From: a virus
Virus record (IMG/VR): IMGVR_UViG_3300033994_001756
Span: 108,254-172,253 of that record
Strand: one strand, 5' to 3'
Length of the DNA stretch: 64,000 bases
Shown: positions 1 through 64,000 of the stretch, in pieces
Position numbering within the stretch: position 1 is the first letter of the stretch
How the letters are laid out: every line of letters starts with the position of its first letter
The notes under the pieces: generated by a model
What the model was told of the DNA's origin: nothing
What the model saw: only the letters and a program-made list of their open reading frames with translations
The model's database searches: none
Position numbers and translations under genes: made by a program

Positions 1-150
1 AAGTTACTAAATAAAAATGTAAGAGCAATGATAAGTGGGAGGAAAAAAGACTTGCAAAAGCCTGACTTCCACTTCGATAAATTAGTTTCCATATTCAAGA
101 GAAACTATAGAGTGGAAGTTAAGATCTTCGTAGAAGAAACACAAGACTAA
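1..150 (+). CDS. C-terminal end of an unidentified protein (5' truncated)
   Basis: An open frame enters from the left edge and stops with TAA at 148-150, giving the last 49 residues of a protein whose start lies outside the window. The tail is basic then acidic, ending in FVEETQD. It sits 20 bases before the next start and in the same direction, so it probably belongs to the same replication/recombination operon. I do not recognise the family from this fragment. A nucleic-acid metabolism gene is likely from position only. Confidence 0.6.
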   Translation, partial: KLLNKNVRAMISGRKKDLQKPDFHFDKLVSIFKRNYRVEVKIFVEETQD

Positions 151-170
151 AACTCTAAAGGAAAAGAACC

Positions 171-404
171 ATGGGCAATCTATTACTTTTGCTTACTGTA
201 TTTGCAGTAGGATTCGTTTTAATAGGATTATCATTCTTAATTGGTATGGTTTTTGGATGGTTCGCAAACGAATATTTCAATCCAGTCTCAGCTCATGCAA
301 CTGGGCATCCAGAAATGTATGATGAGAATGGAAACTATATTACCGAGGAATTAATTGCTGTACGTTTTGAGGAAGAAGACGACGAGGACGACGAAGAGGA
401 TTAA
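171..404 (+). CDS. Small membrane protein with acidic tail, function unknown
   Basis: The first 30 or so residues are a hydrophobic segment (LLLLLTVFAVGFVLIGLSF, then GMVFGWF) that should span the membrane once. The polar C-terminal half ends in a run of Glu and Asp. A purine-rich ribosome site (AAGGAAAAG) lies about 6 bases before the ATG. It is followed after 3 bases by RNase H. It could be an inner-membrane effector or an anchor; no family is recognised. Acidic single-span proteins of this size are common in cyanophages. Confidence 0.75.
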   Translation: MGNLLLLLTVFAVGFVLIGLSFLIGMVFGWFANEYFNPVSAHATGHPEMYDENGNYITEELIAVRFEEEDDEDDEED

Positions 405-407
405 TTT

Positions 408-1289
408 ATGATACTGGTTGATATGAATCAGTGCATGATTAGTAATTTGATGATGCAAACTAGACTGAGTGACGGACTAGATGAAAATATGGTCCGTCAC
501 ATGGTACTTACATCTCTCAAATCATACAAAAAAAAATTTCATGCCGAGTATGGCAACTTAGTTCTTTGTTACGATAGCAAGCACTATTGGAGGAAAGAAA
601 TTTTTCCATACTATAAACAAAACCGAAAAAAAGATAGAGAGAAATCTTTATTTGATTGGTCTCAGATCTTTGAAATCTTGAATAAAATTCGAGATGAAAT
701 TCGAGATAACTTTCCATATATTGTAATGGAAATTTATGGAGCTGAGGCAGATGATATTATTGCCACTCTATCAAAACATGTTACAGTCCACAACATCAAA
801 AAGCAAAAAGAAAATTTAAAGACTGAAAAGGTCTTAATTTTATCAGGCGATAAAGACTTCATTCAATTATCGAAGTATCCCTGTGTAACTCAATATAATC
901 CTGTTCAAAAGAAGTATGTAAATGATGGGATAGATCCCAAATTATACATCAAAGAACATGTGATCAAAGGTGATAGGTCAGATGGTATTCCAAATTTTCT
1001 ATCTGAATCAGATACCTTTGTTTCTGGTAAAAGGCAGAAACCCATTAGCAAGAAGAATATTGCAAAATGGATTACTGCAGAACCAGAAAGTTATTGCAAT
1101 GAACAACAGTTAATTAACTATCATCGCAATCAAAAACTTATAGACCTAGCCTGTATCCCATCTGAAATAGAGGATAAAATTATCACTGAGTACAACTTGT
1201 TAAATAGTAGTACACCAAATAAAATTTCAATGAACTACTTCATTGAAAACAGGTTAATAACATTATTAAATGAATTGGAGGATTTTTAA
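408..1289 (+). CDS. rnh: T4-type RNase H (5'-3' exonuclease / flap nuclease)
   Basis: This FEN-1/PIN-like nuclease removes RNA primers from Okazaki fragments during phage replication. The acidic metal-binding residues of the family are visible in order: D5 in the first strand (MILVDMN), D56 (CYDSKHYWRKE), E113, D115 and D116 (GAEADDI), D148 and D150 (LSGDKDF), and D189 and D192 (KGDRSDGIPN). This matches the spacing of the T4 enzyme (two metal sites, helix-hairpin-helix-like GIPN segment). At 293 residues it is close to the T4 length of 305. ATG 408 follows the upstream stop by 3 bases. Its product acts together with gp32 and gp59, both encoded downstream. Confidence 0.93.
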   Translation: MILVDMNQCMISNLMMQTRLSDGLDENMVRHMVLTSLKSYKKKFHAEYGNLVLCYDSKHYWRKEIFPYYKQNRKKDREKSLFDWSQIFEILNKIRDEIRDNFPYIVMEIYGAEADDIIATLSKHVTVHNIKKQKENLKTEKVLILSGDKDFIQLSKYPCVTQYNPVQKKYVNDGIDPKLYIKEHVIKGDRSDGIPNFLSESDTFVSGKRQKPISKKNIAKWITAEPESYCNEQQLINYHRNQKLIDLACIPSEIEDKIITEYNLLNSSTPNKISMNYFIENRLITLLNELEDF

Positions 1290-1292
1290 CTC

Positions 1293-1745
1293 ATGGCTGA
1301 ACTACCAGTAGAAAGACTTCTGATTTCGGAAGTTCTACAAAAAGTATCTAATGCAAAAACAAAAAAAGAAAAGATTGAACTACTACGTAAGTATAAAAGC
1401 GCAGCACTTCAATCAATTTTAATTTGGAACTTTGATGACAGTGTAATTACTCTTTTACCAGAAGGTGAAGTTCCGTACACTCCAAACGAAGCTCCAGTAG
1501 ATACAGAGCACACTCGACTACTACATGAATATCGAATTCTGTATAACTTTGTAAAGGGCGGAAACGATGGTCTTGCAAACAACAAACGAGAGACCATGTT
1601 TATTCAATTACTAGAAAGTCTTCATCAAGATGAAGCTAAAGTTCTTTGTATGGTAAAGGACAAAACCCTAGGTAAAAAATATAAGATTACTAAAGCTTGT
1701 ATTGAAGAAGCCTATCCTGAAATTAAGTGGGGCAATAGGTCGTGA
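1293..1745 (+). CDS. Conserved phage protein resembling DUF6433
   Basis: A 150-residue soluble, mostly helical protein. It opens with a charged helix (VERLLISEVLQKVSNAKTK) and has a central acidic, Pro-containing linker. The sequence pattern (KKEKIELLRKYKSAALQSIL, then a C-terminal YKITKACIEEAYPEI) fits the uncharacterised DUF6433 family of T4-like cyanophages. I match it from memory and not by search. It lies 3 bases after RNase H and just before a small ORF and thyX, so it is likely co-expressed with replication genes. Function unknown. Confidence 0.8.
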   Translation: MAELPVERLLISEVLQKVSNAKTKKEKIELLRKYKSAALQSILIWNFDDSVITLLPEGEVPYTPNEAPVDTEHTRLLHEYRILYNFVKGGNDGLANNKRETMFIQLLESLHQDEAKVLCMVKDKTLGKKYKITKACIEEAYPEIKWGNRS

Positions 1746-1746
1746 C

Positions 1747-2004
1747 ATGTGTAAAATCGTACATCAAGATTGCAGCAGAGATTTAGCAAAGGATAAAACA
1801 CTACCATTAAATTCATACCTAGTCACCTATGAGGTTGACAACCAGACAAGGTATGATATAATAGTGTGTAACAAGCGGGCTCAGATCTTTGATATGTACT
1901 GGGACAAGTACCGTGAAGGTCTGAAAGACATCCGCTGGACCGATGGCAAGGTCAACCCCAAACTATGGGGAGTTCAACCAAAGGAACCCAAAAAGAAAAA
2001 GTAA
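1747..2004 (+). CDS. Small basic protein, function unknown
   Basis: The product is 85 residues, beginning MCKIVHQDCS and ending in a lysine tail (KEPKKKK). An upstream in-frame ATG at 1702 would overlap the preceding gene by 44 bases. ATG 1747, placed 1 base after that gene's TGA, fits the tight packing seen throughout and is preferred. The core (TYEVDNQTRYDIIVCNKRAQ) looks like a small beta-strand-rich domain. Unknown function; conserved position before thyX suggests a DNA-metabolism accessory. Confidence 0.75.
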   Translation: MCKIVHQDCSRDLAKDKTLPLNSYLVTYEVDNQTRYDIIVCNKRAQIFDMYWDKYREGLKDIRWTDGKVNPKLWGVQPKEPKKKK

Positions 2005-2006
2005 CT

Positions 2007-2669
2007 ATGAGCAATGTTTTTTTGATTTCGTTAAGTCAAGGTGCTGGAAAACTAGAAGGTAAGACAGCCCAAGAAGTGATTACTTATACTGCTCGTGTAA
2101 GTAATCCAGCAAACCAAGAAAAGTTTGATACTGCTGCTGGACTTCTTCGATACTGCATTCGTGAAAATCATTGGAGTATCTTTGAACAAGCTGATATGAC
2201 TCTGGAGATTAATACTACCAGAGGAATCGCGGCTCAAGTGCTTCGTCACCGTTCATTTACATATCAAGAATTTTCACAGCGATATGCTGATACGAAACTT
2301 CTCACTGATAGACCATCAGTTCCAGATCTTCGCCGTCAGGATACCAAGAATCGCCAGAACTCAATTGATGACTTTGGTGATTATGTGAAGCTAAAAATGC
2401 AAGGTGAAATTCAAGAACATTTTGAGAAGAGTCAACAACTATATGATTCTCTTCTCAAACAGGGTGTGGCAAAGGAATGTGCAAGGTTTGTGCTTCCTCT
2501 AGCCACCCCAACAAGGATTTACATGAAGGGCTCAGCCAGGTCATGGATTCATTATATCAATCTACGATCTTCAAATGGAACCCAAAAGGAACATATGGAT
2601 ATCGCAAATGAATGTAAAGATATCTTTAAGACCTGCTTCCCTGATATTGCAGAAGCACTAGACTGGTAA
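2007..2669 (+). CDS. thyX: Flavin-dependent thymidylate synthase ThyX
   Basis: ThyX makes dTMP from dUMP using methylene-tetrahydrofolate, FAD and NADPH, feeding dTTP to phage replication. The diagnostic RHR-x7-S motif is intact at residues 80-90 (RHRSFTYQEFS), followed by Q-R-Y (91-93). The downstream Arg-rich segment (GSARSWIHYINLR) is the usual C-terminal substrate-binding part. Length (220 residues) is normal for the family. An upstream in-frame ATG at 1965 lies inside the preceding gene; ATG 2007, two bases after that gene's stop, gives the expected N-terminus. Such thyX genes are common auxiliary genes of marine T4-like phages. Confidence 0.95.
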   Translation: MSNVFLISLSQGAGKLEGKTAQEVITYTARVSNPANQEKFDTAAGLLRYCIRENHWSIFEQADMTLEINTTRGIAAQVLRHRSFTYQEFSQRYADTKLLTDRPSVPDLRRQDTKNRQNSIDDFGDYVKLKMQGEIQEHFEKSQQLYDSLLKQGVAKECARFVLPLATPTRIYMKGSARSWIHYINLRSSNGTQKEHMDIANECKDIFKTCFPDIAEALDW

Positions 2670-2686
2670 TGTGAAATTTCTTTGTT

Positions 2687-3235
2687 ATGAACATCTTTTA
2701 TTTGAATTACAATCCAGCTATATGTGCTCAAGAACATTGTGACAAGCATGTAGTCAAAATGATTGTCGAGTATGCACAACTTCTATCAACCGCTCATCGA
2801 GTTCTTGACGGTATTGGTTATTACGAACTTTCTAATAAGAATCGACAAGTCAAGAGATTCAAACTCGATGAGCCAAGAGAATCAAATCTCTATAAAGCTT
2901 GTCATATTAACCACCCTTCTGCTATCTGGGCTAGGAGTTCTAGATCACATTACAACTGGCTCTATGAACTCTTTGAACAATGTTGTATTGAATACACCAG
3001 AAGATACGGCAAGTTTCATGCTACTGAATCTTTGAGAGCATATTTAAAACATCCTCCTAATAATCTTCCTGATTTGGGGTGGTCTGATCCACCTCCAGCT
3101 ATGCCCGATAAATATAAGGAAACTGACACAATTCAGTCTTATCGTAATTATTACATTGGAGATAAAATTGCTTTTGCAAAATGGAAATCTCCTTCTACTA
3201 TCCCTGAATGGTTTAAGACAAATGCCAACCTATAG
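2687..3235 (+). CDS. Conserved phage protein, CDKHVVKM family, function unknown
   Basis: A 182-residue protein with a distinctive N-terminus (NIFYLNYNPAICAQEHCDKH then VVKMIVEYAQLLSTAHRVLD). I recall this pattern from many phage genomes. A distant resemblance to the pyrimidine-dimer glycosylase (endonuclease V) fold is possible, because the His-Lys rich first helix and the overall size are similar, but I cannot confirm it. A Trp/His-rich centre (HPSAIWARSSRSHYNWLYEL) and a C-terminal KWKSPSTIPEWF segment are also present. It lies between thyX and phoH, consistent with DNA metabolism or repair. Confidence 0.8.
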   Translation: MNIFYLNYNPAICAQEHCDKHVVKMIVEYAQLLSTAHRVLDGIGYYELSNKNRQVKRFKLDEPRESNLYKACHINHPSAIWARSSRSHYNWLYELFEQCCIEYTRRYGKFHATESLRAYLKHPPNNLPDLGWSDPPPAMPDKYKETDTIQSYRNYYIGDKIAFAKWKSPSTIPEWFKTNANL

Positions 3236-3455
3236 ATTCAAAGATAATAACACTGGTGAAGAGTTTGAGAAGTGGATGTATATGGCTGACCGAGAGCCAT
3301 ATCTAAAAGAAAACCCACACATCACCCAAGTTCCAACAGGAATGTATTCTATCAGCGAAGTTGGGGACTGGAAAAACACGAAAGTCCCTGGCTCATTTAA
3401 AGATGTGTTAGGTCGCATCAAAAAATCATATCCCAACTCAACTTTTGACGTATGA
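3222..3455 (+). CDS. Small FmdB-like protein without zinc ligands
   Basis: The product is 77 residues, beginning MPTYRFKDNNTGEEFEKWM. The MPTY(E/R)F opening resembles FmdB-type putative regulatory zinc ribbons, but the Cys pairs of that family are absent. It may therefore be a degenerate or phage-specific relative. A longer in-frame start at 3156 would lie deep inside the upstream gene; ATG 3222 overlaps that gene by only 14 bases and is chosen. It overlaps the phoH start by 4 bases (ATGA), so translation is likely coupled. Confidence 0.75.
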   Translation: MPTYRFKDNNTGEEFEKWMYMADREPYLKENPHITQVPTGMYSISEVGDWKNTKVPGSFKDVLGRIKKSYPNSTFDV

Positions 3456-4207
3456 CAAGTTCCCGTAGAAGAAAGAATGAAAGTTCATTTGCAGATTTAT
3501 CATCTAAAAAAATGAGGAGAAAAAAGCCAATTGATGCTGAGCATATGGTTGATATTCAACCTCTGACTCCAGCTCAAGAAAAAGTATTTGAAGAATACGC
3601 AAACGACAAAAATCTATTTCTATATGGAGCTGCAGGTACAGGTAAAACATTTGTTAGTCTCTACCTAGCACTAAAGGATGTATTAAACGATAAAACTCCA
3701 TATGAAAAAGTATATATGGTTCGTTCTCTAGTTTCTACTAGGGAGATTGGTTTCCTTCCAGGAGATCATGAGGATAAGTCAAGCCTTTACCAGATTCCAT
3801 ATAAGAACATGGTAAAGTACATGTTTGAGATGCCAGATGATGCTTCATTTGAAGCTTTGTATGGTAATCTAAAAGGACAAGGAACTGTAAGTTTCTGGAG
3901 TACATCATTCATCCGTGGTACTACTCTTGATAACTGTATCATCATTGTTGATGAAAGTCAGAATCTTAATTTCCATGAACTAGATTCTATCATCACTCGT
4001 GTTGGGCAAGATGCTAAAATTATTTTCTGTGGTGATGTTCAACAAACTGACCTTGTAAAGACCAACGAAAGAAATGGTGTTCTGAATTTCATGAGCATTC
4101 TTCAAACTATGGATGAATTTTCCATGGTAGAATTTGGAATCGCCGACATCGTTCGTTCAGGTCTAATCAGAAGTTATCTAATCAGCAAACTTAATTTGGG
4201 ATTCTGA
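3452..4207 (+). CDS. phoH: PhoH-like P-loop ATPase
   Basis: A 251-residue P-loop protein with Walker A GAAGTGKT at residues 59-66 and Walker B IIIVDESQ around 163-170. These are followed by a sensor-like segment (IIFCGDVQQTD), the signature layout of the PhoH family. In hosts PhoH belongs to the phosphate-stress regulon. In marine phages it is widespread and its role, possibly RNA-linked ATPase or helicase work, is not settled. The basic, Ser-rich N-terminus of about 25 residues is phage-specific. It overlaps the previous gene by 4 bases and is followed after 2 bases by a GTG-started nuclease gene. Confidence 0.93.
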   Translation: MTSSRRRKNESSFADLSSKKMRRKKPIDAEHMVDIQPLTPAQEKVFEEYANDKNLFLYGAAGTGKTFVSLYLALKDVLNDKTPYEKVYMVRSLVSTREIGFLPGDHEDKSSLYQIPYKNMVKYMFEMPDDASFEALYGNLKGQGTVSFWSTSFIRGTTLDNCIIIVDESQNLNFHELDSIITRVGQDAKIIFCGDVQQTDLVKTNERNGVLNFMSILQTMDEFSMVEFGIADIVRSGLIRSYLISKLNLGF

Positions 4208-4209
4208 TA

Positions 4210-4875
4210 GTGTTTGTACATTTAAATAATGAACCTCTGATTGATTTACAAGCTATAACTACAGATAGCGGGAGGCTATACTTAACTCCAGATGGAAATA
4301 AGTATCCTTCCGTTACTACTGTTATTGGTACCACTTCAAAGAAGTCAATTCTACAATGGAGGAAAAGGGTAGGGGAAGCAGAGGCTAATCGTATTTCTTC
4401 CAGAGCAGCATCTAGAGGTACAAATCTTCACCTAATGAATGAAGACTACCTAAATAATATGTTCAATGAAGAGAAGTACAAAGATAAAGTACTGCCTCTA
4501 TTCATGTTTAAACATTTAAAACCTTTCCTAGATAGAATTAACAACATTCATGTCTTGGAAGGAGCACTATACAGTGATAAACTAAAACTTGCTGGACGAG
4601 TTGACTGCATTGCAGAATATGAAAACGAGCTAGCAATTATAGATTTCAAGTCTTCTACTGAACCAAAAAAGAGAGAGTGGATTGAAAACTATATTGCACA
4701 AGAGTGTGCATATGCAATGATGTATTATGAACGTACTGGTATCAAAGTAAAAAAACTTGTAACTTTAATCGCCTGTGAGGATGGAGAAATCCAAGTCTTC
4801 CAGGAGTACGATATCATGAAATACATGAAAGTACTAATGGAATACATCAGAGCCTATGAAGAACAACGAACTTAA
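4210..4875 (+). CDS. RecB/Cas4-like PD-(D/E)XK exonuclease
   Basis: A 221-residue nuclease of the PD-(D/E)XK superfamily. Visible motifs in order are a RG-x2-LH segment (RGTNLH, residues 69-74), E117, D132 in AGRVDCIAE, D145-x-K147 in IIDFKSS, and a QE-x2-YAMMY segment typical of the RecB-family QxxxY motif. These residues bind the metal and DNA. The start is GTG at 4210, two bases after phoH. It probably processes DNA ends in recombination or degrades host DNA. T4 itself lacks an obvious counterpart here, but cyanophages often annotate an exonuclease at this place. Confidence 0.82.
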   Translation: MFVHLNNEPLIDLQAITTDSGRLYLTPDGNKYPSVTTVIGTTSKKSILQWRKRVGEAEANRISSRAASRGTNLHLMNEDYLNNMFNEEKYKDKVLPLFMFKHLKPFLDRINNIHVLEGALYSDKLKLAGRVDCIAEYENELAIIDFKSSTEPKKREWIENYIAQECAYAMMYYERTGIKVKKLVTLIACEDGEIQVFQEYDIMKYMKVLMEYIRAYEEQRT

Positions 4876-5119
4876 TGAATTATTTGAAGACAAATTTATG
4901 ACAGCATCTAAATTTTCCATGGAAGTGGAAGAGATCGTCCGGTCAAATCAGGGCGGTCTCAATTATATTGATGCAGTATTAGTTTACTGCGAAGAGAATG
5001 ACATTGAACTAGGAAATGTTTCAAAATTAATTTCTAAACCACTTAAAGAAAAAATTAAAGTTGATGCTCAACGTATGAACTTTATGAAACGAACTTCTCG
5101 TGCCAGACTTCCTTTATGA
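4856..5119 (+). CDS. 33: gp33-like late transcription coactivator
   Basis: An 87-residue protein matching the C-terminal two thirds of T4 gp33. It has a helical core (YIDAVLVYCEENDIELGNV) and a short hydrophobic end (RARLPL) where gp33 binds the sliding clamp. gp33 bridges RNA polymerase beta-flap, the late sigma gp55 and the gp45 clamp to activate late promoters. ATG 4856 overlaps the nuclease gene by 20 bases; a second in-frame ATG at 4898 is possible but would trim the N-terminal helix. It overlaps gp59 by 4 bases, as in other T4-like cyanophages. Confidence 0.82.
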   Translation: MKNNELNELFEDKFMTASKFSMEVEEIVRSNQGGLNYIDAVLVYCEENDIELGNVSKLISKPLKEKIKVDAQRMNFMKRTSRARLPL

Positions 5120-5706
5120 ATGGGTTTGATGTTTATCGAACATATCTAGCAATAAAACTACACTTTAGTAAAGATAATTTTGATTTTTTTAAATGTGGTA
5201 CAGGTAAAGCCAAAGCTTCACTAGAGGCATTTGAAAAACGAAAAGACAAATACTTTTTTAAGAAGTTGGCTACAAAATTTAGTCAAGATGAATTGATTCA
5301 ATATTTTGTAGCTCACTTTGTACAAAACAGAGACACTTGGATTGGAGATATTTCTAGGATAGAAAACACTTCAGTCTATTTAAATTGGCTAAAGAAAATT
5401 CAGAGCATGAGCTTTGTCTTTTCAAATGATTTAGATATCTTATTGAAGGAACATTCATTTGAAGATATCTTTAAGGTAACTAATACACATCCTCCAGTTA
5501 TAAAACAATACCTTTCAAGTTCTATAAACTTGGAAACATTAGTTATTCTTAACCAATTATTAAACTTCATTAAAGACTTTGATACTTCAATTAATGATCC
5601 TGTAGTTTGGCCAGATATCAAGAAGAAGGTACTGAAATACGAACCTTTCCTTTCACTAGATAAACCTAAATATAAGCAGATAGTTTTGTCGAAGGTTTCT
5701 AGCTGA
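5116..5706 (+). CDS. 59: gp59-like loader of gp41 replicative helicase
   Basis: A 196-residue, largely helical protein (T4 gp59 is 217) starting MNGFDVYRTYLAIKLHF. It contains FKCGTGKAKASLEAFEKRKD then FFKKLATKF, a pattern typical of gp59. It binds forked DNA and gp32 and loads the gp41 helicase at replication and recombination forks. Its neighbours fit: gp33 overlaps its start by 4 bases and gp32 lies two genes downstream. The many Lys and aromatic residues in the N-terminal half fit DNA binding. Confidence 0.88.
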   Translation: MNGFDVYRTYLAIKLHFSKDNFDFFKCGTGKAKASLEAFEKRKDKYFFKKLATKFSQDELIQYFVAHFVQNRDTWIGDISRIENTSVYLNWLKKIQSMSFVFSNDLDILLKEHSFEDIFKVTNTHPPVIKQYLSSSINLETLVILNQLLNFIKDFDTSINDPVVWPDIKKKVLKYEPFLSLDKPKYKQIVLSKVSS

Positions 5707-6041
5707 TGTCTTTTTTTGAAAACGAATTAATTCGTGATGAATTAGAAGAAATGACTTTATTATATAAAGAAATTTCTTTTATAATGTATAGTCCTCATGA
5801 AAAATCTCAAGAGACTCGTAGAGAATGTCTGGATAAATTAAACAGACTTGTAGAACTTCAAGAGCTTCTTTATTTCAGAGCAAAGTATTCTAGCGATGAA
5901 GAAGCTGAAGAGTTCGTTGACATGTTAAGGACATCTGCTACATTCCTTGGGGTGCCCCCAGATGTGGATGTGTCACAAATCTTCACCCACATGAAGCAAG
6001 ACATCATCCGAGCCAAGGAGGCACTTGACAAATCTCTCTGA
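5706..6041 (+). CDS. DUF1825-like protein (cyanobacterial family)
   Basis: A 111-residue helical protein beginning MSFFENELIRDELEEM. The pattern matches the small DUF1825 family otherwise known from cyanobacterial genomes: a short MxFF(D/E)(S/N)E start, two long amphipathic helices, then a C-terminal SQIFTHMKQDI helix. Function is unknown in both host and phage. It starts on the last base of the gp59 stop region (TGATG overlap) and precedes gp32, so it is placed within the replication operon. A host origin for the gene is likely but not shown here. Confidence 0.8.
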   Translation: MSFFENELIRDELEEMTLLYKEISFIMYSPHEKSQETRRECLDKLNRLVELQELLYFRAKYSSDEEAEEFVDMLRTSATFLGVPPDVDVSQIFTHMKQDIIRAKEALDKSL

Positions 6042-6115
6042 CTCTGCTACCATACTCTCATGGGTTGGGGCACACGAGCCAAATCCATTTAATCCAACTA
6101 ATACGGAGAATCCAC

Positions 6116-7021
6116 ATGTCTTTTGCAACACTCAAGCGTAACTCATCCAACTCATTTGATAAGCTAACCCAAGAAATCGAAAAAATGTCTAGCACAGAAG
6201 GTGGTGCAGACGAAAGGTTCTGGAAGCCTGAGATGGACAAGTCAGGCAATGGCTACGCTGTCATTCGTTTCCTCCCAGCTCCAGAAGGTGAAGACGTACC
6301 CTGGGCGAAGGTATGGAGCCATGCTTTCCAAGGTCCTGGTGGCTGGTACATTGAAAACTCTCTAACTACTCTCAACAAAAAAGATCCTGTAGGTGATCTC
6401 AATCGTCAGCTCTGGAACACTGGTAGTGATAAAGATAAAGAAGTTGCTCGCAAACAAAAGCGTAAGCTAACCTATTACACTAATATCTATGTCGTAAAGG
6501 ATCCTGCTCACCCAGAAAACGAAGGTAAAGTATTCCTTTACAAGTTTGGCAAGAAGATCTTTGATAAGATCACCGAAGCTATGCAACCTGCATTTGCAGA
6601 TGAGCAAGCTATCAATCCATTTGACTTCTGGACTGGTGCAGACTTCAAAATCAAGCTTCGCAAAGTAGAAGGTTACTGGAACTATGACAAGTCTGAGTTT
6701 TCTACTCCTGGTACTCTAGGTGATTTTGATGATGCTAAGCTAGAGCAAATTTATTCAAAGGCTCATAGTCTAACTCAATTCTCTGCAGATGATAACTTCA
6801 AAACTTATGAAGAACTAGCTAAGCGTTTAAACGATGTTCTAAACTCAAAGCCAGTTCAACGAATTGATCGTGAAACTTACGAAGACGAAGAGCAGAACGT
6901 AATTGAAACCGTTGCTTCTTTTGCTTCTACTTCTACTCCATCCTTTGCTTCACGTTCTACTAGCAATGATGATGAAGATGATACCCTCAGTTACTTCGCT
7001 CGACTAGCTGAAGAAGATTGA
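6116..7021 (+). CDS. 32: gp32 single-stranded DNA-binding protein
   Basis: A 301-residue ssDNA-binding protein that coats replication and recombination intermediates. Family features are a basic, Ser-rich N-terminal segment for cooperativity (FATLKRNSSNSF), an OB-fold core rich in aromatic and basic residues (WAKVWSHAFQGPGGWY, KQKRKLTYYTNIYVVKD), and an acidic C-terminus (NDDEDDTLSYFARLAEED) that recruits partners. The Cys/His zinc site of T4 gp32 is not seen, as in other cyanophage versions. ATG 6116 with GGAG 5-8 bases upstream is preferred over the in-frame 6065. A 74-base leader before it could hold autoregulatory structure as in T4, but I see no convincing pseudoknot. Confidence 0.92.
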   Translation: MSFATLKRNSSNSFDKLTQEIEKMSSTEGGADERFWKPEMDKSGNGYAVIRFLPAPEGEDVPWAKVWSHAFQGPGGWYIENSLTTLNKKDPVGDLNRQLWNTGSDKDKEVARKQKRKLTYYTNIYVVKDPAHPENEGKVFLYKFGKKIFDKITEAMQPAFADEQAINPFDFWTGADFKIKLRKVEGYWNYDKSEFSTPGTLGDFDDAKLEQIYSKAHSLTQFSADDNFKTYEELAKRLNDVLNSKPVQRIDRETYEDEEQNVIETVASFASTSTPSFASRSTSNDDEDDTLSYFARLAEED

Positions 7022-7029
7022 TAATATTA

Positions 7030-7055
7030 AAGGAGGCTTAAAGCCTCCTTTTTTT
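7030..7055 (+). terminator. Intrinsic terminator after gp32
   Basis: A near-perfect inverted repeat, AAGGAGGCTT (7030-7039) against AAGCCTCCTT (7041-7050), is followed by TTTTT. It ends the replication operon and sits exactly between convergent gp32 (+) and gp53 (-). It may also work for the minus strand, where it is followed by a T-rich stretch. Confidence 0.9.
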
Positions 7056-7707
7056 ATATAGAAGTTTCGGGAAATCTAATACCAGCAGAATCAATCTTGT
7101 ATTCAGTATCATATGCAAACAGAGATGCAATCTCTTCTTCCATCGTGGTTAAGAATTGTGGTCTAATTAAAAATATTTCCTTTTTATTTTCATTCTCTCT
7201 ATATTCAAACTCTCTATTGGTAATTGGAGTCATTACTTGAGATCCGGATTTCAATGAGCCAGTTGAAGTAGTGAATGTATATGATGGATAATAGCCAACT
7301 ACTTCTTGTGTGGATCTTCCTTCATTATATTCAATAATGATTCCACCTTGTAAAACAAGATTATTTCCTTCATATAATTCTTTAGTTTCCCAAAATTTAA
7401 TTTTGTCTTGATTATTACCGTACTTCTTTTCTATAGCTAAATCTAATTCGTAATCTGACACTGGCCAATCATTATTCACATCAATAATGTTATTAAGGAT
7501 TAGAATGGTCCAGTACCAATCAGGAGATCCATATTGTTTATTTGATACTTGCTCTGGAGTCTCACCTTGTTGGATTGTGTATCGAGTAGATGCCACATAT
7601 AAAGCGTTTAGGTTATCTCTAAATCTAACTCTACGAAACAGATTTTTAGATAACTTTAACCCACCTTTGTATGGATAATAAAAATTTGGTTGTGAGTTAA
7701 AAAACAT
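7054..7707 (-). CDS. 53: gp53-like baseplate wedge subunit
   Basis: A 217-residue wedge protein (T4 gp53 is 196). The N-terminal half carries the LysM-like signature of gp53: RYTIQQGETPEQVSNKQYG, then SPDWYWTILILNNIIDV, a 'peptide of Tyr-Trp' segment conserved in the family. gp53 joins the wedge late and links neighbouring wedges during baseplate closure. It is on the minus strand together with gp48, convergent with gp32, while nearly all other genes are on the plus strand. The stop codon overlaps the T tract of the gp32 terminator. Confidence 0.9.
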   Translation of the reverse strand: MFFNSQPNFYYPYKGGLKLSKNLFRRVRFRDNLNALYVASTRYTIQQGETPEQVSNKQYGSPDWYWTILILNNIIDVNNDWPVSDYELDLAIEKKYGNNQDKIKFWETKELYEGNNLVLQGGIIIEYNEGRSTQEVVGYYPSYTFTTSTGSLKSGSQVMTPITNREFEYRENENKKEIFLIRPQFLTTMEEEIASLFAYDTEYKIDSAGIRFPETSI

Positions 7708-7719
7708 TGGTACTCTCCA

Positions 7720-8706
7720 TTAATTTCCTTGAAGAACATTATCTGCTGTAACGATTTCTGTTTCTGCAAATGACATTGTAACTTCATACGCAACTGGAGC
7801 TGGTCCACTCAATGCGTTGCCGGCAGTATTGATATGAGTAGCCCATACATTGTCTGGAGTATAATTAACCTGAATGTTCTTTAGAACACATGGTTTAATT
7901 TTTGGGAGTGATTGAATTGCTGTTTCAGTTCCAGCTTGCTTCCAGGTTAAATCAAATATGTTTGGGACAGTTAGCCATCTATCTTCTAATTTACTTATTA
8001 CTTGAATTGGAGAATTTAGTGCATCTTGAACTGGTCCAGTTCCACTATAATTTGGCAATGAATAATATCTGAGAGTTTTAATAATGTTATGAATTCTATT
8101 TTGTTCAGATGCATTTCTAGGAACTAACTTCCAGGAAAAGCTGAATTCTCTCATTGCAATTCCTTTGAATATTTGCTCAACATAAGGATTTAATACCTTT
8201 CCTCCAATACCACTTGTTAATGCTTCTGCAGGTGGGGCTCCTGGAATATTTGAAATTGCTTTCAAAATAAATTCTGGAGTTCCTGCACCCGCCATTTTAC
8301 TAATCAATGTTCCAATGTTTCCTGGGTCATTTATTGCGGCGCCAGCTAATATAGGTAGCATTTTACCTAGCATTCCAATATTTTCTGCCGACCAAGATAA
8401 CTGATCATTGTAATTAATATCATTGGGAACTGGTAGTAAAATTTTTGCTAATTTTTTATTTCTTGGTCTAGATCCTAGTGTACTATTTACTGCTTGCCAC
8501 CTACCAGTTTGTACTGTATCGCCACTTTGAATATCAGTAATAAATTGTAATGTAGCACTTCCACTAGCATCTTTTGCACTTGCAATAGGTACGTATTCCA
8601 TTACATTAATTTGAAGCATATCAAACATTTCATTTTTATCAGGCCAATATAAATCATCTCTATTGAGTATGTTTTGGGTATATCCTTTATTTACTGTAAC
8701 GGCCAT
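7720..8706 (-). CDS. 48: gp48-like baseplate tail-tube cap
   Basis: A 328-residue protein close to T4 gp48 (364). The C-terminal 60 residues (KPCVLKNIQVNYTPDN, then PVAYEVTMSFAETEIVTADN) follow the T4 pattern of a tube-like beta domain ending in a short extension. A Gly/Ala-rich middle (residues about 95-150) is less ordered. gp48 caps the baseplate hub and with gp54 starts tail-tube polymerisation. It lies 12 bases upstream of gp53 on the minus strand. The start codon sits in ATATTTATGG, close to a divergent gp4 start at 8743, so the 36 bases between them must hold both promoters. Confidence 0.88.
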   Translation of the reverse strand: MAVTVNKGYTQNILNRDDLYWPDKNEMFDMLQINVMEYVPIASAKDASGSATLQFITDIQSGDTVQTGRWQAVNSTLGSRPRNKKLAKILLPVPNDINYNDQLSWSAENIGMLGKMLPILAGAAINDPGNIGTLISKMAGAGTPEFILKAISNIPGAPPAEALTSGIGGKVLNPYVEQIFKGIAMREFSFSWKLVPRNASEQNRIHNIIKTLRYYSLPNYSGTGPVQDALNSPIQVISKLEDRWLTVPNIFDLTWKQAGTETAIQSLPKIKPCVLKNIQVNYTPDNVWATHINTAGNALSGPAPVAYEVTMSFAETEIVTADNVLQGN

Positions 8707-8742
8707 AAATATTTTATGATAAGCCTTTTATAATAAGTATTT

Positions 8743-9180
8743 ATGAATACTCTAAAGGGAAAATTTACCCCAACGAATATTCGCAAATATAAAGGAGACT
8801 ATAGGAATATAATTTATAGGTCTTCCTGGGAATTAAAGTTTATGAAGTACTGTGATACTAGATCTAATGTATTAGAATGGGCATCAGAAGAATGTGTTAT
8901 TCCATATAGATCTCCATTAGATAATAAAATTCATAGATACTTTGTTGATTTTTATGCTAAAATTCAAGAAGCTGATGGCACTATCACTAAGTATTTGATT
9001 GAAATAAAACCCAGTAAACAAACAGTTCCACCAAAGAAACCTCAAAGACAAACTAAAAGTTATATCTATGAAGTGACTGAATACGTTAAGAATCAAGCTA
9101 AGTGGAAAGCTGCCAAAGAATTCTGTGATGATAGAATGTGGAAATTTAAAATTCTCACGGAATCGGAGCTAAAGGTATGA
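8743..9180 (+). CDS. 4: gp4-like head completion protein
   Basis: A 145-residue protein matching T4 gp4 (also called gp50/65), which completes DNA-filled heads before tail joining. It has a PD-(D/E)XK/TnsA-like nuclease fold. Visible are SSWELKFMKYCD (with catalytic-type Glu), HRYFVDFYAKI (Asp) and YLIEIKPSKQ (E-x-K), in the usual order. The nuclease-like core suggests end trimming of packaged DNA, but activity is unproven. The TGA stop overlaps the next start by 4 bases. Confidence 0.9.
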   Translation: MNTLKGKFTPTNIRKYKGDYRNIIYRSSWELKFMKYCDTRSNVLEWASEECVIPYRSPLDNKIHRYFVDFYAKIQEADGTITKYLIEIKPSKQTVPPKKPQRQTKSYIYEVTEYVKNQAKWKAAKEFCDDRMWKFKILTESELKV

Positions 9181-9740
9181 GAAGAGAAGTATCAGCTAGA
9201 ACAAAAAATACGTCACCACTTAATATATTTGAACAGGTAGATGAAATAGCAAATAAAAAACGAAAAGGATTTCATGTCCTATCATATAGTTGGTATAAAG
9301 ATACTGTTGCTGAAGTTGCTAGAAAGAATGATATTTACAAAACATTAGTTACGCTTGATGAAACTCTCATTCCTTCTGGGGGAAATCTGTATTTGTTTGA
9401 GTATAAAGCAACTTGGGCTAGAAAACTTCCATATTATGATGAGTTTCCTTTAGTGTACATGTTACAGGGTGGGAGGAAATTTTTTGGAGCTAATCTTCAC
9501 TATTTAAATTATCCAACACGTTATAAAGTTCTACAGAGTATTATAGATGGACGACCAACAATTCCTAAGCAGTGCTTTCATAATTATGTTTATGAAGGTC
9601 TTGATACACCACTATTTAAAATAAATAGTGACGACTGGATGAAATCTATTTTTCTACCACTTGAAAGTTTTGTAAGTAGACAAGCAGGTTCATATAAGCA
9701 AGTTAGTAAATCCTTTGTCTGGGGAGACAGCCGTAAATGA
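9177..9740 (+). CDS. Virion assembly protein, possibly gp2-like DNA end protector
   Basis: A 187-residue protein with conserved aromatic blocks: FHVLSYSWYKDTVAEVARKN, LYLFEYKATWARKLPYYDEF and a C-terminal YVYEGL segment. Similar proteins in marine phages (an LPYYD-FPLV motif after a 'Y-x-F-x-Y' strand) are thought to be structural. In T4 gene 2 (DNA end protector) is next to gene 4, and this gene directly follows gp4 with a 4-base overlap, so gp2 is a reasonable guess. Length is shorter than T4 gp2 (274) and I cannot confirm it by sequence alone. Confidence 0.72.
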   Translation: MRREVSARTKNTSPLNIFEQVDEIANKKRKGFHVLSYSWYKDTVAEVARKNDIYKTLVTLDETLIPSGGNLYLFEYKATWARKLPYYDEFPLVYMLQGGRKFFGANLHYLNYPTRYKVLQSIIDGRPTIPKQCFHNYVYEGLDTPLFKINSDDWMKSIFLPLESFVSRQAGSYKQVSKSFVWGDSRK

Positions 9741-10570
9741 GCATCAATACTACTCCTACAAATTTTAAAGAGTTCAAAGGTTTTGTACAAAAGCATGGCT
9801 TTTCATTAAGTAACTTTTATGATGTGCAATTTTATCTTAGTAATGATTCTAGTAACTCTCAACTATTAAAAAATATATTTAATCTTGGGATGTCTGGTAA
9901 TCCAAATAATACCAGTGCGTCTTTTATGGAAGGACTTTTAAGATTGTATGCGGATGAATGTTCTATTCCTGGATACTCAATTTCAACTGGAGATTATAGA
10001 ATAACCAATACTCCATCAATGAAATATGCATACGGTATAGTAAACAATGAAATCACAATATCATTTATTTTAGATGCAGATGCTGAGATCAGAAGAATAT
10101 TTGATGCCTGGGGTAATTATATTTACGGTAGTGTTTCATTGGCAGGAGGAGTTGTATCAAATACTAATTTGAATTTTACTACTAAAATAGATCTTGGAAG
10201 AACTAGATATCGTGATGATTATGTAACAGATATTGTTGTGGCTAAATTGGAAAGACATAGAAGCAGTAAGAAAAATACTAGACCACGAGTTACTAATATT
10301 GATTCACAACGTAACTTCTATGATAACAAACAAATTATACCAGATTATAATGGACCACTTCTTCCTGGATTTGGAAAACCATTTTACACATATTCAGTTA
10401 GGCTGAGGAATTGTTTTCCTACCACTATCTCTTCAATTCCATTGTCCAGTGGATCTTCTCAGTTAGTTAGAGTGCAGGTAACATTTGAATATGAACTTGC
10501 AGTGCCATCATCTCAAACTGCAGGTGGAAGTGTTCTGGAAGCATCAAACTGGTTACAGATAACTAACTAA
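9737..10570 (+). CDS. 54: gp54-like baseplate tail-tube initiator
   Basis: A 277-residue tube-like protein (T4 gp54 is 320). The N-terminal FKEFKGFVQKHGFSLSNFYD segment precedes the domain. A central IPGYSIST, then EITISFILDAD, and a C-terminal CFPTTISSIPL followed by VQVTFEYEL match the tail-tube/initiator beta-sandwich pattern of gp54. gp54 sits on the gp48/hub top and nucleates gp19 tube polymerisation. It overlaps the upstream gene by 4 bases. Confidence 0.78.
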   Translation: MSINTTPTNFKEFKGFVQKHGFSLSNFYDVQFYLSNDSSNSQLLKNIFNLGMSGNPNNTSASFMEGLLRLYADECSIPGYSISTGDYRITNTPSMKYAYGIVNNEITISFILDADAEIRRIFDAWGNYIYGSVSLAGGVVSNTNLNFTTKIDLGRTRYRDDYVTDIVVAKLERHRSSKKNTRPRVTNIDSQRNFYDNKQIIPDYNGPLLPGFGKPFYTYSVRLRNCFPTTISSIPLSSGSSQLVRVQVTFEYELAVPSSQTAGGSVLEASNWLQITN

Positions 10571-10578
10571 CCTAAATA
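10571..10578 (+). promoter_or_regulatory. Late-promoter-like box before gp26
   Basis: CCTAAATA lies 28 bases upstream of the gp26 ATG, in a 35-base gap between gp54 and gp26. It resembles the T4/cyanophage late -10 box TATAAATA (6-7 of 8). A sigma70-like TATAGT at about 10591 is a second possibility. Confidence 0.45.
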
Positions 10579-10605
10579 AATTGAGATTATGTTATAGTAT
10601 ACACT

Positions 10606-11316
10606 ATGCCTTTACCTAAAATTGTAACTCCGACGTATGAATTGCGTTTACCATCAACTGATCAATTAATTAAATATAGACCATTTCTAGTAAAAGAAGA
10701 AAAAGTTCTTCTGATGGCGATGGAATCTGAAGATGAATCTCAGATGATTAATGCAGTGAAAACCATCCTAAGAAATTGCATTAACTCTAAAATTAAAGTT
10801 GATGACCTAGCAGTATTTGATATCGAATATTTGTTCCTCAATATTCGTGCTAAGTCTGTGGGAGAACAAATCGAACTCAACATCACTTGCCCAGATGATG
10901 GGGAAACTACAGTTCCACTAGAGATTAATGTTGAGGATATTCAGATTCAAAAGTCTGAAGATCATTCTAGAATTATTTCATTGAATGATACTATTTCTGT
11001 TGTAATGAAATACCCTAGTATGGAAATGTTTGTTAAGTCAAACTTTACAGCTAGTGTAAAAACTGAAGACGTATTTGAGATTGCTGCATCTTGCATTGAA
11101 CAAGTTGTAGAAGGGGAAGATGTTTATGAAACCAAGAGTTTCTCTAAAAAAGAAATTAACGATTTCCTTGATAGCTTAGATACTGCACAGTTTTTACTGA
11201 TTCAAAAATTCTTTGAGACTATGCCAAAGCTATCTCATACAGTTAAGGTTACTAACCCAGTAACAAATGTAGAAAGTGATGTGGTACTAGAAGGTCTTGC
11301 AGCTTTTTTCGCATAG
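10606..11316 (+). CDS. 26: gp26-like baseplate hub assembly chaperone (0-frame product)
   Basis: A 236-residue protein matching gp26 (T4_baseplate chaperone family). It has a conserved N-terminal YELRLPSTDQLIKYRPFLVK followed by EEKVLLMAMES, a CPDD-type strand pair (ITCPDDGETTVPLEINVEDI), and a C-terminal helical part. gp26 helps assemble the central hub (gp27, gp5, tape measure) and is homologous in role to tail assembly chaperones of other tailed phages. The last codons contain a slippery heptamer, and the next 62 codons are open in the -1 frame (see separate entries), so this gene probably makes two products as lambda G/GT does. Confidence 0.88.
   Translation: MPLPKIVTPTYELRLPSTDQLIKYRPFLVKEEKVLLMAMESEDESQMINAVKTILRNCINSKIKVDDLAVFDIEYLFLNIRAKSVGEQIELNITCPDDGETTVPLEINVEDIQIQKSEDHSRIISLNDTISVVMKYPSMEMFVKSNFTASVKTEDVFEIAASCIEQVVEGEDVYETKSFSKKEINDFLDSLDTAQFLLIQKFFETMPKLSHTVKVTNPVTNVESDVVLEGLAAFFA
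11304..11310 (+). other. Probable -1 ribosomal frameshift site in gp26
   Basis: T-TTT-TTC fits the X-XXY-YYZ rule read in the gp26 frame: a Phe codon in P and Phe in A slip to TTT-TTT with tRNA-Phe able to read both. The 0-frame stop TAG follows only one codon later (11314-11316). The -1 frame is open for 62 more codons. The stretch has no ATG, GTG or TTG near its beginning that could start it independently with a ribosome site. Confidence 0.7.
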
Positions 11317-11498
11317 CCCTAGCGCACGAATCGCTAGAAAATTACTTTAGAATTAATTTTATATTACTTCAACATCATAAGTGGTCTCTTTCCGAAATTG
11401 AATGTATGTTACCATGGGAAAGAGAAATTTATGTTCAGATGTTAGTTGACTATATTGAAGAGGAAAATAATAGAAACAGAACAACAACATCGTTGTAG
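11310..11498 (+). CDS. Frameshift extension of gp26 (gp51/GpT-like chaperone domain)
   Basis: In the -1 frame, 62 codons run from CGC 11310 to TAG 11496-11498. They encode a polar helical domain (AHESLENYFRINFILLQHHK, WSLSEIECMLPWEREIYVQM). The W-S-x-x-E-(I/L) ... P-W-E-R-E-x-Y pattern is the one seen in frameshifted tail assembly chaperones of many tailed phages. Fused to gp26 it would give a 297-residue protein. In T4 the hub assembly chaperone gp51 is a separate gene next to gp26; this domain may be its functional counterpart. The only in-frame ATG (near 11403) would give a 32-residue fragment missing the conserved helix start. It ends 4 bases before the tape-measure start. Confidence 0.7.
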   Translation, partial: RIALAHESLENYFRINFILLQHHKWSLSEIECMLPWEREIYVQMLVDYIEEENNRNRTTTSL

Positions 11499-11502
11499 TT
11501 AA

Positions 11503-14163
11503 ATGCCAGCCAGACAAACTCAGACATCATTTAGATCATTTTCTGAGTCACTCAGATCTAGAAGACTATCTCCAGTAAATCCATCTGCGATTACTGGAGG
11601 GAGAGTGTCTGGCGCAAATATTACAAAGAAAGAAGTAGAAGAATTCGGCCAGGTCAGAAAAATCCTTGGTGGATTATTAGCATTAGAGAAAAGATATTAT
11701 CAATTTTTAGGGGATAGGATTCTACATTTTGCTAAAGAAGACGAAAGAAATAAATTAAAGCAAGAAGAGTCTGAGCAAGAAAAGAAAAAGAAACTAGGAA
11801 AGGATAAAGAAAAGAACCCTGTTTTAGAAAAAGCAAAGTCTGATCTATCAATGATCGGAGGATTCTTCAAAAATCTTCTGAAGTTTTTCGTTGGGTATAA
11901 AGTTCTTGAGTGGGCATCCAAAAAAGAAAACATAAGCAAAATTCAAGACTTTGCCAATCTATTCATAACGTTATTTAAATTCATTAGTGCAGTCACCAAC
12001 TTTGGTGTTGATGTATTAATGAAAACTCTTACGGTTACTTCTAAAGTAATCAATGGAGTCTTTGATTTCATAGGAAAGGTAGCAGAATTTTTCAGCTTTA
12101 GTTGGCTGGGCGGTGGAGTAGAATGGCTATTATCCACCATTGAAAATGCTACTTCTGTTATTGCAAGTATTCCAAATGCAATTACATTAGCAGTAAAATT
12201 CATGACTGATTTGATTCCAAATTTCCTGGAATCAGTTTTAACCCAAGGACTATTTGGTAGCCAGAAAGAACTAGAAGGTCAGGCTGATCAAGCAGTAGAA
12301 GCAAAGAAACCAGCAGAACCACAGACTCCATCAACAGAATCTGATACTGGTAAAAAAGATCTAGGAGAAAAGGCAAAAGAATCACTTTCTAATATTGGAA
12401 AGAACATCCTGAAGACTCTGTTCCCAGGGATGGATGTTGCTGCGAATATTGGAGCCAAGATTGGTGGTTCTATTAAATCATTATTCAGTGGACCTAAAAC
12501 TCAAGAGTCTCTTCCTAAGTTAGCTAAGGGTGGTATCGTAACTAAACCAACTGAAGCGATTGTTGGTGAGGCAGGACCAGAAGCAATTCTTCCACTGGAT
12601 AAATTGGGATCATTTGGTATTGATGGCTTCAAGGCATCTACCAATAAGATGATTCCTAAATTCATGAAGCTATTGACTTTACCATTTAATATTGTTGGTG
12701 CAGGAATCGTAGCATTAATTTCATCTGCAGTATCTAAAATTCCTGGTGTAGGACAATTTATACTTCCACTGATTTCTAATATTGCATCTAGCTTTGGTTT
12801 GCCTGCAGGATTGGTTGCGGGAATGAGTAATTTTGTAGGTGGTGTTACATCTGCAATTTCTGGAGGACTTGGCAATGTAGCTGAATTATTTGGGAAGAAT
12901 GAAGTCAATATACGTCAGCAGAAAGGAGAAGAGTTTTCTCCAACCAATGATACTTCAGTTAAAGGATTACTTGGAAACATTCTTGGTGCTCTGATCAGCA
13001 AGCAAAAGAAAGCTGCCACCACACCTGGAACCACGCCTCCTCCACCCCCTTCCACCCCACCAGCCCCATCTGGAACCCCTTCTAGTGGCACTTCAGGGAG
13101 CACTCCTCCAGCTACTAAGCCGAGTTCCATATTCACGTATCCAACTCAAGGAGAGGGTGGTGTTCCTGGGCAAGGCGGTGGAGATAAAATTCCTGCATTG
13201 TTAGAACCTCAAGAGTATGTCCTGAATCGAAATGCTGTCAAGGGAATGGGTGGTCCAAAAGTATTAGATGCTATTAACTATGGAATGTATCCAAGATTTG
13301 GTAGTGGTGGTCCAAATGTTTCAACTAAAAAGTTTTTAAAGCTTGGTGGTGGATGGGCTCCTGTACCAGAAGATTCTTCTGGTGTATCGTTAGGCAGAGG
13401 AATGAGTTCACGACATGGCGGAACAGATATTCCAATGCCAGTAGGAACTCCGCTACTTGCACCTTTCGATGGAATGGTGAAAGAAACCGGAAAGAATCCT
13501 GATGGGTGGGGAAATTTCATGGTATTAAAAAGTTCCAATGGAGTTTATTCTCTGTTTGGACATGTAAGTGATTATTCTAAAAAGCAAGGTGAACAAATTA
13601 AAGCGGGTGAACAAGTTGCATTAAGTGGGCATCGACATGGAGGAGGAAGAAGTAGTGGACCACATTTACATTGGGAAATTGGTAGTTCTTGGAATGGAAC
13701 TATTGGTGGAAAGATAGATCCAATTAGTTGGTCCTCTGGCAAAGCTATTCCATCTGTAAGTGGAAAAACATCATCCAGAACTAATACAGACTCTCCTGAT
13801 GATTCCACAGAATCTACACCAACATTTACTGCTGAGATGGGAGCCAAAGCTGCTGAGCAGTTGGGCAAACTATTCCAGATGTTAAATGGTCCTGCACCCA
13901 CTACAGTCCCAGAAGTTACCACTCCGCAGACTCCTAAAATAACAACTGCAGTTTCTGGAAACTCCCAAAATCTACAGAGAGTTCAGAGAGAAAATCTAAA
14001 AGTTCAGGCTCAAGCTAAACAGCAAACTAAAGCTGGTGGTAATGTAATAACTCTAGGCGAGCCAAATAAAACTATTACAGAATCAAGATCTCAACCAATG
14101 ACATCTACATTAGGAGGCACAACTCCACCGAATTCATTAATCAATTATCCATTAGCACCATAA
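11503..14163 (+). CDS. Tape-measure/hub protein 1 with M23 peptidase domain
   Basis: An 886-residue tail-lumen protein. Residues 1-110 are charged, with a long coiled coil (EEFGQVRKILGGLLALEKRY, then EESEQEKKKKLGKDKEKN). At about 120-150 is a motif shared with the next gene (LKFFVGYKVLEWASKKENI). Gly/Ile/Ala-rich amphipathic helices follow, as in tape measures. A GGIVTKPTEAIVGEAGPEA repeat (shared with many tape measures) lies near 345. A Pro/Thr-rich linker leads to a LytM/M23 endopeptidase domain: H638 and D642 (RHGGTD), a GHVSDY strand, and HLH at 721-723 (SGPHLHWEI), all zinc ligands intact. The predicted role is setting tail length and cutting peptidoglycan at entry. Confidence 0.85.
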   Translation: MPARQTQTSFRSFSESLRSRRLSPVNPSAITGGRVSGANITKKEVEEFGQVRKILGGLLALEKRYYQFLGDRILHFAKEDERNKLKQEESEQEKKKKLGKDKEKNPVLEKAKSDLSMIGGFFKNLLKFFVGYKVLEWASKKENISKIQDFANLFITLFKFISAVTNFGVDVLMKTLTVTSKVINGVFDFIGKVAEFFSFSWLGGGVEWLLSTIENATSVIASIPNAITLAVKFMTDLIPNFLESVLTQGLFGSQKELEGQADQAVEAKKPAEPQTPSTESDTGKKDLGEKAKESLSNIGKNILKTLFPGMDVAANIGAKIGGSIKSLFSGPKTQESLPKLAKGGIVTKPTEAIVGEAGPEAILPLDKLGSFGIDGFKASTNKMIPKFMKLLTLPFNIVGAGIVALISSAVSKIPGVGQFILPLISNIASSFGLPAGLVAGMSNFVGGVTSAISGGLGNVAELFGKNEVNIRQQKGEEFSPTNDTSVKGLLGNILGALISKQKKAATTPGTTPPPPPSTPPAPSGTPSSGTSGSTPPATKPSSIFTYPTQGEGGVPGQGGGDKIPALLEPQEYVLNRNAVKGMGGPKVLDAINYGMYPRFGSGGPNVSTKKFLKLGGGWAPVPEDSSGVSLGRGMSSRHGGTDIPMPVGTPLLAPFDGMVKETGKNPDGWGNFMVLKSSNGVYSLFGHVSDYSKKQGEQIKAGEQVALSGHRHGGGRSSGPHLHWEIGSSWNGTIGGKIDPISWSSGKAIPSVSGKTSSRTNTDSPDDSTESTPTFTAEMGAKAAEQLGKLFQMLNGPAPTTVPEVTTPQTPKITTAVSGNSQNLQRVQRENLKVQAQAKQQTKAGGNVITLGEPNKTITESRSQPMTSTLGGTTPPNSLINYPLAP

Positions 14164-14164
14164 A

Positions 14165-17143
14165 ATGGAAAACTTAACACCAGTTAGACCAGCTTCCATT
14201 ATAGGTAATAGTCGTCTAAGAGAAATCAAGACGATAAAGGGTATTGCACAAGATTTAGTAAAGCAGAAAAAACAGAATTTTGAATTGGAAAAAAAATTCT
14301 TCAAAATTCAAAAGGATACTATTGATAGAAATAAATTAAGAGACAAAGAAAGACTTCAGGAAGCAAAGAAACCAAAAAGAAAAGCTGGATTTGTTCGTGA
14401 AGAACTTAAAGATAAGTCTATAAAACTATTTGATTTGTTCAAGTTCTTTGTAGGATATAAAGTATTACAGTGGATGTCTCGCAAAGAGAATATTGAATCT
14501 ATTGGCGAAATCGCCAAAGCCATGAAAAATATTTTTAAGATTATAGATCATCTTGCTGGTATTGGAGTTGAAGGAGTTCTTGGTGGACTTCATAGTGTTC
14601 TATTTGGAAGCAACTTTTTAGAAAGATTTTTCGGAATATTTAAACTCATAGGTGGCTTTTTCATTATCAGGAGACTATTGTTTCCAGGTAAAATACTTAA
14701 AGACATTACTTGGATATTAAAGAATAGAAAGTCTATTGGTAAAGTATTCCAAGCATTAGGATCTGGAAAACTTAAAGAAGCTCTTGGAAGACTATTTAAA
14801 CTATTAACTCCAAATTTATATGTTGTATATACCAGAGGATTGACTGCAGGAGTTAAGCGAGTAATTCTTAAAGTATTTGGAAAGAATACTTTAAAACTCC
14901 TGACTAAGGTAGCTTCTAAAATTGGATTCAGAAGTGCAAAAGAGTTTGTAAAAAATACTGCAAAAAATATTGCCAAGCCTTTAACTAGAATACCTTTCAT
15001 TGGACCTATACTTGGCTTTGGATTAAATCTAATTTTTGGTGATCCACTAGACAAGGCTGCAGTCAAAGCAATTGGTGCTGGGATTGGAGCATGGCTAGGT
15101 GGTATTGTAATGGGCGCATTGGGAAGCATCGTTCCTGTTGCAGGAACTGCAGCTGGTGCTGGACTTGGTGCATTTGTTGGTGGATTTATTGGAGACTGGG
15201 TTGGTGATAAATTATACGGATTCTTTAAAGGATTCACCGCACCTAAAGAACCTGCACTTGCTGTTGGTGGTATTGTAACCAAGCCAACCAGGGCTTTGAT
15301 TGGTGAGGCTGGGCCAGAAGCAGTTATTCCGCTACCAAAAATTTATGATAGAACTATATTAAATGCTCCTATGGGTATAGTTGCATCTTCTATGATTGGG
15401 GGGATAGATGCAGTTATATCTTCATTGGGTCCTGTTGGCTTAACGATTAGACCATATGCATCTAGTTTACTAGCTCCATACAGAAGAGAGTTTGGATCTA
15501 CCAACTATGTGTTCACTTCTAATATTGGAGGTAAGACTACACCTTTAACTACTAAACTTCCAGAGCAAAATGACAACGAGGAAGTTGCTAAAATACTTGG
15601 TCTGAATAAAACCATTAATTTAATCAAGAAAAAGGAAACTGCAGAAGAGGCTAAAAAAGCCAGATACAATTCTGGGAATAGTGTTCGTGAAATTCTTGGA
15701 GATATTCTAAACAATATTATCAATCTAGACTTTACTAAAAAGTCTAAAAAGAAAACACGCCCAGGTGATACAACTAGAAATGGGGATATTGGTGAAGTTG
15801 GTGGGGAAGTAGATTTATCTGACGCTGACGATAGAACTTTATTAAAGCAACTAGCACTTGCAGAAGCTGCAGGTGAAGGTGTTGTTGGAATGGCATTGGT
15901 TGTCAATTCTGTGTTGAATAGAAAGCGAATTTTAGATGGTGGTGCTTCTCCTGGATTATTCCATGCAACTGATAAAACTATTCGTGGAATAATATACGCC
16001 AAAGACAGTGTTCAATATACTCCAGTTCAAAGTGGCACTATTAACAAGCAGTGGGGTGAAGGATCACTGAACCTTGCAGAGAAAGCTTTGCAAATGGGAA
16101 TGGATAAGTCTAAGTTGAGACAAGCATTGGAAGCTGAAGGAGTTAGTGAAAATAGTATAAAATTTCTAATCAATTCAACTGGATTTAGAAACTATGATGC
16201 AGGTGCAAGCAATGATAGATCTCAGAAGGTTAATGAGACTGTATATAAACGGCACACCTTTAATACTGCGGGTGTCCCTAAGATGCAACAAGGTGGTTTA
16301 GTTTCAAGAGGAGATATTACGAGTAAGTTTGGAAATAAAGAATCATTTAGAAAAAATTCTCATGAAGGAATTGATATTGCATTTCCATCTGGAACTCCTT
16401 TATCATTTACTTTAGGTGGAAAATTTCTTAAAGTTGCTAGAAGTTCCAGTAAAGAAAGAGAAGCAAATGGTGGCTATGGTCAATACATGGATCTTAAGTT
16501 ATCCGATGGAAAGATTGCCAGACTTGCACACCTAAGCTCTATCCCCAATTGGGTAAAGCAGGGTGGCGATTTCACACCAAATGCAATTGTTGCATTAAGT
16601 GGTGGCGCACCAGGAGCACCTGGCTCTGGTAGATCTGGTGGGCCACATTTACATTTAGAGCAACACACAACTCAAAAAGATTTAGCAGAGACTTTAAATG
16701 GTAAGGTTGATCCATTATCACAAGGTCTATTTGGATTATTGAGGAAAGGTGGTGCCCCTGGAAGTGCAACTAGTGGACCTGCTCAACCTTCACAATCTCC
16801 AGCTGCATCCCCGAATACAGTAAAAGAGTCGGAAGAATCTCAGCAAGAATCGCAACCGCCACCAATTAATTATGATGACATTGCTAAAAATCTAGGAGAA
16901 TTGTTCCAGATGTTAACTGGAACTCCAAAGACAAATGGTGCTCAGTTACAAAAAAATAGTATGGATTATGTCCAAGCATTCAAAGACTTCAAGCCAAATC
17001 CAGATACATATATTATGATGGGTGGAACTAATATAATTTCAAGTACTACATTGTTGACTCCAATTGAGCAACTAGATTATTCTTCTGGATCATTCTCAAG
17101 TATAGATAGCGCAACTGCGTTTAAACTCAACACAAGACTCTAA
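14165..17143 (+). CDS. Tape-measure/hub protein 2 with SleB-like and M23 domains
   Basis: A 992-residue paralogue of the preceding protein. It shares the charged N-terminal helix, the KFFVGYKVLQWMSRKENI motif at about 95, and the GGIVTKPTRALIGEAGPEA segment at about 370. Differences are a strong Gly/Ala transmembrane-like stretch near 280-340 (GLNLIFGDP..., IGAGIGAWLGGIVMGALGSI) and a cell-wall hydrolase of SleB type (LALAEAAGEGVVGMALVVNS, about 555-705). The C-terminal M23 domain has H733, D737 (SHEGID) and HLH 828-830 (GPHLHLE). It starts 1 base after gene 1's stop and stops overlapping gp27 (TAATG). Likely partner or product of duplication of the tape measure; which one sets the length is open. 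Confidence 0.83.
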   Translation: MENLTPVRPASIIGNSRLREIKTIKGIAQDLVKQKKQNFELEKKFFKIQKDTIDRNKLRDKERLQEAKKPKRKAGFVREELKDKSIKLFDLFKFFVGYKVLQWMSRKENIESIGEIAKAMKNIFKIIDHLAGIGVEGVLGGLHSVLFGSNFLERFFGIFKLIGGFFIIRRLLFPGKILKDITWILKNRKSIGKVFQALGSGKLKEALGRLFKLLTPNLYVVYTRGLTAGVKRVILKVFGKNTLKLLTKVASKIGFRSAKEFVKNTAKNIAKPLTRIPFIGPILGFGLNLIFGDPLDKAAVKAIGAGIGAWLGGIVMGALGSIVPVAGTAAGAGLGAFVGGFIGDWVGDKLYGFFKGFTAPKEPALAVGGIVTKPTRALIGEAGPEAVIPLPKIYDRTILNAPMGIVASSMIGGIDAVISSLGPVGLTIRPYASSLLAPYRREFGSTNYVFTSNIGGKTTPLTTKLPEQNDNEEVAKILGLNKTINLIKKKETAEEAKKARYNSGNSVREILGDILNNIINLDFTKKSKKKTRPGDTTRNGDIGEVGGEVDLSDADDRTLLKQLALAEAAGEGVVGMALVVNSVLNRKRILDGGASPGLFHATDKTIRGIIYAKDSVQYTPVQSGTINKQWGEGSLNLAEKALQMGMDKSKLRQALEAEGVSENSIKFLINSTGFRNYDAGASNDRSQKVNETVYKRHTFNTAGVPKMQQGGLVSRGDITSKFGNKESFRKNSHEGIDIAFPSGTPLSFTLGGKFLKVARSSSKEREANGGYGQYMDLKLSDGKIARLAHLSSIPNWVKQGGDFTPNAIVALSGGAPGAPGSGRSGGPHLHLEQHTTQKDLAETLNGKVDPLSQGLFGLLRKGGAPGSATSGPAQPSQSPAASPNTVKESEESQQESQPPPINYDDIAKNLGELFQMLTGTPKTNGAQLQKNSMDYVQAFKDFKPNPDTYIMMGGTNIISSTTLLTPIEQLDYSSGSFSSIDSATAFKLNTRL

Positions 17144-18465
17144 TGAATCAACAATTTGCTGGAGATTTTTCTCTAAAAACAATAAAGTTATATCCACTTA
17201 CTGCAGTTAATGGAGATAAACGTCCGTTTATTGACATCAAAGAACTTGTTAAAGAAGTTACTTTTTACCAGAGTATTATATCCACTAGTTTATATTGTGA
17301 ACTTGTAGTTAATGATATTGGAGAAAACTTAATCGAAACTCTTCCCCTGATTGGACGAGAAAGAATTGAATTAAATATCTCAACTCCATATGCAAATTAT
17401 GATTTGAATTTTTACATTCATAAGATTGATGGTCGAGTAATGCAAGAGAAGAACCAAGTATATGTGGTTCATGCAATAAGTAAAGAAGCTTTAGACAACG
17501 AGTACACTAGAATTCGTGAACGAGTAAATGGAAAAAAAGCAGAAGTATTTCTAGAAGAAAAATTAAAAACCATAAGCCAAAAAGAGTTTAAAAAGAATGT
17601 AGATGATACATTATATCCTTTTGACATGTATGTTCCCAACTGGAGATTGTTTGATACTGCAATCTGGATGTCTCGCAGAAGTGTTCCAGTAAAAAATAAA
17701 TCTTCCGTGGGATATGTATTTTATGAAACCTTTGAGGGATATAATTTTAAATCTCTAGACGTATTATTTGATGCGGGTACATATCCAAATAACAAAACAA
17801 AATATGCGTTTGTTCAGGGAAATACATCTGCATCCAAGACTGAGTTGAATAACTATAGAATTATGAATTATTCATCTACAAAGGCATTTGATATTTTAGA
17901 TGACCTTCGTAATGGTGCATTTGCACATAATGCACTGTACGTAGATATCAACAATCGTAACTTTCAAAATTGGAGTACTAATGCCTCAACATACTGGAAA
18001 GATATGAGTCATCTTAATAAAATGACTCCATATCAAGATGAAGATTTGTTGAAGCGACCATCTAGATTAATCTATAGACCTACCACAAATTCTACATTTG
18101 GTTGGAAAGATTTATCCAATGAAGAAATTGAAAATTTAAACAACATAGATGAAGTAAATAAAAATTATGAGAAGTCAATTTACAGATATTACTTCTTGGA
18201 ATATAATAAATTAGAAATCGCTGTTCCTGGAGACTTAAAACTTCAACCAGGGTACGTAATCAATGTTTCTATTCCTTCTCCGAAGAGAACTAGCGATAAT
18301 AAAATAAAAGAAGATACTAGATTAAGTGGCAGATATATTGTTCATTCTGTTAAGCATACCATCCTAAATAGAACTGAACTTAGAACTATTGCTACATTAA
18401 CAAGAGATTCATTTGGTGGTAATGAAATCAAAAAAACTAATGTACCCAGCGGAGCAACATTCTAA
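17143..18465 (+). CDS. 27: gp27-like baseplate hub subunit
   Basis: A 440-residue hub protein (T4 gp27 is 391). It forms the trimeric hub ring that holds the gp5 spike and the tube. Recognisable are the N-terminal strand pair (TFYQSIISTSLYCELVVNDI), the ERIELNISTP motif, and the C-terminal YINVSIPSPKRTSDN, SGRYIVHSVKHTI then TRDSFGG block that closes the second tube-like domain. It is flanked by the tape-measure-like genes and by gp5, as expected for hub assembly, and starts in a TAATG overlap. Confidence 0.88.
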   Translation: MNQQFAGDFSLKTIKLYPLTAVNGDKRPFIDIKELVKEVTFYQSIISTSLYCELVVNDIGENLIETLPLIGRERIELNISTPYANYDLNFYIHKIDGRVMQEKNQVYVVHAISKEALDNEYTRIRERVNGKKAEVFLEEKLKTISQKEFKKNVDDTLYPFDMYVPNWRLFDTAIWMSRRSVPVKNKSSVGYVFYETFEGYNFKSLDVLFDAGTYPNNKTKYAFVQGNTSASKTELNNYRIMNYSSTKAFDILDDLRNGAFAHNALYVDINNRNFQNWSTNASTYWKDMSHLNKMTPYQDEDLLKRPSRLIYRPTTNSTFGWKDLSNEEIENLNNIDEVNKNYEKSIYRYYFLEYNKLEIAVPGDLKLQPGYVINVSIPSPKRTSDNKIKEDTRLSGRYIVHSVKHTILNRTELRTIATLTRDSFGGNEIKKTNVPSGATF

Positions 18466-18681
18466 ATGGAACAAGATATAAATCAACACATCGATCGAAA
18501 TAAAGATCAACTAGAAGATTCAAATACTAGTTCTCAAAGACGTAGATTTTTAGAAAGCGAACTAGAGTCTCTAATTAAATATAAAGAAAATCACCCAACC
18601 AAAACAAAAGATCCTAGCCCACTAGATCTATTCTGCAACGAAAACCCAGAAGCTCCTGAATGTCGTATATACGAAGTGTAA
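18466..18681 (+). CDS. Small protein with CP12-type C-terminal motif
   Basis: A 71-residue acidic protein. The N-terminal 45 residues form a charged coiled coil (RRRFLESELESLIKYKENHP). The last 22 residues, DPSPLDLFCNENPEAPECRI followed by YEV, closely match the C-terminal half of CP12: Cys-x3-NP-x3-ECR-(I/V)-Y with a 7-residue loop between Cys. In cyanobacteria and plants this half of CP12 forms a redox disulfide and binds GAPDH to switch off the Calvin cycle. The N-terminal CP12 half (second Cys pair and AWDxVEEL) is absent. It starts directly at the gp27 stop and ends 3 bases before gp5, so it is expressed with the hub. It may be a T4 gp28-position hub factor with a CP12-like fold, or a true CP12 mimic. 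Confidence 0.8.
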   Translation: MEQDINQHIDRNKDQLEDSNTSSQRRRFLESELESLIKYKENHPTKTKDPSPLDLFCNENPEAPECRIYEV

Positions 18682-18684
18682 TAC

Positions 18685-21135
18685 ATGTCAATTAATCCTA
18701 CATTACAAAATTCTGCATTCCTTGGTAATAATGATTTCACTTGGTGGTTAGGCACTGTAGAAAATCCAGATGATCGAGATGCGAAACTAGGTAGAGTTCG
18801 TGTAAAAATTCTTGGCTTTCATGATCCATTTGAGAAGCCAGAGAATTTACCTTGGGCACTCGTTCTTCAACCAACTACTAATGCTGCAGTAAGTGGTATT
18901 GGAAATGCAGCTAATGCAGGATTAAAAGCAGGTAGTTTTGTGATGGGATTTTTCCTAGACTATCCTGACTGCCAACAGCCCGTAGTAATGGGCTCATTCT
19001 ATAGTCAAATCAGACCAATTTTTGGAGACCCAAATACTCCTGCTACTGCTAATACTCCTGGAATTGCAAATACAGTAACTTCAAAAGAATCCAAAACAGG
19101 TCAGCCACAAGATGCCGAGAGAACTAATGATGCAGGTGGACTAGCATCTGATTCCGTTGCAGCTGCTTCTCTTCCTGCATCTCCATCTAATCCATCTGGA
19201 AATGTTGGAGCCACATCTATTGCAGATGGAAAAGATGGCCCTGCAAATACACTTGTAGAAGATATTAAAAGATGTATTGAAGGACTTGGTAATATATTTA
19301 AAACTGGAGTTATATATAATCCAAATGCAACTAATCCAAAATTAACTAGAGATTTATCTATCGAAGAAAATTATATTACAATTAGTAGTGTAGATGCGTT
19401 TCCTCCAATTGGAGTAATTCAAATAGGAAATGAAAAGATTGGATATAATGGAAAGAATGAAAAGTCTTTAGTCAATGTAAAAAGAGGACTACAAGGAACA
19501 ACACCAATTGCACATTCTTCAGGTGCATCTATTAGATATATTAAGAAGACTGATACTCCAATTGAAATCTATGGTAAGTTTACAAATAAAGTTGTAGATT
19601 TAAAAAGTGCCGTAGATAGATGTATTCAAGTAATTAGAAATTTAGTTTGGTATATTGTCAACAAAGTTAAGTCTTGGTTGATGGCGGAAGTTACCAGAAT
19701 TTTAAATGATATTGGGCTAGGAGCAAGTAGCCCCATTCCATATTTTGTAAAAACTCTTACTGAAGTTGTTGTTCAAGTTCTGAAAACTATTTCATGTACA
19801 ATTGATGAAGCATTAGTTGATGCATTGATGAGTGGAATTGAAGGGTTTATTAAAGATTTTGTTGAGAATATGGCTAATGATTTGTTGGAAATGGCAGATA
19901 ATTATATTCAATTTGCAGAGAATTGTATTAATGATATATTTGGATCTATCTTTGAACTCATAGCAGTCGGAACTGAAATTGCAAGTGCTATTCAAGGAAT
20001 TATATCTTTGATTCAAAGTGTTGGGAAAATAGGTGAGATGGGTGCATTGTTTGATGACAAGGGATTCGTAAATGCAAATATGTTAAGTAACATAGGAAAT
20101 ATAGTTGGATTTATTTTAAATTTACTTGGCATTGGATGTAACAGAACTACTGATTCCCCACTGCAAATTGATTGGAATGAATGTGCATTAACTGGAAACA
20201 ACTGCAATCCATTTAATTTTAGAGTTACTAATAATATTGCAGGTAAATGGAATCCAGAATATTCAAAAGTTTCTGTTCAAGCTTCTGAGGCAGGTCATAT
20301 GATTATGATGGATGACACTCCATATCATAATAGACTTGTCATTGAAGCTGCTGGTAGCAGAACTGGTTTTCAAGTAGATGATGATGGGAATATTCGTGTC
20401 ACCAATAGTAATAACAAAGTTGAAATTACTTTTGGCAAACAAGAAGTTACTATTATGGGAGATGTACACATCAAGACTAAAGGTAATTATCACTTAAAGG
20501 TTGGTGGGAACTATCATCTAGAAGTAGATGGTCAGTATAATGTATTTGCAAACCGAGAAAGTAAAGTAACTTATAATGGAGAACATGAAACAATTTATAG
20601 TAATGATGCTAAGTTAAGTGCTGCGAATGGATTGGCTATTGCAGGGTCTAAAATAGGTCTTAGTGCAGGTGGACAGTTAGATATATATGCGCCAACATTT
20701 AGTACTATTTGCACAGAACAAAATCATCTATTATCTGGATCTTGGAATCTGTTTGCAATGTATGAGAATAAGTATATTGGATTAAATAAATTTTGTTTGG
20801 TTGGAGGAAATAAAATCAATCTTCGTGCAGGAACTAATACCGATATTGGAACTGGGTTATCTAATAAATTCCAGGCAACTGCAGAAAATGTATGGAAGGG
20901 CGGATTATACAATACTACTATTATGGGAGTCAATAGTCTTACTAGGTTGGGTATTAATAATGATACTACAGTTGGAGCAACATCTAAGAATAGATTGGCG
21001 GTTCAGCTGGAGGCTGTTGGTGGGCCTAATTTCTGTACAGTTGCAGCTCCAGAATCAAGAATAACAGAGGGACCAATACTAGATTTAAGTAGTTCCTTAT
21101 GCATGAGAGAAGCTCCAGTCATCTTCGATACATAA
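18685..21135 (+). CDS. 5: gp5-like baseplate central spike (hub) protein
   Basis: An 816-residue spike protein. The N-terminal OB-fold is visible (WWLGTVENPDDRDAKLGRVR, then VKILGFHDPF, and VMGFFLDYPDCQQPVVMGSF). Residues about 160-500 are not the T4 lysozyme domain. They have an Ala/Ser-rich linker, a small beta insert (SIEENYITISSV) and a hydrophobic helical stretch (IRNLVWYIVNKVKSWLMAEV and onward). From about 540 repeats of VxIxxxxNYHLxVGGNYHL-type form the trimeric beta-helix needle (HIKTKGNYHLKVGGNYHLEV). It pierces the outer membrane at contraction; peptidoglycan cutting may come from the M23 domains upstream. It ends the tail operon. Confidence 0.88.
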   Translation: MSINPTLQNSAFLGNNDFTWWLGTVENPDDRDAKLGRVRVKILGFHDPFEKPENLPWALVLQPTTNAAVSGIGNAANAGLKAGSFVMGFFLDYPDCQQPVVMGSFYSQIRPIFGDPNTPATANTPGIANTVTSKESKTGQPQDAERTNDAGGLASDSVAAASLPASPSNPSGNVGATSIADGKDGPANTLVEDIKRCIEGLGNIFKTGVIYNPNATNPKLTRDLSIEENYITISSVDAFPPIGVIQIGNEKIGYNGKNEKSLVNVKRGLQGTTPIAHSSGASIRYIKKTDTPIEIYGKFTNKVVDLKSAVDRCIQVIRNLVWYIVNKVKSWLMAEVTRILNDIGLGASSPIPYFVKTLTEVVVQVLKTISCTIDEALVDALMSGIEGFIKDFVENMANDLLEMADNYIQFAENCINDIFGSIFELIAVGTEIASAIQGIISLIQSVGKIGEMGALFDDKGFVNANMLSNIGNIVGFILNLLGIGCNRTTDSPLQIDWNECALTGNNCNPFNFRVTNNIAGKWNPEYSKVSVQASEAGHMIMMDDTPYHNRLVIEAAGSRTGFQVDDDGNIRVTNSNNKVEITFGKQEVTIMGDVHIKTKGNYHLKVGGNYHLEVDGQYNVFANRESKVTYNGEHETIYSNDAKLSAANGLAIAGSKIGLSAGGQLDIYAPTFSTICTEQNHLLSGSWNLFAMYENKYIGLNKFCLVGGNKINLRAGTNTDIGTGLSNKFQATAENVWKGGLYNTTIMGVNSLTRLGINNDTTVGATSKNRLAVQLEAVGGPNFCTVAAPESRITEGPILDLSSSLCMREAPVIFDT

Positions 21136-21147
21136 TAGGGAGGGGGG

Positions 21148-21176
21148 TTGACAAGCCCCTGGTAGCGTGCTATACT
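21148..21176 (+). promoter_or_regulatory. Sigma70-type promoter
   Basis: TTGACA (21148-21153), 17 bases, TATACT (21171-21176). This is a near-consensus host-type promoter in the gap after gp5 and 16 bases before the 63-residue gene, so it likely fires early, unlike the late genes around it. Confidence 0.85.
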
Positions 21177-21192
21177 ATGTGGGTACTGAGAG

Positions 21193-21384
21193 ATGCCTAT
21201 GAACATTCGGGATAATTCAACTCTGAATCGGGTCGAGGTTGATATGCTGTCTAGGACTATCCATTTACATGGAGACGACGGAGAGTATATGAAAGTAGAT
21301 GATTCCGATTCGGATCAATTCACAAACATGTGTACATTCATCAATGAAACTCTACCAGTGGATATGATCACATATACGTACTAA
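21193..21384 (+). CDS. Small protein, function unknown
   Basis: A 63-residue acidic protein with a beta-hairpin-like pattern (RVEVDMLSRTIHLHGDDGEY then MKVDDSDSDQF). It begins with ATG 21193, just after a sigma70-type promoter, and is followed by an AT-rich hairpin. It is the only gene of this size in the virion region under an early promoter. No family recognised. Confidence 0.65.
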   Translation: MPMNIRDNSTLNRVEVDMLSRTIHLHGDDGEYMKVDDSDSDQFTNMCTFINETLPVDMITYTY

Positions 21385-21414
21385 AATCAACTTTTAGTTA
21401 CTAAATACCCGAAA

Positions 21415-21434
21415 AAAAATCTCCCAAGATTTTT
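21415..21434 (+). terminator. AT-rich hairpin, probable terminator
   Basis: AAAAATCT (21415-21422), loop CCCA, AGATTTTT (21427-21434). Eight base pairs ending in a T run, between the 63-residue gene and the tRNA. The stem is weak but its position fits termination or tRNA processing. Confidence 0.5.
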
Positions 21435-21451
21435 GACTTGTAGGGTTTTTT

Positions 21452-21524
21452 GCTGGTTTAGCTATCTGGTGAAAGCACCCGACTCATAATCGGATATAGG
21501 TGGGTTCGATCCCCTCAATCAGCA
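21452..21524 (+). tRNA. tRNA with CAU anticodon (Met or lysidine-type Ile)
   Basis: A cloverleaf can be drawn: acceptor GCTGGTT (21452-21458) with AATCAGC (21517-21523) and discriminator A, anticodon loop CTCATAA in a CCGA/TCGG stem, and a T arm with loop TTCGATC. One T-stem mismatch and one at the anticodon stem end are present, but the acceptor stem is fully paired. Anticodon CAU can mean elongator Met or Ile(AUA) after lysidine change; AUA-rich phage genes would favour the latter. No CCA is encoded. Confidence 0.85.
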
Positions 21525-21525
21525 C

Positions 21526-21554
21526 TTGACAATCTCCTAGCCATATGCTATGAT
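21526..21554 (+). promoter_or_regulatory. Sigma70-type promoter for tRNA-Leu
   Basis: TTGACA (21526-21531), 17 bases, TATGAT (21549-21554). It begins two bases after the upstream tRNA and its start point would be about 7-9 bases before tRNA-Leu. Confidence 0.82.
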
Positions 21555-21569
21555 TGTCTCATACATCAC

Positions 21570-21653
21570 GGGGCGGTGGTGGAAGTGGTAGACACACCAG
21601 ACTTAAAATCTGTTGGCAGTAATGCCGTGGGGGTTCAAGTCCCCCTCGCCCTA
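21570..21653 (+). tRNA. tRNA-Leu (UAA)
   Basis: A class II tRNA of about 84 bases: acceptor GGGGCGG (21570-21576) with TCGCCCT (21646-21652, wobble ends) and discriminator A. The anticodon loop is CTTAAAA (anticodon TAA) within a CAGA/TCTG stem. There is a variable arm around TTGGCAGTAATGCCG, and a strong T arm GGGGG-TTCAAGT-CCCCC. tRNA-Leu(UAA) is among the tRNAs often carried by cyanophages and suits the UUA-rich phage genes. Confidence 0.92.
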
Positions 21654-21657
21654 TACT

Positions 21658-21665
21658 AATAAATA
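21658..21665 (+). promoter_or_regulatory. Late-promoter-like box before speD
   Basis: AATAAATA, 7 of 8 matching TATAAATA, 26 bases before the speD start. It could give speD late expression besides read-through from the tRNA-Leu promoter. Confidence 0.4.
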
Positions 21666-21690
21666 AGTTATCGTTAATACAAGTACAGAC

Positions 21691-22026
21691 TTGAAAAATT
21701 TAGGAAAGCATTGTGTCGCAGAACTCTATGGATGCGATCACACCATTCTCGATAATGAGAAAATTTTAAAAGAACTCATACGAGAGTCTATTGATATTGC
21801 TGGCGCAACGTTATTGAATATTTGCTCTCATAAATTTGACCCACAAGGAGTTACTATAGTAGCTTTATTATCAGAAAGCCATATTTCAATTCATACTTGG
21901 CCAGAATCTGGTAGCTCCGCATTAGATGTATTTACATGCGGAGATTCTAAACCAGATTTAGCACTTTTGCACATCATAAATTTTCTAAAGCCTACAGAAT
22001 ATAACATGAACTGTTTTGACAGGTAA
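21691..22026 (+). CDS. speD: S-adenosylmethionine decarboxylase proenzyme
   Basis: Prokaryotic class 1B AdoMet decarboxylase, 111 residues, which makes decarboxylated AdoMet for spermidine synthesis. The self-cleavage site is intact (LLSESHISIHTWPE): pyruvoyl-forming Ser63, His68 and Cys83 (VFTCGD) fall at the same numbers as in the well-studied Thermotoga enzyme. The first codon is TTG at 21691; no ATG lies nearby and the N-terminus (KNLGKHCVAELYGC) begins where the family begins. speD is a known cyanophage auxiliary gene. Polyamines may help condense DNA or support host metabolism. It stands between tRNA-Leu and the giant structural gene. Confidence 0.93.
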   Translation: MKNLGKHCVAELYGCDHTILDNEKILKELIRESIDIAGATLLNICSHKFDPQGVTIVALLSESHISIHTWPESGSSALDVFTCGDSKPDLALLHIINFLKPTEYNMNCFDR

Positions 22027-22031
22027 ACGTG

Positions 22032-22039
22032 TATAAATA
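22032..22039 (+). promoter_or_regulatory. T4-type late promoter
   Basis: An exact TATAAATA box, 32 bases before the ATG of the giant structural gene. This is the gp55/gp33-dependent late -10 element of T4-like phages. Confidence 0.75.
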
Positions 22040-22071
22040 AATCTAGTTTTAAAGCCCCTCTAGGTAATCAT

Positions 22072-25000
22072 ATGGCTCTAACTAGAATTACATCTGGTGG
22101 TATTGCGGAAGGCGTTGTAATAAAGTTTGATCAAAATAATAGCCCAACAGCTCCAGCTATTGGATTTGAAGGTGTAGGTAATACTGGAACTGGTATTTAC
22201 AGCCCAGCAAATAATGAATTAGCTATTTCTACAGATGGTCAAACACGATTGACCTTTAAACCTGATGGTAAAATCATTGCAGGGAATGGAACTATTCTAG
22301 GTGGAACAAACCCAGACTTTGAGAATGCAGAGAATATCACTCTTTATGTAAACCAGTCTGACAAAAATGCTACCGACCTAGAAGATAATGATGGTGGTAA
22401 TTTAAATAGACCATTCAAAACTATTGAAAGAGCATTACTAGAGGCAGCAAAGAGAAGTTATAAACCAAACCCAACTGCGATTTCCGTAAGTACATTAGAA
22501 GTTGGTAAAGCATATACTATTGTAAACGCAGGCAATACTGATTTTGTTTCTATTGGTGCATCGTCTAATACTGCTGGTGTATCTTTCATTGCTACCGCAC
22601 AAGGAAATGGAACTGGTACAGTAGTTCTAAGCAATGATAAGTTTGAGGCATTTACCATTATGGTTCTGCCTGGTCAATATGAAATTGACAACAGACCTGG
22701 ATATGATATTACTACCAACCCGCTATCTGCAGGAACTGCTGTTGCAATTGATGCAGAGCCATTTAGATTTAACCCAAGAAATGGTGGCGTTATTGTACCT
22801 AGAGGTACTTCAATTGTTGGTTATGATCTCAGAAAAACTGTTATCAGACCTAAGTATGTTCCTTCACCATTTTCAATTGATGGAAGCATAACCAGTGATG
22901 GATATATTCTGTACCATACCATGTATGATGGTGCAAATATGGTTGAAAAGAATCGTGGTTATATTCAAGAGCAAACTAAATTATATCTTCAAGGAAATCA
23001 AGCTGGATATAATGGTTTAAATGATGCTCAAAAGAATCTATGTATTCGTGATATTGGCTATTTTATTGATGCTATTGTTAAAGATTTAAGGCAAGGTGGC
23101 AACGAGAATACCTTCAATAATGCAGAATATTATATTGATGGTAATGGCTACAGAACACAATTCTTGAAGTCTGGTGATAGTGATTTATCTCAAGAAGTTG
23201 CAGCTACAGTAGCCGCATTTAATCATGCGATTAGCATTATGAGATTTATTACAAAATCTTATAATGATAGTAGCATTACATATTCAGAAATTACTTCTGG
23301 CAAAACTATCAACAGAACTACATTCTCTGCAGGAAATGGATATGTTTCCGATGGAGATTGTTCTGCTGTAGTTAATGCTGTAGCAACTTTAGGTGCTATT
23401 GCTACTGGAATTCTCAACAATCCAGATGATTACACTAGAGAAGCAGTTACAGTAACTCTTGTTGGTGGCGGAACTGCAACTGTAAAGCTCAGAAAAACTC
23501 AAGGAGTATTTAATCAAACCTCAATCTTTAAGGTAACTGGTGGTTGCTACTTCTGGCAGATGACCTTCAAGGATGCTGTTGCAACATCATCAAAGCCAAT
23601 TTATAATGGAGCTTCATTTGATTCAAATGGAATTCCAACATTCAGCACTACCACTGATTCAAAATATTCTCACCATAGAGTTGTTGCATTTACATATGCG
23701 GATCAAAGAACAACTGATGGTGAACTAGATCAGTACTATAAAAAAATTGATGCATGGCAGGGAAGACCAGATACATCTCAAGTAAGACCAGAAGAATATA
23801 CTATCGTTGGTGATGGAAGTAAGAATAGCACTATTGATACTGTTAATTCTTGCTCACCATACATTTTTAACTGTTCACTACGTTCTGTCTTTGGTATGTG
23901 CGGTATGCATACTGATGGCAGTAAGGTTGCAGAAAACAGCTTCAAGTCCATGGTTGTTGCACAGTTCACTGGTATTTCTCTACAAAAAGATAGAAGTGTA
24001 TTCATTCAACCTAAAGATTTACAAGGAGATACTAACGTAACTCCATCTCCAAACACAACCACATTATATAATGATGATGATGAATCTACTACTGCAAAAC
24101 CTCCAGTATTTGCAGATCCAGACGCAGAATATAAGCCAGAATGCAGACACTTCCACATCAAAGCATCCAATGGTGGATTCATTCAGGTAGTTTCTGTGTT
24201 CGCAGTTGGATATGCTGATCAATTCCTTGCAGAAACTGGTGGTGATATGTCTATCACCAACTCCAACTCTAACTTTGGTCAGATTTCACTTCGTGCAAAA
24301 GGTTCCCAGTTTAATTCCTTTGCTCCAGCATCACAAGGTAGAATCACTGCAGTAGTTCCACCTAAAGGAATCTCACCAACTCTCAATGATGTAAGTTTCT
24401 ATAATATTAATGCTGGTCCAACTTGGGGTCCAAGTACATTCGCAACAAGTGAAGAATTAACTCCAGCAGTATTAAGTGCTCTTGCAGGTTTCACTAACTC
24501 AAAATATTTTAGTCTATATCTTGAAACTGGTGCAACTAATGAAGATAGTATTCCAGAATTAATTGTTACTAGTACAGATAAAGTTACCGGCAATAAAGTA
24601 ACAAAACGATTCCTAAGTTATGGAACTTCAAATCAATACTCACTTTTCCGTGATTATTATCAAGTTACTGGAATTTCTCCAGAATCATCTAGGTATATTA
24701 ACTTAGAATTAGAAAGTTCTACTGGTGGTGAACCTAGTAAATTTAGAGCAAAGGTAAAGATATTCGATCCAACTGATATTCCAGATGAAGATAATCCAAA
24801 AGTTAATAATGTTCCAACAACAAAGAATGCAGAAAGAGTTGGATATTTCTGGGATAATAATGGAGTATATTTAAAACTAGATTATACTGATGCAGATACT
24901 AGAAAATTCCTAACTGATTTTATCTTTTCATTCAATGAAGAAAAATCATTTGATTTTGTAACTAAATTTAATCCTGGTGATGGTTCAGCTACAACTGCAC

Positions 25001-28000
25001 TTGAAGAAGTAACTAGAAAACTTTTAAGATATAAGACTGGATTCCCATCAACTTTAACAATTAAAAAATACTTAGATACTAGAACATCTGCACCTTCAGA
25101 ACTATTATGGAAGCTTGAATATACTATTCCAAAATACTTAAGTAGTAATGCAATTCCAAAGGCACCAGAGAAAAGATTTATTATCAAAGGAACTAGAGCA
25201 GGTAATGGTGAAGATGGAATTCCATACTCAGACTATAGATTTATGGTATGGGATGTTCAAGAAGTTACTTCTTGGGAAAAAGATGTTAGAGATGGTGTAT
25301 ATTATCTAACTGTTATTAGATGTGACGTAAATAAGTTTGCTGATTCTTCCGCAAATTCACCGTCTACCATCGAAAGGAGACCTACTGGAATTGATGCTCC
25401 TGGAACTGGAACTACTACAACATCATTTAGTTCTACATTTATTGAAGAAGTTAATAACTTTGATAAAGATACTAAACTATTCACAAATATAAATTATCTA
25501 TATCCTTCTGTAAATGAAGAAGGTCCAGATTATGATACTAGAAGAGTTTGGAATTTCCCACAAGCAGATTCTCGTGTATTACTTGAAAATATTGGCCAGG
25601 GAAATAGAATTAAAGATATCTCTGTTCCAAACTTTAAGAGTTTTAGAACAACTGATTCTACTACTCCATTTAAAGATATTCCATCTTTATATTCAGTTAC
25701 TGCAGAATCTGTTCATAGATTAGTTCAAGCACTAGATCTAAGATATATCACATCTTCTAATACTATGGCCACTACAGGTGGTGGCCCAGATAACTCTGGT
25801 AGAGTATTCATTGCCCCAGTTGCACCATGGGATTCTAGAACTTCTCAGTCTGCATTGGGGTATACTTCAAGTTCAACTTCTTTTAATGTATATTCTAGTT
25901 CAATTAGATTTGGTAGAGGTCCTGCAGGATCAATAGTTACCGAAGCATCAAAAATTACAGAGTATAATAATTTTGGTGTTAACTTGGATGCTGCGGATAG
26001 AAGAATTATCGTTACTTCTCCTGGCTATGTTGTAAATTCCAATACTATACAAGCTAGTAGTGATGCCAATCAAACTGGACTGACTTATGCTCCATTATTA
26101 CCACTTTATAGACCTTCTATTCTCCGTGCATCTTCACACACTTGGGAATATATTGGTCTTGGTTCTGGTAACTATTCAACTGGCTTCCCAAATCTACAAA
26201 CAAGAGTTCTTAAAATCTATGAGCAGTTTATTGCTCAGGGCTATGAAAATTCTGGTGGATTTATTGCATCATCTGGTACAAACTCTGCTGGTGATTTCTA
26301 TATTGGAAACCAAATCATTCAAGCTGGTGGTACTTCTACAGTAACACTAAACGTACCAAAGCTTCGCAAATCATCAGAATCTAATTATCTAGATATTGAC
26401 AATATTGAAAACCGTATCTCAAATGCAGTTGTCAATGTTACCGATACTGCTGATGGCTCTGGGGCAAATGCAAATCAGAGTGCATTGAAAGAACTATCCA
26501 ACTTCTTCAACATTGCAAAGCTAACCGTTAGCGACAAAGCAAATATCAATAACTTGATCATTGGAGAAAGACTATTCATTGACAGAGCTGAAATTAATAA
26601 TTCTGCATTCTTCCCAGAAGGTAATACTAATGCATATGGTTTCGTAAAAGCTGCTAAACCTGAAAAAACTGGTTTTATTTCAACTGATACTAACGATAAA
26701 CTATATGTTTCTCCTAAGTACCTTGATGCATGGAGAGTAAAGAGGCAACTCATTTCTGCTCAAGCAGTTACACTTGATAACAACAGAGTTTATGTTCAAC
26801 CATATCTACAAAACTCTGTCGATTCATATAAATCAGTAAATGGAAAGAAAGTAGCTGATGCAATTACATTTACAAATACTGTAGTAAATGATGTTACTTG
26901 GTCAACTAGTTCAGTAATTAAACTAGCATTCACTGAAAGTTCTGGTATTCCTTCTTATGGTAAAATTGATATCGAAATGAATTTAATCGGTCTAACTGTT
27001 ACCGATTTTTATGTTGATGGATCGGGAAATAAAATTTACTTCAATCCTGTTATTAATATCCCACTTCAATATCAAGAAATTGATTATACTGATAATACAG
27101 CTGTAATTTCAAATTATCAAAATGGAATTGCATTACCTACATATCTAAGAAGTTATTGTGGCAATGGAACTTATACTTCCATAATTAAAAACTATCCATC
27201 TATCATTGCTACTGGTGGAAATTTTGGAACAGATGCATCTGAGGGAGATATTAAATATCTAACCGCAAAACTTGCAAGTAACTTCACCAACAATAATGAT
27301 ATTAACGTATTAAATACTTCAACATATAAAGATCTGCAGGTTACTATGACTGCAGATGAATATCAACAATGGCCAAATAGAGGTTGCATTTCATTAAGAG
27401 AAGCTCCTAAAGGAGGAACATATAAAATTGCTACATTTGCATATTACAAAACTGGACACAATAGTGGAACTAATGTTGCAACATTTAAACTAACTAAAAA
27501 CGTTGGAGAAGGAACTAATACTGCTGGAACTAGCGCCCAATTTACAACTGACTACGAAAATAATTATCCAGGAATTGCATCTAAAAATGTATTCTTCTTT
27601 GGATGTAGTACTCAGGTCTATTCTTCTGATAGATGGGCAGCCGAATCTCCATTCATTCCACCTCTAGATCCAACAAAGGGTGTAGTAGAGGAAGTTAATA
27701 TTGAAGATGCAATTCTGTACACTAGCCCACAAAAATCTCTTCCAGTTGCAGTAACTCTTGATCAAGATTGGTTTGATAAGAATTTACCTAATCCATATAG
27801 CTCTAAAGCTCTTGGTGTTAATATTCAAGAAAGAAGAGCAGTTAAGAAATTTAGCCCTCTATTCTCATTCTCCCAGGCAAAGCAGTGGGCAGAAAACTCT
27901 GGATTTACTTCTGCTGATGAACTAGAACTTCTTATGAAGCCTGGTTATTACAAACTAGATGGAACTCAGTTCCCATGCTCTGTTAAAATTAATGGTACTG

Positions 28001-31000
28001 GAGTTGCAAATAGCAGTGTATTTGCTGGTAAAGAGCGTACTCGTACATCTGCAGGTAGAATGGGTGGATACCTAGAAGATACTGTCCGAAGAGGAGATAG
28101 CATTTATCTTTATCGCTCTCCCGAGTTTTACACACAATGGGGATTTGGAAATGATGCAATGTATGTAAATGTGAGTGGAGGACTTGGTGCAAATGGCTCA
28201 TTTAATGTTAATAATGTACATTTCCTTGGATTAAATGAAGCGATTACCAAGAGTGAAATTCCTGACTCCATTTATACCTCCAATCCGGTTCTTCAAAATG
28301 CCAGAAGAGTAGTAAGAAGAGCATATTATATTAAAGGAAAAATTAAATCAACTCCATCATTGAATACCATCAACAGCACTGGAGTTGACGGTGCAATTGA
28401 AGTGATTGCAAATGTTTCTACTGGAACTGGAGTAAACGCTTTACTAGTACCAAGTGTCAATAGTATAGATATTGTAAATGATATTGCAGATAATGCAAAT
28501 TATTATGAATTAAACTCTGCTACTATTTCAAATAGTCGTTATTTAGTAGTAGTACTGAAGCAAAGTGACTTTACTGCGGAACAATTTGACCGCATGAGAA
28601 AATATATCATTCCAGGTACAACCATGTATTGGTTGGCAGAGAATGGTAAAGTAATTAAACTATCAGATGAAGCTACTGTTGAAAATCTATCCAAGTCTAC
28701 TAAAGTTCTAAGTGTCAGAAGAAAGAACGCTGGTCTCAATACAGAAGAAATTCAGGTATTAATTTCAGTATATCGCACTGCAGGTGGCAATAATGGCAAT
28801 AATGCAAGTTATACTAATCCCGTAGAAGATTTAGATCTAGAAGGATATACATCTGGAAAGAGAAAACTAGTCTTCCTCAATGAAGATGGAGCAGAATTTA
28901 CCACACTTGCATACAACTGGGCACTTGAAACTAGAAGGCAGTTCCTTCCAAAAGGATTCATGCATGAAGGTGGTTATCAGTCAGCAATTATTAAAACAGT
29001 AGTTTCTGGTGGAGCTAGTGGAACTAAAACAATTACATTAGACAATGTTGAATCAATTTTAACAGGGGACAAAATTGTAGCTTTAGATTCTGCTGGCAAC
29101 AATTTAATTCCAGTTGGAACAAGAGTAGAGACTATTGTAGGAAATGTAATTACATTAACTGATAACATTACCACAAGCATCCCTGCTCAATCATTTGTAT
29201 CATTTACACAGTTTAATATTTTTGGTGATGAGATTACTAAGTATGATATTCCTGAAATTTATGGTATCATACGTGGTTCTGAAGAAGGATACATTTCACT
29301 TATAATTGATAGAAATCCAAACTATGAAGTTGATAATTCCATTCAACCTTATCCATATGGTGCTGGTTCATTCTCAGAATATCCAACTCAATTAATTCAA
29401 TTAAAAACAACACCAACTTCAACTACAACTAATTATGGTGCAGCTGAAGATGTTGCTATTGCTACAAACAGAAAGAAAGCTCTTCCATTGAGACGAAATG
29501 GTTTCACTGAAACTAGATATCTTGTTCTTGATATTGCTCCTAGAGAATTTGGCGCTATCCCTGCAGGAAATGCATCAAATCCAAACGCAGCTACATCTAT
29601 TGATTCATTTATTGAGAATGCTGGAATTTCTAAGACTATTCTAACTCAGTTTGCAAACTATGATAACACCACTCTGCAATTTGGTGGTGGTATTGGTAAA
29701 GGATTTGTACAGCCAACTATAAACTTTAATAATATTACTATTGCTGCTAATGCTGAGTTTACAATTGGAAGTAATGATATTCAAAGTGCAATTAATACTG
29801 CATTGAATTCTGCAGGAAGCCTCACAAATACTAGAAGTTACAATGATAGGCTATTTGCATCTTTAGTATCTAATGGAGGAACTTCATCTAATGTTGCGTT
29901 GTATGCAACTATTAATGTTAGCACTGGAGCTATTACTTCAGTTATGGCGTATAGACTTAACAGTACTCAACAAACTACCATTAATGGTTCATTTAGAATT
30001 CAGATTAATGATGGTAGAGGATTTATTCTTTCTCCTACAGGAAGAACTGTATCATTATCAGATAACCAACTATCTGCTGACGACTTTAAAGTTGTTGCAA
30101 AGCAAAATCTTCTATCTGCAATTGCTACTACTCCAGATACTACAGGTGGTGGATCATCTCCATATCTAGATTATGTTAGAAAGAGAACAACTGGTCCTGG
30201 AGCAAATGTAGATGATGATGCACTAACTGCTAGAGGTAAAAAGATATTTCTATCTTGGCCATATGCATATAGAGCACTCAGAAGAAGATTCCCATCTGCA
30301 GGATTCCCTGTCAATGGTAACTATCAGAGCAGCCTAATTACCGTAAATGCAATTCCAGGATCTGGGTTCACATTAAACCTAACTGGGGTTACAATTGGTG
30401 CTCAATCTCCTGCTTCTGAAGCTGCAAATACATTTGGTGGAGGATATCGTGGAGGACTGATCAAGTGTAGAGGTTCTAAACTAACCCTAAATGGAACTAG
30501 ATTTAGAGGAAATCTATCTCTTGATTGGACTGGATTGTTTAGTGGCAATTCATCTAGAGTTGGAGGTAGCTTCATTGCTGGGCACTCTATTGAGATGTTC
30601 CAGATGGAAGATCAGAATGAATTTACTCAAATGGGTGGAGATTTACCTGCATATGCAATTGCTACTTCTCCACAAGATGAAGAATTTAGAACTCTATCAG
30701 AATATAATCCACAATCAAATATTTACCTAGAGCCATCTAAGGATCCATATGGTAGATTATCCGATGGTGATGCTAGAACATTCCCAATTAATACACTACA
30801 AGCTATTAGAAGATTTAATAAGTCTTCTCAGGGTGTAGTTCCTTGGACTGGAGAAAGTGAAATTCCTAAAGGAGGATTACTGACAAAAGTTGCATTGAAT
30901 GAAAGATATCAAACTCCTAATAAAATTTATTATGATGCTCCAAACGGAACTCCAACTGGAAATCATATTCCTACTGCATCTGGAAATAGTTCTGCTGTAT

Positions 31001-34000
31001 TATTAAGATGGAATGATGGCACTACAACCATCACTTCTAGTTCTCAATTGTCAATGCCTACATCTGTAGTTTCATATGCACAATTAGAACCTAAGACATT
31101 ATCATTCTTCTATGCAAACAATGAAGCAGGTGAAGATATTATTAGAAATATCTTCGTTGGTAGGAATGCAAGTAAATTTGTTAAATTTGATAACATTGAA
31201 ACTACTTACGCAACAGCAACTAAAGTTATTACCACTGGGGATACATTCTTTATCAATTCTAGTACTGGAGCTGTAACTAGAGCTGGAGCTGGACAATCAG
31301 GAGATTATAAGTTTGTAAAAATTACATATTCCGGATCTTTCTCTGCACTATCTAAAGTTAATTCAACAAAGATTGATATTAATGTTAACTATCTAAGTTC
31401 AATTAGATATAACTATGTTGCAACTGCAACTTCACGTTATCAAAAGACTATTGTAGGAACTAACTCAAGATTAATTCTTTCCCAAGATGATAACGTTATT
31501 AGATACTCTGAGCCAGCTAACTTAGCAATCTCTAATATTGATTCTACATTTACAGTAGCAAATGCTAGCAGATCCACAATTTATGAATTGAGAAATGTCA
31601 CAAGACCTTCTGCAACATCTGGTAAAGTTGTATTGTCTACAAATAGCAGTGGAAAATTAACCAGCCTAGATATCATTTCTATTGGTAGTGGACATCTCAA
31701 GAATGATGTATTTGAAATTTATAGTGGAGCTACAAAAATCTCTAATACATTTACAATGACAGTTAGAGATAATTACAATGAAGAATTACTTGAACTATTT
31801 GAAAATGGTGAATTTAAAGTCATTCTTCCTAACAATTGCTTTATTGTAAATAGTGTAGAAAATCCAACTATTGCTTCAAATCTAAAATCTCAGATACTAA
31901 AATCTAAGTCTATATTTAAGCCTGGTGGATATATTTTATATAATAACATTTATTACAAGATCGCTGTTAATAATCCTACAACTAACAGTCCATACATAGG
32001 TGTATACAAATATATCAATGAAACTAACACCTCTGATATTAGAGCAGATATTGTAGTGATGTTAGAAGATTCTGAGTATTCTCCAACATATCCAAGCAAT
32101 ACAAGATTTGATGTCTTTGATTATGACAATATCCTAGATTATTGGCCTGCAACAGGAAGAATTGTAATTGGTAATCGTGAAACATGTGACTTCACAAAGG
32201 CCGGAAATTCATCAGATCCTAAGGGATATGAGCTTCGTCTAACAAGAAGCATGACCAAGTACTGGCCACATTACATTCGTGACTGGGAAGGTCTAGATCC
32301 AAACAATTCTTCTGATGCTACTGTTACCGTTGATAGTGTTATTCCTACTACACTTACATTAGCAGATCCAGTAGATGTAACTTGTTATGGAATTAAGAGA
32401 TTCAATGCTACAGGATCTGGAAATAACATTGAAGGTATTACTTATGGTGGATCATCTACATATGTAACTCCTACTGGAATTGTAGCTAATAAACTTGCTA
32501 AAATATCAATTAGTTCTACTACTGATGCACAAGGATTACTCGCTGACTTTGAAAAACTTTCAATTGGTCAGACTGTTACTATTCCATATAGAGATATTTC
32601 AAAGCCTGCTGTAAGTGGACAAGCTGCAACTAACTGGAATGCAGTCGAAATTGTTGTTGGCGATCCTCAAAATACAGCCGCATCTAACATCTCAAGTAAT
32701 AGAGAAGGTGATAGACGTATTAGTGGAAGTATTGCATATAGAACTTCAGGATTTAAAGCTGTATTTTATAAGCATACTTATAATATTCATGCAACTAATA
32801 CTCAAGATACCTCAATTTATCAGTATATCAATCCTCTTGTTTCTGCAAACTTAAGTTCCGCAAGAGATTCTTCTGTTGAGCAACTTCACCCAGGTGGATT
32901 TAGGAGATGGGGATATCTCGGTGCTATAAGTGGATTAAATGCAAATGCTGGCCAAAAAGCTCTCACAATTTCTTCTGCATTCGTAAGAAGTATGCAAAGA
33001 ATTTCTAGTGCTGCAACATTTGTAGCTACATTTGATGCAATTGATACCCCAAATGATCCATATGAAAGATTAATGACTGTTTCTGCCCAGCCATCATTTG
33101 GAGCAATCACAAAAGGTCAACCTTTATACTTAAATTCAAATTATACTAACTTGATTGGTTATGTGGTTGGTATGGATGGAGATGTCCGCTCATTAGATGA
33201 TGGAACATATGAAGATTCTATTAATCTATCTGGAAATGGAGGAATTGGAACCTACAGAGTTCTACTTGTAGAAAATCCACCAGCACTAACTGGAAATGTG
33301 ACAGTATATGGACAAAAAAATTCAACAGATTGGTTATATTATGCTCCAAACAATTGCTGTTGGATAAATAATGTCGATTATAAAGTTGTAAATTCTGATA
33401 ATACAACAACTGTATATCTAAACAATAATCTAGTTGATCCTGATGGAGGAAGAAATCCTGGAGATAATCCTCCTGGCGATGGTAGCGCAAGCACACTTTC
33501 AATCGCTGCAGGTTCTAATATTGTATTCTACTATAGTGGTTATTATGATAATAGTATAATTTTAACTCTAGATAAACCATTGACTAAAGCTATTCCAGAG
33601 GGAACGAAATTTAATATTGCACCTACACCAGACTATGGTTATAATAATGACTATGGACATCCTGGAAAGGGACAAAATAATTCATTCCTATTCAAGTCAA
33701 GAATTCTTGATCTGGAAAAGGATGGCACAAATGGCAAGATTAATGTTTACCTTGCAGATCCATTCCCAACTGCAAATTGGAACCGAGATTCATCCGGAGC
33801 ATTACTAGCGGATGGTTCAACCACATCAAGTCCAGTTAAAACTTACGGTATGATGTACATTAATCATGGTGGATGGACTTATCCTAAGACTGGTGGTAGT
33901 GCATTCCGTGCAAATAATATTAAACTTGCTAATGCAAATGCTAGTGATTCAGTATTCTGCACTGAAATTTATCTTCCAAATAGAAGTGGTAGAGTTAGAG

Positions 34001-35778
34001 CTGGAGATTTACTGTCATACACTTGGGAAGATATCTACAGAATTCAAGCTACTACTGATCTAACTTGTACAATTACAACAAGCACTGCAAGTAAAGAAAT
34101 TACTTTAAGTTCTACATCTGATGCAAAATTTGCACAGCAGATCATTCTACCTGGATATATCATTTATAGTTCTAGTGGAGTTGAGTTGGGAACTGTTTCT
34201 AGTGTAGATGCTACCAAGATTTACTTGGTGGAAAATTCCAAGGCTGCTGTTACAACTAATGCTTCATGGAGATACACTTCTACTGGAAGAACATATACAT
34301 ATTCTTCTCAGATCTTTACAGTGGATCCTCCATCAACCACAAGTAGCAATGAATATTTTGGATATTCAAGATGTACCATCATTGCAAATAATGCCCACAT
34401 TCTACATAATGGATATAGAGATAGCCACAAGCCAAATTGGTATACAATCCAAGATGTGTTTGTAAGCCATAGATTAGGAAACTTTACATTTGATGGTCCT
34501 ATTGCAAGAAAGTTTGTTTACTCTGATACTGGAGTTAAATTAACCTTCGGAGAATATAAAATCTGGTATGAAAGATATCAAAATTATATTAACGCAAATG
34601 AAAACTCTACTGGACAGGCAATGTCTGGAAGACAAGGTTGGGTTGGAAACTTCGGATTATCTGCATCAGGTCAAAGAACCATTGGTATTCAATTAAATGG
34701 TGCATCATCACTACAAAGAGGTAGACAATATAATAGTTCTATCTGGCTAACTGCAGTTCCAGTTCATGCCAAGTGGGAAAATGCTTCATATTCACCATAC
34801 ATGCTACAATGTAATGTTGGTTCAACTATTGAAAGTAATTATGCTCCAACCACATTAACTAACTATGATGGTGTTGGATCATTCACATTCTCAGCATTGA
34901 ATCATACTACATTATCGACAGGTTCTATCTATGCTTCTCATAATACTGGTGATTATGCTTCATATGGTGGGGAATCTTACGATACTAAGCAGTATCAGTT
35001 TATCTCAACCAATACTAGATTGAGATATTCTCTACAAAATGGTACAGTATCTGATACTGGTAGTGTTGCAGGTGGTAGTTCTTCAAGACTTGCAGAACAA
35101 TTGGCTATCAATAATGTTATTAACTACAAACCATCACTAAGCACTACTTTTGCACGCCAGAATCAATCACTGTCTATCTCTATAACATCTGGATCATCAA
35201 CTATTACGGGAACAAACGTAGCACTCACACTACTTCCAGGTGACGTAGTTTATGCAGATCAATCACCATCTCCATCTAGTTTTGTTGGCGTTGTAAGATC
35301 AAAAGGTGCGAATGACAATGAAGTGATTATTTCTCAAGCTTATACAGGAACTACAATTACAAATGATACAGCTTGGTCATACATTTCTCCACGAGTAATG
35401 CACTCAACAACTGCTGGTGCTGGTGCTGTGGCTGGACAATCACTAGTATTCTCTGGTGACTCTGAAACTGGTGTAACTCCAACTAATGTTGGAACTCTCG
35501 GATACAACGTGATTGGAAACAACAAGCCAGGATTTAATAGATATAATATAAGATTCAATGTTGATAGAAGAGTATACAACCAGTCAACACTGATAAATAC
35601 TTTCAACAACTTGAAACCTGTAGAATCTTTTGATGTAGCAAACAGAGTTATTGATATTAAATTTGGAGATTTATCCACCTACGTATCACCACTATTCAAT
35701 GTGGAAGTTACAAGATTTAATCCAAAAACTCACGTCGAAACATCTATTTCTGTGGTTGGAGATCCCCTACACATTTAA
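22072..35778 (+). CDS. Giant virion structural / adhesin-like protein (4,568 residues)
   Basis: One uninterrupted frame of 13.7 kb giving about half a megadalton. The N-terminus (MALTRITSGGIAEGVVIKFD) followed by GNTGTGIYSP and LAISTDGQTRLTFKPDG is the usual fibre attachment module of cyanophages. A pectate-lyase-type start (YVNQSDKNATDLEDNDGGNL, RPFKTIERAL) and repeated right-handed beta-helix stretches follow (e.g. FNCSLRSVFGMCGMHTDGS). A helical DUF-like block lies near 320-460 (LCIRDIGYFIDAIVKDL). The rest is Ser/Thr/Asn/Gly-rich beta structure. No signal peptide or enzyme motif is recognised. It likely forms a large fibre or baseplate appendage for adsorption, expressed late from TATAAATA at 22032. 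Confidence 0.85.
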   Translation: MALTRITSGGIAEGVVIKFDQNNSPTAPAIGFEGVGNTGTGIYSPANNELAISTDGQTRLTFKPDGKIIAGNGTILGGTNPDFENAENITLYVNQSDKNATDLEDNDGGNLNRPFKTIERALLEAAKRSYKPNPTAISVSTLEVGKAYTIVNAGNTDFVSIGASSNTAGVSFIATAQGNGTGTVVLSNDKFEAFTIMVLPGQYEIDNRPGYDITTNPLSAGTAVAIDAEPFRFNPRNGGVIVPRGTSIVGYDLRKTVIRPKYVPSPFSIDGSITSDGYILYHTMYDGANMVEKNRGYIQEQTKLYLQGNQAGYNGLNDAQKNLCIRDIGYFIDAIVKDLRQGGNENTFNNAEYYIDGNGYRTQFLKSGDSDLSQEVAATVAAFNHAISIMRFITKSYNDSSITYSEITSGKTINRTTFSAGNGYVSDGDCSAVVNAVATLGAIATGILNNPDDYTREAVTVTLVGGGTATVKLRKTQGVFNQTSIFKVTGGCYFWQMTFKDAVATSSKPIYNGASFDSNGIPTFSTTTDSKYSHHRVVAFTYADQRTTDGELDQYYKKIDAWQGRPDTSQVRPEEYTIVGDGSKNSTIDTVNSCSPYIFNCSLRSVFGMCGMHTDGSKVAENSFKSMVVAQFTGISLQKDRSVFIQPKDLQGDTNVTPSPNTTTLYNDDDESTTAKPPVFADPDAEYKPECRHFHIKASNGGFIQVVSVFAVGYADQFLAETGGDMSITNSNSNFGQISLRAKGSQFNSFAPASQGRITAVVPPKGISPTLNDVSFYNINAGPTWGPSTFATSEELTPAVLSALAGFTNSKYFSLYLETGATNEDSIPELIVTSTDKVTGNKVTKRFLSYGTSNQYSLFRDYYQVTGISPESSRYINLELESSTGGEPSKFRAKVKIFDPTDIPDEDNPKVNNVPTTKNAERVGYFWDNNGVYLKLDYTDADTRKFLTDFIFSFNEEKSFDFVTKFNPGDGSATTALEEVTRKLLRYKTGFPSTLTIKKYLDTRTSAPSELLWKLEYTIPKYLSSNAIPKAPEKRFIIKGTRAGNGEDGIPYSDYRFMVWDVQEVTSWEKDVRDGVYYLTVIRCDVNKFADSSANSPSTIERRPTGIDAPGTGTTTTSFSSTFIEEVNNFDKDTKLFTNINYLYPSVNEEGPDYDTRRVWNFPQADSRVLLENIGQGNRIKDISVPNFKSFRTTDSTTPFKDIPSLYSVTAESVHRLVQALDLRYITSSNTMATTGGGPDNSGRVFIAPVAPWDSRTSQSALGYTSSSTSFNVYSSSIRFGRGPAGSIVTEASKITEYNNFGVNLDAADRRIIVTSPGYVVNSNTIQASSDANQTGLTYAPLLPLYRPSILRASSHTWEYIGLGSGNYSTGFPNLQTRVLKIYEQFIAQGYENSGGFIASSGTNSAGDFYIGNQIIQAGGTSTVTLNVPKLRKSSESNYLDIDNIENRISNAVVNVTDTADGSGANANQSALKELSNFFNIAKLTVSDKANINNLIIGERLFIDRAEINNSAFFPEGNTNAYGFVKAAKPEKTGFISTDTNDKLYVSPKYLDAWRVKRQLISAQAVTLDNNRVYVQPYLQNSVDSYKSVNGKKVADAITFTNTVVNDVTWSTSSVIKLAFTESSGIPSYGKIDIEMNLIGLTVTDFYVDGSGNKIYFNPVINIPLQYQEIDYTDNTAVISNYQNGIALPTYLRSYCGNGTYTSIIKNYPSIIATGGNFGTDASEGDIKYLTAKLASNFTNNNDINVLNTSTYKDLQVTMTADEYQQWPNRGCISLREAPKGGTYKIATFAYYKTGHNSGTNVATFKLTKNVGEGTNTAGTSAQFTTDYENNYPGIASKNVFFFGCSTQVYSSDRWAAESPFIPPLDPTKGVVEEVNIEDAILYTSPQKSLPVAVTLDQDWFDKNLPNPYSSKALGVNIQERRAVKKFSPLFSFSQAKQWAENSGFTSADELELLMKPGYYKLDGTQFPCSVKINGTGVANSSVFAGKERTRTSAGRMGGYLEDTVRRGDSIYLYRSPEFYTQWGFGNDAMYVNVSGGLGANGSFNVNNVHFLGLNEAITKSEIPDSIYTSNPVLQNARRVVRRAYYIKGKIKSTPSLNTINSTGVDGAIEVIANVSTGTGVNALLVPSVNSIDIVNDIADNANYYELNSATISNSRYLVVVLKQSDFTAEQFDRMRKYIIPGTTMYWLAENGKVIKLSDEATVENLSKSTKVLSVRRKNAGLNTEEIQVLISVYRTAGGNNGNNASYTNPVEDLDLEGYTSGKRKLVFLNEDGAEFTTLAYNWALETRRQFLPKGFMHEGGYQSAIIKTVVSGGASGTKTITLDNVESILTGDKIVALDSAGNNLIPVGTRVETIVGNVITLTDNITTSIPAQSFVSFTQFNIFGDEITKYDIPEIYGIIRGSEEGYISLIIDRNPNYEVDNSIQPYPYGAGSFSEYPTQLIQLKTTPTSTTTNYGAAEDVAIATNRKKALPLRRNGFTETRYLVLDIAPREFGAIPAGNASNPNAATSIDSFIENAGISKTILTQFANYDNTTLQFGGGIGKGFVQPTINFNNITIAANAEFTIGSNDIQSAINTALNSAGSLTNTRSYNDRLFASLVSNGGTSSNVALYATINVSTGAITSVMAYRLNSTQQTTINGSFRIQINDGRGFILSPTGRTVSLSDNQLSADDFKVVAKQNLLSAIATTPDTTGGGSSPYLDYVRKRTTGPGANVDDDALTARGKKIFLSWPYAYRALRRRFPSAGFPVNGNYQSSLITVNAIPGSGFTLNLTGVTIGAQSPASEAANTFGGGYRGGLIKCRGSKLTLNGTRFRGNLSLDWTGLFSGNSSRVGGSFIAGHSIEMFQMEDQNEFTQMGGDLPAYAIATSPQDEEFRTLSEYNPQSNIYLEPSKDPYGRLSDGDARTFPINTLQAIRRFNKSSQGVVPWTGESEIPKGGLLTKVALNERYQTPNKIYYDAPNGTPTGNHIPTASGNSSAVLLRWNDGTTTITSSSQLSMPTSVVSYAQLEPKTLSFFYANNEAGEDIIRNIFVGRNASKFVKFDNIETTYATATKVITTGDTFFINSSTGAVTRAGAGQSGDYKFVKITYSGSFSALSKVNSTKIDINVNYLSSIRYNYVATATSRYQKTIVGTNSRLILSQDDNVIRYSEPANLAISNIDSTFTVANASRSTIYELRNVTRPSATSGKVVLSTNSSGKLTSLDIISIGSGHLKNDVFEIYSGATKISNTFTMTVRDNYNEELLELFENGEFKVILPNNCFIVNSVENPTIASNLKSQILKSKSIFKPGGYILYNNIYYKIAVNNPTTNSPYIGVYKYINETNTSDIRADIVVMLEDSEYSPTYPSNTRFDVFDYDNILDYWPATGRIVIGNRETCDFTKAGNSSDPKGYELRLTRSMTKYWPHYIRDWEGLDPNNSSDATVTVDSVIPTTLTLADPVDVTCYGIKRFNATGSGNNIEGITYGGSSTYVTPTGIVANKLAKISISSTTDAQGLLADFEKLSIGQTVTIPYRDISKPAVSGQAATNWNAVEIVVGDPQNTAASNISSNREGDRRISGSIAYRTSGFKAVFYKHTYNIHATNTQDTSIYQYINPLVSANLSSARDSSVEQLHPGGFRRWGYLGAISGLNANAGQKALTISSAFVRSMQRISSAATFVATFDAIDTPNDPYERLMTVSAQPSFGAITKGQPLYLNSNYTNLIGYVVGMDGDVRSLDDGTYEDSINLSGNGGIGTYRVLLVENPPALTGNVTVYGQKNSTDWLYYAPNNCCWINNVDYKVVNSDNTTTVYLNNNLVDPDGGRNPGDNPPGDGSASTLSIAAGSNIVFYYSGYYDNSIILTLDKPLTKAIPEGTKFNIAPTPDYGYNNDYGHPGKGQNNSFLFKSRILDLEKDGTNGKINVYLADPFPTANWNRDSSGALLADGSTTSSPVKTYGMMYINHGGWTYPKTGGSAFRANNIKLANANASDSVFCTEIYLPNRSGRVRAGDLLSYTWEDIYRIQATTDLTCTITTSTASKEITLSSTSDAKFAQQIILPGYIIYSSSGVELGTVSSVDATKIYLVENSKAAVTTNASWRYTSTGRTYTYSSQIFTVDPPSTTSSNEYFGYSRCTIIANNAHILHNGYRDSHKPNWYTIQDVFVSHRLGNFTFDGPIARKFVYSDTGVKLTFGEYKIWYERYQNYINANENSTGQAMSGRQGWVGNFGLSASGQRTIGIQLNGASSLQRGRQYNSSIWLTAVPVHAKWENASYSPYMLQCNVGSTIESNYAPTTLTNYDGVGSFTFSALNHTTLSTGSIYASHNTGDYASYGGESYDTKQYQFISTNTRLRYSLQNGTVSDTGSVAGGSSSRLAEQLAINNVINYKPSLSTTFARQNQSLSISITSGSSTITGTNVALTLLPGDVVYADQSPSPSSFVGVVRSKGANDNEVIISQAYTGTTITNDTAWSYISPRVMHSTTAGAGAVAGQSLVFSGDSETGVTPTNVGTLGYNVIGNNKPGFNRYNIRFNVDRRVYNQSTLINTFNNLKPVESFDVANRVIDIKFGDLSTYVSPLFNVEVTRFNPKTHVETSISVVGDPLHI

Positions 35779-35795
35779 TTACCGAAAATTTAACT

Positions 35796-36317
35796 ATGGC
35801 TTATTTTTTAACAGATCAACAAGAATATGAATTGAATTTATTCTTAGATGAGCAAAACCGAATAGCATATCATAAACAAATGGAATCGGATGAACTTTCA
35901 GACGAACTGAAAGAAATCATTAAAAAGACTGAAGAAACTGGTAGTCCGATTCCAGCCTTTGATCCAAAGTATGGGTACTATACTGTTTCCTTCACTCCTT
36001 GCAATGAAGGAAACCGAATCTATGCTCATCATCATATCACTAATCAATCTAAGGCAATCTATGATCCTGCAAATAATGTAGAAATTATAGATGATCAAGT
36101 TAGTGTTAAGGAACCAGATGTGCCAGTGAATGAATTGGAAAGTACTCCAGAAGAACCTACTGTATTGGATGATGATTTTGAAGACATTGATAAGATTATA
36201 GATTCTATCATTCCAGAAGAAGATTCTGACATTGATGCAACATCTCAAAAGTTAACTTCTTTGTTTGGACCTCCACCAGATCATATTTTACAAGAGATGC
36301 AACTACAATCAGAATAA
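35796..36317 (+). CDS. Acidic protein, function unknown
   Basis: A 173-residue protein. Residues 1-90 form a helical then beta region (YELNLFLDEQNRIAYHKQME; YGYYTVSFTPCNEGNRIYAH). The rest is a very acidic, Pro-containing tail ending in FGPPPDHILQEMQLQSE. It follows the giant gene by 17 bases and is closed by a strong terminator, so it is probably made with it. It could be a chaperone or a minor component of that structure; no family recognised. Confidence 0.75.
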   Translation: MAYFLTDQQEYELNLFLDEQNRIAYHKQMESDELSDELKEIIKKTEETGSPIPAFDPKYGYYTVSFTPCNEGNRIYAHHHITNQSKAIYDPANNVEIIDDQVSVKEPDVPVNELESTPEEPTVLDDDFEDIDKIIDSIIPEEDSDIDATSQKLTSLFGPPPDHILQEMQLQSE

Positions 36318-36321
36318 ATAG

Positions 36322-36346
36322 AAGAGGGATATATATCCCTCTTTTC
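36322..36346 (+). terminator. Intrinsic terminator after the giant-gene operon
   Basis: AAGAGGGATAT (36322-36332) pairs with ATATCCCTCTT (36333-36343), then TTC. A long perfect stem separating the giant-protein unit from the next fibre genes. Confidence 0.85.
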
Positions 36347-36376
36347 TAATAGGTAAATACCGACAGGACTTGCCAT

Positions 36377-39300
36377 ATGGCTACAAATATTAGGCTTAAA
36401 TCTAGCTCTCAATCTGGAAAAGAACCTACACTTTCAGAATTGTCTCTAAGAGAATTGGCAGTTAATACTGCTGATGGCAAATTATTCCTTAGAAAGGGCG
36501 ATGGAACTGGCACAGATAAAATTATAGAGGTAACTGCCCCATTAAAGGCTAGTGAGCCTATGGGACACGAAGATAAGTCTCAAAGTACCATTTCTTTTGA
36601 CAGTGGAACTAGGGTTTTCACGATTCAACCAAGTTCTACCTCATTCAATGTTTGGTGTAAAGGAGTAAAGTATAATATAACTAGTGCTCGCACAGTAACT
36701 ATTCCAAATACGACTGGACTATATTTTATTTACTTTGATGCAGATGGAGTTCTACAATATAGAACTTCATATTTTGATTGGGAGAATGATACTCCAACTG
36801 CGTATGTTTATTGGAATTCAACTACTGCAACTGCGCCATTTGTGGCAGACGAAAGGCATGGTATTGTTTTAGATTGGCAAACCCACGAATACCTACACAG
36901 AACTCGTGGTGCAGTAATTGCTAATGGATTTTCAATCAGTAATTATATTACCACCGGAACTGGTGCAAACAATTCAGATGCTCAGTTTGATCTCAGCGGT
37001 GGTACATTTTTTGATGAAGATTTAGAAGTTATAGTTACTCATAGTAATAGTCCGACTGCAAATACATGGCAACAAGATTTGCAAGGTCCAGCTCGAATTC
37101 CGGTTTTTTATCAGAGTGGAAATTCGTGGGTGGTGGATGCTCCTACAGATTATGCTGTAAAGCAAGGAACATCAAGAATTAAGTATAATTTATTGAGTGG
37201 GGGAACGTGGTCAACTCCAGATGTAGCTACCAATACTCATTATACTACATCTTGGATAATTGCGACAAACAATATCAATTACCCTGTAATTACAATTATG
37301 GGGCAGAGTCAATCAAGTTTAATCAGTGATCAAGAAGAATTAACATTTGCTGATTTAACTTTAAGTGATTTTCCAATTGTAGAATTTAGACCTATTTGGA
37401 AAATTATTTGGCAGACAGATTCTGGATATGCTAATACTCCAAAAGCAAGAATTGCTGCCGTATTTGATATTAGACAACTTACTTCCACTGGTGGGATTTC
37501 TGGAACTACTCCAGTATCTGACCATGGATTGCTCAGTGGACTTGGTGATGATGATCATTTACAATATGTGCATGTTAGTGAAAACAGAACTATTACTGCA
37601 AATCATACTATTACTGGCAATTTAACTTTATCTAGTGGATTAAGAGATAGATTAGGTAATTTAGGTAGTGCTGGACAATTTTTATCATCTACTGGTACAA
37701 ATATAGAGTGGAAATATCCAACTGTTACAAATGTTTTATATGTATCTAAAGATGGTAATGATTCAAATTCTGGAACTAGTTTACAGAATGCTAAAGCTAC
37801 AATAAAATCTGCATTGTCAGTTGCATCTGCAGGAACTGTAGTAAAAGTTTCGGCTGGAAATTATATAGAAAATAATCCAGTTATCATTCCAGCACAAGTT
37901 AGTGTAGTTGGAGATTCTTTAAGAGAAGTCAGTGTTAGTCCTCAAAATTCTGGAAATTTATTTTATGTAAACAATGGATCATATGCATCCAATATGTCAT
38001 TTACATCATCAACATCAAACAGCGGAGCAATATTTTCATTTAATCCGTCAGATCCTCCATATATTAATCAGTCTCCATATATTCAAAATTGTACTAATTT
38101 TATTTCTGGGTCCACTGGATTACTTATTGATGGAGATAATTGCATCGGACAACTTAAGAGTATGGTCGTAGATTCATATACACAATTTAATCAAAATGGA
38201 ATTGGTGCTAAAATACAAAATGATGGATATGCTCAATTGGTATCTATGTTTACAATATGCACAGATAAAGCTATTGAATGTAGAAATGGTGGCGGTTGTG
38301 ATTTAACTAATTCCAATTCATCATTTGGAAATTATGGGTTAATTGCTGATGGAGTTAGTGATTTAAAATATACTGGAAGTGTAACCTCTGCTATTTCTGC
38401 GAATACAACAGATAGTATAAATGTAGATATTTCTACTCCTACATATAATGTTACCGGGGCATCTTATAATAATTCTACTGGAGAAGTTACAGTTACAATT
38501 GGATCTCATTCAATTCAAGTTGGAATGGATGTAAAAATTGAAAATTTAACTTTTAGTTGTACTTCTGGTGGATCATCCAGTAATCAAGTATTTCCTTCCG
38601 GAAATTATGGATATGTATTTACGGTAAAATCTGTAACATCTACTTCAATAACTGCAAATGTTGGAAGTTCTACATTGAGTCATACTTATGTATCTGGCGG
38701 AACTGTTAAAATTAACAATGTAAAGCCATATGATGGTCAAGTAGTTACTTTTAATAATACTTTATATTATCAAGTTAACAAAATTACTATTACGAATGGT
38801 GGAAATAATTATACAACAGCACCAAATATTACAATATCTAGTCCAGCAACTTCTTGGGGAATTGGTGCTCAAGCTATAGCTGAAATTCAAAACGGCCAAA
38901 TTAAATCTATCGAAGTTATCTCATCTGGTAGAGGATACACATCCAGTCCCCCAACATTAACATTGTCTGGGGGTGGAGGTTCTGGAGTTACATATTCAGT
39001 TGAAATGGCCCCACAATATTATGTGATAGATACTACAGAACAACTAAGTTCAAATAATTATAAAATTACTCTTACTGATACAATTCCATTTAGTGTTGCT
39101 CAAAATGATTCAATTGAATTTTATAAACAGACTAGATTATTAGCATCTGGGCATTCATTTGAATATATTGGATCTGGAACTGATATTCAAACTAGTTTAC
39201 CGTTTAAAGGTGGGGTAAGCATTCAAGAAAATGAAGTTGATATGAAAAATGGAGGATTAGTAGTATATACATCTACTGATCAATCCGGAAACTTTAGAAT

Positions 39301-39409
39301 AGGCGATGGAGTTGTAATAAATCAATTAACCGGAACAATAACTGGAAATTCTTACTCTAAGAGTTTATTTTCATCAATAACTCCATTCATTCTAGCTTTA
39401 GGAGCGTAA
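36377..39409 (+). CDS. Tail fibre-like protein with beta-helix domain
   Basis: A 1,010-residue fibre protein. The N-terminus holds the phage fibre module ELSLRELAVNTADGKLFLRK, then GDG. Residues 60-380 form a beta-rich shaft or collar domain. At about 415-450 lies SGLRDRLGNLGSAGQFLSST, shared with the fibre at 39760. From 453 a pectate-lyase-like beta-helix begins (LYVSKDGNDSNSGTSLQNAK, VVKVSAGNYIENNPVIIPA). The C-terminal 120 residues look like a separate cap. Preceded by a terminator and a GTAAATAC late-like box. Probably a receptor-binding or side fibre. Confidence 0.82.
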   Translation: MATNIRLKSSSQSGKEPTLSELSLRELAVNTADGKLFLRKGDGTGTDKIIEVTAPLKASEPMGHEDKSQSTISFDSGTRVFTIQPSSTSFNVWCKGVKYNITSARTVTIPNTTGLYFIYFDADGVLQYRTSYFDWENDTPTAYVYWNSTTATAPFVADERHGIVLDWQTHEYLHRTRGAVIANGFSISNYITTGTGANNSDAQFDLSGGTFFDEDLEVIVTHSNSPTANTWQQDLQGPARIPVFYQSGNSWVVDAPTDYAVKQGTSRIKYNLLSGGTWSTPDVATNTHYTTSWIIATNNINYPVITIMGQSQSSLISDQEELTFADLTLSDFPIVEFRPIWKIIWQTDSGYANTPKARIAAVFDIRQLTSTGGISGTTPVSDHGLLSGLGDDDHLQYVHVSENRTITANHTITGNLTLSSGLRDRLGNLGSAGQFLSSTGTNIEWKYPTVTNVLYVSKDGNDSNSGTSLQNAKATIKSALSVASAGTVVKVSAGNYIENNPVIIPAQVSVVGDSLREVSVSPQNSGNLFYVNNGSYASNMSFTSSTSNSGAIFSFNPSDPPYINQSPYIQNCTNFISGSTGLLIDGDNCIGQLKSMVVDSYTQFNQNGIGAKIQNDGYAQLVSMFTICTDKAIECRNGGGCDLTNSNSSFGNYGLIADGVSDLKYTGSVTSAISANTTDSINVDISTPTYNVTGASYNNSTGEVTVTIGSHSIQVGMDVKIENLTFSCTSGGSSSNQVFPSGNYGYVFTVKSVTSTSITANVGSSTLSHTYVSGGTVKINNVKPYDGQVVTFNNTLYYQVNKITITNGGNNYTTAPNITISSPATSWGIGAQAIAEIQNGQIKSIEVISSGRGYTSSPPTLTLSGGGGSGVTYSVEMAPQYYVIDTTEQLSSNNYKITLTDTIPFSVAQNDSIEFYKQTRLLASGHSFEYIGSGTDIQTSLPFKGGVSIQENEVDMKNGGLVVYTSTDQSGNFRIGDGVVINQLTGTITGNSYSKSLFSSITPFILALGA

Positions 39410-39415
39410 TTAACA

Positions 39416-39748
39416 ATGGCATTAAAAAATAATGTATTTAAAACTATAGCAGAAGTAGTTCCTACTAGCTCTACTTTAATATATACTGCACCTACCGGAT
39501 ATTCGGCTGTTCTTCTATTGGCACAAGTTGCAAATATTAGCACAACAACATCATATGATGTTACTTTAATTTATACTAGAGGTAGTACAAATACTGAATT
39601 ATTTAAATCATTTCCAGTTCCATTTAAAGATACCGTTAATTTATTGCAAGGAAAATTAGTCTTAGAATCTGGAGATAAATTATATTTGTCTGGTAGTAAT
39701 GGAAGTAATTTGAAATTTGTAGCATCTGTTTTAGAAACAATTAATTAG
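39416..39748 (+). CDS. Small beta-rich fibre-associated protein
   Basis: A 110-residue protein made of short beta strands (VFKTIAEVVPTSSTLIYTAP; YDVTLIYTRGS; LESGDKLYLSGSNGSNLKF). The pattern of a jelly-roll or galectin-like small sandwich, together with position between two fibre genes (6-base and 11-base gaps), suggests a fibre tip, adaptor or decoration protein. A similar beta pattern (VTNTFTNELYFVARHDFN) is present in the C-terminal part of the next fibre protein. Unknown precise function. Confidence 0.72.
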   Translation: MALKNNVFKTIAEVVPTSSTLIYTAPTGYSAVLLLAQVANISTTTSYDVTLIYTRGSTNTELFKSFPVPFKDTVNLLQGKLVLESGDKLYLSGSNGSNLKFVASVLETIN

Positions 39749-39759
39749 TAGTACTTAAA

Positions 39760-42700
39760 ATGGCAAATTATCTTTCAGATAGACTTAAAAAGTTACAGGT
39801 TGGTATTTCTGGGTATACCGATTCCATTGATGTTGCCAATATTATTGGAAACTCTACTTTTGATGGTTCTGTAGAACTAAAAAAATCTTTAAAAGATAAA
39901 GATGGCCAGGTAGGAACTTCTGGTCAAATTTTAGCATCTAGTGGCACTGGAATACAATGGATATCTGCACCACCAGGAGGAGTTTCAGTATATGAAGAAA
40001 ATACATTATTAGGAAATTTGTATGGCACTACAGAAATTAAATTTGTTGGAAATTATATAACTGCAACTTCATCTGGATCAACTGCAACTGTAACTCTTTC
40101 AGATTTATCATTAGATAATTTAACAGATGTTGTTATTTCATCTCCATCCAATAATCAATTATTGAGATATAATAACTCAAATACTAGATGGGAAAACTGG
40201 ATTCCAAATTTTACTCTAGGTACTGATACAACTGGAAATTACGTAGCAAATTTAGTTGCTGGCACTGGAGTTACTCTTACTAATGGTACGGCAACTGAGG
40301 GAGGAACTCCTACAATATCAATCGGACAAAGTGTAGGTACAACTGATAATGTATCATTTAATAATTTAACGGTTGCTGGAACATTAACAGTCAATGGAAC
40401 TTCAACAGTTATTAATTCAACTGTAACTACAATTGATGATCCAATTATTACATTAGGAGGAGATACTGCTCCAACAACTGATGATTCAAAAGATCGTGGA
40501 ATAGAGTTTAGATGGCATGACGGATCAAATGCAAAAATTGGTTTTTTTGGATTTGATGATAGTACAGGATATCTGACATATATTCCAGATGCAACCAATT
40601 CAAGTGAAGTTTTTAGTGGTACTCTTGGAGACATTCAAGCAACTAATTTTCGTGGTGCATTAGTAGGAAACGCAGATACTGCCACTAAATGGAGTACAAA
40701 ACGCACATTAACATTAAGTGGAGATGTATCTGGAACTGCTACTGATATTGATGGATCTGGTAATATAAGTGTTACTTCAACTTTAGCAAGTTCTGGAGTA
40801 ACTGCTGGAACATATACATCAGTTACAGTAGACACTAAAGGTAGAGTAACCGCCGGGACTAATCCAACAACTTTAGGTGGCTATGGTATAATAGATGCAT
40901 TAACTACTTCTTCCACATCTACCCAATCTGGTTATTTTGGTGATATTTTCTTGTATGATGATTCAACGCCAAGTCATTATCTACAAATAACAAATAGTGC
41001 TAATTTAACGGCAGAAAGGACATTAAGTGTTAATGTTAATGATGCAGATAGAACTATATCATTAAGTGGTAATTTAACCATTAGTTCTAATGCTACTGTT
41101 TCAGGAAGTAACACAGGAGATCAAACTATAGAACTAACTGGTGATGTAACTGGTACTGGTACTGGATCATTTGCTACTACATTATCCAACTCTGGAGTAA
41201 GTGCCGGAACATATACATCAGTTACAGTAGATGCTAAAGGTAGAGTAACAGCAGGGTCAAATCCATCGATAGCACTTACTGATTCACCATCATTTACCAC
41301 TCTAGTAAATTTAAATAATCAAGCTGAACTTAGATTTTTAGAAGATACCACTAATGGAACCAATTATGTAGGACTTAAGGCACCGGCAAATATAACTACA
41401 AATAGAATTTGGGTTCTTCCAAATGTAGATGGTACTAATGGCCAAGCTTTAATTACTGATGGAGCTGGAAATTTATCTTGGAATACTTTTGGTGGAGTAG
41501 ATTTTCTAACTAGTAGCAATACATCAACTCAATCTGGTTATTTTGGTGATATTTTCTTGTATGATGATTCAACGCCAAGTCATTATCTACAAATAACAAA
41601 TAGTGCTAATTTAACGGCTACTAGATCATTGAGTGTCAATGTTAATGATGCAAATAGAACTATCTCCCTTTCTGGAAACTTAACTGTTTCTGCAGATGCT
41701 ACTGTTTCAGGAAGTAATACAGGAGATCAAACTATAACATTAACTGGCGATGTAACTGGGACTGGTACTGGATCATTTGCTACTACATTATCCAACTCTG
41801 GAGTCACATCTGGGACATACACATCAGTTACAGTAGATGCTAAAGGTAGAGTAACAGCAGGGACCAATCCTACAAGTACTGGAACAGGAAATGAAGTAAG
41901 AGCAGATTCACCATCATTTACTACCCTAGTAAATTTAAATAATCAAGCTGAACTTAGATTTTTAGAAGCTTCTGGAAATGGAACCAATTATGTTGGATTT
42001 GAAGCTCCAGCAAACATAACTACAAACACAATTTGGTTTCTTCCGAATGCAGATGGCACTGCTGGGCAGGCATTAGTTACCAATGGATCTGGAACTTTAT
42101 CTTGGGCTACCGCTGGTGGTGGTGGTGCAAGTGGATTTGGAGGTTATAACAATTCAATTACATCATCAGTTTTTGTTTCTGTTACTTCTGGAATTGGCAC
42201 AACTGTAGCATCTTTGAATGATATTACTACTGGTCCAGGTATTGCATATACATTTCCATCGACTGCCGGTAAAAAATATGTAATCGAATCTATACATGTT
42301 ACCAATACATTTACTAATGAATTATATTTTGTAGCAAGACATGACTTTAATGGTGGATCAAATGTTCCATTGGCCCAACGAGTGATTGTTCCATATCAAG
42401 GTGCGATGGAATTTTTAGATCAACCAATTATCGCAAGTCCATCAGATACTATAAGATTTCAAGCACTTTCTAATGCTTCGCCAACTGCAGTAGGTATTGA
42501 TGGGGGTTTGGATGCATTTATTATCATTTCAGAAAAAAGTGACACTACTTATATTGGAACTGGAGGTATAGTATCAACTGCAACGGGAACTCAAATTTTC
42601 CAGGCAACAACAGGGAATGCAATGTTGCAATCAATTAAACTTTGCAACTATAGTTTAAATACTGATATTGATGCATCTGTTTCTATCTATCGTGGCACTT

Positions 42701-42873
42701 TGGCATCTGGAGTAAGATTAGGATACTTAGCTTTTAATATTACAATTCCAAAAAATAGTGTAATTGAACTATTAGTAAAACCAAAATATCTTGCAACAAA
42801 TGATTCTATAGTCGCATCAGCATCTTTAGCAAGCGCATTGGCAGTCACATTATCAGGCAAATATATAGTATGA
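39760..42873 (+). CDS. Repeat-containing tail fibre protein
   Basis: A 1,037-residue fibre. The N-terminus (LSDRLKKLQVGISGYTDS) and a DGQVGTSGQILASSGTGIQW element are shared with other cyanophage fibres. The shaft contains tandem units of about 200 residues, each with a SGYFGDIFLYDDSTPSHYLQ block, a TGDVTGTGTGSFATTLSNSG block, a TYTSVTVDAKGRVTAG block and a FTTLVNLNNQAELRFLE block. T4-like and other fibres use such TSVTVDxKGRVTAG motifs for triple beta-helices. The C-terminal 250 residues form two related beta-sandwich modules for receptor contact. A 606-base period is visible in the DNA (see repeat). Confidence 0.85.
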   Translation: MANYLSDRLKKLQVGISGYTDSIDVANIIGNSTFDGSVELKKSLKDKDGQVGTSGQILASSGTGIQWISAPPGGVSVYEENTLLGNLYGTTEIKFVGNYITATSSGSTATVTLSDLSLDNLTDVVISSPSNNQLLRYNNSNTRWENWIPNFTLGTDTTGNYVANLVAGTGVTLTNGTATEGGTPTISIGQSVGTTDNVSFNNLTVAGTLTVNGTSTVINSTVTTIDDPIITLGGDTAPTTDDSKDRGIEFRWHDGSNAKIGFFGFDDSTGYLTYIPDATNSSEVFSGTLGDIQATNFRGALVGNADTATKWSTKRTLTLSGDVSGTATDIDGSGNISVTSTLASSGVTAGTYTSVTVDTKGRVTAGTNPTTLGGYGIIDALTTSSTSTQSGYFGDIFLYDDSTPSHYLQITNSANLTAERTLSVNVNDADRTISLSGNLTISSNATVSGSNTGDQTIELTGDVTGTGTGSFATTLSNSGVSAGTYTSVTVDAKGRVTAGSNPSIALTDSPSFTTLVNLNNQAELRFLEDTTNGTNYVGLKAPANITTNRIWVLPNVDGTNGQALITDGAGNLSWNTFGGVDFLTSSNTSTQSGYFGDIFLYDDSTPSHYLQITNSANLTATRSLSVNVNDANRTISLSGNLTVSADATVSGSNTGDQTITLTGDVTGTGTGSFATTLSNSGVTSGTYTSVTVDAKGRVTAGTNPTSTGTGNEVRADSPSFTTLVNLNNQAELRFLEASGNGTNYVGFEAPANITTNTIWFLPNADGTAGQALVTNGSGTLSWATAGGGGASGFGGYNNSITSSVFVSVTSGIGTTVASLNDITTGPGIAYTFPSTAGKKYVIESIHVTNTFTNELYFVARHDFNGGSNVPLAQRVIVPYQGAMEFLDQPIIASPSDTIRFQALSNASPTAVGIDGGLDAFIIISEKSDTTYIGTGGIVSTATGTQIFQATTGNAMLQSIKLCNYSLNTDIDASVSIYRGTLASGVRLGYLAFNITIPKNSVIELLVKPKYLATNDSIVASASLASALAVTLSGKYIV
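40924..41012 (+). repeat. 89-base direct repeat, copy 1
   Basis: Identical over 89 bases to 41530-41618, 606 bases (202 codons) downstream, both in the same frame of the fibre gene. Surrounding sequence is similar but diverged, so this is a recently homogenised part of an intragenic duplication. Confidence 0.93.
41530..41618 (+). repeat. 89-base direct repeat, copy 2
   Basis: Second identical copy of 40924-41012. Frame is preserved, so copy number could change by recombination without breaking the fibre. Confidence 0.93.
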
Positions 42874-42889
42874 GTTTTAAATTATTTGT

Positions 42890-43549
42890 ATGTCTCTTTT
42901 AATTGCTATGCCTTGTTATGGTGGACTTGTCAGTGATAAAACAGCAAAAGGATTATTTAATCTGGGGAAAGAACTGAGAACCGCAAACATTGACCATGGT
43001 TTACTTACAATGGCAAATGAAAGTCTTGTTACTCAAGCAAGATCTAAGATGGTTAATTTTTTTATGAATAATACAGAATATGAAAGAATTTTATTTATTG
43101 ATGCTGATGTTGGATTTACTGCGGAAGATGTATTTAATCTTTTAAAGTACGATAAAGATATTATATGTGGAGCTTATCCTATGAAAGGAATTCCACTTAG
43201 ATATAATTATAATATTACAAAACCAGAAATAATTGAAGGAGAATTAATACAAATTGAAAATATTGGGTTTGGTTTTGCTATGATTAAAAGAAAAATTTTT
43301 GAGGATATTTCTCAAAAATATGGTGAAGAATTAAAATACTATCCACCAACTAATAATTCTACTTTCCCACCAACTGAAAAAGAATATAATAATTCATATC
43401 ATTACTTTCTAGAACTTAAAAAAGATATGGCATATCTTCCTGAAGATTTTTCATTTTTTGAAAGAGCAAAAAGTGTTGGATACACTGTCTGGTTAAATAG
43501 TAATATTAGACTCGCCCACGTTGGGTCTCACGTTTATCAAGAAGGATAA
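42890..43549 (+). CDS. GT-A fold glycosyltransferase-like protein
   Basis: A 219-residue protein with a nucleotide-sugar binding pattern. It starts LLIAMPCYGGLVSDKTAKGL, has a VTQARSKMVNFFM helix, then RILFIDADVGF, the D-x-D motif that binds the metal and UDP/GDP-sugar. It continues with CGAYPMKGIPLRYNYN and a C-terminal acid (LPEDFSFFERAKSVG) typical of GT2-like enzymes that end AHVGSH. It precedes the first propeller gene by 4 bases. The substrate is unknown; the enzyme may glycosylate phage structural protein or host surface glycan. Confidence 0.8.
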   Translation: MSLLIAMPCYGGLVSDKTAKGLFNLGKELRTANIDHGLLTMANESLVTQARSKMVNFFMNNTEYERILFIDADVGFTAEDVFNLLKYDKDIICGAYPMKGIPLRYNYNITKPEIIEGELIQIENIGFGFAMIKRKIFEDISQKYGEELKYYPPTNNSTFPPTEKEYNNSYHYFLELKKDMAYLPEDFSFFERAKSVGYTVWLNSNIRLAHVGSHVYQEG

Positions 43550-43553
43550 TTAA

Positions 43554-45380
43554 ATGGCAACTGGTGTTTTTGGACTTAACAGAGTTTATAAAAATCAATA
43601 CCAAAATGTAAAAAGTAATAATTTTGCAAGTTGGCCTGAGTCTGGCAATTATGGTTACTATGCTTCGGGATCCAATCTTAGCACTGTTTTTGCAAGACTT
43701 GATTTTTCCAATGAGACTGTAAGTGACCCAGGAAAATATTTACCTTCAGGATCTAGGCGTTTTGCAATGGGAGTTTTCAATAATTCATATGGGTATGTTG
43801 GTGGTGGAGATACACCACCAAATTTTATAAACACTAACACCATTACAAGACTTGATTTTTCGACTGAAAATGTAAGTCTTCCTGGAAATAATTTACCATC
43901 AGCAGGAACAAACGCAGCTGGAGTTTCTGGTAAATCATATGGTTATTTTGCTGGAGGCAATTATTCAGGATTTGTCTCTAGTAACATCAGAAGACTTGAT
44001 TTTTCTAATGAAACTTTTAGTATCCCGGGACAAAATATACCTTCAGAAAGACACTATATAAGGTCAGTTTTTACTGATTTATATGGTTATCTTGCGGGTG
44101 GATTTGATCCAGGATTTGTGCTAACTAACACTATACCAAGGCTTGATTTTTCTAACGAAACTGTAAGTAGTCCAGGAAAAAATTTACCTTCAGGAAGAAG
44201 TAATGTTGGACCAATTTTTAACAATTATTTTGGATATTTTGGTGGTGGATATCTCAATGGTCCATACATAAGTAATATTACAAGACTTGATTTCTCAAAT
44301 GAAACTGTAAGTGACCCAGGAAACAATTTGCCTGGTGTACGGGGACATATAGCAGGAACTTCAAGTAATACTTATGGATATTTTGGAGGTGGCGGAACTC
44401 CTGGATTTGACTCGAATGTAATCAATAGACTTGATTTTTCTAGTACAACATTAAATAATCCAGGGAAAAATTTACCTATGATAGTTGTTTCGGCGGTTGG
44501 ACTTACTGGAGGTAAATCTTATACTAAAATGACCAAAACTTATGGGTACTTTGGTGGTGGATACTTTCCAGTATTTGTTAATACAATTTCAAGACTTGAT
44601 TTTTCAACTGATGGTTTTAGCAATCCTGGAAAAAATTTACCAACTGTTAGGGGATGGACCGCAGCAGTTTCAAATAATTTTTACGGATACTTTGGTGGTG
44701 GAGCTAGTCCATCAATTATCAATACAATATCAAGACTTGATTTCTCCAATGAAACTGTAAGTGATCCTGGAAAAGATTTACCTTTAGCAAGATATAATTT
44801 CGCAGGAACATCAAGTAATTCTTATGGATATTTTGGTGGTGGGGCTGCCCCAGGAACAGAGATTTGCACAATAACAAGACTTGATTTCTCCAATGAAACT
44901 GTAAGTGATCCTGGGAAAAATTTATCATCAGCATTACAAAATTCAGTAACAGTCTCAAATAGTTCATATGGATATTTTAGTGGTGGACACTCCACAATAT
45001 CAAGACTTGATTTTTCCAATGAAAATGTAAGTAATCCTGGGAAAAATTTATCATCAGCATTACAAACTATGACAGCAGTTTCAAATAATTCTTATGGATA
45101 CTTTGGTGGTGGGTATTTACCACCATATATTAATACAATTTCTAGACTTGATTTTTCCAATGAGACAGTAAGTAATCCCGGAAAGAATTTACCAGTTGGT
45201 GTTAGTAGATTGGGTGGAACATCATCTATGTTTTTTGGATATTTTGCAGGAGGTCAGACTTCACCGACTGTAAGAACTGCCTCTGTCTCAAAGATTGATT
45301 TCTCAACCGAAAATATAAGTGCTTCTCCTAGTTTACCAAGTGCTAGAAATATTTTAACAGGTCTTTCAAACTCAAACTAA
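43554..45380 (+). CDS. Kelch-like repeat protein 1 (putative receptor-binding protein)
   Basis: A 608-residue protein made of 12 repeats of about 46-50 residues. Each has a YGYFGGG turn, an I-x-RLDFSNETVS strand pair and PGKNLP, with a loop of variable length between. The GG...YDP...W...LP order is that of Kelch-type four-stranded propeller blades. Repeats 1-6 and 7-12 are split by a short linker at about 315-330 (LTGGKSYTKMTK). An N-terminal segment of about 30 residues (VFGLNRVYKNQYQ, NNFASWPES) is shared with two paralogues and probably attaches it to the virion. I infer two six-bladed propellers, or one twelve-bladed. Variable loops between blades suit ligand binding. Confidence 0.8.
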   Translation: MATGVFGLNRVYKNQYQNVKSNNFASWPESGNYGYYASGSNLSTVFARLDFSNETVSDPGKYLPSGSRRFAMGVFNNSYGYVGGGDTPPNFINTNTITRLDFSTENVSLPGNNLPSAGTNAAGVSGKSYGYFAGGNYSGFVSSNIRRLDFSNETFSIPGQNIPSERHYIRSVFTDLYGYLAGGFDPGFVLTNTIPRLDFSNETVSSPGKNLPSGRSNVGPIFNNYFGYFGGGYLNGPYISNITRLDFSNETVSDPGNNLPGVRGHIAGTSSNTYGYFGGGGTPGFDSNVINRLDFSSTTLNNPGKNLPMIVVSAVGLTGGKSYTKMTKTYGYFGGGYFPVFVNTISRLDFSTDGFSNPGKNLPTVRGWTAAVSNNFYGYFGGGASPSIINTISRLDFSNETVSDPGKDLPLARYNFAGTSSNSYGYFGGGAAPGTEICTITRLDFSNETVSDPGKNLSSALQNSVTVSNSSYGYFSGGHSTISRLDFSNENVSNPGKNLSSALQTMTAVSNNSYGYFGGGYLPPYINTISRLDFSNETVSNPGKNLPVGVSRLGGTSSMFFGYFAGGQTSPTVRTASVSKIDFSTENISASPSLPSARNILTGLSNSN

Positions 45381-45384
45381 TATT

Positions 45385-46212
45385 ATGAAAACTTTTTATT
45401 TTATGTCTGGACTTCCACGTTCAGGTTCTACCTTACTGACAGCATTACTCAATCAAAATCCAGAAGTACATGCATCTACAAACTCTCCACTTTTAGATAC
45501 AATACACTACACAGAAGAGTATCTTTTATATCAATCAGAACAATACAAAGCAACACCAAATCCAGAAGGAGCACATAAGGTCTTATCATCAATACCTGAT
45601 AACTATTACTTCAATATCCCACAAGACATTATTATAGATAAATCCAGAGGTTGGGTTAATGAAATTCAACACATTCAAGATTATATTACAAAAGAACCAA
45701 AGATTATATGTCCAGTCAGAGATATTCAAGATATTATCTCCTCATTTCTAAATCTTGTTTATCATTCAAAAACAACTTCTTTTATTGACGAAGCACTTAT
45801 TTCTAATGGTATAGAGATTAATAATGATAATCGTGCAGACTACCTAATGTCTCCACAAGGGATTATCGGACAATCATATCATGCACTTTCAGAAGCATTT
45901 CGTAAAGGTAACAATAAATATTTGTTATTAGTTGAATACGATAATCTGGTAAATAAACCACAACAAGAACTTAATCGCATTTATGACTTCTTAGAACTTT
46001 CAAAATTTACTCATACTTTTGAAAATATAAAACCAAAATGTGATGAGAACGACGAAGTTTATGGTTTAGAGAATATGCACACTGTCAGAAATAAGGTTGA
46101 AAAAATACATCGTGATAATACAAAGTTCTTAAGTGAGTATGTGATTGATAAATATAATTATATGGAGTTCTGGAAATCAAGAACTCAAAGATATTCTATT
46201 TTTGGACTCTAA
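45385..46212 (+). CDS. PAPS-dependent sulfotransferase
   Basis: A 275-residue sulfotransferase. The 5'-phosphosulfate loop (MSGLPRSGSTLLTALLNQNP) is at residues 8-26 and the 3'-phosphate site (CPVRDIQDIISSFLN) near 108-122, with a conserved Ser in place. LVEYDNLVNKPQQELNRIYD is the typical helix after the core. It transfers sulfate from PAPS to a hydroxyl or Tyr acceptor. Genes of this kind are rare in phages. It begins 4 bases after propeller gene 1 and its TAA overlaps the ATG of propeller gene 2 (TAATG), so it is translationally coupled to the latter. The acceptor could be a Tyr-rich propeller or a glycan. Confidence 0.87.
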   Translation: MKTFYFMSGLPRSGSTLLTALLNQNPEVHASTNSPLLDTIHYTEEYLLYQSEQYKATPNPEGAHKVLSSIPDNYYFNIPQDIIIDKSRGWVNEIQHIQDYITKEPKIICPVRDIQDIISSFLNLVYHSKTTSFIDEALISNGIEINNDNRADYLMSPQGIIGQSYHALSEAFRKGNNKYLLLVEYDNLVNKPQQELNRIYDFLELSKFTHTFENIKPKCDENDEVYGLENMHTVRNKVEKIHRDNTKFLSEYVIDKYNYMEFWKSRTQRYSIFGL

Positions 46213-48083
46213 TGGCAGTATTTTCACTCAACGAAGTTAAGGTAGAACAAGTAAAAAATATTGAAAATAATAACTTCATTAGTTGGCCCGAAAGTGCTAG
46301 TTATGGATATTTTGGAGGTGGATATATTGCTGGCACGCCTAGTGTATCATCCAATTTTAATAGACTTGATTTTTTCAATGAAACATTAAGTGCCCCTGGA
46401 AGAAATTTACCTTCAGCAATATCAAGAGGTGCAACAGCAACTTCAAATTTATATGGATATTTTGGTGGAGGTAGTTTTGGTTCAGGTGGAGTGTCTGTAG
46501 TCACAAGACTTGACTTTTCTAATGAAACTTTTAGTAGTCCAGGAAAAAATTTATTTCTTGGATCTAGATTACTTGGTGGTGTTTCTAGCATTTCATATGG
46601 ATATTTTATTGGTGGGTTTACTCCAGGTTTTGATAGTACAATACAAAGACTTGATTTCTCTAGTGAAAATGTAAGTAACCCTGGAAAACCTTTGCCTTTT
46701 GGAAGGGCAGGGATTGCAACTGTGTCAAATAATCTATATGGTTATGTGGGGGGTGGTGCGGTAACAAGTTTAATTGCAAGACTTGATTTTTCGACAGAAA
46801 ATATAACTACTCCAGTAAATAGGTTACCTAATACTAGAGATTCTTTTGGTGGAGTTTCTAGTAAATTATATGGATATTTTGGAGGTGGTTATACTTGGCC
46901 ACCAGCTTTAGTATATAATACTATTACAAGATTGCAGTTTGACACCGAAACCATAAGTAATAATCCTAGCACACTAGCAGGTATTTCTAGAGCATCTCCT
47001 TCAACAGTTAACACTGACTCATATGGATATTTTGCTGGTGGATTTTTCTCACCTCCATATTCATTTGTAAGTACTATAACTAGACTTGATTTTGGGACAG
47101 GAAGTACAACTAATTTAGCTAACAATCTTCCACAAAATAATCATGGACTATATTCAATGTCTGGTGGGACATCATTTTATCGTGGTTCTAAAACTTATGG
47201 ATATTTTGCTGGAGGTAATGATCCGGTTCCTTCAGCAATTTCTACAATCAATAGACTTGATTTTTCTAATGAAACATTAAGTGACCCCGGAAAAAATCTT
47301 CTAGTAAATTGTGGTAACTCAGCAACGGTAGCATCTAATAATTATGGTTATATATGTGGAGGAAATCGGCCAAGTTTGTTTACTTCTGTAGTGCAAAGAC
47401 TTGATTTTGTTAATGAAACTGTAACTATCACTGGAAAAAATTTACCTATGCAAACTGGTAATGTAACAGGGACTTCATCAAGTTCTTATGGATATATAAT
47501 TGGTGGATATACTGGGGTGACACCACCAGTATGGTTTACTTCTTTAATCAGAAGAATAGATTTTTCAACCGAAAATGTAAGTCTTCCGGGAAAAAATTTA
47601 CCTGGAGTAAGATATTCTGCGGCAACAGTTGCAAATACATCTTATAGTTATATTTGTGGCGGTGATATTCCTACTGGTAGAACATCTAATGTTTTTAGAC
47701 TTGACTTTTCTAACGAAACTGTAAGTAGTCCAGGAAAAAATTTACCACTGGCCGCAACAGGTCAAGGCTCAGTTTCTACTAATTTATATGGTTATATTGC
47801 GGGTGGATTTGCACCACCAATCAGTACCATTACAAGACTTGATTTTTCCACAGAAAATTTAAGTCTTCCTGGCAAAAATTTCACAATACCAAGATCTAAT
47901 ATAAGAGGAACACTAAGTAGTTATTATGGATATTTTGCTGGTGGAAGCAATCCACCAACCTCAGCGAACCTCAGCACTATCACAAGAATTGATTTTATCA
48001 CAGAAAATTTAAATGATCTAGCAAATAATTTTTCCATAACAAAATTTTCAGTAAATTCACTGGCAAACTCAAACACACACTAA
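46212..48083 (+). CDS. Kelch-like repeat protein 2 (putative receptor-binding protein)
   Basis: A 623-residue paralogue with the same plan: N-terminal VFSLNEVKVEQVKNIENNNF, ISWPES; twelve YGYFGGG-type repeats; and a central linker after repeat 6 (MSGGTSFYRGSKTYGYF, about residue 315-328). Several blades vary the turn (YGYICGG, YSYICGG). It ends ANSNTH, with a short terminal strand that may close the ring. Starts in a 1-base overlap with the sulfotransferase. The stop codon forms part of an ACTAAATA late-type box. Confidence 0.8.
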   Translation: MAVFSLNEVKVEQVKNIENNNFISWPESASYGYFGGGYIAGTPSVSSNFNRLDFFNETLSAPGRNLPSAISRGATATSNLYGYFGGGSFGSGGVSVVTRLDFSNETFSSPGKNLFLGSRLLGGVSSISYGYFIGGFTPGFDSTIQRLDFSSENVSNPGKPLPFGRAGIATVSNNLYGYVGGGAVTSLIARLDFSTENITTPVNRLPNTRDSFGGVSSKLYGYFGGGYTWPPALVYNTITRLQFDTETISNNPSTLAGISRASPSTVNTDSYGYFAGGFFSPPYSFVSTITRLDFGTGSTTNLANNLPQNNHGLYSMSGGTSFYRGSKTYGYFAGGNDPVPSAISTINRLDFSNETLSDPGKNLLVNCGNSATVASNNYGYICGGNRPSLFTSVVQRLDFVNETVTITGKNLPMQTGNVTGTSSSSYGYIIGGYTGVTPPVWFTSLIRRIDFSTENVSLPGKNLPGVRYSAATVANTSYSYICGGDIPTGRTSNVFRLDFSNETVSSPGKNLPLAATGQGSVSTNLYGYIAGGFAPPISTITRLDFSTENLSLPGKNFTIPRSNIRGTLSSYYGYFAGGSNPPTSANLSTITRIDFITENLNDLANNFSITKFSVNSLANSNTH

Positions 48084-48086
48084 ATA
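48079..48086 (+). promoter_or_regulatory. Late-promoter-like box overlapping stop of repeat gene 2
   Basis: ACTAAATA contains the TAA stop at 48081-48083 and lies 22 bases before the next start. It matches TATAAATA in 6 of 8. The same arrangement occurs at 52521. Confidence 0.5.
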
Positions 48087-48107
48087 AAATACCTACATCA
48101 TTTTGAT

Positions 48108-49811
48108 ATGAAATCTGGAGCAACTGAAAGTTCTTTTTATTACCTAAATCAACATTATCAATTTCCAAATAATGTTGAAGTTTCAAGAAGTATAGAAGTC
48201 TTAGCACAATCAGATAAACAATATAAAATTCTCTGGGCGCATGATAACTGTGACCAACCACAACTCTTAAGACTTCCAGAACTTGTATCGCAGATTGATA
48301 AGATTGTCTGCGTATCAAACTGGGAAGCAGAGCAATATATCAAATATAAGCGAGCACCGGAAGACAAAATTGTAGTCATTCCAAATGGTGTTGCAGATAT
48401 TTTCAATCTTAAATCCCCAAAATCAAAGACAGCAATCTATTTCTCTGGGCCACACAAGGGTATTGTACCACTTCCAAAAATTTGGAGGCAGGTGATTCAA
48501 AATCACCCAGATGCAAAGTTAAAAGTATTTTCTTCTCATAATCTTTATGGAGAACAATACGAACAACACTTTAAGATTCCAGAACACTTAGAGGCAATTG
48601 AAGAATTAAAGTCTCTTCCTGGTGTTGAGTATTCTCCTTGTATTGACCGTGAAACACTACTACCTCATATCCAAGATGCTGCATTCTTCGTACATCCTAA
48701 TGTCTGGGAAGAGACCTTCTGCGTGTCTCTAGCAGAGGCAATGGTTTGTGGGTGTTATCCAATTACCAGTGATATAGGAGCATTAAGTGAAATTTCATTC
48801 AATCGTGGTAAGTACATTCCAATGGATGGAAAAAATACTTCGGTTGGTTGGGAGCCATCTCCCAAGTTTATCAATGAATTCGCGCAAGAACTTTCAAGAT
48901 GTTTTGAGTTTTTTGATAAAGAACCAGAAACTTTTTATAATGCAACGAAAGAACTTTCTTGTATCACCAAAGAAACTTATGATTGGAAGAAAATTGCAGT
49001 AGTATGGAAAAACCTCATTAATAATATTCAGTCTCAAACAGTAAGTCGCCCAAAGTATTACTGTATGGTGAATATAAAGTGTTCTGAAAAGTATACTCAC
49101 CTTGCTTTAGATACATTCTTCAGAAATAGTATTTTCAATTCAAATGATAAGTTCTTCTTGATTGATAATGATAAAACATTTACTCAAGACTATGAGAATG
49201 TAACAATCATTTCAAACTCATCACCAAAGTCATTTGCAGAGAATATGAACTTTATTCTCAAACAAGCACTTATCGATGGTGCTGATTTTGTTGGACTGAA
49301 TAATGATATTGCATTTACAAAAAATTGGAATCACAATCTTGGTGACTCTAGTAGTATTTCAATTCCATTATGCAATCAACATCTACAGGTTGGTGGACTA
49401 AAACCAGAAATGCAACTTGAAGAGTTTGTTGGAAAAGAAGATCAATTGAATGAGTTAGCACAACATATTACAACAAACAACCAAGATATTCCTACAAATT
49501 TAATCAAAGCATTCTATTGTTTCTATGTTCCTCATGAAGTGAGTTCAAAGGTTGGTCTGCTGGATGAAGAGTTTGGACTTGGTGGTGGAGAAGATATTGA
49601 TTATACCTTAAGAGCAGAACAACTTGGTATTGAAACTAAGTTTAATCGTGGTTCATATCTTCTACATTTTTCTCATAGAACATTAGATCATGAGACAGTA
49701 GAAGAAAAAGATAAAAGAACAGAACAATTATACCTGCATTTTTGTAAAAAGTGGGGTAAAGAAATTGCAAATTCAAGATTATCTCTTGCAGTAACTCAAA
49801 GATATTCTTGA
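48108..49811 (+). CDS. Two-domain glycosyltransferase (GT-B then GT-A)
   Basis: A 567-residue enzyme. Residues 1-310 are a GT4-like GT-B domain: VCVSNWEAEQYIKYKRAPED, IPNGVADIF, a sugar-nucleotide E-x7-E motif in ETFCVSLAEAMVCGCYPITS, and DIGALSEIS. Residues 320-567 are GT-A-like: YCMVNIKCSEKYTHLALDTF, DGADFVGLNNDIAFTKNWN (a D-x-D-type site) and LDEEFGLGGGEDIDYTLRAE, the acceptor-side ED loop of GT2 enzymes. Such a fusion could add two sugars in sequence. Located 24 bases after propeller gene 2. Donor and acceptor unknown. Confidence 0.87.
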   Translation: MKSGATESSFYYLNQHYQFPNNVEVSRSIEVLAQSDKQYKILWAHDNCDQPQLLRLPELVSQIDKIVCVSNWEAEQYIKYKRAPEDKIVVIPNGVADIFNLKSPKSKTAIYFSGPHKGIVPLPKIWRQVIQNHPDAKLKVFSSHNLYGEQYEQHFKIPEHLEAIEELKSLPGVEYSPCIDRETLLPHIQDAAFFVHPNVWEETFCVSLAEAMVCGCYPITSDIGALSEISFNRGKYIPMDGKNTSVGWEPSPKFINEFAQELSRCFEFFDKEPETFYNATKELSCITKETYDWKKIAVVWKNLINNIQSQTVSRPKYYCMVNIKCSEKYTHLALDTFFRNSIFNSNDKFFLIDNDKTFTQDYENVTIISNSSPKSFAENMNFILKQALIDGADFVGLNNDIAFTKNWNHNLGDSSSISIPLCNQHLQVGGLKPEMQLEEFVGKEDQLNELAQHITTNNQDIPTNLIKAFYCFYVPHEVSSKVGLLDEEFGLGGGEDIDYTLRAEQLGIETKFNRGSYLLHFSHRTLDHETVEEKDKRTEQLYLHFCKKWGKEIANSRLSLAVTQRYS

Positions 49812-49817
49812 TAAATA
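49810..49817 (+). promoter_or_regulatory. Late-type promoter box
   Basis: GATAAATA (7 of 8 with TATAAATA), overlapping the TGA of the glycosyltransferase and lying 30 bases before the next gene. Confidence 0.55.
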
Positions 49818-49847
49818 ACAATAACACTATTAAAAGATTGAATAAGT

Positions 49848-50687
49848 ATGTCTAACAATTATGAAGCAATTGCACTTGCAACATCTAAAGAAGTTTTAGA
49901 TGATAGTAATGAGTTTATGTTAAAAGTTCTTCAAGAGGCAACTCGTTGGGAAGAAAGTGAAACTGAACTTGCACAAGGTCGTTCAGATTTTCAGATTGAG
50001 AAGTTTATTATTCACGACAATTTCACAATCCCATCAGCATTTAAAGCTGCACTGATTAATCGTAGAAGTGTAGCCGAAGGACTTCTACAACAAGTCATTG
50101 AAGCAAAAAGATCCGCAAGAGAATTTCACTACAAGTGGGATGGAAAAGATAAAACACAACCCATCTGGTGGAAGACACGTCAAGGTGGAGAAGAACTTTC
50201 CTGGTATGATGTTGATGAGTTTCATTTTCATCGTATGCTTGAAGGATTGAACCGTGGTTTTAAAGCAGCGGTTGAAGAACTCGAATGCTTCGACAAACTC
50301 ATTAATCGTTTGATTGAACTGAATGGTGGCAAATTGGTTTCAAGAGACCAATATAATGAAGACCAACCAAACTACTGGGAGCGCAGACTTGCAAATCAAT
50401 CTCTGGATGATTTACTCGCTGCAAGAACTGGTGTAAATGCTGGTAATATTCGTTCTATGAGAAGAGCAAGTGCTCCTACAGTATTACCTGATGATGTAAA
50501 TCGCACCAAGGGAAGTTTTGGAGATCCAAATAATCCTATGGATTTTCTGAATAGTCTTCAGCAAGCAGTTGCTTCTGGTATTGAAGAAATTACAGGTATG
50601 GATCAACAACTTCTTCGTGGTGTTGAAGAGCAAACACAGAAACAAATTCCCGAGTCATTATTTAACCCAGACCTTAGAGTAGAGTAA
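49848..50687 (+). CDS. 279-residue protein of unknown function in the repeat-protein cassette
   Basis: A mostly helical protein. Regions seen are a helix-rich start (EVLDDSNEFMLKVLQEATRW), a Trp/Arg patch (YKWDGKDKTQPIWWKTRQGG), a His/Phe patch (YDVDEFHFHRMLEGLNRG), and a Pro-rich, flexible C-terminus (NDPNNPMDF-like, then LFNPDLRVE). No enzyme motif is recognised. Its place, 6 bases before propeller gene 3, is the same as that of the glycosyltransferase before propeller 1 and the sulfotransferase before propeller 2, so it may be a partner, chaperone or modifier of that protein. Confidence 0.78.
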   Translation: MSNNYEAIALATSKEVLDDSNEFMLKVLQEATRWEESETELAQGRSDFQIEKFIIHDNFTIPSAFKAALINRRSVAEGLLQQVIEAKRSAREFHYKWDGKDKTQPIWWKTRQGGEELSWYDVDEFHFHRMLEGLNRGFKAAVEELECFDKLINRLIELNGGKLVSRDQYNEDQPNYWERRLANQSLDDLLAARTGVNAGNIRSMRRASAPTVLPDDVNRTKGSFGDPNNPMDFLNSLQQAVASGIEEITGMDQQLLRGVEEQTQKQIPESLFNPDLRVE

Positions 50688-50692
50688 ATCCG

Positions 50693-52525
50693 ATGCCTGT
50701 TATAGGAGACACTTTTGGATTAAATTCTGTTTATGAAAAACAAGTACAAAATATAGAATCAAATAACCTTGTAAGTTGGCCTGAAAGTGCAACTTATGGA
50801 TATTTTTGCGGTGGCATTTCACCTATATCAACTATCAGCACAATTACAAGACTTGATTTTTTTAGTGAAATTGTAAGTCTTCCTGGAAAAAATTTACCTG
50901 TGGCATTTAATAGTACTGGAACAGTAAGAAGTATTTCTTTTGGGTATTTTGGTGGAGGCGGAATTGATGGCGGAAGCGTTTCCACCATCACAAGATTTGA
51001 TTTTTCTAATGAAACTATAAGTCTTCCAGGAAAGAATTTGCCAATGACATTAGCTAGTCCAGGGATTTCTAGTAAATCCTATGGATACTTTTTTGGCGGA
51101 AATGGCCAGCCAACCACAATTAGTACAGTCCATAGACTTGATTTTCTCAGTGAAACTATATCTGCTCCTGGAAAAAATCTTCCAGCAACTAGAACTGATG
51201 CGGCAACAGTTTCAACTGATTTATATGGTTATCTTGCTGGAGGATGGCTAAGCGAACCATCAATTTTTACAGCATATAGTACAATCACAAGATTTGATTT
51301 TTCAAATGAAAATATAAGTAATCCTGGAAGAAATTTACCTGCGAACATCTATGGTACTCAGGGAATATCTGGAAATTCTTTTGGATATTTTTGTGGTGGA
51401 TGGAATTTTCCGGCAAGTGGCAGAATTAGTACAGTCTCAAGACTTGACTTTTCAAATGAAACTTTAAGTGCTCCTGGAAGTAATCTTCCGGAAGCAAGAA
51501 ATGTTATGACCGCAGTTTCAAATAGTTCTTTTGGATATATTGGCGGTGGATTTACAACAGGACGTATTAGTACAATAACAAGATTTAATTTATCCAATGA
51601 AACTACAAGTAATCTTGCGGTTAGTTTACCCGAAAGTATAAGTCAATCAATGTCACTTTCCGGTGGAGCATCAGTTTATCGTGGTTCTAAGACTTTTGGA
51701 TACTTTGCTGGCAGATTTCCCTCTGTAAATACAATATCAAGACTTGATTTCTCCAATGAAACTGTAAGTAATCCAGGAAAAAATTTGGGAACGGGAACAT
51801 TTGATTTAGGAGCAGTATCAAATAATTATTATGGATATTTTGTAGGTGGAAATGGTTTAAGTCTAATACAGAGATTAGATTTCTCTAATGAAACTTTAGG
51901 CAATCCTGGAAAAAATTTACCAATAATAGCCTGGAGTATGGGTTCAACCTCAAGTAATTCTTATGGTTATTTTGGGGGAGGATACAATCCTTCAACAAGA
52001 ATTAATACAGTCACAAGACTTGATTTCTCCAATGAAACTGCAAGTAACTCTGGAAATAATTTATCAACGGTAAGAGGAAATTTAACAGCAACTTCAAACA
52101 ATTCTTATGGTTACTTTGTTGGTGGTAATGCTCCGGGATTTTTAAGTACCATCACAAGACTCGATTTCTCAAATGAAACTGTAAGCAATCCTGGAAAAAA
52201 TTTACCAACAGCAAGACAGAATATAGGATCATTTTCAAATAATTCTTATGGATATTTTGGTGGTGGTTATGCTCCCCCTGTGATTAATACAATCACAAGA
52301 CTTGATTTCTCAAATGAAACTGTAAGCAATCCTGGAAAAAATTTACCAACAGCAAGAAATAGCGTAGGAGCAACCTCAAGTAGTTTTTATGGATATTATG
52401 GTGGTGGAAATCCAAATATAAACACCATCACACGACTTGATTTTTCCACAGAAAATGTAAGTGATCCTGGAAATAATTTGCCCGCATCAGGTGGACAGCG
52501 TGGTGTAGTTTCAAACTCAAACTAA
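50693..52525 (+). CDS. Kelch-like repeat protein 3 (putative receptor-binding protein)
   Basis: A 610-residue paralogue: N-terminal TFGLNSVYEKQVQNIESNNL, SWPES; twelve YGYFGGG/FGYFCGG repeats; and a linker after six (LSGGASVYRGSKTFGYF, about 321-333). Two late repeats are almost identical in DNA (around 52156 and 52291, the segment coding DFSNETVSNPGKNLPTAR). It ends VVSNSN as in protein 1 (LSNSN). As with the others, I predict two linked beta-propellers used in adsorption, with variable loops at the blade tops. Its stop is part of ACTAAATA. Confidence 0.8.
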   Translation: MPVIGDTFGLNSVYEKQVQNIESNNLVSWPESATYGYFCGGISPISTISTITRLDFFSEIVSLPGKNLPVAFNSTGTVRSISFGYFGGGGIDGGSVSTITRFDFSNETISLPGKNLPMTLASPGISSKSYGYFFGGNGQPTTISTVHRLDFLSETISAPGKNLPATRTDAATVSTDLYGYLAGGWLSEPSIFTAYSTITRFDFSNENISNPGRNLPANIYGTQGISGNSFGYFCGGWNFPASGRISTVSRLDFSNETLSAPGSNLPEARNVMTAVSNSSFGYIGGGFTTGRISTITRFNLSNETTSNLAVSLPESISQSMSLSGGASVYRGSKTFGYFAGRFPSVNTISRLDFSNETVSNPGKNLGTGTFDLGAVSNNYYGYFVGGNGLSLIQRLDFSNETLGNPGKNLPIIAWSMGSTSSNSYGYFGGGYNPSTRINTVTRLDFSNETASNSGNNLSTVRGNLTATSNNSYGYFVGGNAPGFLSTITRLDFSNETVSNPGKNLPTARQNIGSFSNNSYGYFGGGYAPPVINTITRLDFSNETVSNPGKNLPTARNSVGATSSSFYGYYGGGNPNINTITRLDFSTENVSDPGNNLPASGGQRGVVSNSN

Positions 52526-52528
52526 ATA
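52521..52528 (+). promoter_or_regulatory. Late-promoter-like box overlapping stop of repeat gene 3
   Basis: ACTAAATA includes the TAA stop (52523-52525) and lies 23 bases before the dioxygenase start. Same context as at 48079. Confidence 0.5.
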
Positions 52529-52550
52529 AAATTACATATACAATTCTATT

Positions 52551-53210
52551 ATGAATGATATTCTTGCTAATGTTTTGATTCAACCTAAAGTAGTCACTCC
52601 AGAAGGGTTGAAATTTTTAACCGATCATATGAAAAAATCTCATAAAGAACAAATGTCTGTTTTTGATGCTGAAAGAAGTGATATAACAAGGCAAAGAGAA
52701 TCAAAAATAGATAAGTCAGTTAGAAATGTCGAGTGCGCTGATTTGCTTCCAGTCTATCCTCAAGTGAAAGATTTACTTGATAACATCGTAAAAAATGTAA
52801 TCAATCCATTTTATAAATTTGAAATACGGGATAGTGAAGAACCTCAGTTACTTTGTTATAGTCCAGGAGGACACTATAAACCTCACAACGATGCAGAAGG
52901 TTTGTGGACAAATCCCGATGGTACACAAATATGGAAAAAAACAATAGATAGAGATATATCCACTGTATTATTTTTGAATGATGATTTTGAAGGTGGATAT
53001 TTCTCTTTTCCTGATTTAAGAATTAAAGTAAAACCTGAACCAGGATTACTTTTATGTTTTCCATCTTCTAGATGGTATACTCATATGGTAGAACCAGTAA
53101 TTTCAGGTAATCGTTATAGTCTTGTTACCTGGATGAGAGTAAAAGGATTTAAGACAAAAGAAGAAATTGATAAAGAAATTGCTGACAAGTATGGTATAGA
53201 GGTTTATTAA
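52551..53210 (+). CDS. 2-oxoglutarate/Fe(II) dioxygenase (prolyl-4-hydroxylase-like)
   Basis: A 219-residue enzyme of the P4H family. The iron triad is visible: H112-x-D114 (GGHYKPHNDAEG) and H178 (WYTHMVEPV), with R188 (GNRYSLVTWM) to bind 2-oxoglutarate. The typical strand VLFLNDDFEGGYFSFPDLRI lies between. Such enzymes hydroxylate Pro, Asn or other residues in proteins, or nucleic acids. It follows propeller gene 3 and overlaps in its last 4 bases the convergent second dioxygenase. A role in modifying phage structural proteins is possible; many T4-like cyanophages carry such enzymes with unknown targets. Confidence 0.9.
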   Translation: MNDILANVLIQPKVVTPEGLKFLTDHMKKSHKEQMSVFDAERSDITRQRESKIDKSVRNVECADLLPVYPQVKDLLDNIVKNVINPFYKFEIRDSEEPQLLCYSPGGHYKPHNDAEGLWTNPDGTQIWKKTIDRDISTVLFLNDDFEGGYFSFPDLRIKVKPEPGLLLCFPSSRWYTHMVEPVISGNRYSLVTWMRVKGFKTKEEIDKEIADKYGIEVY

Positions 53211-53788
53211 ATCCTAGTCAATAAGTCATAACACTTTTGATTTTTATCATATGCATAGTCTGCATATTGACCATTCTTTCTCACAAAATGAAGAAATAAT
53301 TGCATAAATCTATCATGTTCATGCGTTCTCAATGGACTTCTCCAGTGAGGTACAATTGTCCCTAAGTATGCTACGCCATCTCCAGTAGGAGTTACAACTG
53401 ATTGTTTATTTCCTTCTAAATCTTTAAGTTTAATTGGCCAAGCAGTATCACCACAAATATTCATCGTAACTGATATTTCACATGATGGTCTATCGGTATG
53501 ACAATTCATCCATCCTCTATTGTGATAAGTTGTAGAGAACCAATAAGCAGGAATAAGTTCTTCTCCTAAAAGTTCTTCTAACACTGGTTGTATTCTTTTC
53601 ATTACAAATGCACATGCTGGAGGAGCGTAACAAGTTAATACGTGTCCTCTTTCTGGGTCAAAATAAGGTTTTAATCCACCAAGATCTCTAATTGCTCCAG
53701 ATAGATTTGCATATTTAATTTGTATAGCTTCTTCTTTGGTAATAATTGCTGGAAGGTAATACCAACCTTTCTTTGTAAAATCACTCAT
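53207..53788 (-). CDS. Second 2OG/Fe(II) dioxygenase-like protein
   Basis: A 193-residue protein on the minus strand. Iron ligands are H97-x-D99 (MNCHTDRPS) and H148 (IVPHWRSPL), with R150 or R160 (EHDRFMQLFLHFV) for 2-oxoglutarate. The HWRxPL pattern near the distal His is typical of a phage and bacterial branch of the superfamily. It differs clearly from its neighbour in sequence, so it is not a recent duplicate. It is convergent with 52551 (4-base overlap of ends) and is read from a consensus sigma70 promoter at 53873-53845, so it is probably expressed early, whereas its neighbour is late. Confidence 0.83.
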   Translation of the reverse strand: MSDFTKKGWYYLPAIITKEEAIQIKYANLSGAIRDLGGLKPYFDPERGHVLTCYAPPACAFVMKRIQPVLEELLGEELIPAYWFSTTYHNRGWMNCHTDRPSCEISVTMNICGDTAWPIKLKDLEGNKQSVVTPTGDGVAYLGTIVPHWRSPLRTHEHDRFMQLFLHFVRKNGQYADYAYDKNQKCYDLLTRI

Positions 53789-53844
53789 ATAACCGTAGTA
53801 ATACTATTTAATACTATATATTAGTTCTGAACCCTGACAGAGTT

Positions 53845-53873
53845 ATTATACAGGGTTTCATGGGTCTTGTCAA
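53845..53873 (-). promoter_or_regulatory. Consensus sigma70 promoter, leftward
   Basis: On the minus strand TTGACA (53873-53868), 17 bases, TATAAT (53850-53845), a perfect consensus. The start point would lie about 50 bases before the leftward dioxygenase ATG. An ACCCTG...CAGGGT inverted repeat (53831-53836, 53851-53856) frames the -10 and could be an operator. Confidence 0.87.
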
Positions 53874-53878
53874 CCCCC

Positions 53879-53907
53879 TTGACAAAACCAGCTAAATATG
53901 TTACGAT
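53879..53907 (+). promoter_or_regulatory. Sigma70 promoter, rightward, start of early region
   Basis: TTGACA (53879-53884), 17 bases, TACGAT (53902-53907). Its -35 and the leftward -35 form one palindrome TTGTCAA-CCCCC-TTGACAA (53867-53885). It reads into the long train of small genes beginning at 53935. Confidence 0.87.
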
Positions 53908-53934
53908 ACACCTTCACGATTCTAGGTAAATCAA

Positions 53935-54150
53935 ATGACCATGACACCTGAACAACTTCTTGAAAATTTCAAGACTCAACAAGCACAAACTATGGAAGAT
54001 ATCCGTAAGCTTGATACAGAACTGGCACAGAAAAAGGAACTCTATGTTAAACTTCAAGGAGCTATTGAAGGTTTAACTCTTCTTAATCCAGAAGAAGAGC
54101 TGGATGAGCCAACTGCAGATACAGAAGTAGTAGCTGAAGCTCTTGCATAA
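53935..54150 (+). CDS. Small coiled-coil protein, function unknown
   Basis: A 71-residue acidic protein with a long helix (LLENFKTQQAQTMEDIRKLD, TELAQKKELYVKLQGAIEGL), then an acidic tail. It is the first gene behind the rightward early promoter. The start MTMT allows ATG at 53935 or 53941. It overlaps the next gene by 1 base (TAATG). Similar coiled-coil proteins are common in cyanophages; function unknown. Confidence 0.78.
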   Translation: MTMTPEQLLENFKTQQAQTMEDIRKLDTELAQKKELYVKLQGAIEGLTLLNPEEELDEPTADTEVVAEALA

Positions 54151-54419
54151 TGTCAAATCCCAACGATATTAAAAACGAACTAATGGGTAGACTTAAGAAC
54201 CTATCTGAAACTGTTACAGATTCTTTCGGAGAGATTGCCAAGGGCAACAACATCTTTGTAGAATCAGCAGTGCAGGAGGCTCGAATGTCTACCTGTAGAT
54301 CTTGTGAAGACTTCAATACCAAAACTACACAATGTCGTCGCTGTGGTTGCTTTATGAGTGCAAAGACTAGACTAAAATCTGGCTCTTGTCCAATTGGCAA
54401 ATGGGGTAAAGTATCATGA
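54150..54419 (+). CDS. Small zinc-ribbon-like protein (DUF6171-like)
   Basis: An 89-residue protein. After a helix come two CxxC knuckles, CRSCEDFNTKTTQCRRCGCF, and a Cys-Pro near the end (SGSCPIGKW). The C-x2-C-x9-C-x2-CGCF-x4-KT-RL pattern matches small phage zinc-binding proteins. It may bind nucleic acid or a host polymerase; not proven. 1-base overlap with the previous gene and 4-base overlap with the next. Confidence 0.82.
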   Translation: MSNPNDIKNELMGRLKNLSETVTDSFGEIAKGNNIFVESAVQEARMSTCRSCEDFNTKTTQCRRCGCFMSAKTRLKSGSCPIGKWGKVS

Positions 54420-54568
54420 ACGAAAACAAAATGTTTGACAAAATTCTAAAAGAACGCTGTGATCGTTTTCAACAACTCATTGAAGAAGGTCGTTATGAGG
54501 ATGCAATTTCAATTGGTGAGGAGTTTGACGAATGGATAGGAGCATGTCAGAGTTGGCAGACCGAATAG
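54416..54568 (+). CDS. 50-residue acidic protein, function unknown
   Basis: Starts with ATG at 54416 in an ATGA overlap. The sequence is helical and acidic (MFDKILKERCDRFQQLIEEG, DEWIGACQSW), like a tetratricopeptide-type helix pair. Short but in line with the packing here. Unknown. Confidence 0.62.
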   Translation: MNENKMFDKILKERCDRFQQLIEEGRYEDAISIGEEFDEWIGACQSWQTE

Positions 54569-54681
54569 AAACCCTAGAGGTTAGAGTCAACTCTCTACAA
54601 AAGATTGTAAATCAGTTAATTCTGATTATACATCTTTCAGACACTGATTTGAAAGAAAACTTACATTTATTGGAATCATAA
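54544..54681 (+). CDS. 45-residue coiled-coil protein
   Basis: MSELADRIETLEVRVNSLQK then IVNQLILII forms heptads of Leu/Ile/Val, a clear leucine-zipper-like helix. ATG 54544 overlaps the upstream gene by 25 bases; another in-frame ATG is at 54532. Probably dimeric or trimeric; function unknown. Confidence 0.6.
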   Translation: MSELADRIETLEVRVNSLQKIVNQLILIIHLSDTDLKENLHLLES

Positions 54682-54703
54682 GTTTTACTGATTTCCGAAC
54701 CTC

Positions 54704-54732
54704 TTGACAAATCCAGAAACCTCATATATATT
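54704..54732 (+). promoter_or_regulatory. Sigma70-type promoter
   Basis: TTGACA (54704-54709), 17 bases, TATATT (54727-54732), in the gap before the 54-residue gene at 54758. Confidence 0.82.
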
Positions 54733-54757
54733 ATTACAGTTAAACGAGGATTCGTCC

Positions 54758-54922
54758 ATGGCTTATTTAAGTTACCGAGGATCTATTCTGGATCAGATTC
54801 GTGATGACATCAGACTTGATGAAATTTATCGCAAGAGGGGACTTGACAAGTATGAAGAAGAGTCCTATGATGACTTCGCCAACGACTACGACTACGATTA
54901 CACTTTCGATTACGCAGACTGA
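54758..54922 (+). CDS. 54-residue acidic Tyr/Asp-rich protein
   Basis: Starts MAYLSYRGSILDQIRDD and ends in a Tyr/Asp repeat (DYDYDYTFDYAD). GAGG lies 9 bases before ATG 54758. It is placed right behind a sigma70-type promoter, so it is probably made early. The acidic tail could mimic DNA or bind a host protein, but that is a guess. Confidence 0.68.
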   Translation: MAYLSYRGSILDQIRDDIRLDEIYRKRGLDKYEEESYDDFANDYDYDYTFDYAD

Positions 54923-54931
54923 TTACTAACT

Positions 54932-55114
54932 ATGGGACGCACATTTCGTAAAGGAAACAAAAATCCTAACGGTAGCCTCTCTGAGCTACGCCAAAACGCA
55001 TCACTTCAAGATCTTGAATATGATGAAGGTTTCCGAGAGTACAAAATCTCTGGAACCAAGCGTTGGAATCGTAACGAGTCCACGTTCCGAGATTATGATG
55101 ATTACGAATACTAA
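54932..55114 (+). CDS. 60-residue basic protein with acidic Tyr-rich end
   Basis: MGRTFRKGNKNPNGSLSELR then a C-terminus rich in Tyr/Asp (STFRDYDDYEY) like its neighbour at 54758. It has a clear ribosome site-less but tight gap of 9 bases and is followed by a hairpin terminator. Unknown function. Confidence 0.68.
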   Translation: MGRTFRKGNKNPNGSLSELRQNASLQDLEYDEGFREYKISGTKRWNRNESTFRDYDDYEY

Positions 55115-55122
55115 TCTTCTAT

Positions 55123-55144
55123 AGGGGCTCATTAGTCCCTTTTC
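55123..55144 (+). terminator. Weak intrinsic terminator
   Basis: AGGGGCT (55123-55129), loop CATT, AGTCCCT (55134-55140, one G-U), followed by TTTC. Ends the 54758-55114 pair. Confidence 0.7.
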
Positions 55145-55148
55145 TATT

Positions 55149-55334
55149 ATGACACATTACGACAAGTTAATGGACACTATCAAAGATCATTTGTATGGCT
55201 ACTACGTTAGTGGTCAACATGATGATAAATGGGATGAGGAAGATGCAAAAGAATCTTCTGCCAGTATCCTTAAAGCAGTTGAAGAATTTCAAACTAAGCG
55301 AGCTAACTTAGGACAATGGAGGGCTAGTGACTGA
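55149..55334 (+). CDS. 61-residue protein, function unknown
   Basis: An acidic helical protein (YDKLMDTIKDHLYGYYVSGQ, EEDAKESSASILKAVEEF) starting 4 bases after the hairpin. Overlaps the next start (GTG 55327) by 8 bases. Confidence 0.65.
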   Translation: MTHYDKLMDTIKDHLYGYYVSGQHDDKWDEEDAKESSASILKAVEEFQTKRANLGQWRASD

Positions 55335-55476
55335 ATTTACTCTTGAACAAAAAAAGATTATCTTCAATGCAGTTCGATACTATCAAATGAATCGAGTCCC
55401 ATTAAACGGAAAAGAGTATGGTATTTGTGATGAAATCCTAGAAAGTTTATTCACCGAAACCAAATTAAAACAATGA
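55327..55476 (+). CDS. 49-residue protein, GTG start, function unknown
   Basis: GTG at 55327 begins MTEFTLEQKKIIFNAVRYYQ and MNRVPLNGKEY. The N-terminal MTE(F/P) opening is like several genes downstream. Ends in a 4-base overlap with the next gene. A real gene is likely from packing and helix pattern. Confidence 0.55.
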   Translation: MTEFTLEQKKIIFNAVRYYQMNRVPLNGKEYGICDEILESLFTETKLKQ

Positions 55477-55679
55477 GAGCAGGAGACACAGTTAGATTCT
55501 TAGGTTGCTCCCGAGAACAAATCAGATGGGGGAGTAATGATGATCCAAATCCACATTTATTTGTTGGCGACAAGTATTATGTGGAACATGTGTACATTCA
55601 TTCCAATCATACTAAAGTAGAATTACGAGGAGTAGCTGGCAAATTTAATTCTGTCTGCTTTGAAGTAGTAAGTAAATGA
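55473..55679 (+). CDS. 68-residue SH3-like beta protein
   Basis: MRAGDTVRFLGCSREQIRWG, VGDKYYVEHVYIHSNHTKVE and FEVVSK show a small barrel pattern (turn GD, strands with V/Y/F) as in KOW/SH3-like domains. Could bind protein or RNA. Function unknown; overlaps both neighbours by 4 bases. Confidence 0.7.
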   Translation: MRAGDTVRFLGCSREQIRWGSNDDPNPHLFVGDKYYVEHVYIHSNHTKVELRGVAGKFNSVCFEVVSK

Positions 55680-55831
55680 TATACGACAACGAAAAACTAA
55701 ACGAAATCTTTCGTGACACTTGGCCCAATCTTCATTGGGCTTCTAAACTACACAATACAGTGAGAACAAATGACAGACAGAGCACAGAAGTTAATGACAG
55801 AGATCTGGGAGGAGAGACACTCCTGGGCTGA
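55676..55831 (+). CDS. Possible small ORF overlapping next gene
   Basis: ATG 55676 overlaps the previous stop (ATGA) and runs 51 codons (MIYDNEKLNEIFRDTWPNLH). However its last third lies inside the next gene in another frame, and a strong hairpin lies within it. The first 30 residues look protein-like. Uncertain. Confidence 0.35.
   Translation: MIYDNEKLNEIFRDTWPNLHWASKLHNTVRTNDRQSTEVNDRDLGGETLLG
55723..55740 (+). other. Strong stem-loop
   Basis: GCCCAAT (55723-55729), loop CTTC, ATTGGGC (55734-55740), followed by TTCT. May be a terminator, or an RNA structure stabilising the end of the upstream messages or blocking the next start at 55770. Confidence 0.6.
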
Positions 55832-55976
55832 TACTGAAGAGAAACTGGTATCAGCAGTCATTCGCAAGACTCTAGATCACTGCAAGACTTTTGTTGCTCA
55901 GAAGATGAACAATATGTCTGTAATTGATAAAAACGATTTAATTGCTTTATCAAACGAACTTGAACAACTGCCATGA
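55770..55976 (+). CDS. 68-residue helical protein, function unknown
   Basis: MTDRAQKLMTEIWEERHSWA, EKLVSAVIRKTLDHCKTFVA. All-helical, amphipathic. It ends with a 4-base overlap with the membrane protein gene downstream. Unknown. Confidence 0.7.
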   Translation: MTDRAQKLMTEIWEERHSWADTEEKLVSAVIRKTLDHCKTFVAQKMNNMSVIDKNDLIALSNELEQLP

Positions 55977-56284
55977 GTAAATTTCAATCGACTATCTCAA
56001 CTGTTGCAGCTCTAGCGAGTATTTTTGGTGCTGGTGCAGCTGGATGGAAGCTTGCACAAGTAAATTCAGATGTACCGCCAACAGTATTAGATCAGAAGAT
56101 TAATCAACTAGACCAAAAACTAGAAGATTTAAGTAAACCAGAAGTGGTAGCTGAAACTCCTGCACCACACCCAGTCGAGGAACCTCCACAACCACCCTTG
56201 ACACCAGCACCACAACCTGCTATACTACCTCCAGTACCACAAACTCAACAAACTCCACCTCCACCACTGCCTCCTCTGCCATGA
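55973..56284 (+). CDS. Membrane-anchored protein with proline-rich tail
   Basis: A 103-residue protein. An N-terminal hydrophobic helix (ISTVAALASIFGAGAAGWKL) without a cleavage site, a short coiled coil (LDQKINQLDQKLEDLSK), then a long Pro-rich tail ending PPPPLPPLP. The layout is that of a single-span protein with an extended outside or cytoplasmic arm. An inner-membrane spanin-type role is possible but the region is not a lysis cassette. Overlaps the RNA ligase start by 4 bases. Confidence 0.75.
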   Translation: MSKFQSTISTVAALASIFGAGAAGWKLAQVNSDVPPTVLDQKINQLDQKLEDLSKPEVVAETPAPHPVEEPPQPPLTPAPQPAILPPVPQTQQTPPPPLPPLP

Positions 56285-57345
56285 ATACTGTGAGAAAGCT
56301 TGCCAGCGTTGCTGAAATCACTTACATCAAACCTATTGAAGGTGCTGATGCTATTGAATGTGCCATCGTAAATGGTGGTTGGCCTGTAGTTATTCGTAAA
56401 GGTGAATATCAAGTTGGTGATGTTGCCATCTATCTTGAGATTGATAGTTGGGTTCCTCACAAACTTGCTCCTTTTCTGAGTAAGGGTCAAGAACCTCGTG
56501 AATATAATGGTGTAAAGGGTGAGCGTCTTCGCACTGTGAAACTTCGTGGTCAACTCAGTCAGGGACTTCTAATCAAACCATCGGATATTCCTAATTCTAT
56601 TATCTATATGGATTTGGCGATTGGTGAAAATGTATCTCATATTCTTGAAGTGCAGAAGTGGGAACCACCTATTCCTGCTCAACTTCAGGGCACGATGAAG
56701 GGTAACTTCCCTCACTTCATTCCTAAAACTGATCAAGAACGCTGTCAGAATCTTCGCAGGGAAATCTTTGAGGAACATGAAGGTGAAACCTATGAAGTTA
56801 CTACCAAACTTGATGGTAGCAGCATGACTGTCTACGTCAAGAATGGTGAAGTTGGTGTGTGTTCCCGTAATATTGATCTGATTGAAACTGAAGGTAATAG
56901 TTTCTGGAAGGCAGCACGGGAACAGAATATCGTTGAGGCACTTGCCCGTATCAGTGAAGACAAAGGTGAAGAGTATGCCATTCAAGGTGAACTAATTGGT
57001 GAAGGTATCCAGGGCAATCCTGAGAAAATCGAAGGTCAACACTTCTATCTGTTTGACATCTACAGTATCACTGAGGGTCGTTATCTGAAACCTCAAGAAC
57101 GCTACAGTATTATGGATAAGATGAATCTTAACTATGATGCTTATATTAATCATGTTCCTTTTATTGATACTGTCTGTATTGTCACCAATGAATTCAGCAC
57201 GATTGATGATCTTCTGTCATTTGCTGAAGGTCCATCGCTGAATCCTCAAACTAAGCGTGAAGGTCTGGTATTCAAGTCGTATGATAGTGATTTCACTTTC
57301 AAGGCGATTGCTAACTCTTATCTTTTGAAGCACAAAGACCGATGA
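56281..57345 (+). CDS. RNA ligase of the Deinococcus (Rnl5) type
   Basis: A 354-residue ATP-dependent nucleic-acid ligase. The N-terminal 120 residues are an OB-like module (MNTVRKLASVAEITYIKPIE, GDVAIYLEIDSWVPHK) as in the Deinococcus RNA ligase. The nucleotidyltransferase domain shows motif I K176-L-D-G-S-S, motif III FYLFDIYSI, motif IV KREGLVFKS and motif V FKAIANSYLLK. It seals nicks or breaks in RNA (perhaps 3'-OH RNA / 5'-P in duplex). A role in repair of tRNA cut by host defence is likely by analogy. It differs from T4 Rnl1 and Rnl2. Ends in a 4-base overlap with the next gene. Confidence 0.9.
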   Translation: MNTVRKLASVAEITYIKPIEGADAIECAIVNGGWPVVIRKGEYQVGDVAIYLEIDSWVPHKLAPFLSKGQEPREYNGVKGERLRTVKLRGQLSQGLLIKPSDIPNSIIYMDLAIGENVSHILEVQKWEPPIPAQLQGTMKGNFPHFIPKTDQERCQNLRREIFEEHEGETYEVTTKLDGSSMTVYVKNGEVGVCSRNIDLIETEGNSFWKAAREQNIVEALARISEDKGEEYAIQGELIGEGIQGNPEKIEGQHFYLFDIYSITEGRYLKPQERYSIMDKMNLNYDAYINHVPFIDTVCIVTNEFSTIDDLLSFAEGPSLNPQTKREGLVFKSYDSDFTFKAIANSYLLKHKDR

Positions 57346-57611
57346 AACTATTTGATTATCAAACTTACGAGGACTATGGAAAAGAATGGTTCCTCCAAAT
57401 ACTTACACGTCGTAATTTTGCTCTGTTTGATTTTACTCTCCAATGGGATGATGATGGTTCTGATGAAATCTTCCCAGCAATATCATTGAGTATTGGTTCT
57501 AGTCATTTGCTTGGATTTTTCTTTCGTTGGCACAGATTTCAATTTGATTGTAGTATAGTTGATACAAAACCAAGAAATCTTGAATGGTACAGGAGAAACT
57601 TTGATGACTGA
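57342..57611 (+). CDS. 89-residue protein, function unknown
   Basis: Aromatic-rich, beta-patterned (FLQILTRRNFALFDFTLQWD; LSIGSSHLLGFFFRWHRFQF). Starts in an ATGA overlap with the ligase. A similar pattern (SFFGSSLFGVDFQQRRFCLA) occurs in the 86-residue gene at 60290, so the two may be diverged paralogues. Unknown. Confidence 0.68.
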   Translation: MKLFDYQTYEDYGKEWFLQILTRRNFALFDFTLQWDDDGSDEIFPAISLSIGSSHLLGFFFRWHRFQFDCSIVDTKPRNLEWYRRNFDD

Positions 57612-57897
57612 CCTTGATGATCTTTTAAAACCAGAGAACAAGTTTATTGTTCCAGTAACAGTTGAACTTTCAAGTTATGACCAAGTAAAACTACGAAAAT
57701 TCATCAATCTTCACTATCTTGGTGATGAGGATGCTAATGAATTCGTAGATGGAACTTACAAAGCAAAGTATCCAGAGAAAGAAACTCCAGAGTTCCAGAA
57801 TGCAGTATGGAAAACTAATGTTGGTTATACAGTAAATCTTGCTGTAGAGTTTGATGAAAAAGGTGTTCCCACATTTGAGGTTGTGAAAAATGGTTGA
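57604..57897 (+). CDS. 97-residue protein, function unknown
   Basis: ATG 57604 gives MTDLDDLLKPENKFIVPVTV; an upstream in-frame start at 57559 would overlap the previous gene by over 50 bases. Beta strands with charged loops follow. 8-base overlap on each side. No family recognised. Confidence 0.65.
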   Translation: MTDLDDLLKPENKFIVPVTVELSSYDQVKLRKFINLHYLGDEDANEFVDGTYKAKYPEKETPEFQNAVWKTNVGYTVNLAVEFDEKGVPTFEVVKNG

Positions 57898-58075
57898 GAA
57901 AGTAAAGTTTGTAACTGTCACTCGTGTGATTGATGACAGGGCAGGAATTCATTATCTAGATGCCGTTGATGTAAATGGATATCACTGGTCTGCTGAAATG
58001 GATAGTAAACAAGAGAAATGGTTAGTATATAATAAAGTATGGACTAGAGATCCACAGCAACCTTATGATTTATGA
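57890..58075 (+). CDS. 61-residue beta-rich protein, function unknown
   Basis: KVKFVTVTRVIDDRAGIHYL, DAVDVNGYHWSAEMDSKQEK read as a small beta sheet. Overlaps neighbours at both ends (8 and 4 bases). Unknown. Confidence 0.68.
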   Translation: MVEKVKFVTVTRVIDDRAGIHYLDAVDVNGYHWSAEMDSKQEKWLVYNKVWTRDPQQPYDL

Positions 58076-58719
58076 CTGGTATTAAAATTATATCACCGAA
58101 TGGAGAGTATAAGTTACTTGATTCTGGATATTTGAGAGGACCAGGATCAGTATCGCCTAAAACACAACTACACATTCATAAAATGACTGAACTTGAAGAA
58201 CTGAAAGCACAACTTAAAATTCTTGAAAAGAAAGTAGCACTTCTTGAAGAGATTGAAAAGACACCAATTCCTAAAATGGAACTTCTCAAAGAAGGTAGCG
58301 TTTATTGTGTTGAGTACAATACCATCAAATACTACCGTATGAAGTATCTTCATAGTGATGATTGGATTAAGTGGTGGCGTGAGAATGATGAAGGAACACA
58401 ACTCACTCGTGTAGATGATCCTGAAACATTCCGATTGCTTGAGCAACTGTTTGCTGCTGACATCTCTGCTAATCCAGAAAGCTCATTCAAGTTTACCTTT
58501 GGTCCTACTTTGTATGATGTGATTGAAGATTGGTGGAGTGATATTTTTACCACTGGAGTTGATGGAGATTCTGACACATGCATCAAAGATCTTGTTGAAA
58601 GGATTTGGAAATGGATGCCTAGTTATCAATCTGCCGAAGGTTCTCAATGTGTTGGTGTTGAAGAACTGGTGGCAGGATGGAATGATTGTTTGGAAACAAT
58701 TAAGAGGAAACTGGGATGA
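58072..58719 (+). CDS. 215-residue protein with coiled coil, function unknown
   Basis: Residues about 36-65 are a clear coiled coil (LEELKAQLKILEKKVALLEE). An alpha/beta region with many Trp (SDDWIKWWRENDEG, YDVIEDWWSDIF, WKWMPSYQS) follows. The C-terminus has VGVEELVAGWNDCLETIKRK. The largest unrecognised gene of the early train. 4-base overlaps with both neighbours. It may be a multimeric scaffold; function unknown. Confidence 0.78.
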   Translation: MTGIKIISPNGEYKLLDSGYLRGPGSVSPKTQLHIHKMTELEELKAQLKILEKKVALLEEIEKTPIPKMELLKEGSVYCVEYNTIKYYRMKYLHSDDWIKWWRENDEGTQLTRVDDPETFRLLEQLFAADISANPESSFKFTFGPTLYDVIEDWWSDIFTTGVDGDSDTCIKDLVERIWKWMPSYQSAEGSQCVGVEELVAGWNDCLETIKRKLG

Positions 58720-58898
58720 GTCAACGAAACTTCAAACAAGAACTTTTCTATTCTCAGTATATTGACATGGAGAATGGGCAAGACACAGAAACGATTGATA
58801 CTCTTGCTTTGATTGAACTTCTGCAAGAGATGAATGAACGAATTGAACAACTGGAAAAAGACAATCAACTATTAAAATCTTACGCTTGGGAACCATGA
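58716..58898 (+). CDS. 60-residue leucine-zipper-like protein
   Basis: The C-terminal half (LIELLQEMNERIEQLEKDNQ, LL) forms heptads with Leu/Ile at a/d. Could pair with the coiled coil of the upstream gene. Ends in an ATGA overlap with the next gene. Confidence 0.68.
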   Translation: MSQRNFKQELFYSQYIDMENGQDTETIDTLALIELLQEMNERIEQLEKDNQLLKSYAWEP

Positions 58899-59560
58899 TT
58901 GAACCTACACATGAAGAAATGCTTGAAGAAGCAAAAAAACGAGAGGAAGTAAACAAAAAAGCATGGGAAGCAGTACAAAAACTGTATGCGGTGAATGGCG
59001 ATGCTCTAAAAGAACTTGCTGAGATTGAAACTGAAGAGCGTGAGCGTATGGATGCTGTGAGAACTGCTATTGCTGGTATTGACAAGTATTCTGATGCTCT
59101 TAAAGAACTTCGTAAGATTGAACACGAAGAACTGATTGAAGAACTGCAAGCAAAGAAGAAAGAAAACTTTCAACTGGTAGCTGATGCTTGTATGAAAGAA
59201 TATGAGAAGAAGTATCAACGTGATGTATTCCCAATGAGTGAATACTGGGTGTATATGGTTGCTGAATATGGGGCAACTGGCGAAGGTCAAACCGTGTGTA
59301 TTATGATGACACAGGCAACTCCATATGGTGATGACTTTGCTGAAGGTAAATTCTATGTACCTGTTAATTCTAAGCAATATCGTGCTGTGAGAGCATTCCA
59401 TGAGCAGTTTGGCACTTGGCATCTTCATGGTCTTAGATTTCTCAATAAAGAAGATTTCTTCAGTGAATATTCATACTACATTCCTCCAGCAATGATGAAA
59501 CTTCTCAATAAGAGTTGTTTTAAAGAGTTTCATACAAAAGTTCACTATAACTTCTCATGA
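58895..59560 (+). CDS. 221-residue coiled-coil protein, MIEPT family
   Basis: ATG 58895 (MIEPTHEEMLEEAKKREEVN) is preferred over TTG 58886. The first 95 residues are a long charged helix; the C-terminal part is alpha/beta (YWVYMVAEYGATGEGQTVCI, FYVPVNSKQYRAVRAFHEQF). The start MIEPT-x-EE-x-LEE is shared with the gene at 62823, suggesting a common origin of the N-terminus. Unknown function; overlap with neighbours by 4 bases. Confidence 0.75.
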   Translation: MIEPTHEEMLEEAKKREEVNKKAWEAVQKLYAVNGDALKELAEIETEERERMDAVRTAIAGIDKYSDALKELRKIEHEELIEELQAKKKENFQLVADACMKEYEKKYQRDVFPMSEYWVYMVAEYGATGEGQTVCIMMTQATPYGDDFAEGKFYVPVNSKQYRAVRAFHEQFGTWHLHGLRFLNKEDFFSEYSYYIPPAMMKLLNKSCFKEFHTKVHYNFS

Positions 59561-59820
59561 CAAAAATCAAATTCAACGGGCACTTTCCTACTGAACGTGA
59601 GGTAGAATTCTCAAAAGATGATCAAGTGCGTCTGTTTGAGATTATGAAACAAGAGTTTATTGAACACATCACATATGCTAGGTTCAATAGCAGTTATCCT
59701 ACACACACTGAACGACAACTTGAGTCCTTCTGCAATGGTTACGGTGTAGACATTGAGTATTCAAAAGACCGCATCGCATTCTTTACTGCTCTGATTAAGG
59801 AGATGAAATATAATGGATAA
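59557..59820 (+). CDS. 87-residue protein, function unknown
   Basis: MTKIKFNGHFPTEREVEFSK, DDQVRLFEIMKQEFIEHITY; alpha/beta pattern with a helix rich in Glu/Gln. 4-base overlap at its start, 8-base overlap at its end. No family recognised. Confidence 0.7.
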   Translation: MTKIKFNGHFPTEREVEFSKDDQVRLFEIMKQEFIEHITYARFNSSYPTHTERQLESFCNGYGVDIEYSKDRIAFFTALIKEMKYNG

Positions 59821-60016
59821 AGAACTCTATAACCCTGATGAGTTTCTGCTTGATAATATCAAGAGCTATCACTATGAGGTGATGGATGAAGGGCATCATG
59901 TGTGGATGGCATTCTATTTTGAGAATGGTAACACAGGACACTTGAATATTTTCCTAAATGATGGTAAGATTAACACACGCTATGAGGAATGGATGAATGA
60001 CTTACAAACTAAATGA
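59813..60016 (+). CDS. 67-residue protein, function unknown
   Basis: MDKELYNPDEFLLDNIKSYH, then a His-rich strand (EGHHVWMAFYFENGNTGHLN). Could bind metal but that is only a guess. Overlaps the next gene by 20 bases, more than usual here. Confidence 0.66.
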   Translation: MDKELYNPDEFLLDNIKSYHYEVMDEGHHVWMAFYFENGNTGHLNIFLNDGKINTRYEEWMNDLQTK

Positions 60017-60293
60017 AGAAGCAAATGCATTCTCATACACTCGTGAAGAGCTATTTGAGTGTATCACTAGAATCGTAGCACACCCACACAAAACTATCAC
60101 AGAACACGACCAATCTCGTGCTCTTGCCATTATGGTAGTTTTTGACGATTACTTCACCAATTATACTCAAAGTGATAATAATGGTGGGCATTGTGTTTAT
60201 GAATGTGATGCTATGGACTTTACTGATTTTGTAAGGTTTAAACTTTGTATTGATGATTATGATGCTGTTGATGTGAATGAGGTTTTGAAGTGA
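59997..60293 (+). CDS. 98-residue acidic protein, function unknown
   Basis: MTYKLNEEANAFSYTREELF, a HPHKTITEHDQSRALAIMVV segment and a Cys/Asp-rich end (YECDAMDFTDFVRFKLCIDD). Acidic overall. The start overlaps the upstream gene by 20 bases; the end overlaps by 4. Unknown. Confidence 0.66.
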   Translation: MTYKLNEEANAFSYTREELFECITRIVAHPHKTITEHDQSRALAIMVVFDDYFTNYTQSDNNGGHCVYECDAMDFTDFVRFKLCIDDYDAVDVNEVLK

Positions 60294-60550
60294 AGCTTTA
60301 TCAGCACGACAAAAAAACTTATCAGGATGGTGAAGTATCTCACACCTGGCAGTTTGGTATCATCAAAAACAAATCACTACTCTGGGTATCTTGTGAAACT
60401 CCTGGCAAAATAATTCATTCTTCTGGTGGTATCAACATCTTGTTTTCTTTCTTTGGCAGTTCTCTTTTTGGTGTAGATTTTCAACAACGAAGGTTTTGTT
60501 TAGCATTTGGATTTTTTACTGATCACTTTGATGGATGGAATGATGACTAA
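60290..60550 (+). CDS. 86-residue protein, GTG start, function unknown
   Basis: GTG 60290 in a GTGA overlap starts MKLYQHDKKTYQDGEVSHTW. The hydrophobic/aromatic strand (ILFSFFGSSLFGVDFQQRRF) resembles that in the 57342 gene. Possible diverged paralogue. Confidence 0.65.
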   Translation: MKLYQHDKKTYQDGEVSHTWQFGIIKNKSLLWVSCETPGKIIHSSGGINILFSFFGSSLFGVDFQQRRFCLAFGFFTDHFDGWNDD

Positions 60551-60833
60551 TCTTGAACAAAAACGAGCACAACTGGAAGGACTGATTGATACTCAAATTG
60601 ATTCTGCTTCTGGTCTTGCAATCAACTGTCATAACTGTATTCATTGTTGTAAAAGTTCTAATGGTATTGAATTTGATAAATGTTTGAAATCTGGTGGTGA
60701 TTATTGTAATATTGTTCATCAGTTTCCACGACTATACAATCACATTTGTATGAATTATAGTGCTTGGTCTCCAAGACAAAAAAGTATTCTTGAACTGATT
60801 GGTGATAAAATTCGTAAGATGTTGGACACTTGA
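60540..60833 (+). CDS. 97-residue Cys-rich protein, possible metal site
   Basis: Starts MMTNLEQKRAQLEGLIDTQI (ATG at 60540 or 60543). A CHNCIHCCKSSNG cluster and further Cys residues (KCLKSGGDYC, HICMNY) suggest a zinc- or iron-sulfur-binding knuckle. It closes the first train of small genes and is followed by a hairpin terminator. Family not recognised. Confidence 0.72.
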   Translation: MMTNLEQKRAQLEGLIDTQIDSASGLAINCHNCIHCCKSSNGIEFDKCLKSGGDYCNIVHQFPRLYNHICMNYSAWSPRQKSILELIGDKIRKMLDT

Positions 60834-60845
60834 AGAACTGGCACA

Positions 60846-60872
60846 CGGAGGGTTCCACCACCCTCTGTTTCG
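60846..60872 (+). terminator. Intrinsic terminator
   Basis: CGGAGGGT (60846-60853), loop TCCACC, ACCCTCTG (60860-60867, one G-U), followed by TTTCGTT. Separates the two trains of small genes. Confidence 0.78.
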
Positions 60873-60875
60873 TTG

Positions 60876-60881
60876 TATAAT
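60876..60881 (+). promoter_or_regulatory. Possible sigma70 -10 element
   Basis: TATAAT lies 22 bases before ATG 60904 and directly after the terminator stem, but no good -35 is found at 16-18 bases, so the promoter may need an activator. Confidence 0.45.
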
Positions 60882-60903
60882 AACCTTGTAAGCAACCAAA
60901 CCG

Positions 60904-61116
60904 ATGACTGAACTTTCACCAGATGCACAGGAAGTGCTAGATGGTTTTCAAGGAGTTATCTTAGATACTTCGTTTGCCGACTTGATGGCTCTTGCTGCTG
61001 CCCTTCGTGCTCTTGCAAAACAAAGCACCTTTGCCGACACAAGAGTTGGCGTAACGGAAGAGGTGGTTCTTGTTGATGACATTCTCAAAATCGCAACTGA
61101 ACTGGAGCAAATCTGA
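60904..61116 (+). CDS. 70-residue helical protein, function unknown
   Basis: MTELSPDAQEVLDGFQGVIL, an Ala/Leu-rich helix (DLMALAAALRALAKQSTFAD), then DDILKIATELEQI. First gene after the 60846 terminator. 1-base overlap (TGATG) with the next. Confidence 0.7.
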   Translation: MTELSPDAQEVLDGFQGVILDTSFADLMALAAALRALAKQSTFADTRVGVTEEVVLVDDILKIATELEQI

Positions 61117-61418
61117 TGCAACTTTCCTACGGCAACGACCTTCTTTTGGAGGCAGCAGAACTTCGTGCTATCATCAAAGGTGAATTGGGATTCCGTAAGT
61201 GTCCTGATTGCCAAGGTGATGGTGAGAGTTGGACACTTCACTATGTTCTGAAAGATGACCCAGACCAAAGTAATGAACAGTTCAAGGAAGTGAGTGCCCA
61301 GTATGCTGCTGACTTTGATGAGGACAATCTACCACCAGAATACTCTTGGGGTGAGTGTCATCTTTATGAATGTGATACCTGCCATAGTGTAGGTTATATC
61401 CCTGTGGAGCAATGGTAA
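61116..61418 (+). CDS. Small zinc-finger protein (DnaJ-type knuckles)
   Basis: A 100-residue protein with CPDCQGDG at about 29 and CDTCHSVGY at about 89, a pair of CxxC-x-G-x-G knuckles as in DnaJ Cys-rich domains, separated by an acidic insert. One zinc is likely held by the two. It may be an RNA or chaperone-related adaptor; phage proteins like this are usually uncharacterised. Stop overlaps the next start. Confidence 0.78.
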   Translation: MQLSYGNDLLLEAAELRAIIKGELGFRKCPDCQGDGESWTLHYVLKDDPDQSNEQFKEVSAQYAADFDEDNLPPEYSWGECHLYECDTCHSVGYIPVEQW

Positions 61419-61693
61419 TGAACTACGAAACTGAAATCATAGATGGACGCAGAGTAGTTGTCCGTCATTTCTTCAAGGCACACGAAATCCAAGTTGGTTC
61501 TCGTTGGGCACGAGCAGATGGTTCCAAAGGTTTTGTGACTGTTGAAGGTTTCAATACTTATGGAGCCACCGACCCTTGGATTGAAGTTGTGTATTCTTGG
61601 GAACTAAATGGAGAGAAATTTATTCATGAAAAGGATGCTTTTGCTTTCCAATGTCGATATTGTTTGATTGTTGAGGAAACTAATGAAATTTAA
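61418..61693 (+). CDS. 91-residue protein, function unknown
   Basis: ATG 61418 in a TAATG overlap; another in-frame ATG lies at 61412. Strand-rich (EIIDGRRVVVRHFFKAHEIQ, RWARADGSKGFVTVEGF), like a small beta barrel; ends CRYCLIVEETNEI with a CxxC. Overlaps the next gene by 11 bases. Confidence 0.68.
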   Translation: MNYETEIIDGRRVVVRHFFKAHEIQVGSRWARADGSKGFVTVEGFNTYGATDPWIEVVYSWELNGEKFIHEKDAFAFQCRYCLIVEETNEI

Positions 61694-61913
61694 TGATGAA
61701 GCACTAATTGCTATGTGTATTATGTTTGGTTTTACCGTCATCATTAGTTTGGTGTTTTGGTATTTCCATACTGAAACGGAAAAGCAAAGTCTGTATAAAC
61801 AAACTTATGTCAAATCTATGGAGTGTAGAATTGCATTCAAAGGTAGAAGTCCATCAGAAGTAAATGGGTATTGTGGTGAAATTCCTAAACTTGGAGATTT
61901 TTTGACAAAATGA
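61683..61913 (+). CDS. Small membrane protein
   Basis: A 76-residue protein with one hydrophobic span (LIAMCIMFGFTVIISLVFWY) near the N-terminus, then a basic region with two Cys. ATG 61683 is preferred over an in-frame TTG at 61668. Unknown. Confidence 0.72.
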   Translation: MKFNDEALIAMCIMFGFTVIISLVFWYFHTETEKQSLYKQTYVKSMECRIAFKGRSPSEVNGYCGEIPKLGDFLTK

Positions 61914-62110
61914 AACTAACAGCACACGAACTCGCAGTTATTACTGATACACTCACTCATTCTCTAGCAGTATCAAACTGGAATGGATATTATACTGCCC
62001 AATCAAGGGAGAATGTGAGGAATGCAATTGCTGGAATTATGGATAGTATGAGTGTAGAGATCATCACAGACAAACCAAACTTCACTATTGATGCTGACGC
62101 AGGTATTTGA
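61910..62110 (+). CDS. 66-residue helical protein, function unknown
   Basis: MKLTAHELAVITDTLTHSLA, VRNAIAGIMDSMSVEIITDK. Starts in an ATGA overlap. No family recognised. Confidence 0.67.
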   Translation: MKLTAHELAVITDTLTHSLAVSNWNGYYTAQSRENVRNAIAGIMDSMSVEIITDKPNFTIDADAGI

Positions 62111-62111
62111 A

Positions 62112-62339
62112 ATGACTGAAACTAAACTTTGCAAAAATTGTAAGTGGTATCGCAAATCTTGGTTGGAACACATTATGATGAGAACTTCCATGTATGATAT
62201 GTGTGCCTCACCAAATACAACACAAAATCCTGTAACTGGTAATGAAAACAGGTTTTGTGATATGCTGAGAGCAGAACTATGGAAAGAACTTGATTACTCT
62301 TGTGGTCCAGAAGGTAGATTTTGGGAGGCACGGAAATGA
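62112..62339 (+). CDS. 75-residue Cys-rich protein
   Basis: MTETKLCKNCKWYRKSWLEH begins with a CKNCKWY knuckle; further Cys at MCASPN, FCDML and SCGPEGRFWEA. Such CxxCKWY...CGPEGRFW proteins occur in many phages and probably bind zinc. ATG 62112 follows the upstream stop by 1 base. Confidence 0.76.
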   Translation: MTETKLCKNCKWYRKSWLEHIMMRTSMYDMCASPNTTQNPVTGNENRFCDMLRAELWKELDYSCGPEGRFWEARK

Positions 62340-62518
62340 TTGAAATGAGAGTTATTGATAATGGACCGATGTGCCGTCCAGATTTTCAGTATCGGTATCA
62401 TATTTTTACTATTGATATTTCTGGTGGTTTATGTCCTCCCAGCATTTATGAAAGTGAATTATGGAGTGAATGGAAAACTGCTGAATGGGTAAACGCAAAG
62501 GAGATTGAAAATGATTGA
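62336..62518 (+). CDS. 60-residue protein, function unknown
   Basis: ATG 62336 in an ATGA overlap gives MIEMRVIDNGPMCRPDFQYR. Small alpha/beta with many Trp near the end (SELWSEWKTAEWV). Unknown. Confidence 0.65.
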   Translation: MIEMRVIDNGPMCRPDFQYRYHIFTIDISGGLCPPSIYESELWSEWKTAEWVNAKEIEND

Positions 62519-62687
62519 AAAACAAATCAGTTATAAAATTGAATTCACAGAAGACCAAGCACGACAACTCTACAATCTTCTACAATCAGTAAAACAACAA
62601 GACCAATTCTCATATGGAGGTCTTTATGATGACTTGCGAAAACTTCATAATGAACTGAAAAAACTCTTTGACACTGGAATCCGATGA
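62511..62687 (+). CDS. 58-residue helical protein, function unknown
   Basis: MIEKQISYKIEFTEDQARQL, YNLLQSVKQQDQFSYGG. An amphipathic helix and Lys-rich end. 8-base overlap at start; overlaps next by 4. Confidence 0.65.
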   Translation: MIEKQISYKIEFTEDQARQLYNLLQSVKQQDQFSYGGLYDDLRKLHNELKKLFDTGIR

Positions 62688-62830
62688 CTGACCCTGATTA
62701 TAAACTTCAAGAACTTTTTGTAGAGTTTGATGATGTTTATGGAGGTAGCACCTCTTACTCTTTGGACTATTTCCCTGTGATTTATGATGATGTGTTAGAA
62801 TTGTGTGAGGAACTTGAAAACTATGATTGA
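62684..62830 (+). CDS. 48-residue acidic protein
   Basis: MTDPDYKLQELFVEFDDVYG, YFPVIYDDVLELCEELENYD. Very acidic; starts in an ATGA overlap and ends overlapping the next gene by 8 bases. Too short to assign. Confidence 0.55.
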   Translation: MTDPDYKLQELFVEFDDVYGGSTSYSLDYFPVIYDDVLELCEELENYD

Positions 62831-63113
62831 ACCAACAGACGAACAACTACTTGAAGAATACAATAAAGAAATTCATAAAGAATATGCAAAACAGGGGGAA
62901 ATGACTGTTGCACGACTAATCAAAAGTCATAGAAATTTACGAAATCTAAACATAGAATGGAATGGAGCATTTGATGAGGCAAGAGCAAAGGGTTATAATG
63001 CTGGATATGATTGGGGAGTAAGAAATGTTGCGGCAAATTCTATTACTCTTGATGAACTTCGTAAAATGACCATTCAAGAACTCGCAAACCTTATTGGAAC
63101 TGATTATGACTGA
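62823..63113 (+). CDS. 96-residue protein, MIEPT family
   Basis: ATG 62823 gives MIEPTDEQLLEEYNKEIHKE. This N-terminus resembles that of the 58895 gene. A helix and an EWNGAFDEARAKGYNAGYDW segment (a repeat-like AxxxGxxxG pattern) follow. In-frame start 62805 is disfavoured by overlap. Unknown. Confidence 0.68.
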   Translation: MIEPTDEQLLEEYNKEIHKEYAKQGEMTVARLIKSHRNLRNLNIEWNGAFDEARAKGYNAGYDWGVRNVAANSITLDELRKMTIQELANLIGTDYD

Positions 63114-63666
63114 ACCAACACTAAAAACTTGGGTAGGAACACCAGGATACAAACTCAATCCAGATAAACTCAAAAAAGCACCAAGACAAATTCTTCCTTA
63201 TTTGTTTAGTTGTTTTTATTTTACAGAAGAGTTTGAGTATTTTGATTTAGTTAAACCATACTTGGATTTACCTGAACCCAGAAAGAGTATTGAAGAAATC
63301 CAACAAGAGTTTGATGAGAAGATTGATGCCCAGATAGAGAAGTTCAGGATGTGCTCTAAGTGGTCAAGAGAGCAGGCTGAGGAAAGATACAATCGAAAGT
63401 TTGATAGGATTATTCGTGATTTTGAGTATGCGAAGGAGCACGGAGAGTTTCCACCTTACGCAAAACTTACTTATGGAACTGGATTGAGTACTAATCCTTA
63501 TGCTGAAACCTCTTTTGTAATCAAACAGGGAAACACACACGAAGGTTATTATACGATTGGAAATCGACGATATTTCAGGTATTATATGAATGAAAAACCT
63601 AATCGTTTGGTGAGGTTCTTTATGAAAACTTGTCTTGGATTCTTTTGGGTTGATGATGCATTATGA
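63106..63666 (+). CDS. 186-residue protein, function unknown
   Basis: ATG 63106 (MTEPTLKTWVGTPGYKLNPD) is chosen over 63094. The centre is a long charged helix (EEIQQEFDEKIDAQIEKFRM, REQAEERYNRKFDRIIRDFE) and the end is beta/aromatic (YYTIGNRRYFRYYMNEKPNR). MTEPT start is like other genes here. Unknown. Confidence 0.72.
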   Translation: MTEPTLKTWVGTPGYKLNPDKLKKAPRQILPYLFSCFYFTEEFEYFDLVKPYLDLPEPRKSIEEIQQEFDEKIDAQIEKFRMCSKWSREQAEERYNRKFDRIIRDFEYAKEHGEFPPYAKLTYGTGLSTNPYAETSFVIKQGNTHEGYYTIGNRRYFRYYMNEKPNRLVRFFMKTCLGFFWVDDAL

Positions 63667-63911
63667 ATAAAGAAGAATACTACAAATACATAGAAGAAAA
63701 CGACACTTACCCAGAACATTCTCATAAGTGGATTGTCAGAACTTATACTGATGCGGGTATTCATAATCCAAATGAAGTATTCTATCGCAACTTCGGTCCA
63801 TTTAATACTAAAGATGAAGCAGTGCTGTTCATTGGAGGGTATAAAATGAAATATACCACACAAGGATTTATTACTCGTTGGACAGTTCAAGCATTATGTG
63901 AGGTTTTATGA
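63663..63911 (+). CDS. 82-residue protein, function unknown
   Basis: MNKEEYYKYIEENDTYPEHS; then a beta segment (KWIVRTYTDAGIHNPNEVFY, FNTKDEAVLFIGGYKM). 4-base overlaps on both sides. No family recognised. Confidence 0.67.
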   Translation: MNKEEYYKYIEENDTYPEHSHKWIVRTYTDAGIHNPNEVFYRNFGPFNTKDEAVLFIGGYKMKYTTQGFITRWTVQALCEVL

Positions 63912-64000
63912 ATAAACTCAAAACCCTCTGGAATAACAGACGCACTTGGAGAAGTGCTTTTGATTGTTGGTATATTCTAATGTTCCCTGAAAGATATTAT
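63908..64000 (+). CDS. N-terminal part of a further small gene (3' truncated)
   Basis: ATG 63908 overlaps the previous stop and runs open to the right edge for 31 codons (MNKLKTLWNNRRTWRSAFDC, WYILMFPERYY). The arrangement shows that the train of small genes continues beyond the window. Cannot be assigned. Confidence 0.55.
   Translation, partial: MNKLKTLWNNRRTWRSAFDCWYILMFPERYY

Follow-up and report, generated by a model that had tools for sequence, protein, structure and literature searches.

An ordinary cyanophage cp12 gene of picocyanobacterial type between the gp27-like and gp5-like tail-hub genes

The open reading frame at positions 18466 to 18681 (plus strand; ATG start, 71 aa) of the window, a 64,000-nucleotide stretch of viral DNA (positions 108,254 to 172,253 of IMG/VR record IMGVR_UViG_3300033994_001756), is the ordinary cp12 of the phage, its sole copy and an auxiliary metabolic gene of the picocyanobacterial type. 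We consider it probable, from the sequence of the product, that this is a metabolic gene residing in a structural operon and that the C-terminal tail of the protein would block host GAPDH. cp12 is a textbook metabolic gene of cyanophages; the gene described here adds one member to a known family, in its usual place among the T4-like cyanophages compared, and is overall ordinary. Such a member by itself matters little, and its use lies in the correction of a premise and in a testable point about timing. The gene call draws on Pfam family PF02672, PHROG 627, an AlphaFold model and dN/dS ratios.

The 71-aa protein matched the Pfam CP12 model (PF02672) with 50.9 bits (E=2.7e-13; curated cut-off 22.7) over model positions 2-70 of 70, i.e., over the whole model, and PHROG 627 with E=5e-20. 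The CP12 motif is far above chance level, and the CP12-type C-terminal tail that a first-pass annotation had noticed on this small open reading frame (CNENPEAPECRIYEV) is real by the Pfam measure. An NCBIfam search with the protein gave no match, and a Pfam match to End3 (E=0.0019, below the cut-off) was set aside as a chance helical resemblance. A tblastn search with phage CP12 returned 370 records, cyanophages nearly throughout. The gene is under strong purifying selection; its dN/dS relative to close relatives is about 0.1-0.2, which indicates a functional protein gene, and the lowest values fall mostly in the tail. When the 172-kb record was scanned with PF02672, the cp12 of the window was the single match, and the additional full cp12 whose presence in the same phage was to be checked was thus not found. 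The record carries psbA and hli-like genes along with this single CP12 and is therefore that of a cyanophage. Matches to talC, gnd, zwf and cpeT were not found in the record, which is possibly incomplete; with respect to talC, gnd and zwf, the usual pentose-phosphate partners are accordingly absent.

The AlphaFold model of the protein (mean pLDDT 90.8) has predicted helices at residues 5-17, 23-42 and 52-59, the first two forming a confidently predicted helical hairpin in the N-terminal half, followed by the tail helix. The best match in a profile search of structures was 6gfo, full-length CP12 bound to cyanobacterial GAPDH (E=4.5e-8); the same CP12 was ranked first by Foldseek, with a weak E-value of 0.16. 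Matches from VIA-align (Z about 5) were generic helical hairpins and uninformative. The Cys pair of the tail, C57 and C66 (C-x8-C spacing), is kept throughout the 103 unique phage and 64 unique host proteins, the latter chosen by similarity to the phage form. The penultimate residue of the window protein is E70, and this place is acidic in 102 of the 103 phage proteins.

The N-terminal CP12 half, which the first-pass annotation had taken to be missing, is present. A profile HMM built from phage residues 1-48 only matched the N-terminal half of every one of 79 picocyanobacterial CP12s, at E-values from 2e-9 to 4e-14 against 0.5 for the best unrelated open reading frame, and the first 48 residues of the window protein alone, used as the query, found 77 of these 79 at E<1e-3. 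Judged by this similarity, the N-terminal half of phage CP12 is homologous to that of the picocyanobacterial hosts. Only the N-terminal Cys pair and the AWD motif (AWD_VEE core) are absent: neither occurs in any of the 103 unique phage CP12s, the window protein having no Cys outside the tail, or in any of the 64 unique host CP12s collected for their similarity to the phage form. By the homology and the absence of the same features in hosts, the protein is a CP12 of the usual picocyanobacterial kind and has not been truncated. When ten of these host genomes were scanned for the family, each had one or two CP12s, and the CP12s inspected were also of the two-Cys type, except for a more diverged copy in genome G010. 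Second CP12-like paralogues in Cyanobium genomes (L224, L225) have the tail motif NC, not EC.

Picocyanobacterial CP12s of the two-Cys type (Cyanobium, Synechococcus WH7803) resemble the window protein in having Cys only in the C-terminal pair. Identity between the phage form and picocyanobacterial CP12 is about 40-47%, the common features being H8-I9, R27, E32, L36, Y39, H43-P44, D49-P50 and the tail. The two differ in the loop between helix 1 and helix 2 (S-x-QRRR in phages, GD-x-GKVR in hosts) and at the C-terminal end, where the hosts have DD or ED, whereas the last residue of the window protein is V. Canonical CP12 (Thermosynechococcus 6gfo, Arabidopsis CP12-2) has the C-terminal GAPDH-binding tail and its Cys pair in common with the phage form but also possesses the N-terminal Cys pair and the AWD_VEEL core, both of which the phage form lacks. 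No similarity was detectable between the N-terminal half of the window protein and CP12 of T. elongatus.

The placement between gp27 and gp5 with gaps of 0-3 bases, as first described, was confirmed by measurement: cp12 follows the end of the gp27-like hub/tail protein gene (17143 to 18465, plus strand; PHROG 350 tail protein, E=3e-91; T4-GC15 'tail protein' of cyanophages) with a gap of 0 bases, and 3 bases separate it from the start of the gene for the gp5-like baseplate hub subunit with its OB domain (18685 to 21135, plus strand; Pfam Gp5_OB, E=8e-11; PHROG 694, 'baseplate hub and tail lysozyme', E=7e-44). The run of hub genes opens with a gp26-like T4 baseplate protein (10606 to 11316, plus strand; Pfam T4_baseplate, E=1e-73) and includes an M23-peptidase hub protein (11503 to 14163, plus strand; Pfam Peptidase_M23, E=7e-21) and an M23/cell-wall-hydrolase hub protein (14165 to 17143, plus strand; Pfam Peptidase_M23, E=1e-7).

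Cyanophages had been said to carry cp12 elsewhere in the genome, which is at odds with the loci compared here. cp12 occupies the gp27/gp5 junction in nine of 15 annotated cyanophages (S-SZBM1, S-RSM4, S-RIM8, DSL-LC03, DSL-LC02, S-CREM1, S-ShM2, P-RSM4 and S-SCSM1), where cpeT or oxygenase genes are sometimes inserted as well, and a gp27-like gene is directly upstream of it in 83 of 102 non-redundant phage loci, a set biased towards relatives of the query. It is found away from the hub in P-HM2 and S-TIM5 (near talC), S-SRM01, S-SKS1, P-TIM68 and, as a diverged copy, P-SSM2. The P-SSM2 gene (PSSM2_066; L038, 3938-4201) is unannotated and strongly diverged, with another N-terminal half, and Pfam matches its tail only. 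CP12s of named cyanophages (T4-GC337; PHROG 627; S-SZBM1 SSZBM1_64, S-RSM4 SRSM4_226, S-ShM2, P-RSM4) have the same length, tail and N-terminal half as the window protein, are likewise devoid of the N-terminal Cys pair and are likewise encoded between gp27-like and gp5 genes. The window protein is at most 60% identical to them, has an N-terminus longer by one residue and ends in V instead of D, and its gene has no adjoining cpeT or oxygenase insertions, unlike the named loci. Two contigs of metagenome-assembled genomes, labeled Bifidobacterium breve (L050) and Euryarchaeota (L119), carry cyanobacterial or cyanophage CP12, probably by binning contamination.

Sullivan et al. 2010 (PMC3037559) single out the surroundings of gp5 as a variable-gene hot spot. 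We take the gp27/gp5 junction, intact without cp12, to be a point where host-derived genes insert; a place there would then be no sign of a structural role. In the tree, the phage CP12s, that of the window among them, form one group (support 99/94) apart from 19 hosts; copies from hub and non-hub positions are interleaved within it, and a separate lineage of hub CP12 was not seen. The tree implies 11 changes of position, at least 3 of them forced, the number of moves being uncertain since the tree rests on 71 columns and many of its forks are open.

These data bear on the suggestion that the protein acts in tail-hub assembly, as a factor in the position of T4 gp28, and merely shares the CP12 motif. 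The tight placement, which is kept in most related loci, would suit such a factor, but gp27 and gp5 directly abut without cp12 in P-SSM2, P-HM2 and S-CRM01, the same gene stands beside talC, PTOX or gnd in the metabolic cassettes of P-HM2 and S-TIM5, hub and non-hub positions alternate on the tree, and the host homologue has no virion tail to serve. In addition, non-cyanophages with the same gp27 are without CP12: the gp27-like gene matched 860 phage records in tblastn, with homologues in hundreds of enterobacterial, Vibrio and Rhizobium phages, and in Acinetobacter and Klebsiella phages the next gene follows the homologous gp27 with no CP12 between. A gp28-type factor would be indispensable where gp27 and gp5 meet in related tails, and CP12 is not. 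On synteny, tree and virion proteomes the hub factor was rejected, and we regard it as very improbable. Homologues with the same C-terminal tail in phages of non-photosynthetic hosts, named at the outset as evidence against a CP12 function, were looked for by tblastn and not found, matches being confined to cyanophages and two 'Marine virus' records. Methylophilales phage Melnitz-1 (L206; Kyanoviridae, non-photosynthetic host) has a gp27-like gene, and the stretch examined contains no CP12.

It is also highly unlikely that virions carry CP12 and deliver it to the host as a ready-formed disulfide switch, a role on delivery that the first-pass annotation had proposed. The gene neighbourhood points that way, and non-structural proteins are known to be carried in cyanophage virions (PMC10665884), but CP12 is not listed in the virion proteomes of two phages with a hub cp12. 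The proteome of S-SZBM1 contains the gp27-like neighbour (_65) and not CP12 (_64), though it did include two other proteins of only 87 and 122 aa (PMC9146016). The virion list of S-CREM1 (14 proteins, 4 structural and 10 unknown) includes no annotated CP12 (PMC9964418). At 8 kDa, a protein may escape such detection.

For a metabolic CP12 blocking host GAPDH, the following course may be proposed. The protein would be made after infection, probably for the most part late, along with the hub genes; the C57-C66 disulfide would hold its C-terminal tail, which would enter the NADPH site of the photosynthetic GAPDH of the host; the block of GAPDH would stop the Calvin cycle, and NADPH and ATP would thereby be spared for phage DNA synthesis. 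The role generally assigned to phage cp12 is to turn the host away from carbon fixation and shut it down. Canonical CP12 acts in the oxidised state (in the dark), whereas infection proceeds in the light, which is a point against the course proposed. In canonical CP12 the docking of PRK is the task of the N-terminal half; in the window protein it may be weak or made differently, because the N-terminal Cys pair and the AWD motif are absent. The penultimate Glu of Chlamydomonas CP12 touches the arginine of GAPDH that binds NADP (PMC4436894). A Synechocystis CP12 lacking the N-terminal Cys pair continued to regulate GapDH2 and restored near-wild-type behaviour, whereas one lacking the C-terminal pair did not (PMC9623430). 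Together with the kept tail Cys pair and the acidic penultimate residue, the Synechocystis data make inhibition of GAPDH the best-supported action. We infer GAPDH binding by the window protein from its tail, the last residue of which (V) differs from the host D. The initial proposal of a late-made half-CP12 that binds GAPDH thus appears largely sound as to CP12, but the protein is full-length and not a half.

A full canonical role, in which a GAPDH-CP12-PRK complex is formed despite the missing N-terminal Cys pair, is conceivable but rather unlikely. The N-terminal half is conserved and modeled as a confident hairpin, and the picocyanobacterial host CP12s are without the same Cys pair, as is reported for S. 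elongatus CP12 (PMC9623430); however, the AWD motif and the N-terminal Cys pair are both tied to PRK inactivation and absent in all phage members checked, and the N-terminal half evolves faster than the tail according to the dN/dS comparison. In the literature, both GAPDH and PRK are given as targets of phage CP12; the real one may be GAPDH, because all phage forms checked and the matching host CP12s lack the two PRK-linked features.

A conserved motif ahead of cp12 is one modest new point. The late-promoter-like CTAAATA lies inside the gp27 gene at 18364 to 18370 (plus strand), 95 nt before the start of cp12, and is conserved in relatives. Cyanophage late promoters read NATAAATA (PMC2984593), and CTAAATA ranks first of 105 7-mers of the same composition in its concentration 15-60 nt ahead of gene starts in the window. 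A copy at 10572 to 10578 (plus strand) precedes the gp26-like gene heading the hub run by 27 nt; this copy and those at 5666, 48080 and 52522 lie 21-33 nt before gene starts and take the place of the T4 late consensus TATAAATA, of which the window has a single copy, fewer than expected by chance. At 18179-18207 there is a sigma-70-like box, which was dismissed as within chance expectation for the region.

Of the 26 hub loci that have a gap, 15 carry [A/C]TAAATA within 120 nt before cp12 (expected 2.0), as do 14 of the 19 non-hub loci (expected 1.2), and all these copies sit 20-28 nt before the start. The clade of the window has no such gap; here all 11 non-redundant loci carry the motif within the gp27 gene, at -94/-95 (locus L008 in the form ATAAATA), and the codons after it (AAT AGA ACT GAA) are identical in 9 of 9. 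Most other gap-free hub loci (44 of 57) have no motif nearby, and cp12 is probably transcribed there along with the hub genes. As a prediction, the motif of the window clade suggests late expression. The cp12 of P-HM2 was published as middle-expressed (PMC5082946) and is also preceded by ATAAATA, which makes 'late' uncertain for the window gene. Only tentatively do we propose that cp12 in hub-located lineages is under late-type [A/C]TAAATA control, here via a promoter embedded in gp27, with carbon fixation shut during virion assembly. If true, the shut-off would fall in virion assembly, as against the middle phase in P-HM2; the promoter pattern suggests different timing for hub-located cp12 and cp12 in a metabolic cassette.

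Just downstream of gp5 lies a host-derived gene for a speD-like S-adenosylmethionine decarboxylase (21691-22026; Pfam E=2e-36, TTG start), and positions 22072-35778 form one open reading frame of 4568 aa, apparently encoding a giant tail-fibre-like protein.

Follow-up and report, generated by a model that had tools for sequence, protein, structure and literature searches.

Most tail genes of cyanophages lack an annotation, and for this reason rather little is understood of how these phages recognize Synechococcus in the wild and of how this recognition shifts with time. The question is raised here by three paralogous genes, A, B, and C, which encode proteins of Kelch-like repeats in a window of 64,000 nucleotides (the whole stretch of DNA that was analyzed). 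The window is part of the record of a 172-kb T4-like cyanophage, in which gp23 and psbA were found. The host was taken to be a marine cyanobacterium on the basis of these two genes and of a relative in the cultured phage S-SKS1 of Synechococcus WH7803. The proteins A, B, and C are probably tail-attached host-binding adhesins, each with two six-bladed rings, that are diversified by ring exchange. No confirmed relative of the propeller proteins was found in a search of 85,462 prokaryote genomes, and the family was regarded as virus-only. A host-derived origin was rejected, as no prokaryote genome contig contained a confirmed relative.

The three genes are encoded within a tail/baseplate gene block; they and all features given below with coordinates are on the + strand. 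Baseplate and tail-fiber genes lie upstream of the propeller cluster in both the window and S-SKS1. In the window, a gene for a tail fiber protein (36377..39409, phrog_17885, E 5.9e-163) and one for a tail-fiber-like protein of 1037 aa (39760..42873) were found upstream of the cluster. The genes A (43554..45380, 608 aa, phrog_19111, E 2.5e-183), B (46212..48083, 623 aa), and C (50693..52525, 610 aa) each run from ATG to stop, and exactly 12 repeat copies were counted in each protein with a repeat profile HMM, as the earlier note had proposed. The repeat pattern is far above chance.

The common plan is an N-terminus of about 32 residues, six Kelch-like repeats, a short linker, and six further repeats. 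In A, the class-A N-terminal module (residues 1–32, MATGVFGLNRVYKNQ...SWPES, 43554..43649) is followed by ring 1 (repeats 1–6, residues 33–319, 43650..44510, boundaries approximate), the inter-ring linker GKSYTKMTKT (residues 320–329, 44511..44540), and ring 2 (repeats 7–12, residues 330–608, 44541..45377). The corresponding parts of B are the class-B module (residues 1–30, MAVFSLNEVKVEQ...SWPES, 46212..46301), ring 1 (residues 31–318, 46302..47165), the linker GTSFYRGSKT (residues 319–328, 47166..47195), and ring 2 (residues 329–623, 47196..48080). In C, these are the class-C module (residues 1–34, MPVIGDTFGLNSVYEKQ...SWPES, 50693..50794), ring 1 (residues 35–324, 50795..51664), the linker GASVYRGSKT (residues 325–334, 51665..51694), and ring 2 (residues 335–610, 51695..52522). 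Aligned at the double glycine, the linkers read TGG-KSYTKMTKT (A), SGG-TSFYRGSKT (B), and SGG-ASVYRGSKT (C). The proposed break after repeat 6 was seen across 94 distinct 12-repeat homologues, in which the spacing between repeats 6 and 7 exceeded the other spacings (mean 57.7 vs 48.5 residues; Mann-Whitney p ~ 1e-48, with the relatedness of the sequences ignored) and was the longest one in 83 of the 94.

The fold was predicted for C with AF2. The full-length model (pLDDT 84.6, pTM 0.53) does not fix the mutual placement of the rings, and its confidence falls solely at the N-terminus, where a helix is predicted at residues 10–22, and at the linker (low pLDDT at residues 327–331). Ring 1 of C modeled alone (pLDDT 85.6, pTM 0.83) was predicted as a closed six-bladed ring and matched six-bladed Kelch structures of the PDB in Foldseek over approximately 290 residues (TMt 0.93–0.94, rmsd 1.6–1.8 Å); full-length C matched such structures over about half of the query (TMt ~0.92, rmsd 1.7 Å). 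Closed rings of four-stranded blades are thus predicted (TMt 0.92–0.94). Neither a beta-helix nor a 12-blade ring, the folds that would have spoken against two tandem six-bladed propellers, was present in the AF2 models, and the six-bladed ring fold of the propeller proteins is strongly supported by the modeling.

At the level of Pfam, PF24681 scored 74.8 for A and 56 for C (curated cut-off 50), and Kelch_3 scored 23.4, 26.9, and 37.6 for A, B, and C, respectively (curated cut-off 22). The classical Kelch_1 motif has a spaced Tyr and Trp. Among 549 parsed repeats, the double glycine after strand b was present in 96–97%, and no conserved Trp column was seen, unlike in classical Kelch_1. The repeats are of the Kelch_3/galactose-oxidase type, and they were filed as Kelch-like, not as classical Kelch, because of the absent Trp column.

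The earlier note had regarded the shared N-terminus as a common anchor. The motif (F-x-L ... NN-x2-SWPES) is present in all three proteins, with F8, L10, Q17, N20, W29, and E31 invariant in an alignment of 38 sequences, but it comes in three class-specific variants and is not a single anchor. A, B, and C are three orthologous classes, each having its own N-terminus, and not interchangeable copies; a typical phage has one gene of each class. When an N-terminal stretch of 45 aa was searched at E <= 10, S-SKS1 was retrieved and no other known cyanophage tail protein. Most known fibers are homotrimers with a shaft. As a point against the adhesin reading, no trimerization domain and no fiber shaft are visible in A, B, or C, and the stretch between the N-terminus and ring 1 contains no shaft-like sequence.

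Near-identical phages differ in one of two ways: a single complete ring has been exchanged, the breakpoints falling at the linker, or all of the repeats have been exchanged and the N-terminus is kept; close relatives share the conserved N-terminus and exchange the distal part. In gene B of phages L019 and L024, ring 1 is ~100% identical, ring 2 is 44–70% identical, and the downstream sequence is 93–100% identical, and the reverse pattern was observed between L024 and L028 (ring 1 41–88%, ring 2 97–100%). The internal blocks of high identity end at residues 36–40, at residues 310–340, or within the last ~10 residues. Purifying selection, by keeping the flanks alike, could play a part in where the blocks end at the two termini; it would not explain the mosaic of ring 1 and ring 2. 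Entropy and length variation peak in the b-c loop and the d-a turn, which bears out the view of the loops as the variable part; between gene B of the window and that of L007, 34 of 141 b-c sites were changed vs 27 of 485 others (OR 5.4, p 2e-9).

A diversity-generating retroelement was ruled out as the source of variation: no PF00078 reverse transcriptase was found in the 172-kb record (possibly incomplete), and the changes consist of loop substitutions, indels, and block exchange.

Whole-ring exchange is what the parts recognizing the host cell are expected to show. From the location among tail genes, the conserved N-terminus with a replaced distal part, and the ring exchange among near-identical phages, we infer that A, B, and C are probably present in the virion and bind a receptor. 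They might otherwise be virion decoration or tail-surface proteins, which stick to glycans or particles and do not set specificity. Pectobacterium phage CBB encodes the Kelch-like gp550, gp552, and gp554, and the Kelch propeller protein CBB_552 was found in the virion by mass spectrometry, with no receptor role shown (PMC5259590). Three large arrays per phage would also fit a multivalent surface coat, and the tail-fiber genes at 36377 and 39760 could be the true specificity determinant; whole-ring replacement with the N-terminus kept, together with the change concentrated in loops, is more typical of host-specificity parts, and decoration is considered unlikely. The role of a decoration protein could be low-affinity attachment or stability.

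The neighboring genes bear on a further alternative to the adhesin reading. Directly upstream of A is a 219-aa gene (42890..43549, phrog_1574), an arrangement seen for 23 of the 33 A genes compared. A sulfotransferase-family gene (45385..46212), whose final base is the first base of the ATG of B, stands directly before B (48 of 60 cases), and a 279-aa gene with a weak phrog_1409 match (49848..50687) directly before C (65 of 65 cases); the latter is a candidate assembly partner of C. A glycosyltransferase-like gene (48108..49811) lies between B and C. The interleaved sulfotransferase, glycosyltransferase, and 2OG oxygenase genes could, against the adhesin reading, indicate intracellular roles. 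The propeller proteins would then act inside the cell during infection, e.g., as Kelch-type scaffolds that organize these three neighboring enzymes for the remodeling of host sugars or host proteins, in line with the characteristic partner adjoining each class and with poxvirus Kelch proteins, which work within cells. This appears quite improbable, as the cluster comes after baseplate and tail-fiber genes in the window, in S-SKS1, and in AG-345-L05-like loci, the partner enzymes are missing at times (order TF1037 A B P1409 C 2OG), a LamG lectin module swaps with ring domains, and enzyme scaffolds are not expected to swap binding rings between near-identical phages.

Among ~110 distinct IMG/VR homologues, 12 repeats were counted in 94, 18 in seven, 24 in two, and six in one. 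Exceptions were C of L051 (6+4+6), B of L016 (6+4), and the truncated B of L033–L038. The AG-345-L05 proteins have the plans 6+6+6, 6+6+6, and 6+LamG+6, the LamG lectin domain occupying the middle-ring position in this distant relative, and a LamG-containing protein of L050 has six repeats inside. Functionless repeat growth by slippage, with the 6+6 pattern being accidental or an assembly artifact, is very improbable: adjacent repeats do reach 75–90% DNA identity, short-read assembly can collapse such repeats, and Kelch repeats are under-recovered in assemblies (PMC9238414), but slippage should yield 11, 13, or 14 repeats, whereas intact proteins have nearly all 6, 12, 18, or 24, the linker position is fixed, and independent assemblies contain identical alleles (L019=L020=L021; L023~L024). 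The multiples of six and the fixed linker uphold the claim that the 6+6 plan is under selection, and the whole six-repeat ring is the unit of the family. One large 12-bladed ring was excluded by the models, by the forms with 6, 18, and 24 repeats, and by ring exchange. Ring number is mostly alike in all genes of one phage (12/12/12; 24/24; 18/18 repeats). Equality in all three genes, which would suggest a heterotrimer, does not hold for L119 (12 repeats in A, 18 in C) or L095 (six in A, 12 in each of B and C) and is not claimed.

For the adhesin reading, the following mechanism is proposed. The short class-specific N-terminal module would dock each protein to the tail or baseplate, which is a guess, since the N-terminal helix was modeled at low confidence. 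Two autonomous six-bladed Kelch-type propellers would follow in tandem. The first blade of each would start at strand b, and the final strand a of the same propeller would complete the circle (1:3 velcro), just ahead of the linker in ring 1 and at the C-terminus in ring 2. The variable b-c and d-a loops would share a single face of every ring, and their most likely ligands are cyanobacterial surface glycans or proteins. Homologous recombination could swap a single ring or the complete array and leave the docking module in place; the rings would be exchangeable because each folds alone and has conserved DNA borders (SWPES-YGYFGGG, the GGxS linker, and the C-terminal end).

More tentatively, the locus may form a three-slot adhesin system that is inherited in whole rings: arrays would have one to four six-bladed rings, traded singly at conserved linkers, another lectin fold (LamG) could take the place of a ring, and each slot would have its own partner gene; RCC1-type propellers may fill equivalent slots in other cyanophages. 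If true, host recognition would be diversified by recombination, with the fold kept by swapping rings, not blades. The family also offers a natural experiment in repeat-protein evolution, where near-alike repeats recombine freely but their number keeps to multiples of six, which fits a fold that has to close into a ring. It is widespread, its anchor can be seen, its module borders are clear, its variable loops are known, and pairs that differ by a ring swap occur in nature; with a member in cultured S-SKS1, the link between variation in tail genes and host range is directly testable.

The view that no receptor-binding protein of such a plan had been described holds in part: Kelch virion proteins and propeller receptor-binding proteins are known (PMC5259590, PMC4901313), and no description of the 6n tandem, ring-swapping, three-gene plan was found in the open literature on Kelch/propeller cyanophage receptor binders. 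The jumbo-phage Kelch-like proteins (CBB gp550/552/554, PhiPA3 gp360, and relatives) are likewise Kelch-type six-bladed propellers, with structural matches in BFVD, but are of low sequence similarity and lack the N-terminal module of the window proteins, and neither a three-class cluster nor ring exchange is described there. PhiPA3 gp360 (~619 aa, many Kelch repeats) aligns along its whole length with the window proteins at ~14% sequence similarity and is plausibly a double propeller. Gp45 of Staphylococcus phage phi11 is a receptor-binding protein with a beta-propeller and a probable sugar binder, but has one five-bladed ring in a homotrimer with a triple-helical stem and tower domains (PMC4901313); its propeller is not of Kelch type, and it has no tandem rings. 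As cited in the same source, PRD1 P2 and PhiKZ gp131C are proven or putative phage receptor binders with propellers, but of single five-bladed-like or seven-bladed domains and unrelated sequence (PMC4901313). Designed SAKe six-bladed Kelch proteins and the Kelch domains of Keap1 and KLHL share fold and blade number, and differ in being eukaryotic or designed, with one ring and another function. Synechococcus phage S-SRM01 has three propeller-repeat proteins (gp335, gp337, and gp344) directly after baseplate wedge and long-tail-fiber genes, and genes for a 2OG oxygenase, a sulfotransferase, and a glycosyltransferase are interspersed with or follow those for the three proteins; the repeats are RCC1-type, not Kelch, with a single ring of ~seven repeats and no shared N-terminus seen. 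The S-SKS1 proteins SWZG_00001, SWZG_00287, SWZG_00289, and SWZG_00291 (phrog_19111) are annotated as hypothetical, and several of their ORFs are broken or split at record ends, but they have the family and the gene neighborhood of the window.

The 172,253-bp IMG/VR record IMGVR_UViG_3300033994_001756, of which the window is the final 64 kb, contains a gp23-type capsid gene and psbA, and its source is therefore a T4-like cyanophage. Three paralogous propeller genes, A (start 43554, 608 aa), B (start 46212, 623 aa), and C (start 50693, 610 aa), were found, and no further copies of the family were found in the 172,253-bp record. All three were assigned to phrog_19111 (PHROG), a family without an assigned function, and passed the cut-offs of the Pfam Kelch models. 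As claimed in the earlier note, each had 12 repeats. A repeat spans ~48 residues and begins with strand b (YGYFGGG); a variable b-c loop leads to strand c (TIxRLDFS), which is followed by strand d (ETxSxPGxNLP), and a d-a turn (xxR) connects to the final strand a (xxAAVSS). A single ORF of 4568 aa (22072-35778) was present within the tail region of the window.

The tandem pair of six-bladed rings proposed in that note was also predicted for C. The full-length AF2 model, built with 38 homologues, had a pLDDT of 84.6, and confidence was low at residues 1-10, 27-31, and 327-331, i.e., in the N-terminus and the linker, with the break between the rings at 327-331. In Foldseek, the model matched six-bladed Kelch structures over about half of the query (TMt ~0.92, rmsd 1.7 Å), and ring 1 modelled alone (pTM 0.83) matched the same structures with TMt 0.93-0.94. 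The query range was absent from the full-length output; the best full-length match, to 7on7_B (24% identity, 276 columns), differed from that of ring 1 to the same chain (17%, 288 columns) and thus probably falls on ring 2. Given the repeat order (linker alignment and DSSP strings), the strand a that immediately precedes the linker would close ring 1, and the one at the C-terminus would close ring 2. The mutual placement of the two rings is not fixed by the model (full-length pTM 0.53).

IMG/VR was scanned twice, yielding about 115 partly overlapping loci (denoted L; 204 stretches matched in the second scan). When the count was limited to distinct ORFs that were intact and carried the N-terminal motif, repeat numbers were 12 (94 ORFs), 18 (7), 24 (2), and 6 (1). 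Off-pattern forms were C of L051 (6+4+6), B of L016 (6+4), and short ORFs of 77, 224, and 381 aa; scores of 11 or 13 repeats in three proteins of 611-627 aa are most likely HMM miscounts. In the 18- and 24-repeat forms, a longer repeat spacing was seen at every border between rings. The first linker of the 18-repeat forms holds NWPESAN, the motif ending the N-terminus of the 12-repeat forms, and the longer proteins look as if an extra ring had been inserted between the N-terminus and the rings of a 12-repeat form. Two four-ring homologues (1265 and 1280 aa) were located in L045 (2657-6454 and 7918-11760). On several contigs from different samples (L033, 4455-4688; L034-L038), B was cut down to the N-terminus and one repeat (77 aa). 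On the 219,018 bp contig L119, A with 12 repeats adjoins C with 18, so the ring number within one phage is not always equal.

Among near-identical phages, the identity profile changed over at module borders. In gene B, L019 and L024 had ~100% identity in ring 1, 44-70% in ring 2, and high identity again at the C-terminal end, whereas L024 and L028 were diverged in ring 1 (41-88%) and 97-100% identical in ring 2. L012 and L024 had ring 1 in common and different second rings; in L024 B, a first ring of the L012 type is thus joined to a second ring of the L028 type. Between L012 and L019, ring 2 of C differed, and that of A more mildly. Between L012 and L028, the N-termini and neighbouring genes were kept (mostly above 85-90%), and the three propeller genes differed along their entire repeat regions. 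High-identity blocks broke off at residues 36-40, between residues 310 and 340, or within the last ~10 residues. Purifying selection on conserved flanks could partly explain the outer borders; the ring-1/ring-2 mosaic requires recombination. In L007, from the window's own population, C was wholly identical to that of the window, as were the compared parts of A, and differences lay in and around B (45.6-50.4 kb). A second high-divergence stretch (up to ~20%) was seen outside the propeller genes, at 52650-54900.

Variable loops had also been claimed. When 549 parsed repeats were compared, variability was highest in the d-a turn and in the b-c loop, whose length ranged from 2 to 16 residues apart from one outlier of 30; strands b and c were nearly fixed. 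Between the window and L007, 34/141 b-c loop sites of B were changed vs. 27/485 sites elsewhere in B (Fisher p 2e-9). In Keap1-type Kelch rings, the b-c and d-a loops lie on one face, which binds the ligand, and by analogy the variable positions should form one putative binding face per ring. Baseplate and tail-fibre genes lie upstream of the propeller genes both in the window and in S-SKS1, a cultured phage of Synechococcus WH7803, and no relatives were confirmed among 85,462 prokaryotic genomes. Together with the contrast between N-terminus and rings, this setting favours A, B, and C as putative tail-attached host-binding proteins, a role we consider likely.

The loci usually held one gene each of A, B, and C; by the class rule used, L089 and L109/L110 had two or three A genes, which may reflect a diverged lineage. 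Overlapping loci included, C was directly preceded by a 279-aa gene (49848-50687 in the window), a candidate chaperone or adaptor, in 65/65 cases, B by a sulfotransferase gene in 48/60, and A by a phrog_1574 gene in 23/33. The sulfotransferase gene and B overlap by one base, and where the order was changed (A-C-B), neighbour and propeller travelled as pairs.

Rings also occurred with other domains. L050 encodes exactly six repeats within a protein carrying a Laminin_G_3 domain, and the single-cell Kyanoviridae record AG-345-L05 (L123, MH319754.1) has three paralogues of about 6+6+6, 6+6+6, and 6+LamG+6. These paralogues (955, 968, and 916 aa) lie in a diverged version of the propeller locus (3107-16113), also with related sulfotransferase, glycosyltransferase, and phrog_1574-like genes. 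The 12-repeat homologues in L089 (2817-5345) and L109 (7879-10449) have an additional C-terminal part, in L089 with a weak MAM-domain match.

Phage Kelch and propeller proteins are already known: jumbo phages carry Kelch proteins, one of them in the virion (PMC5259590), with the function of Kelch-like ones unelucidated (PMC7760394); phi11 has a propeller RBP (PMC4901313); and the co-isolated cyanophages P-HM1 and P-HM2 are told apart by a Kelch protein (PMC3037559). Exchange of tandem six-blade rings as units is described in none of these four works. The Pseudomonas phage PhiPA3 protein gp360 (L127, 10154-12013; 619 aa), annotated as hypothetical, has many Kelch repeats and is possibly a tandem double propeller too. 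In S-SRM01 (L128, NC_070963.1), genes for the baseplate wedge and long tail fibres are directly followed by three RCC1-repeat propeller proteins annotated as 'regulator of chromosome condensation' (3555-11982). Genes for a 2OG oxygenase and a sulfotransferase lie nearby, and this RCC1 trio is probably a tail-locus counterpart of the Kelch trio.
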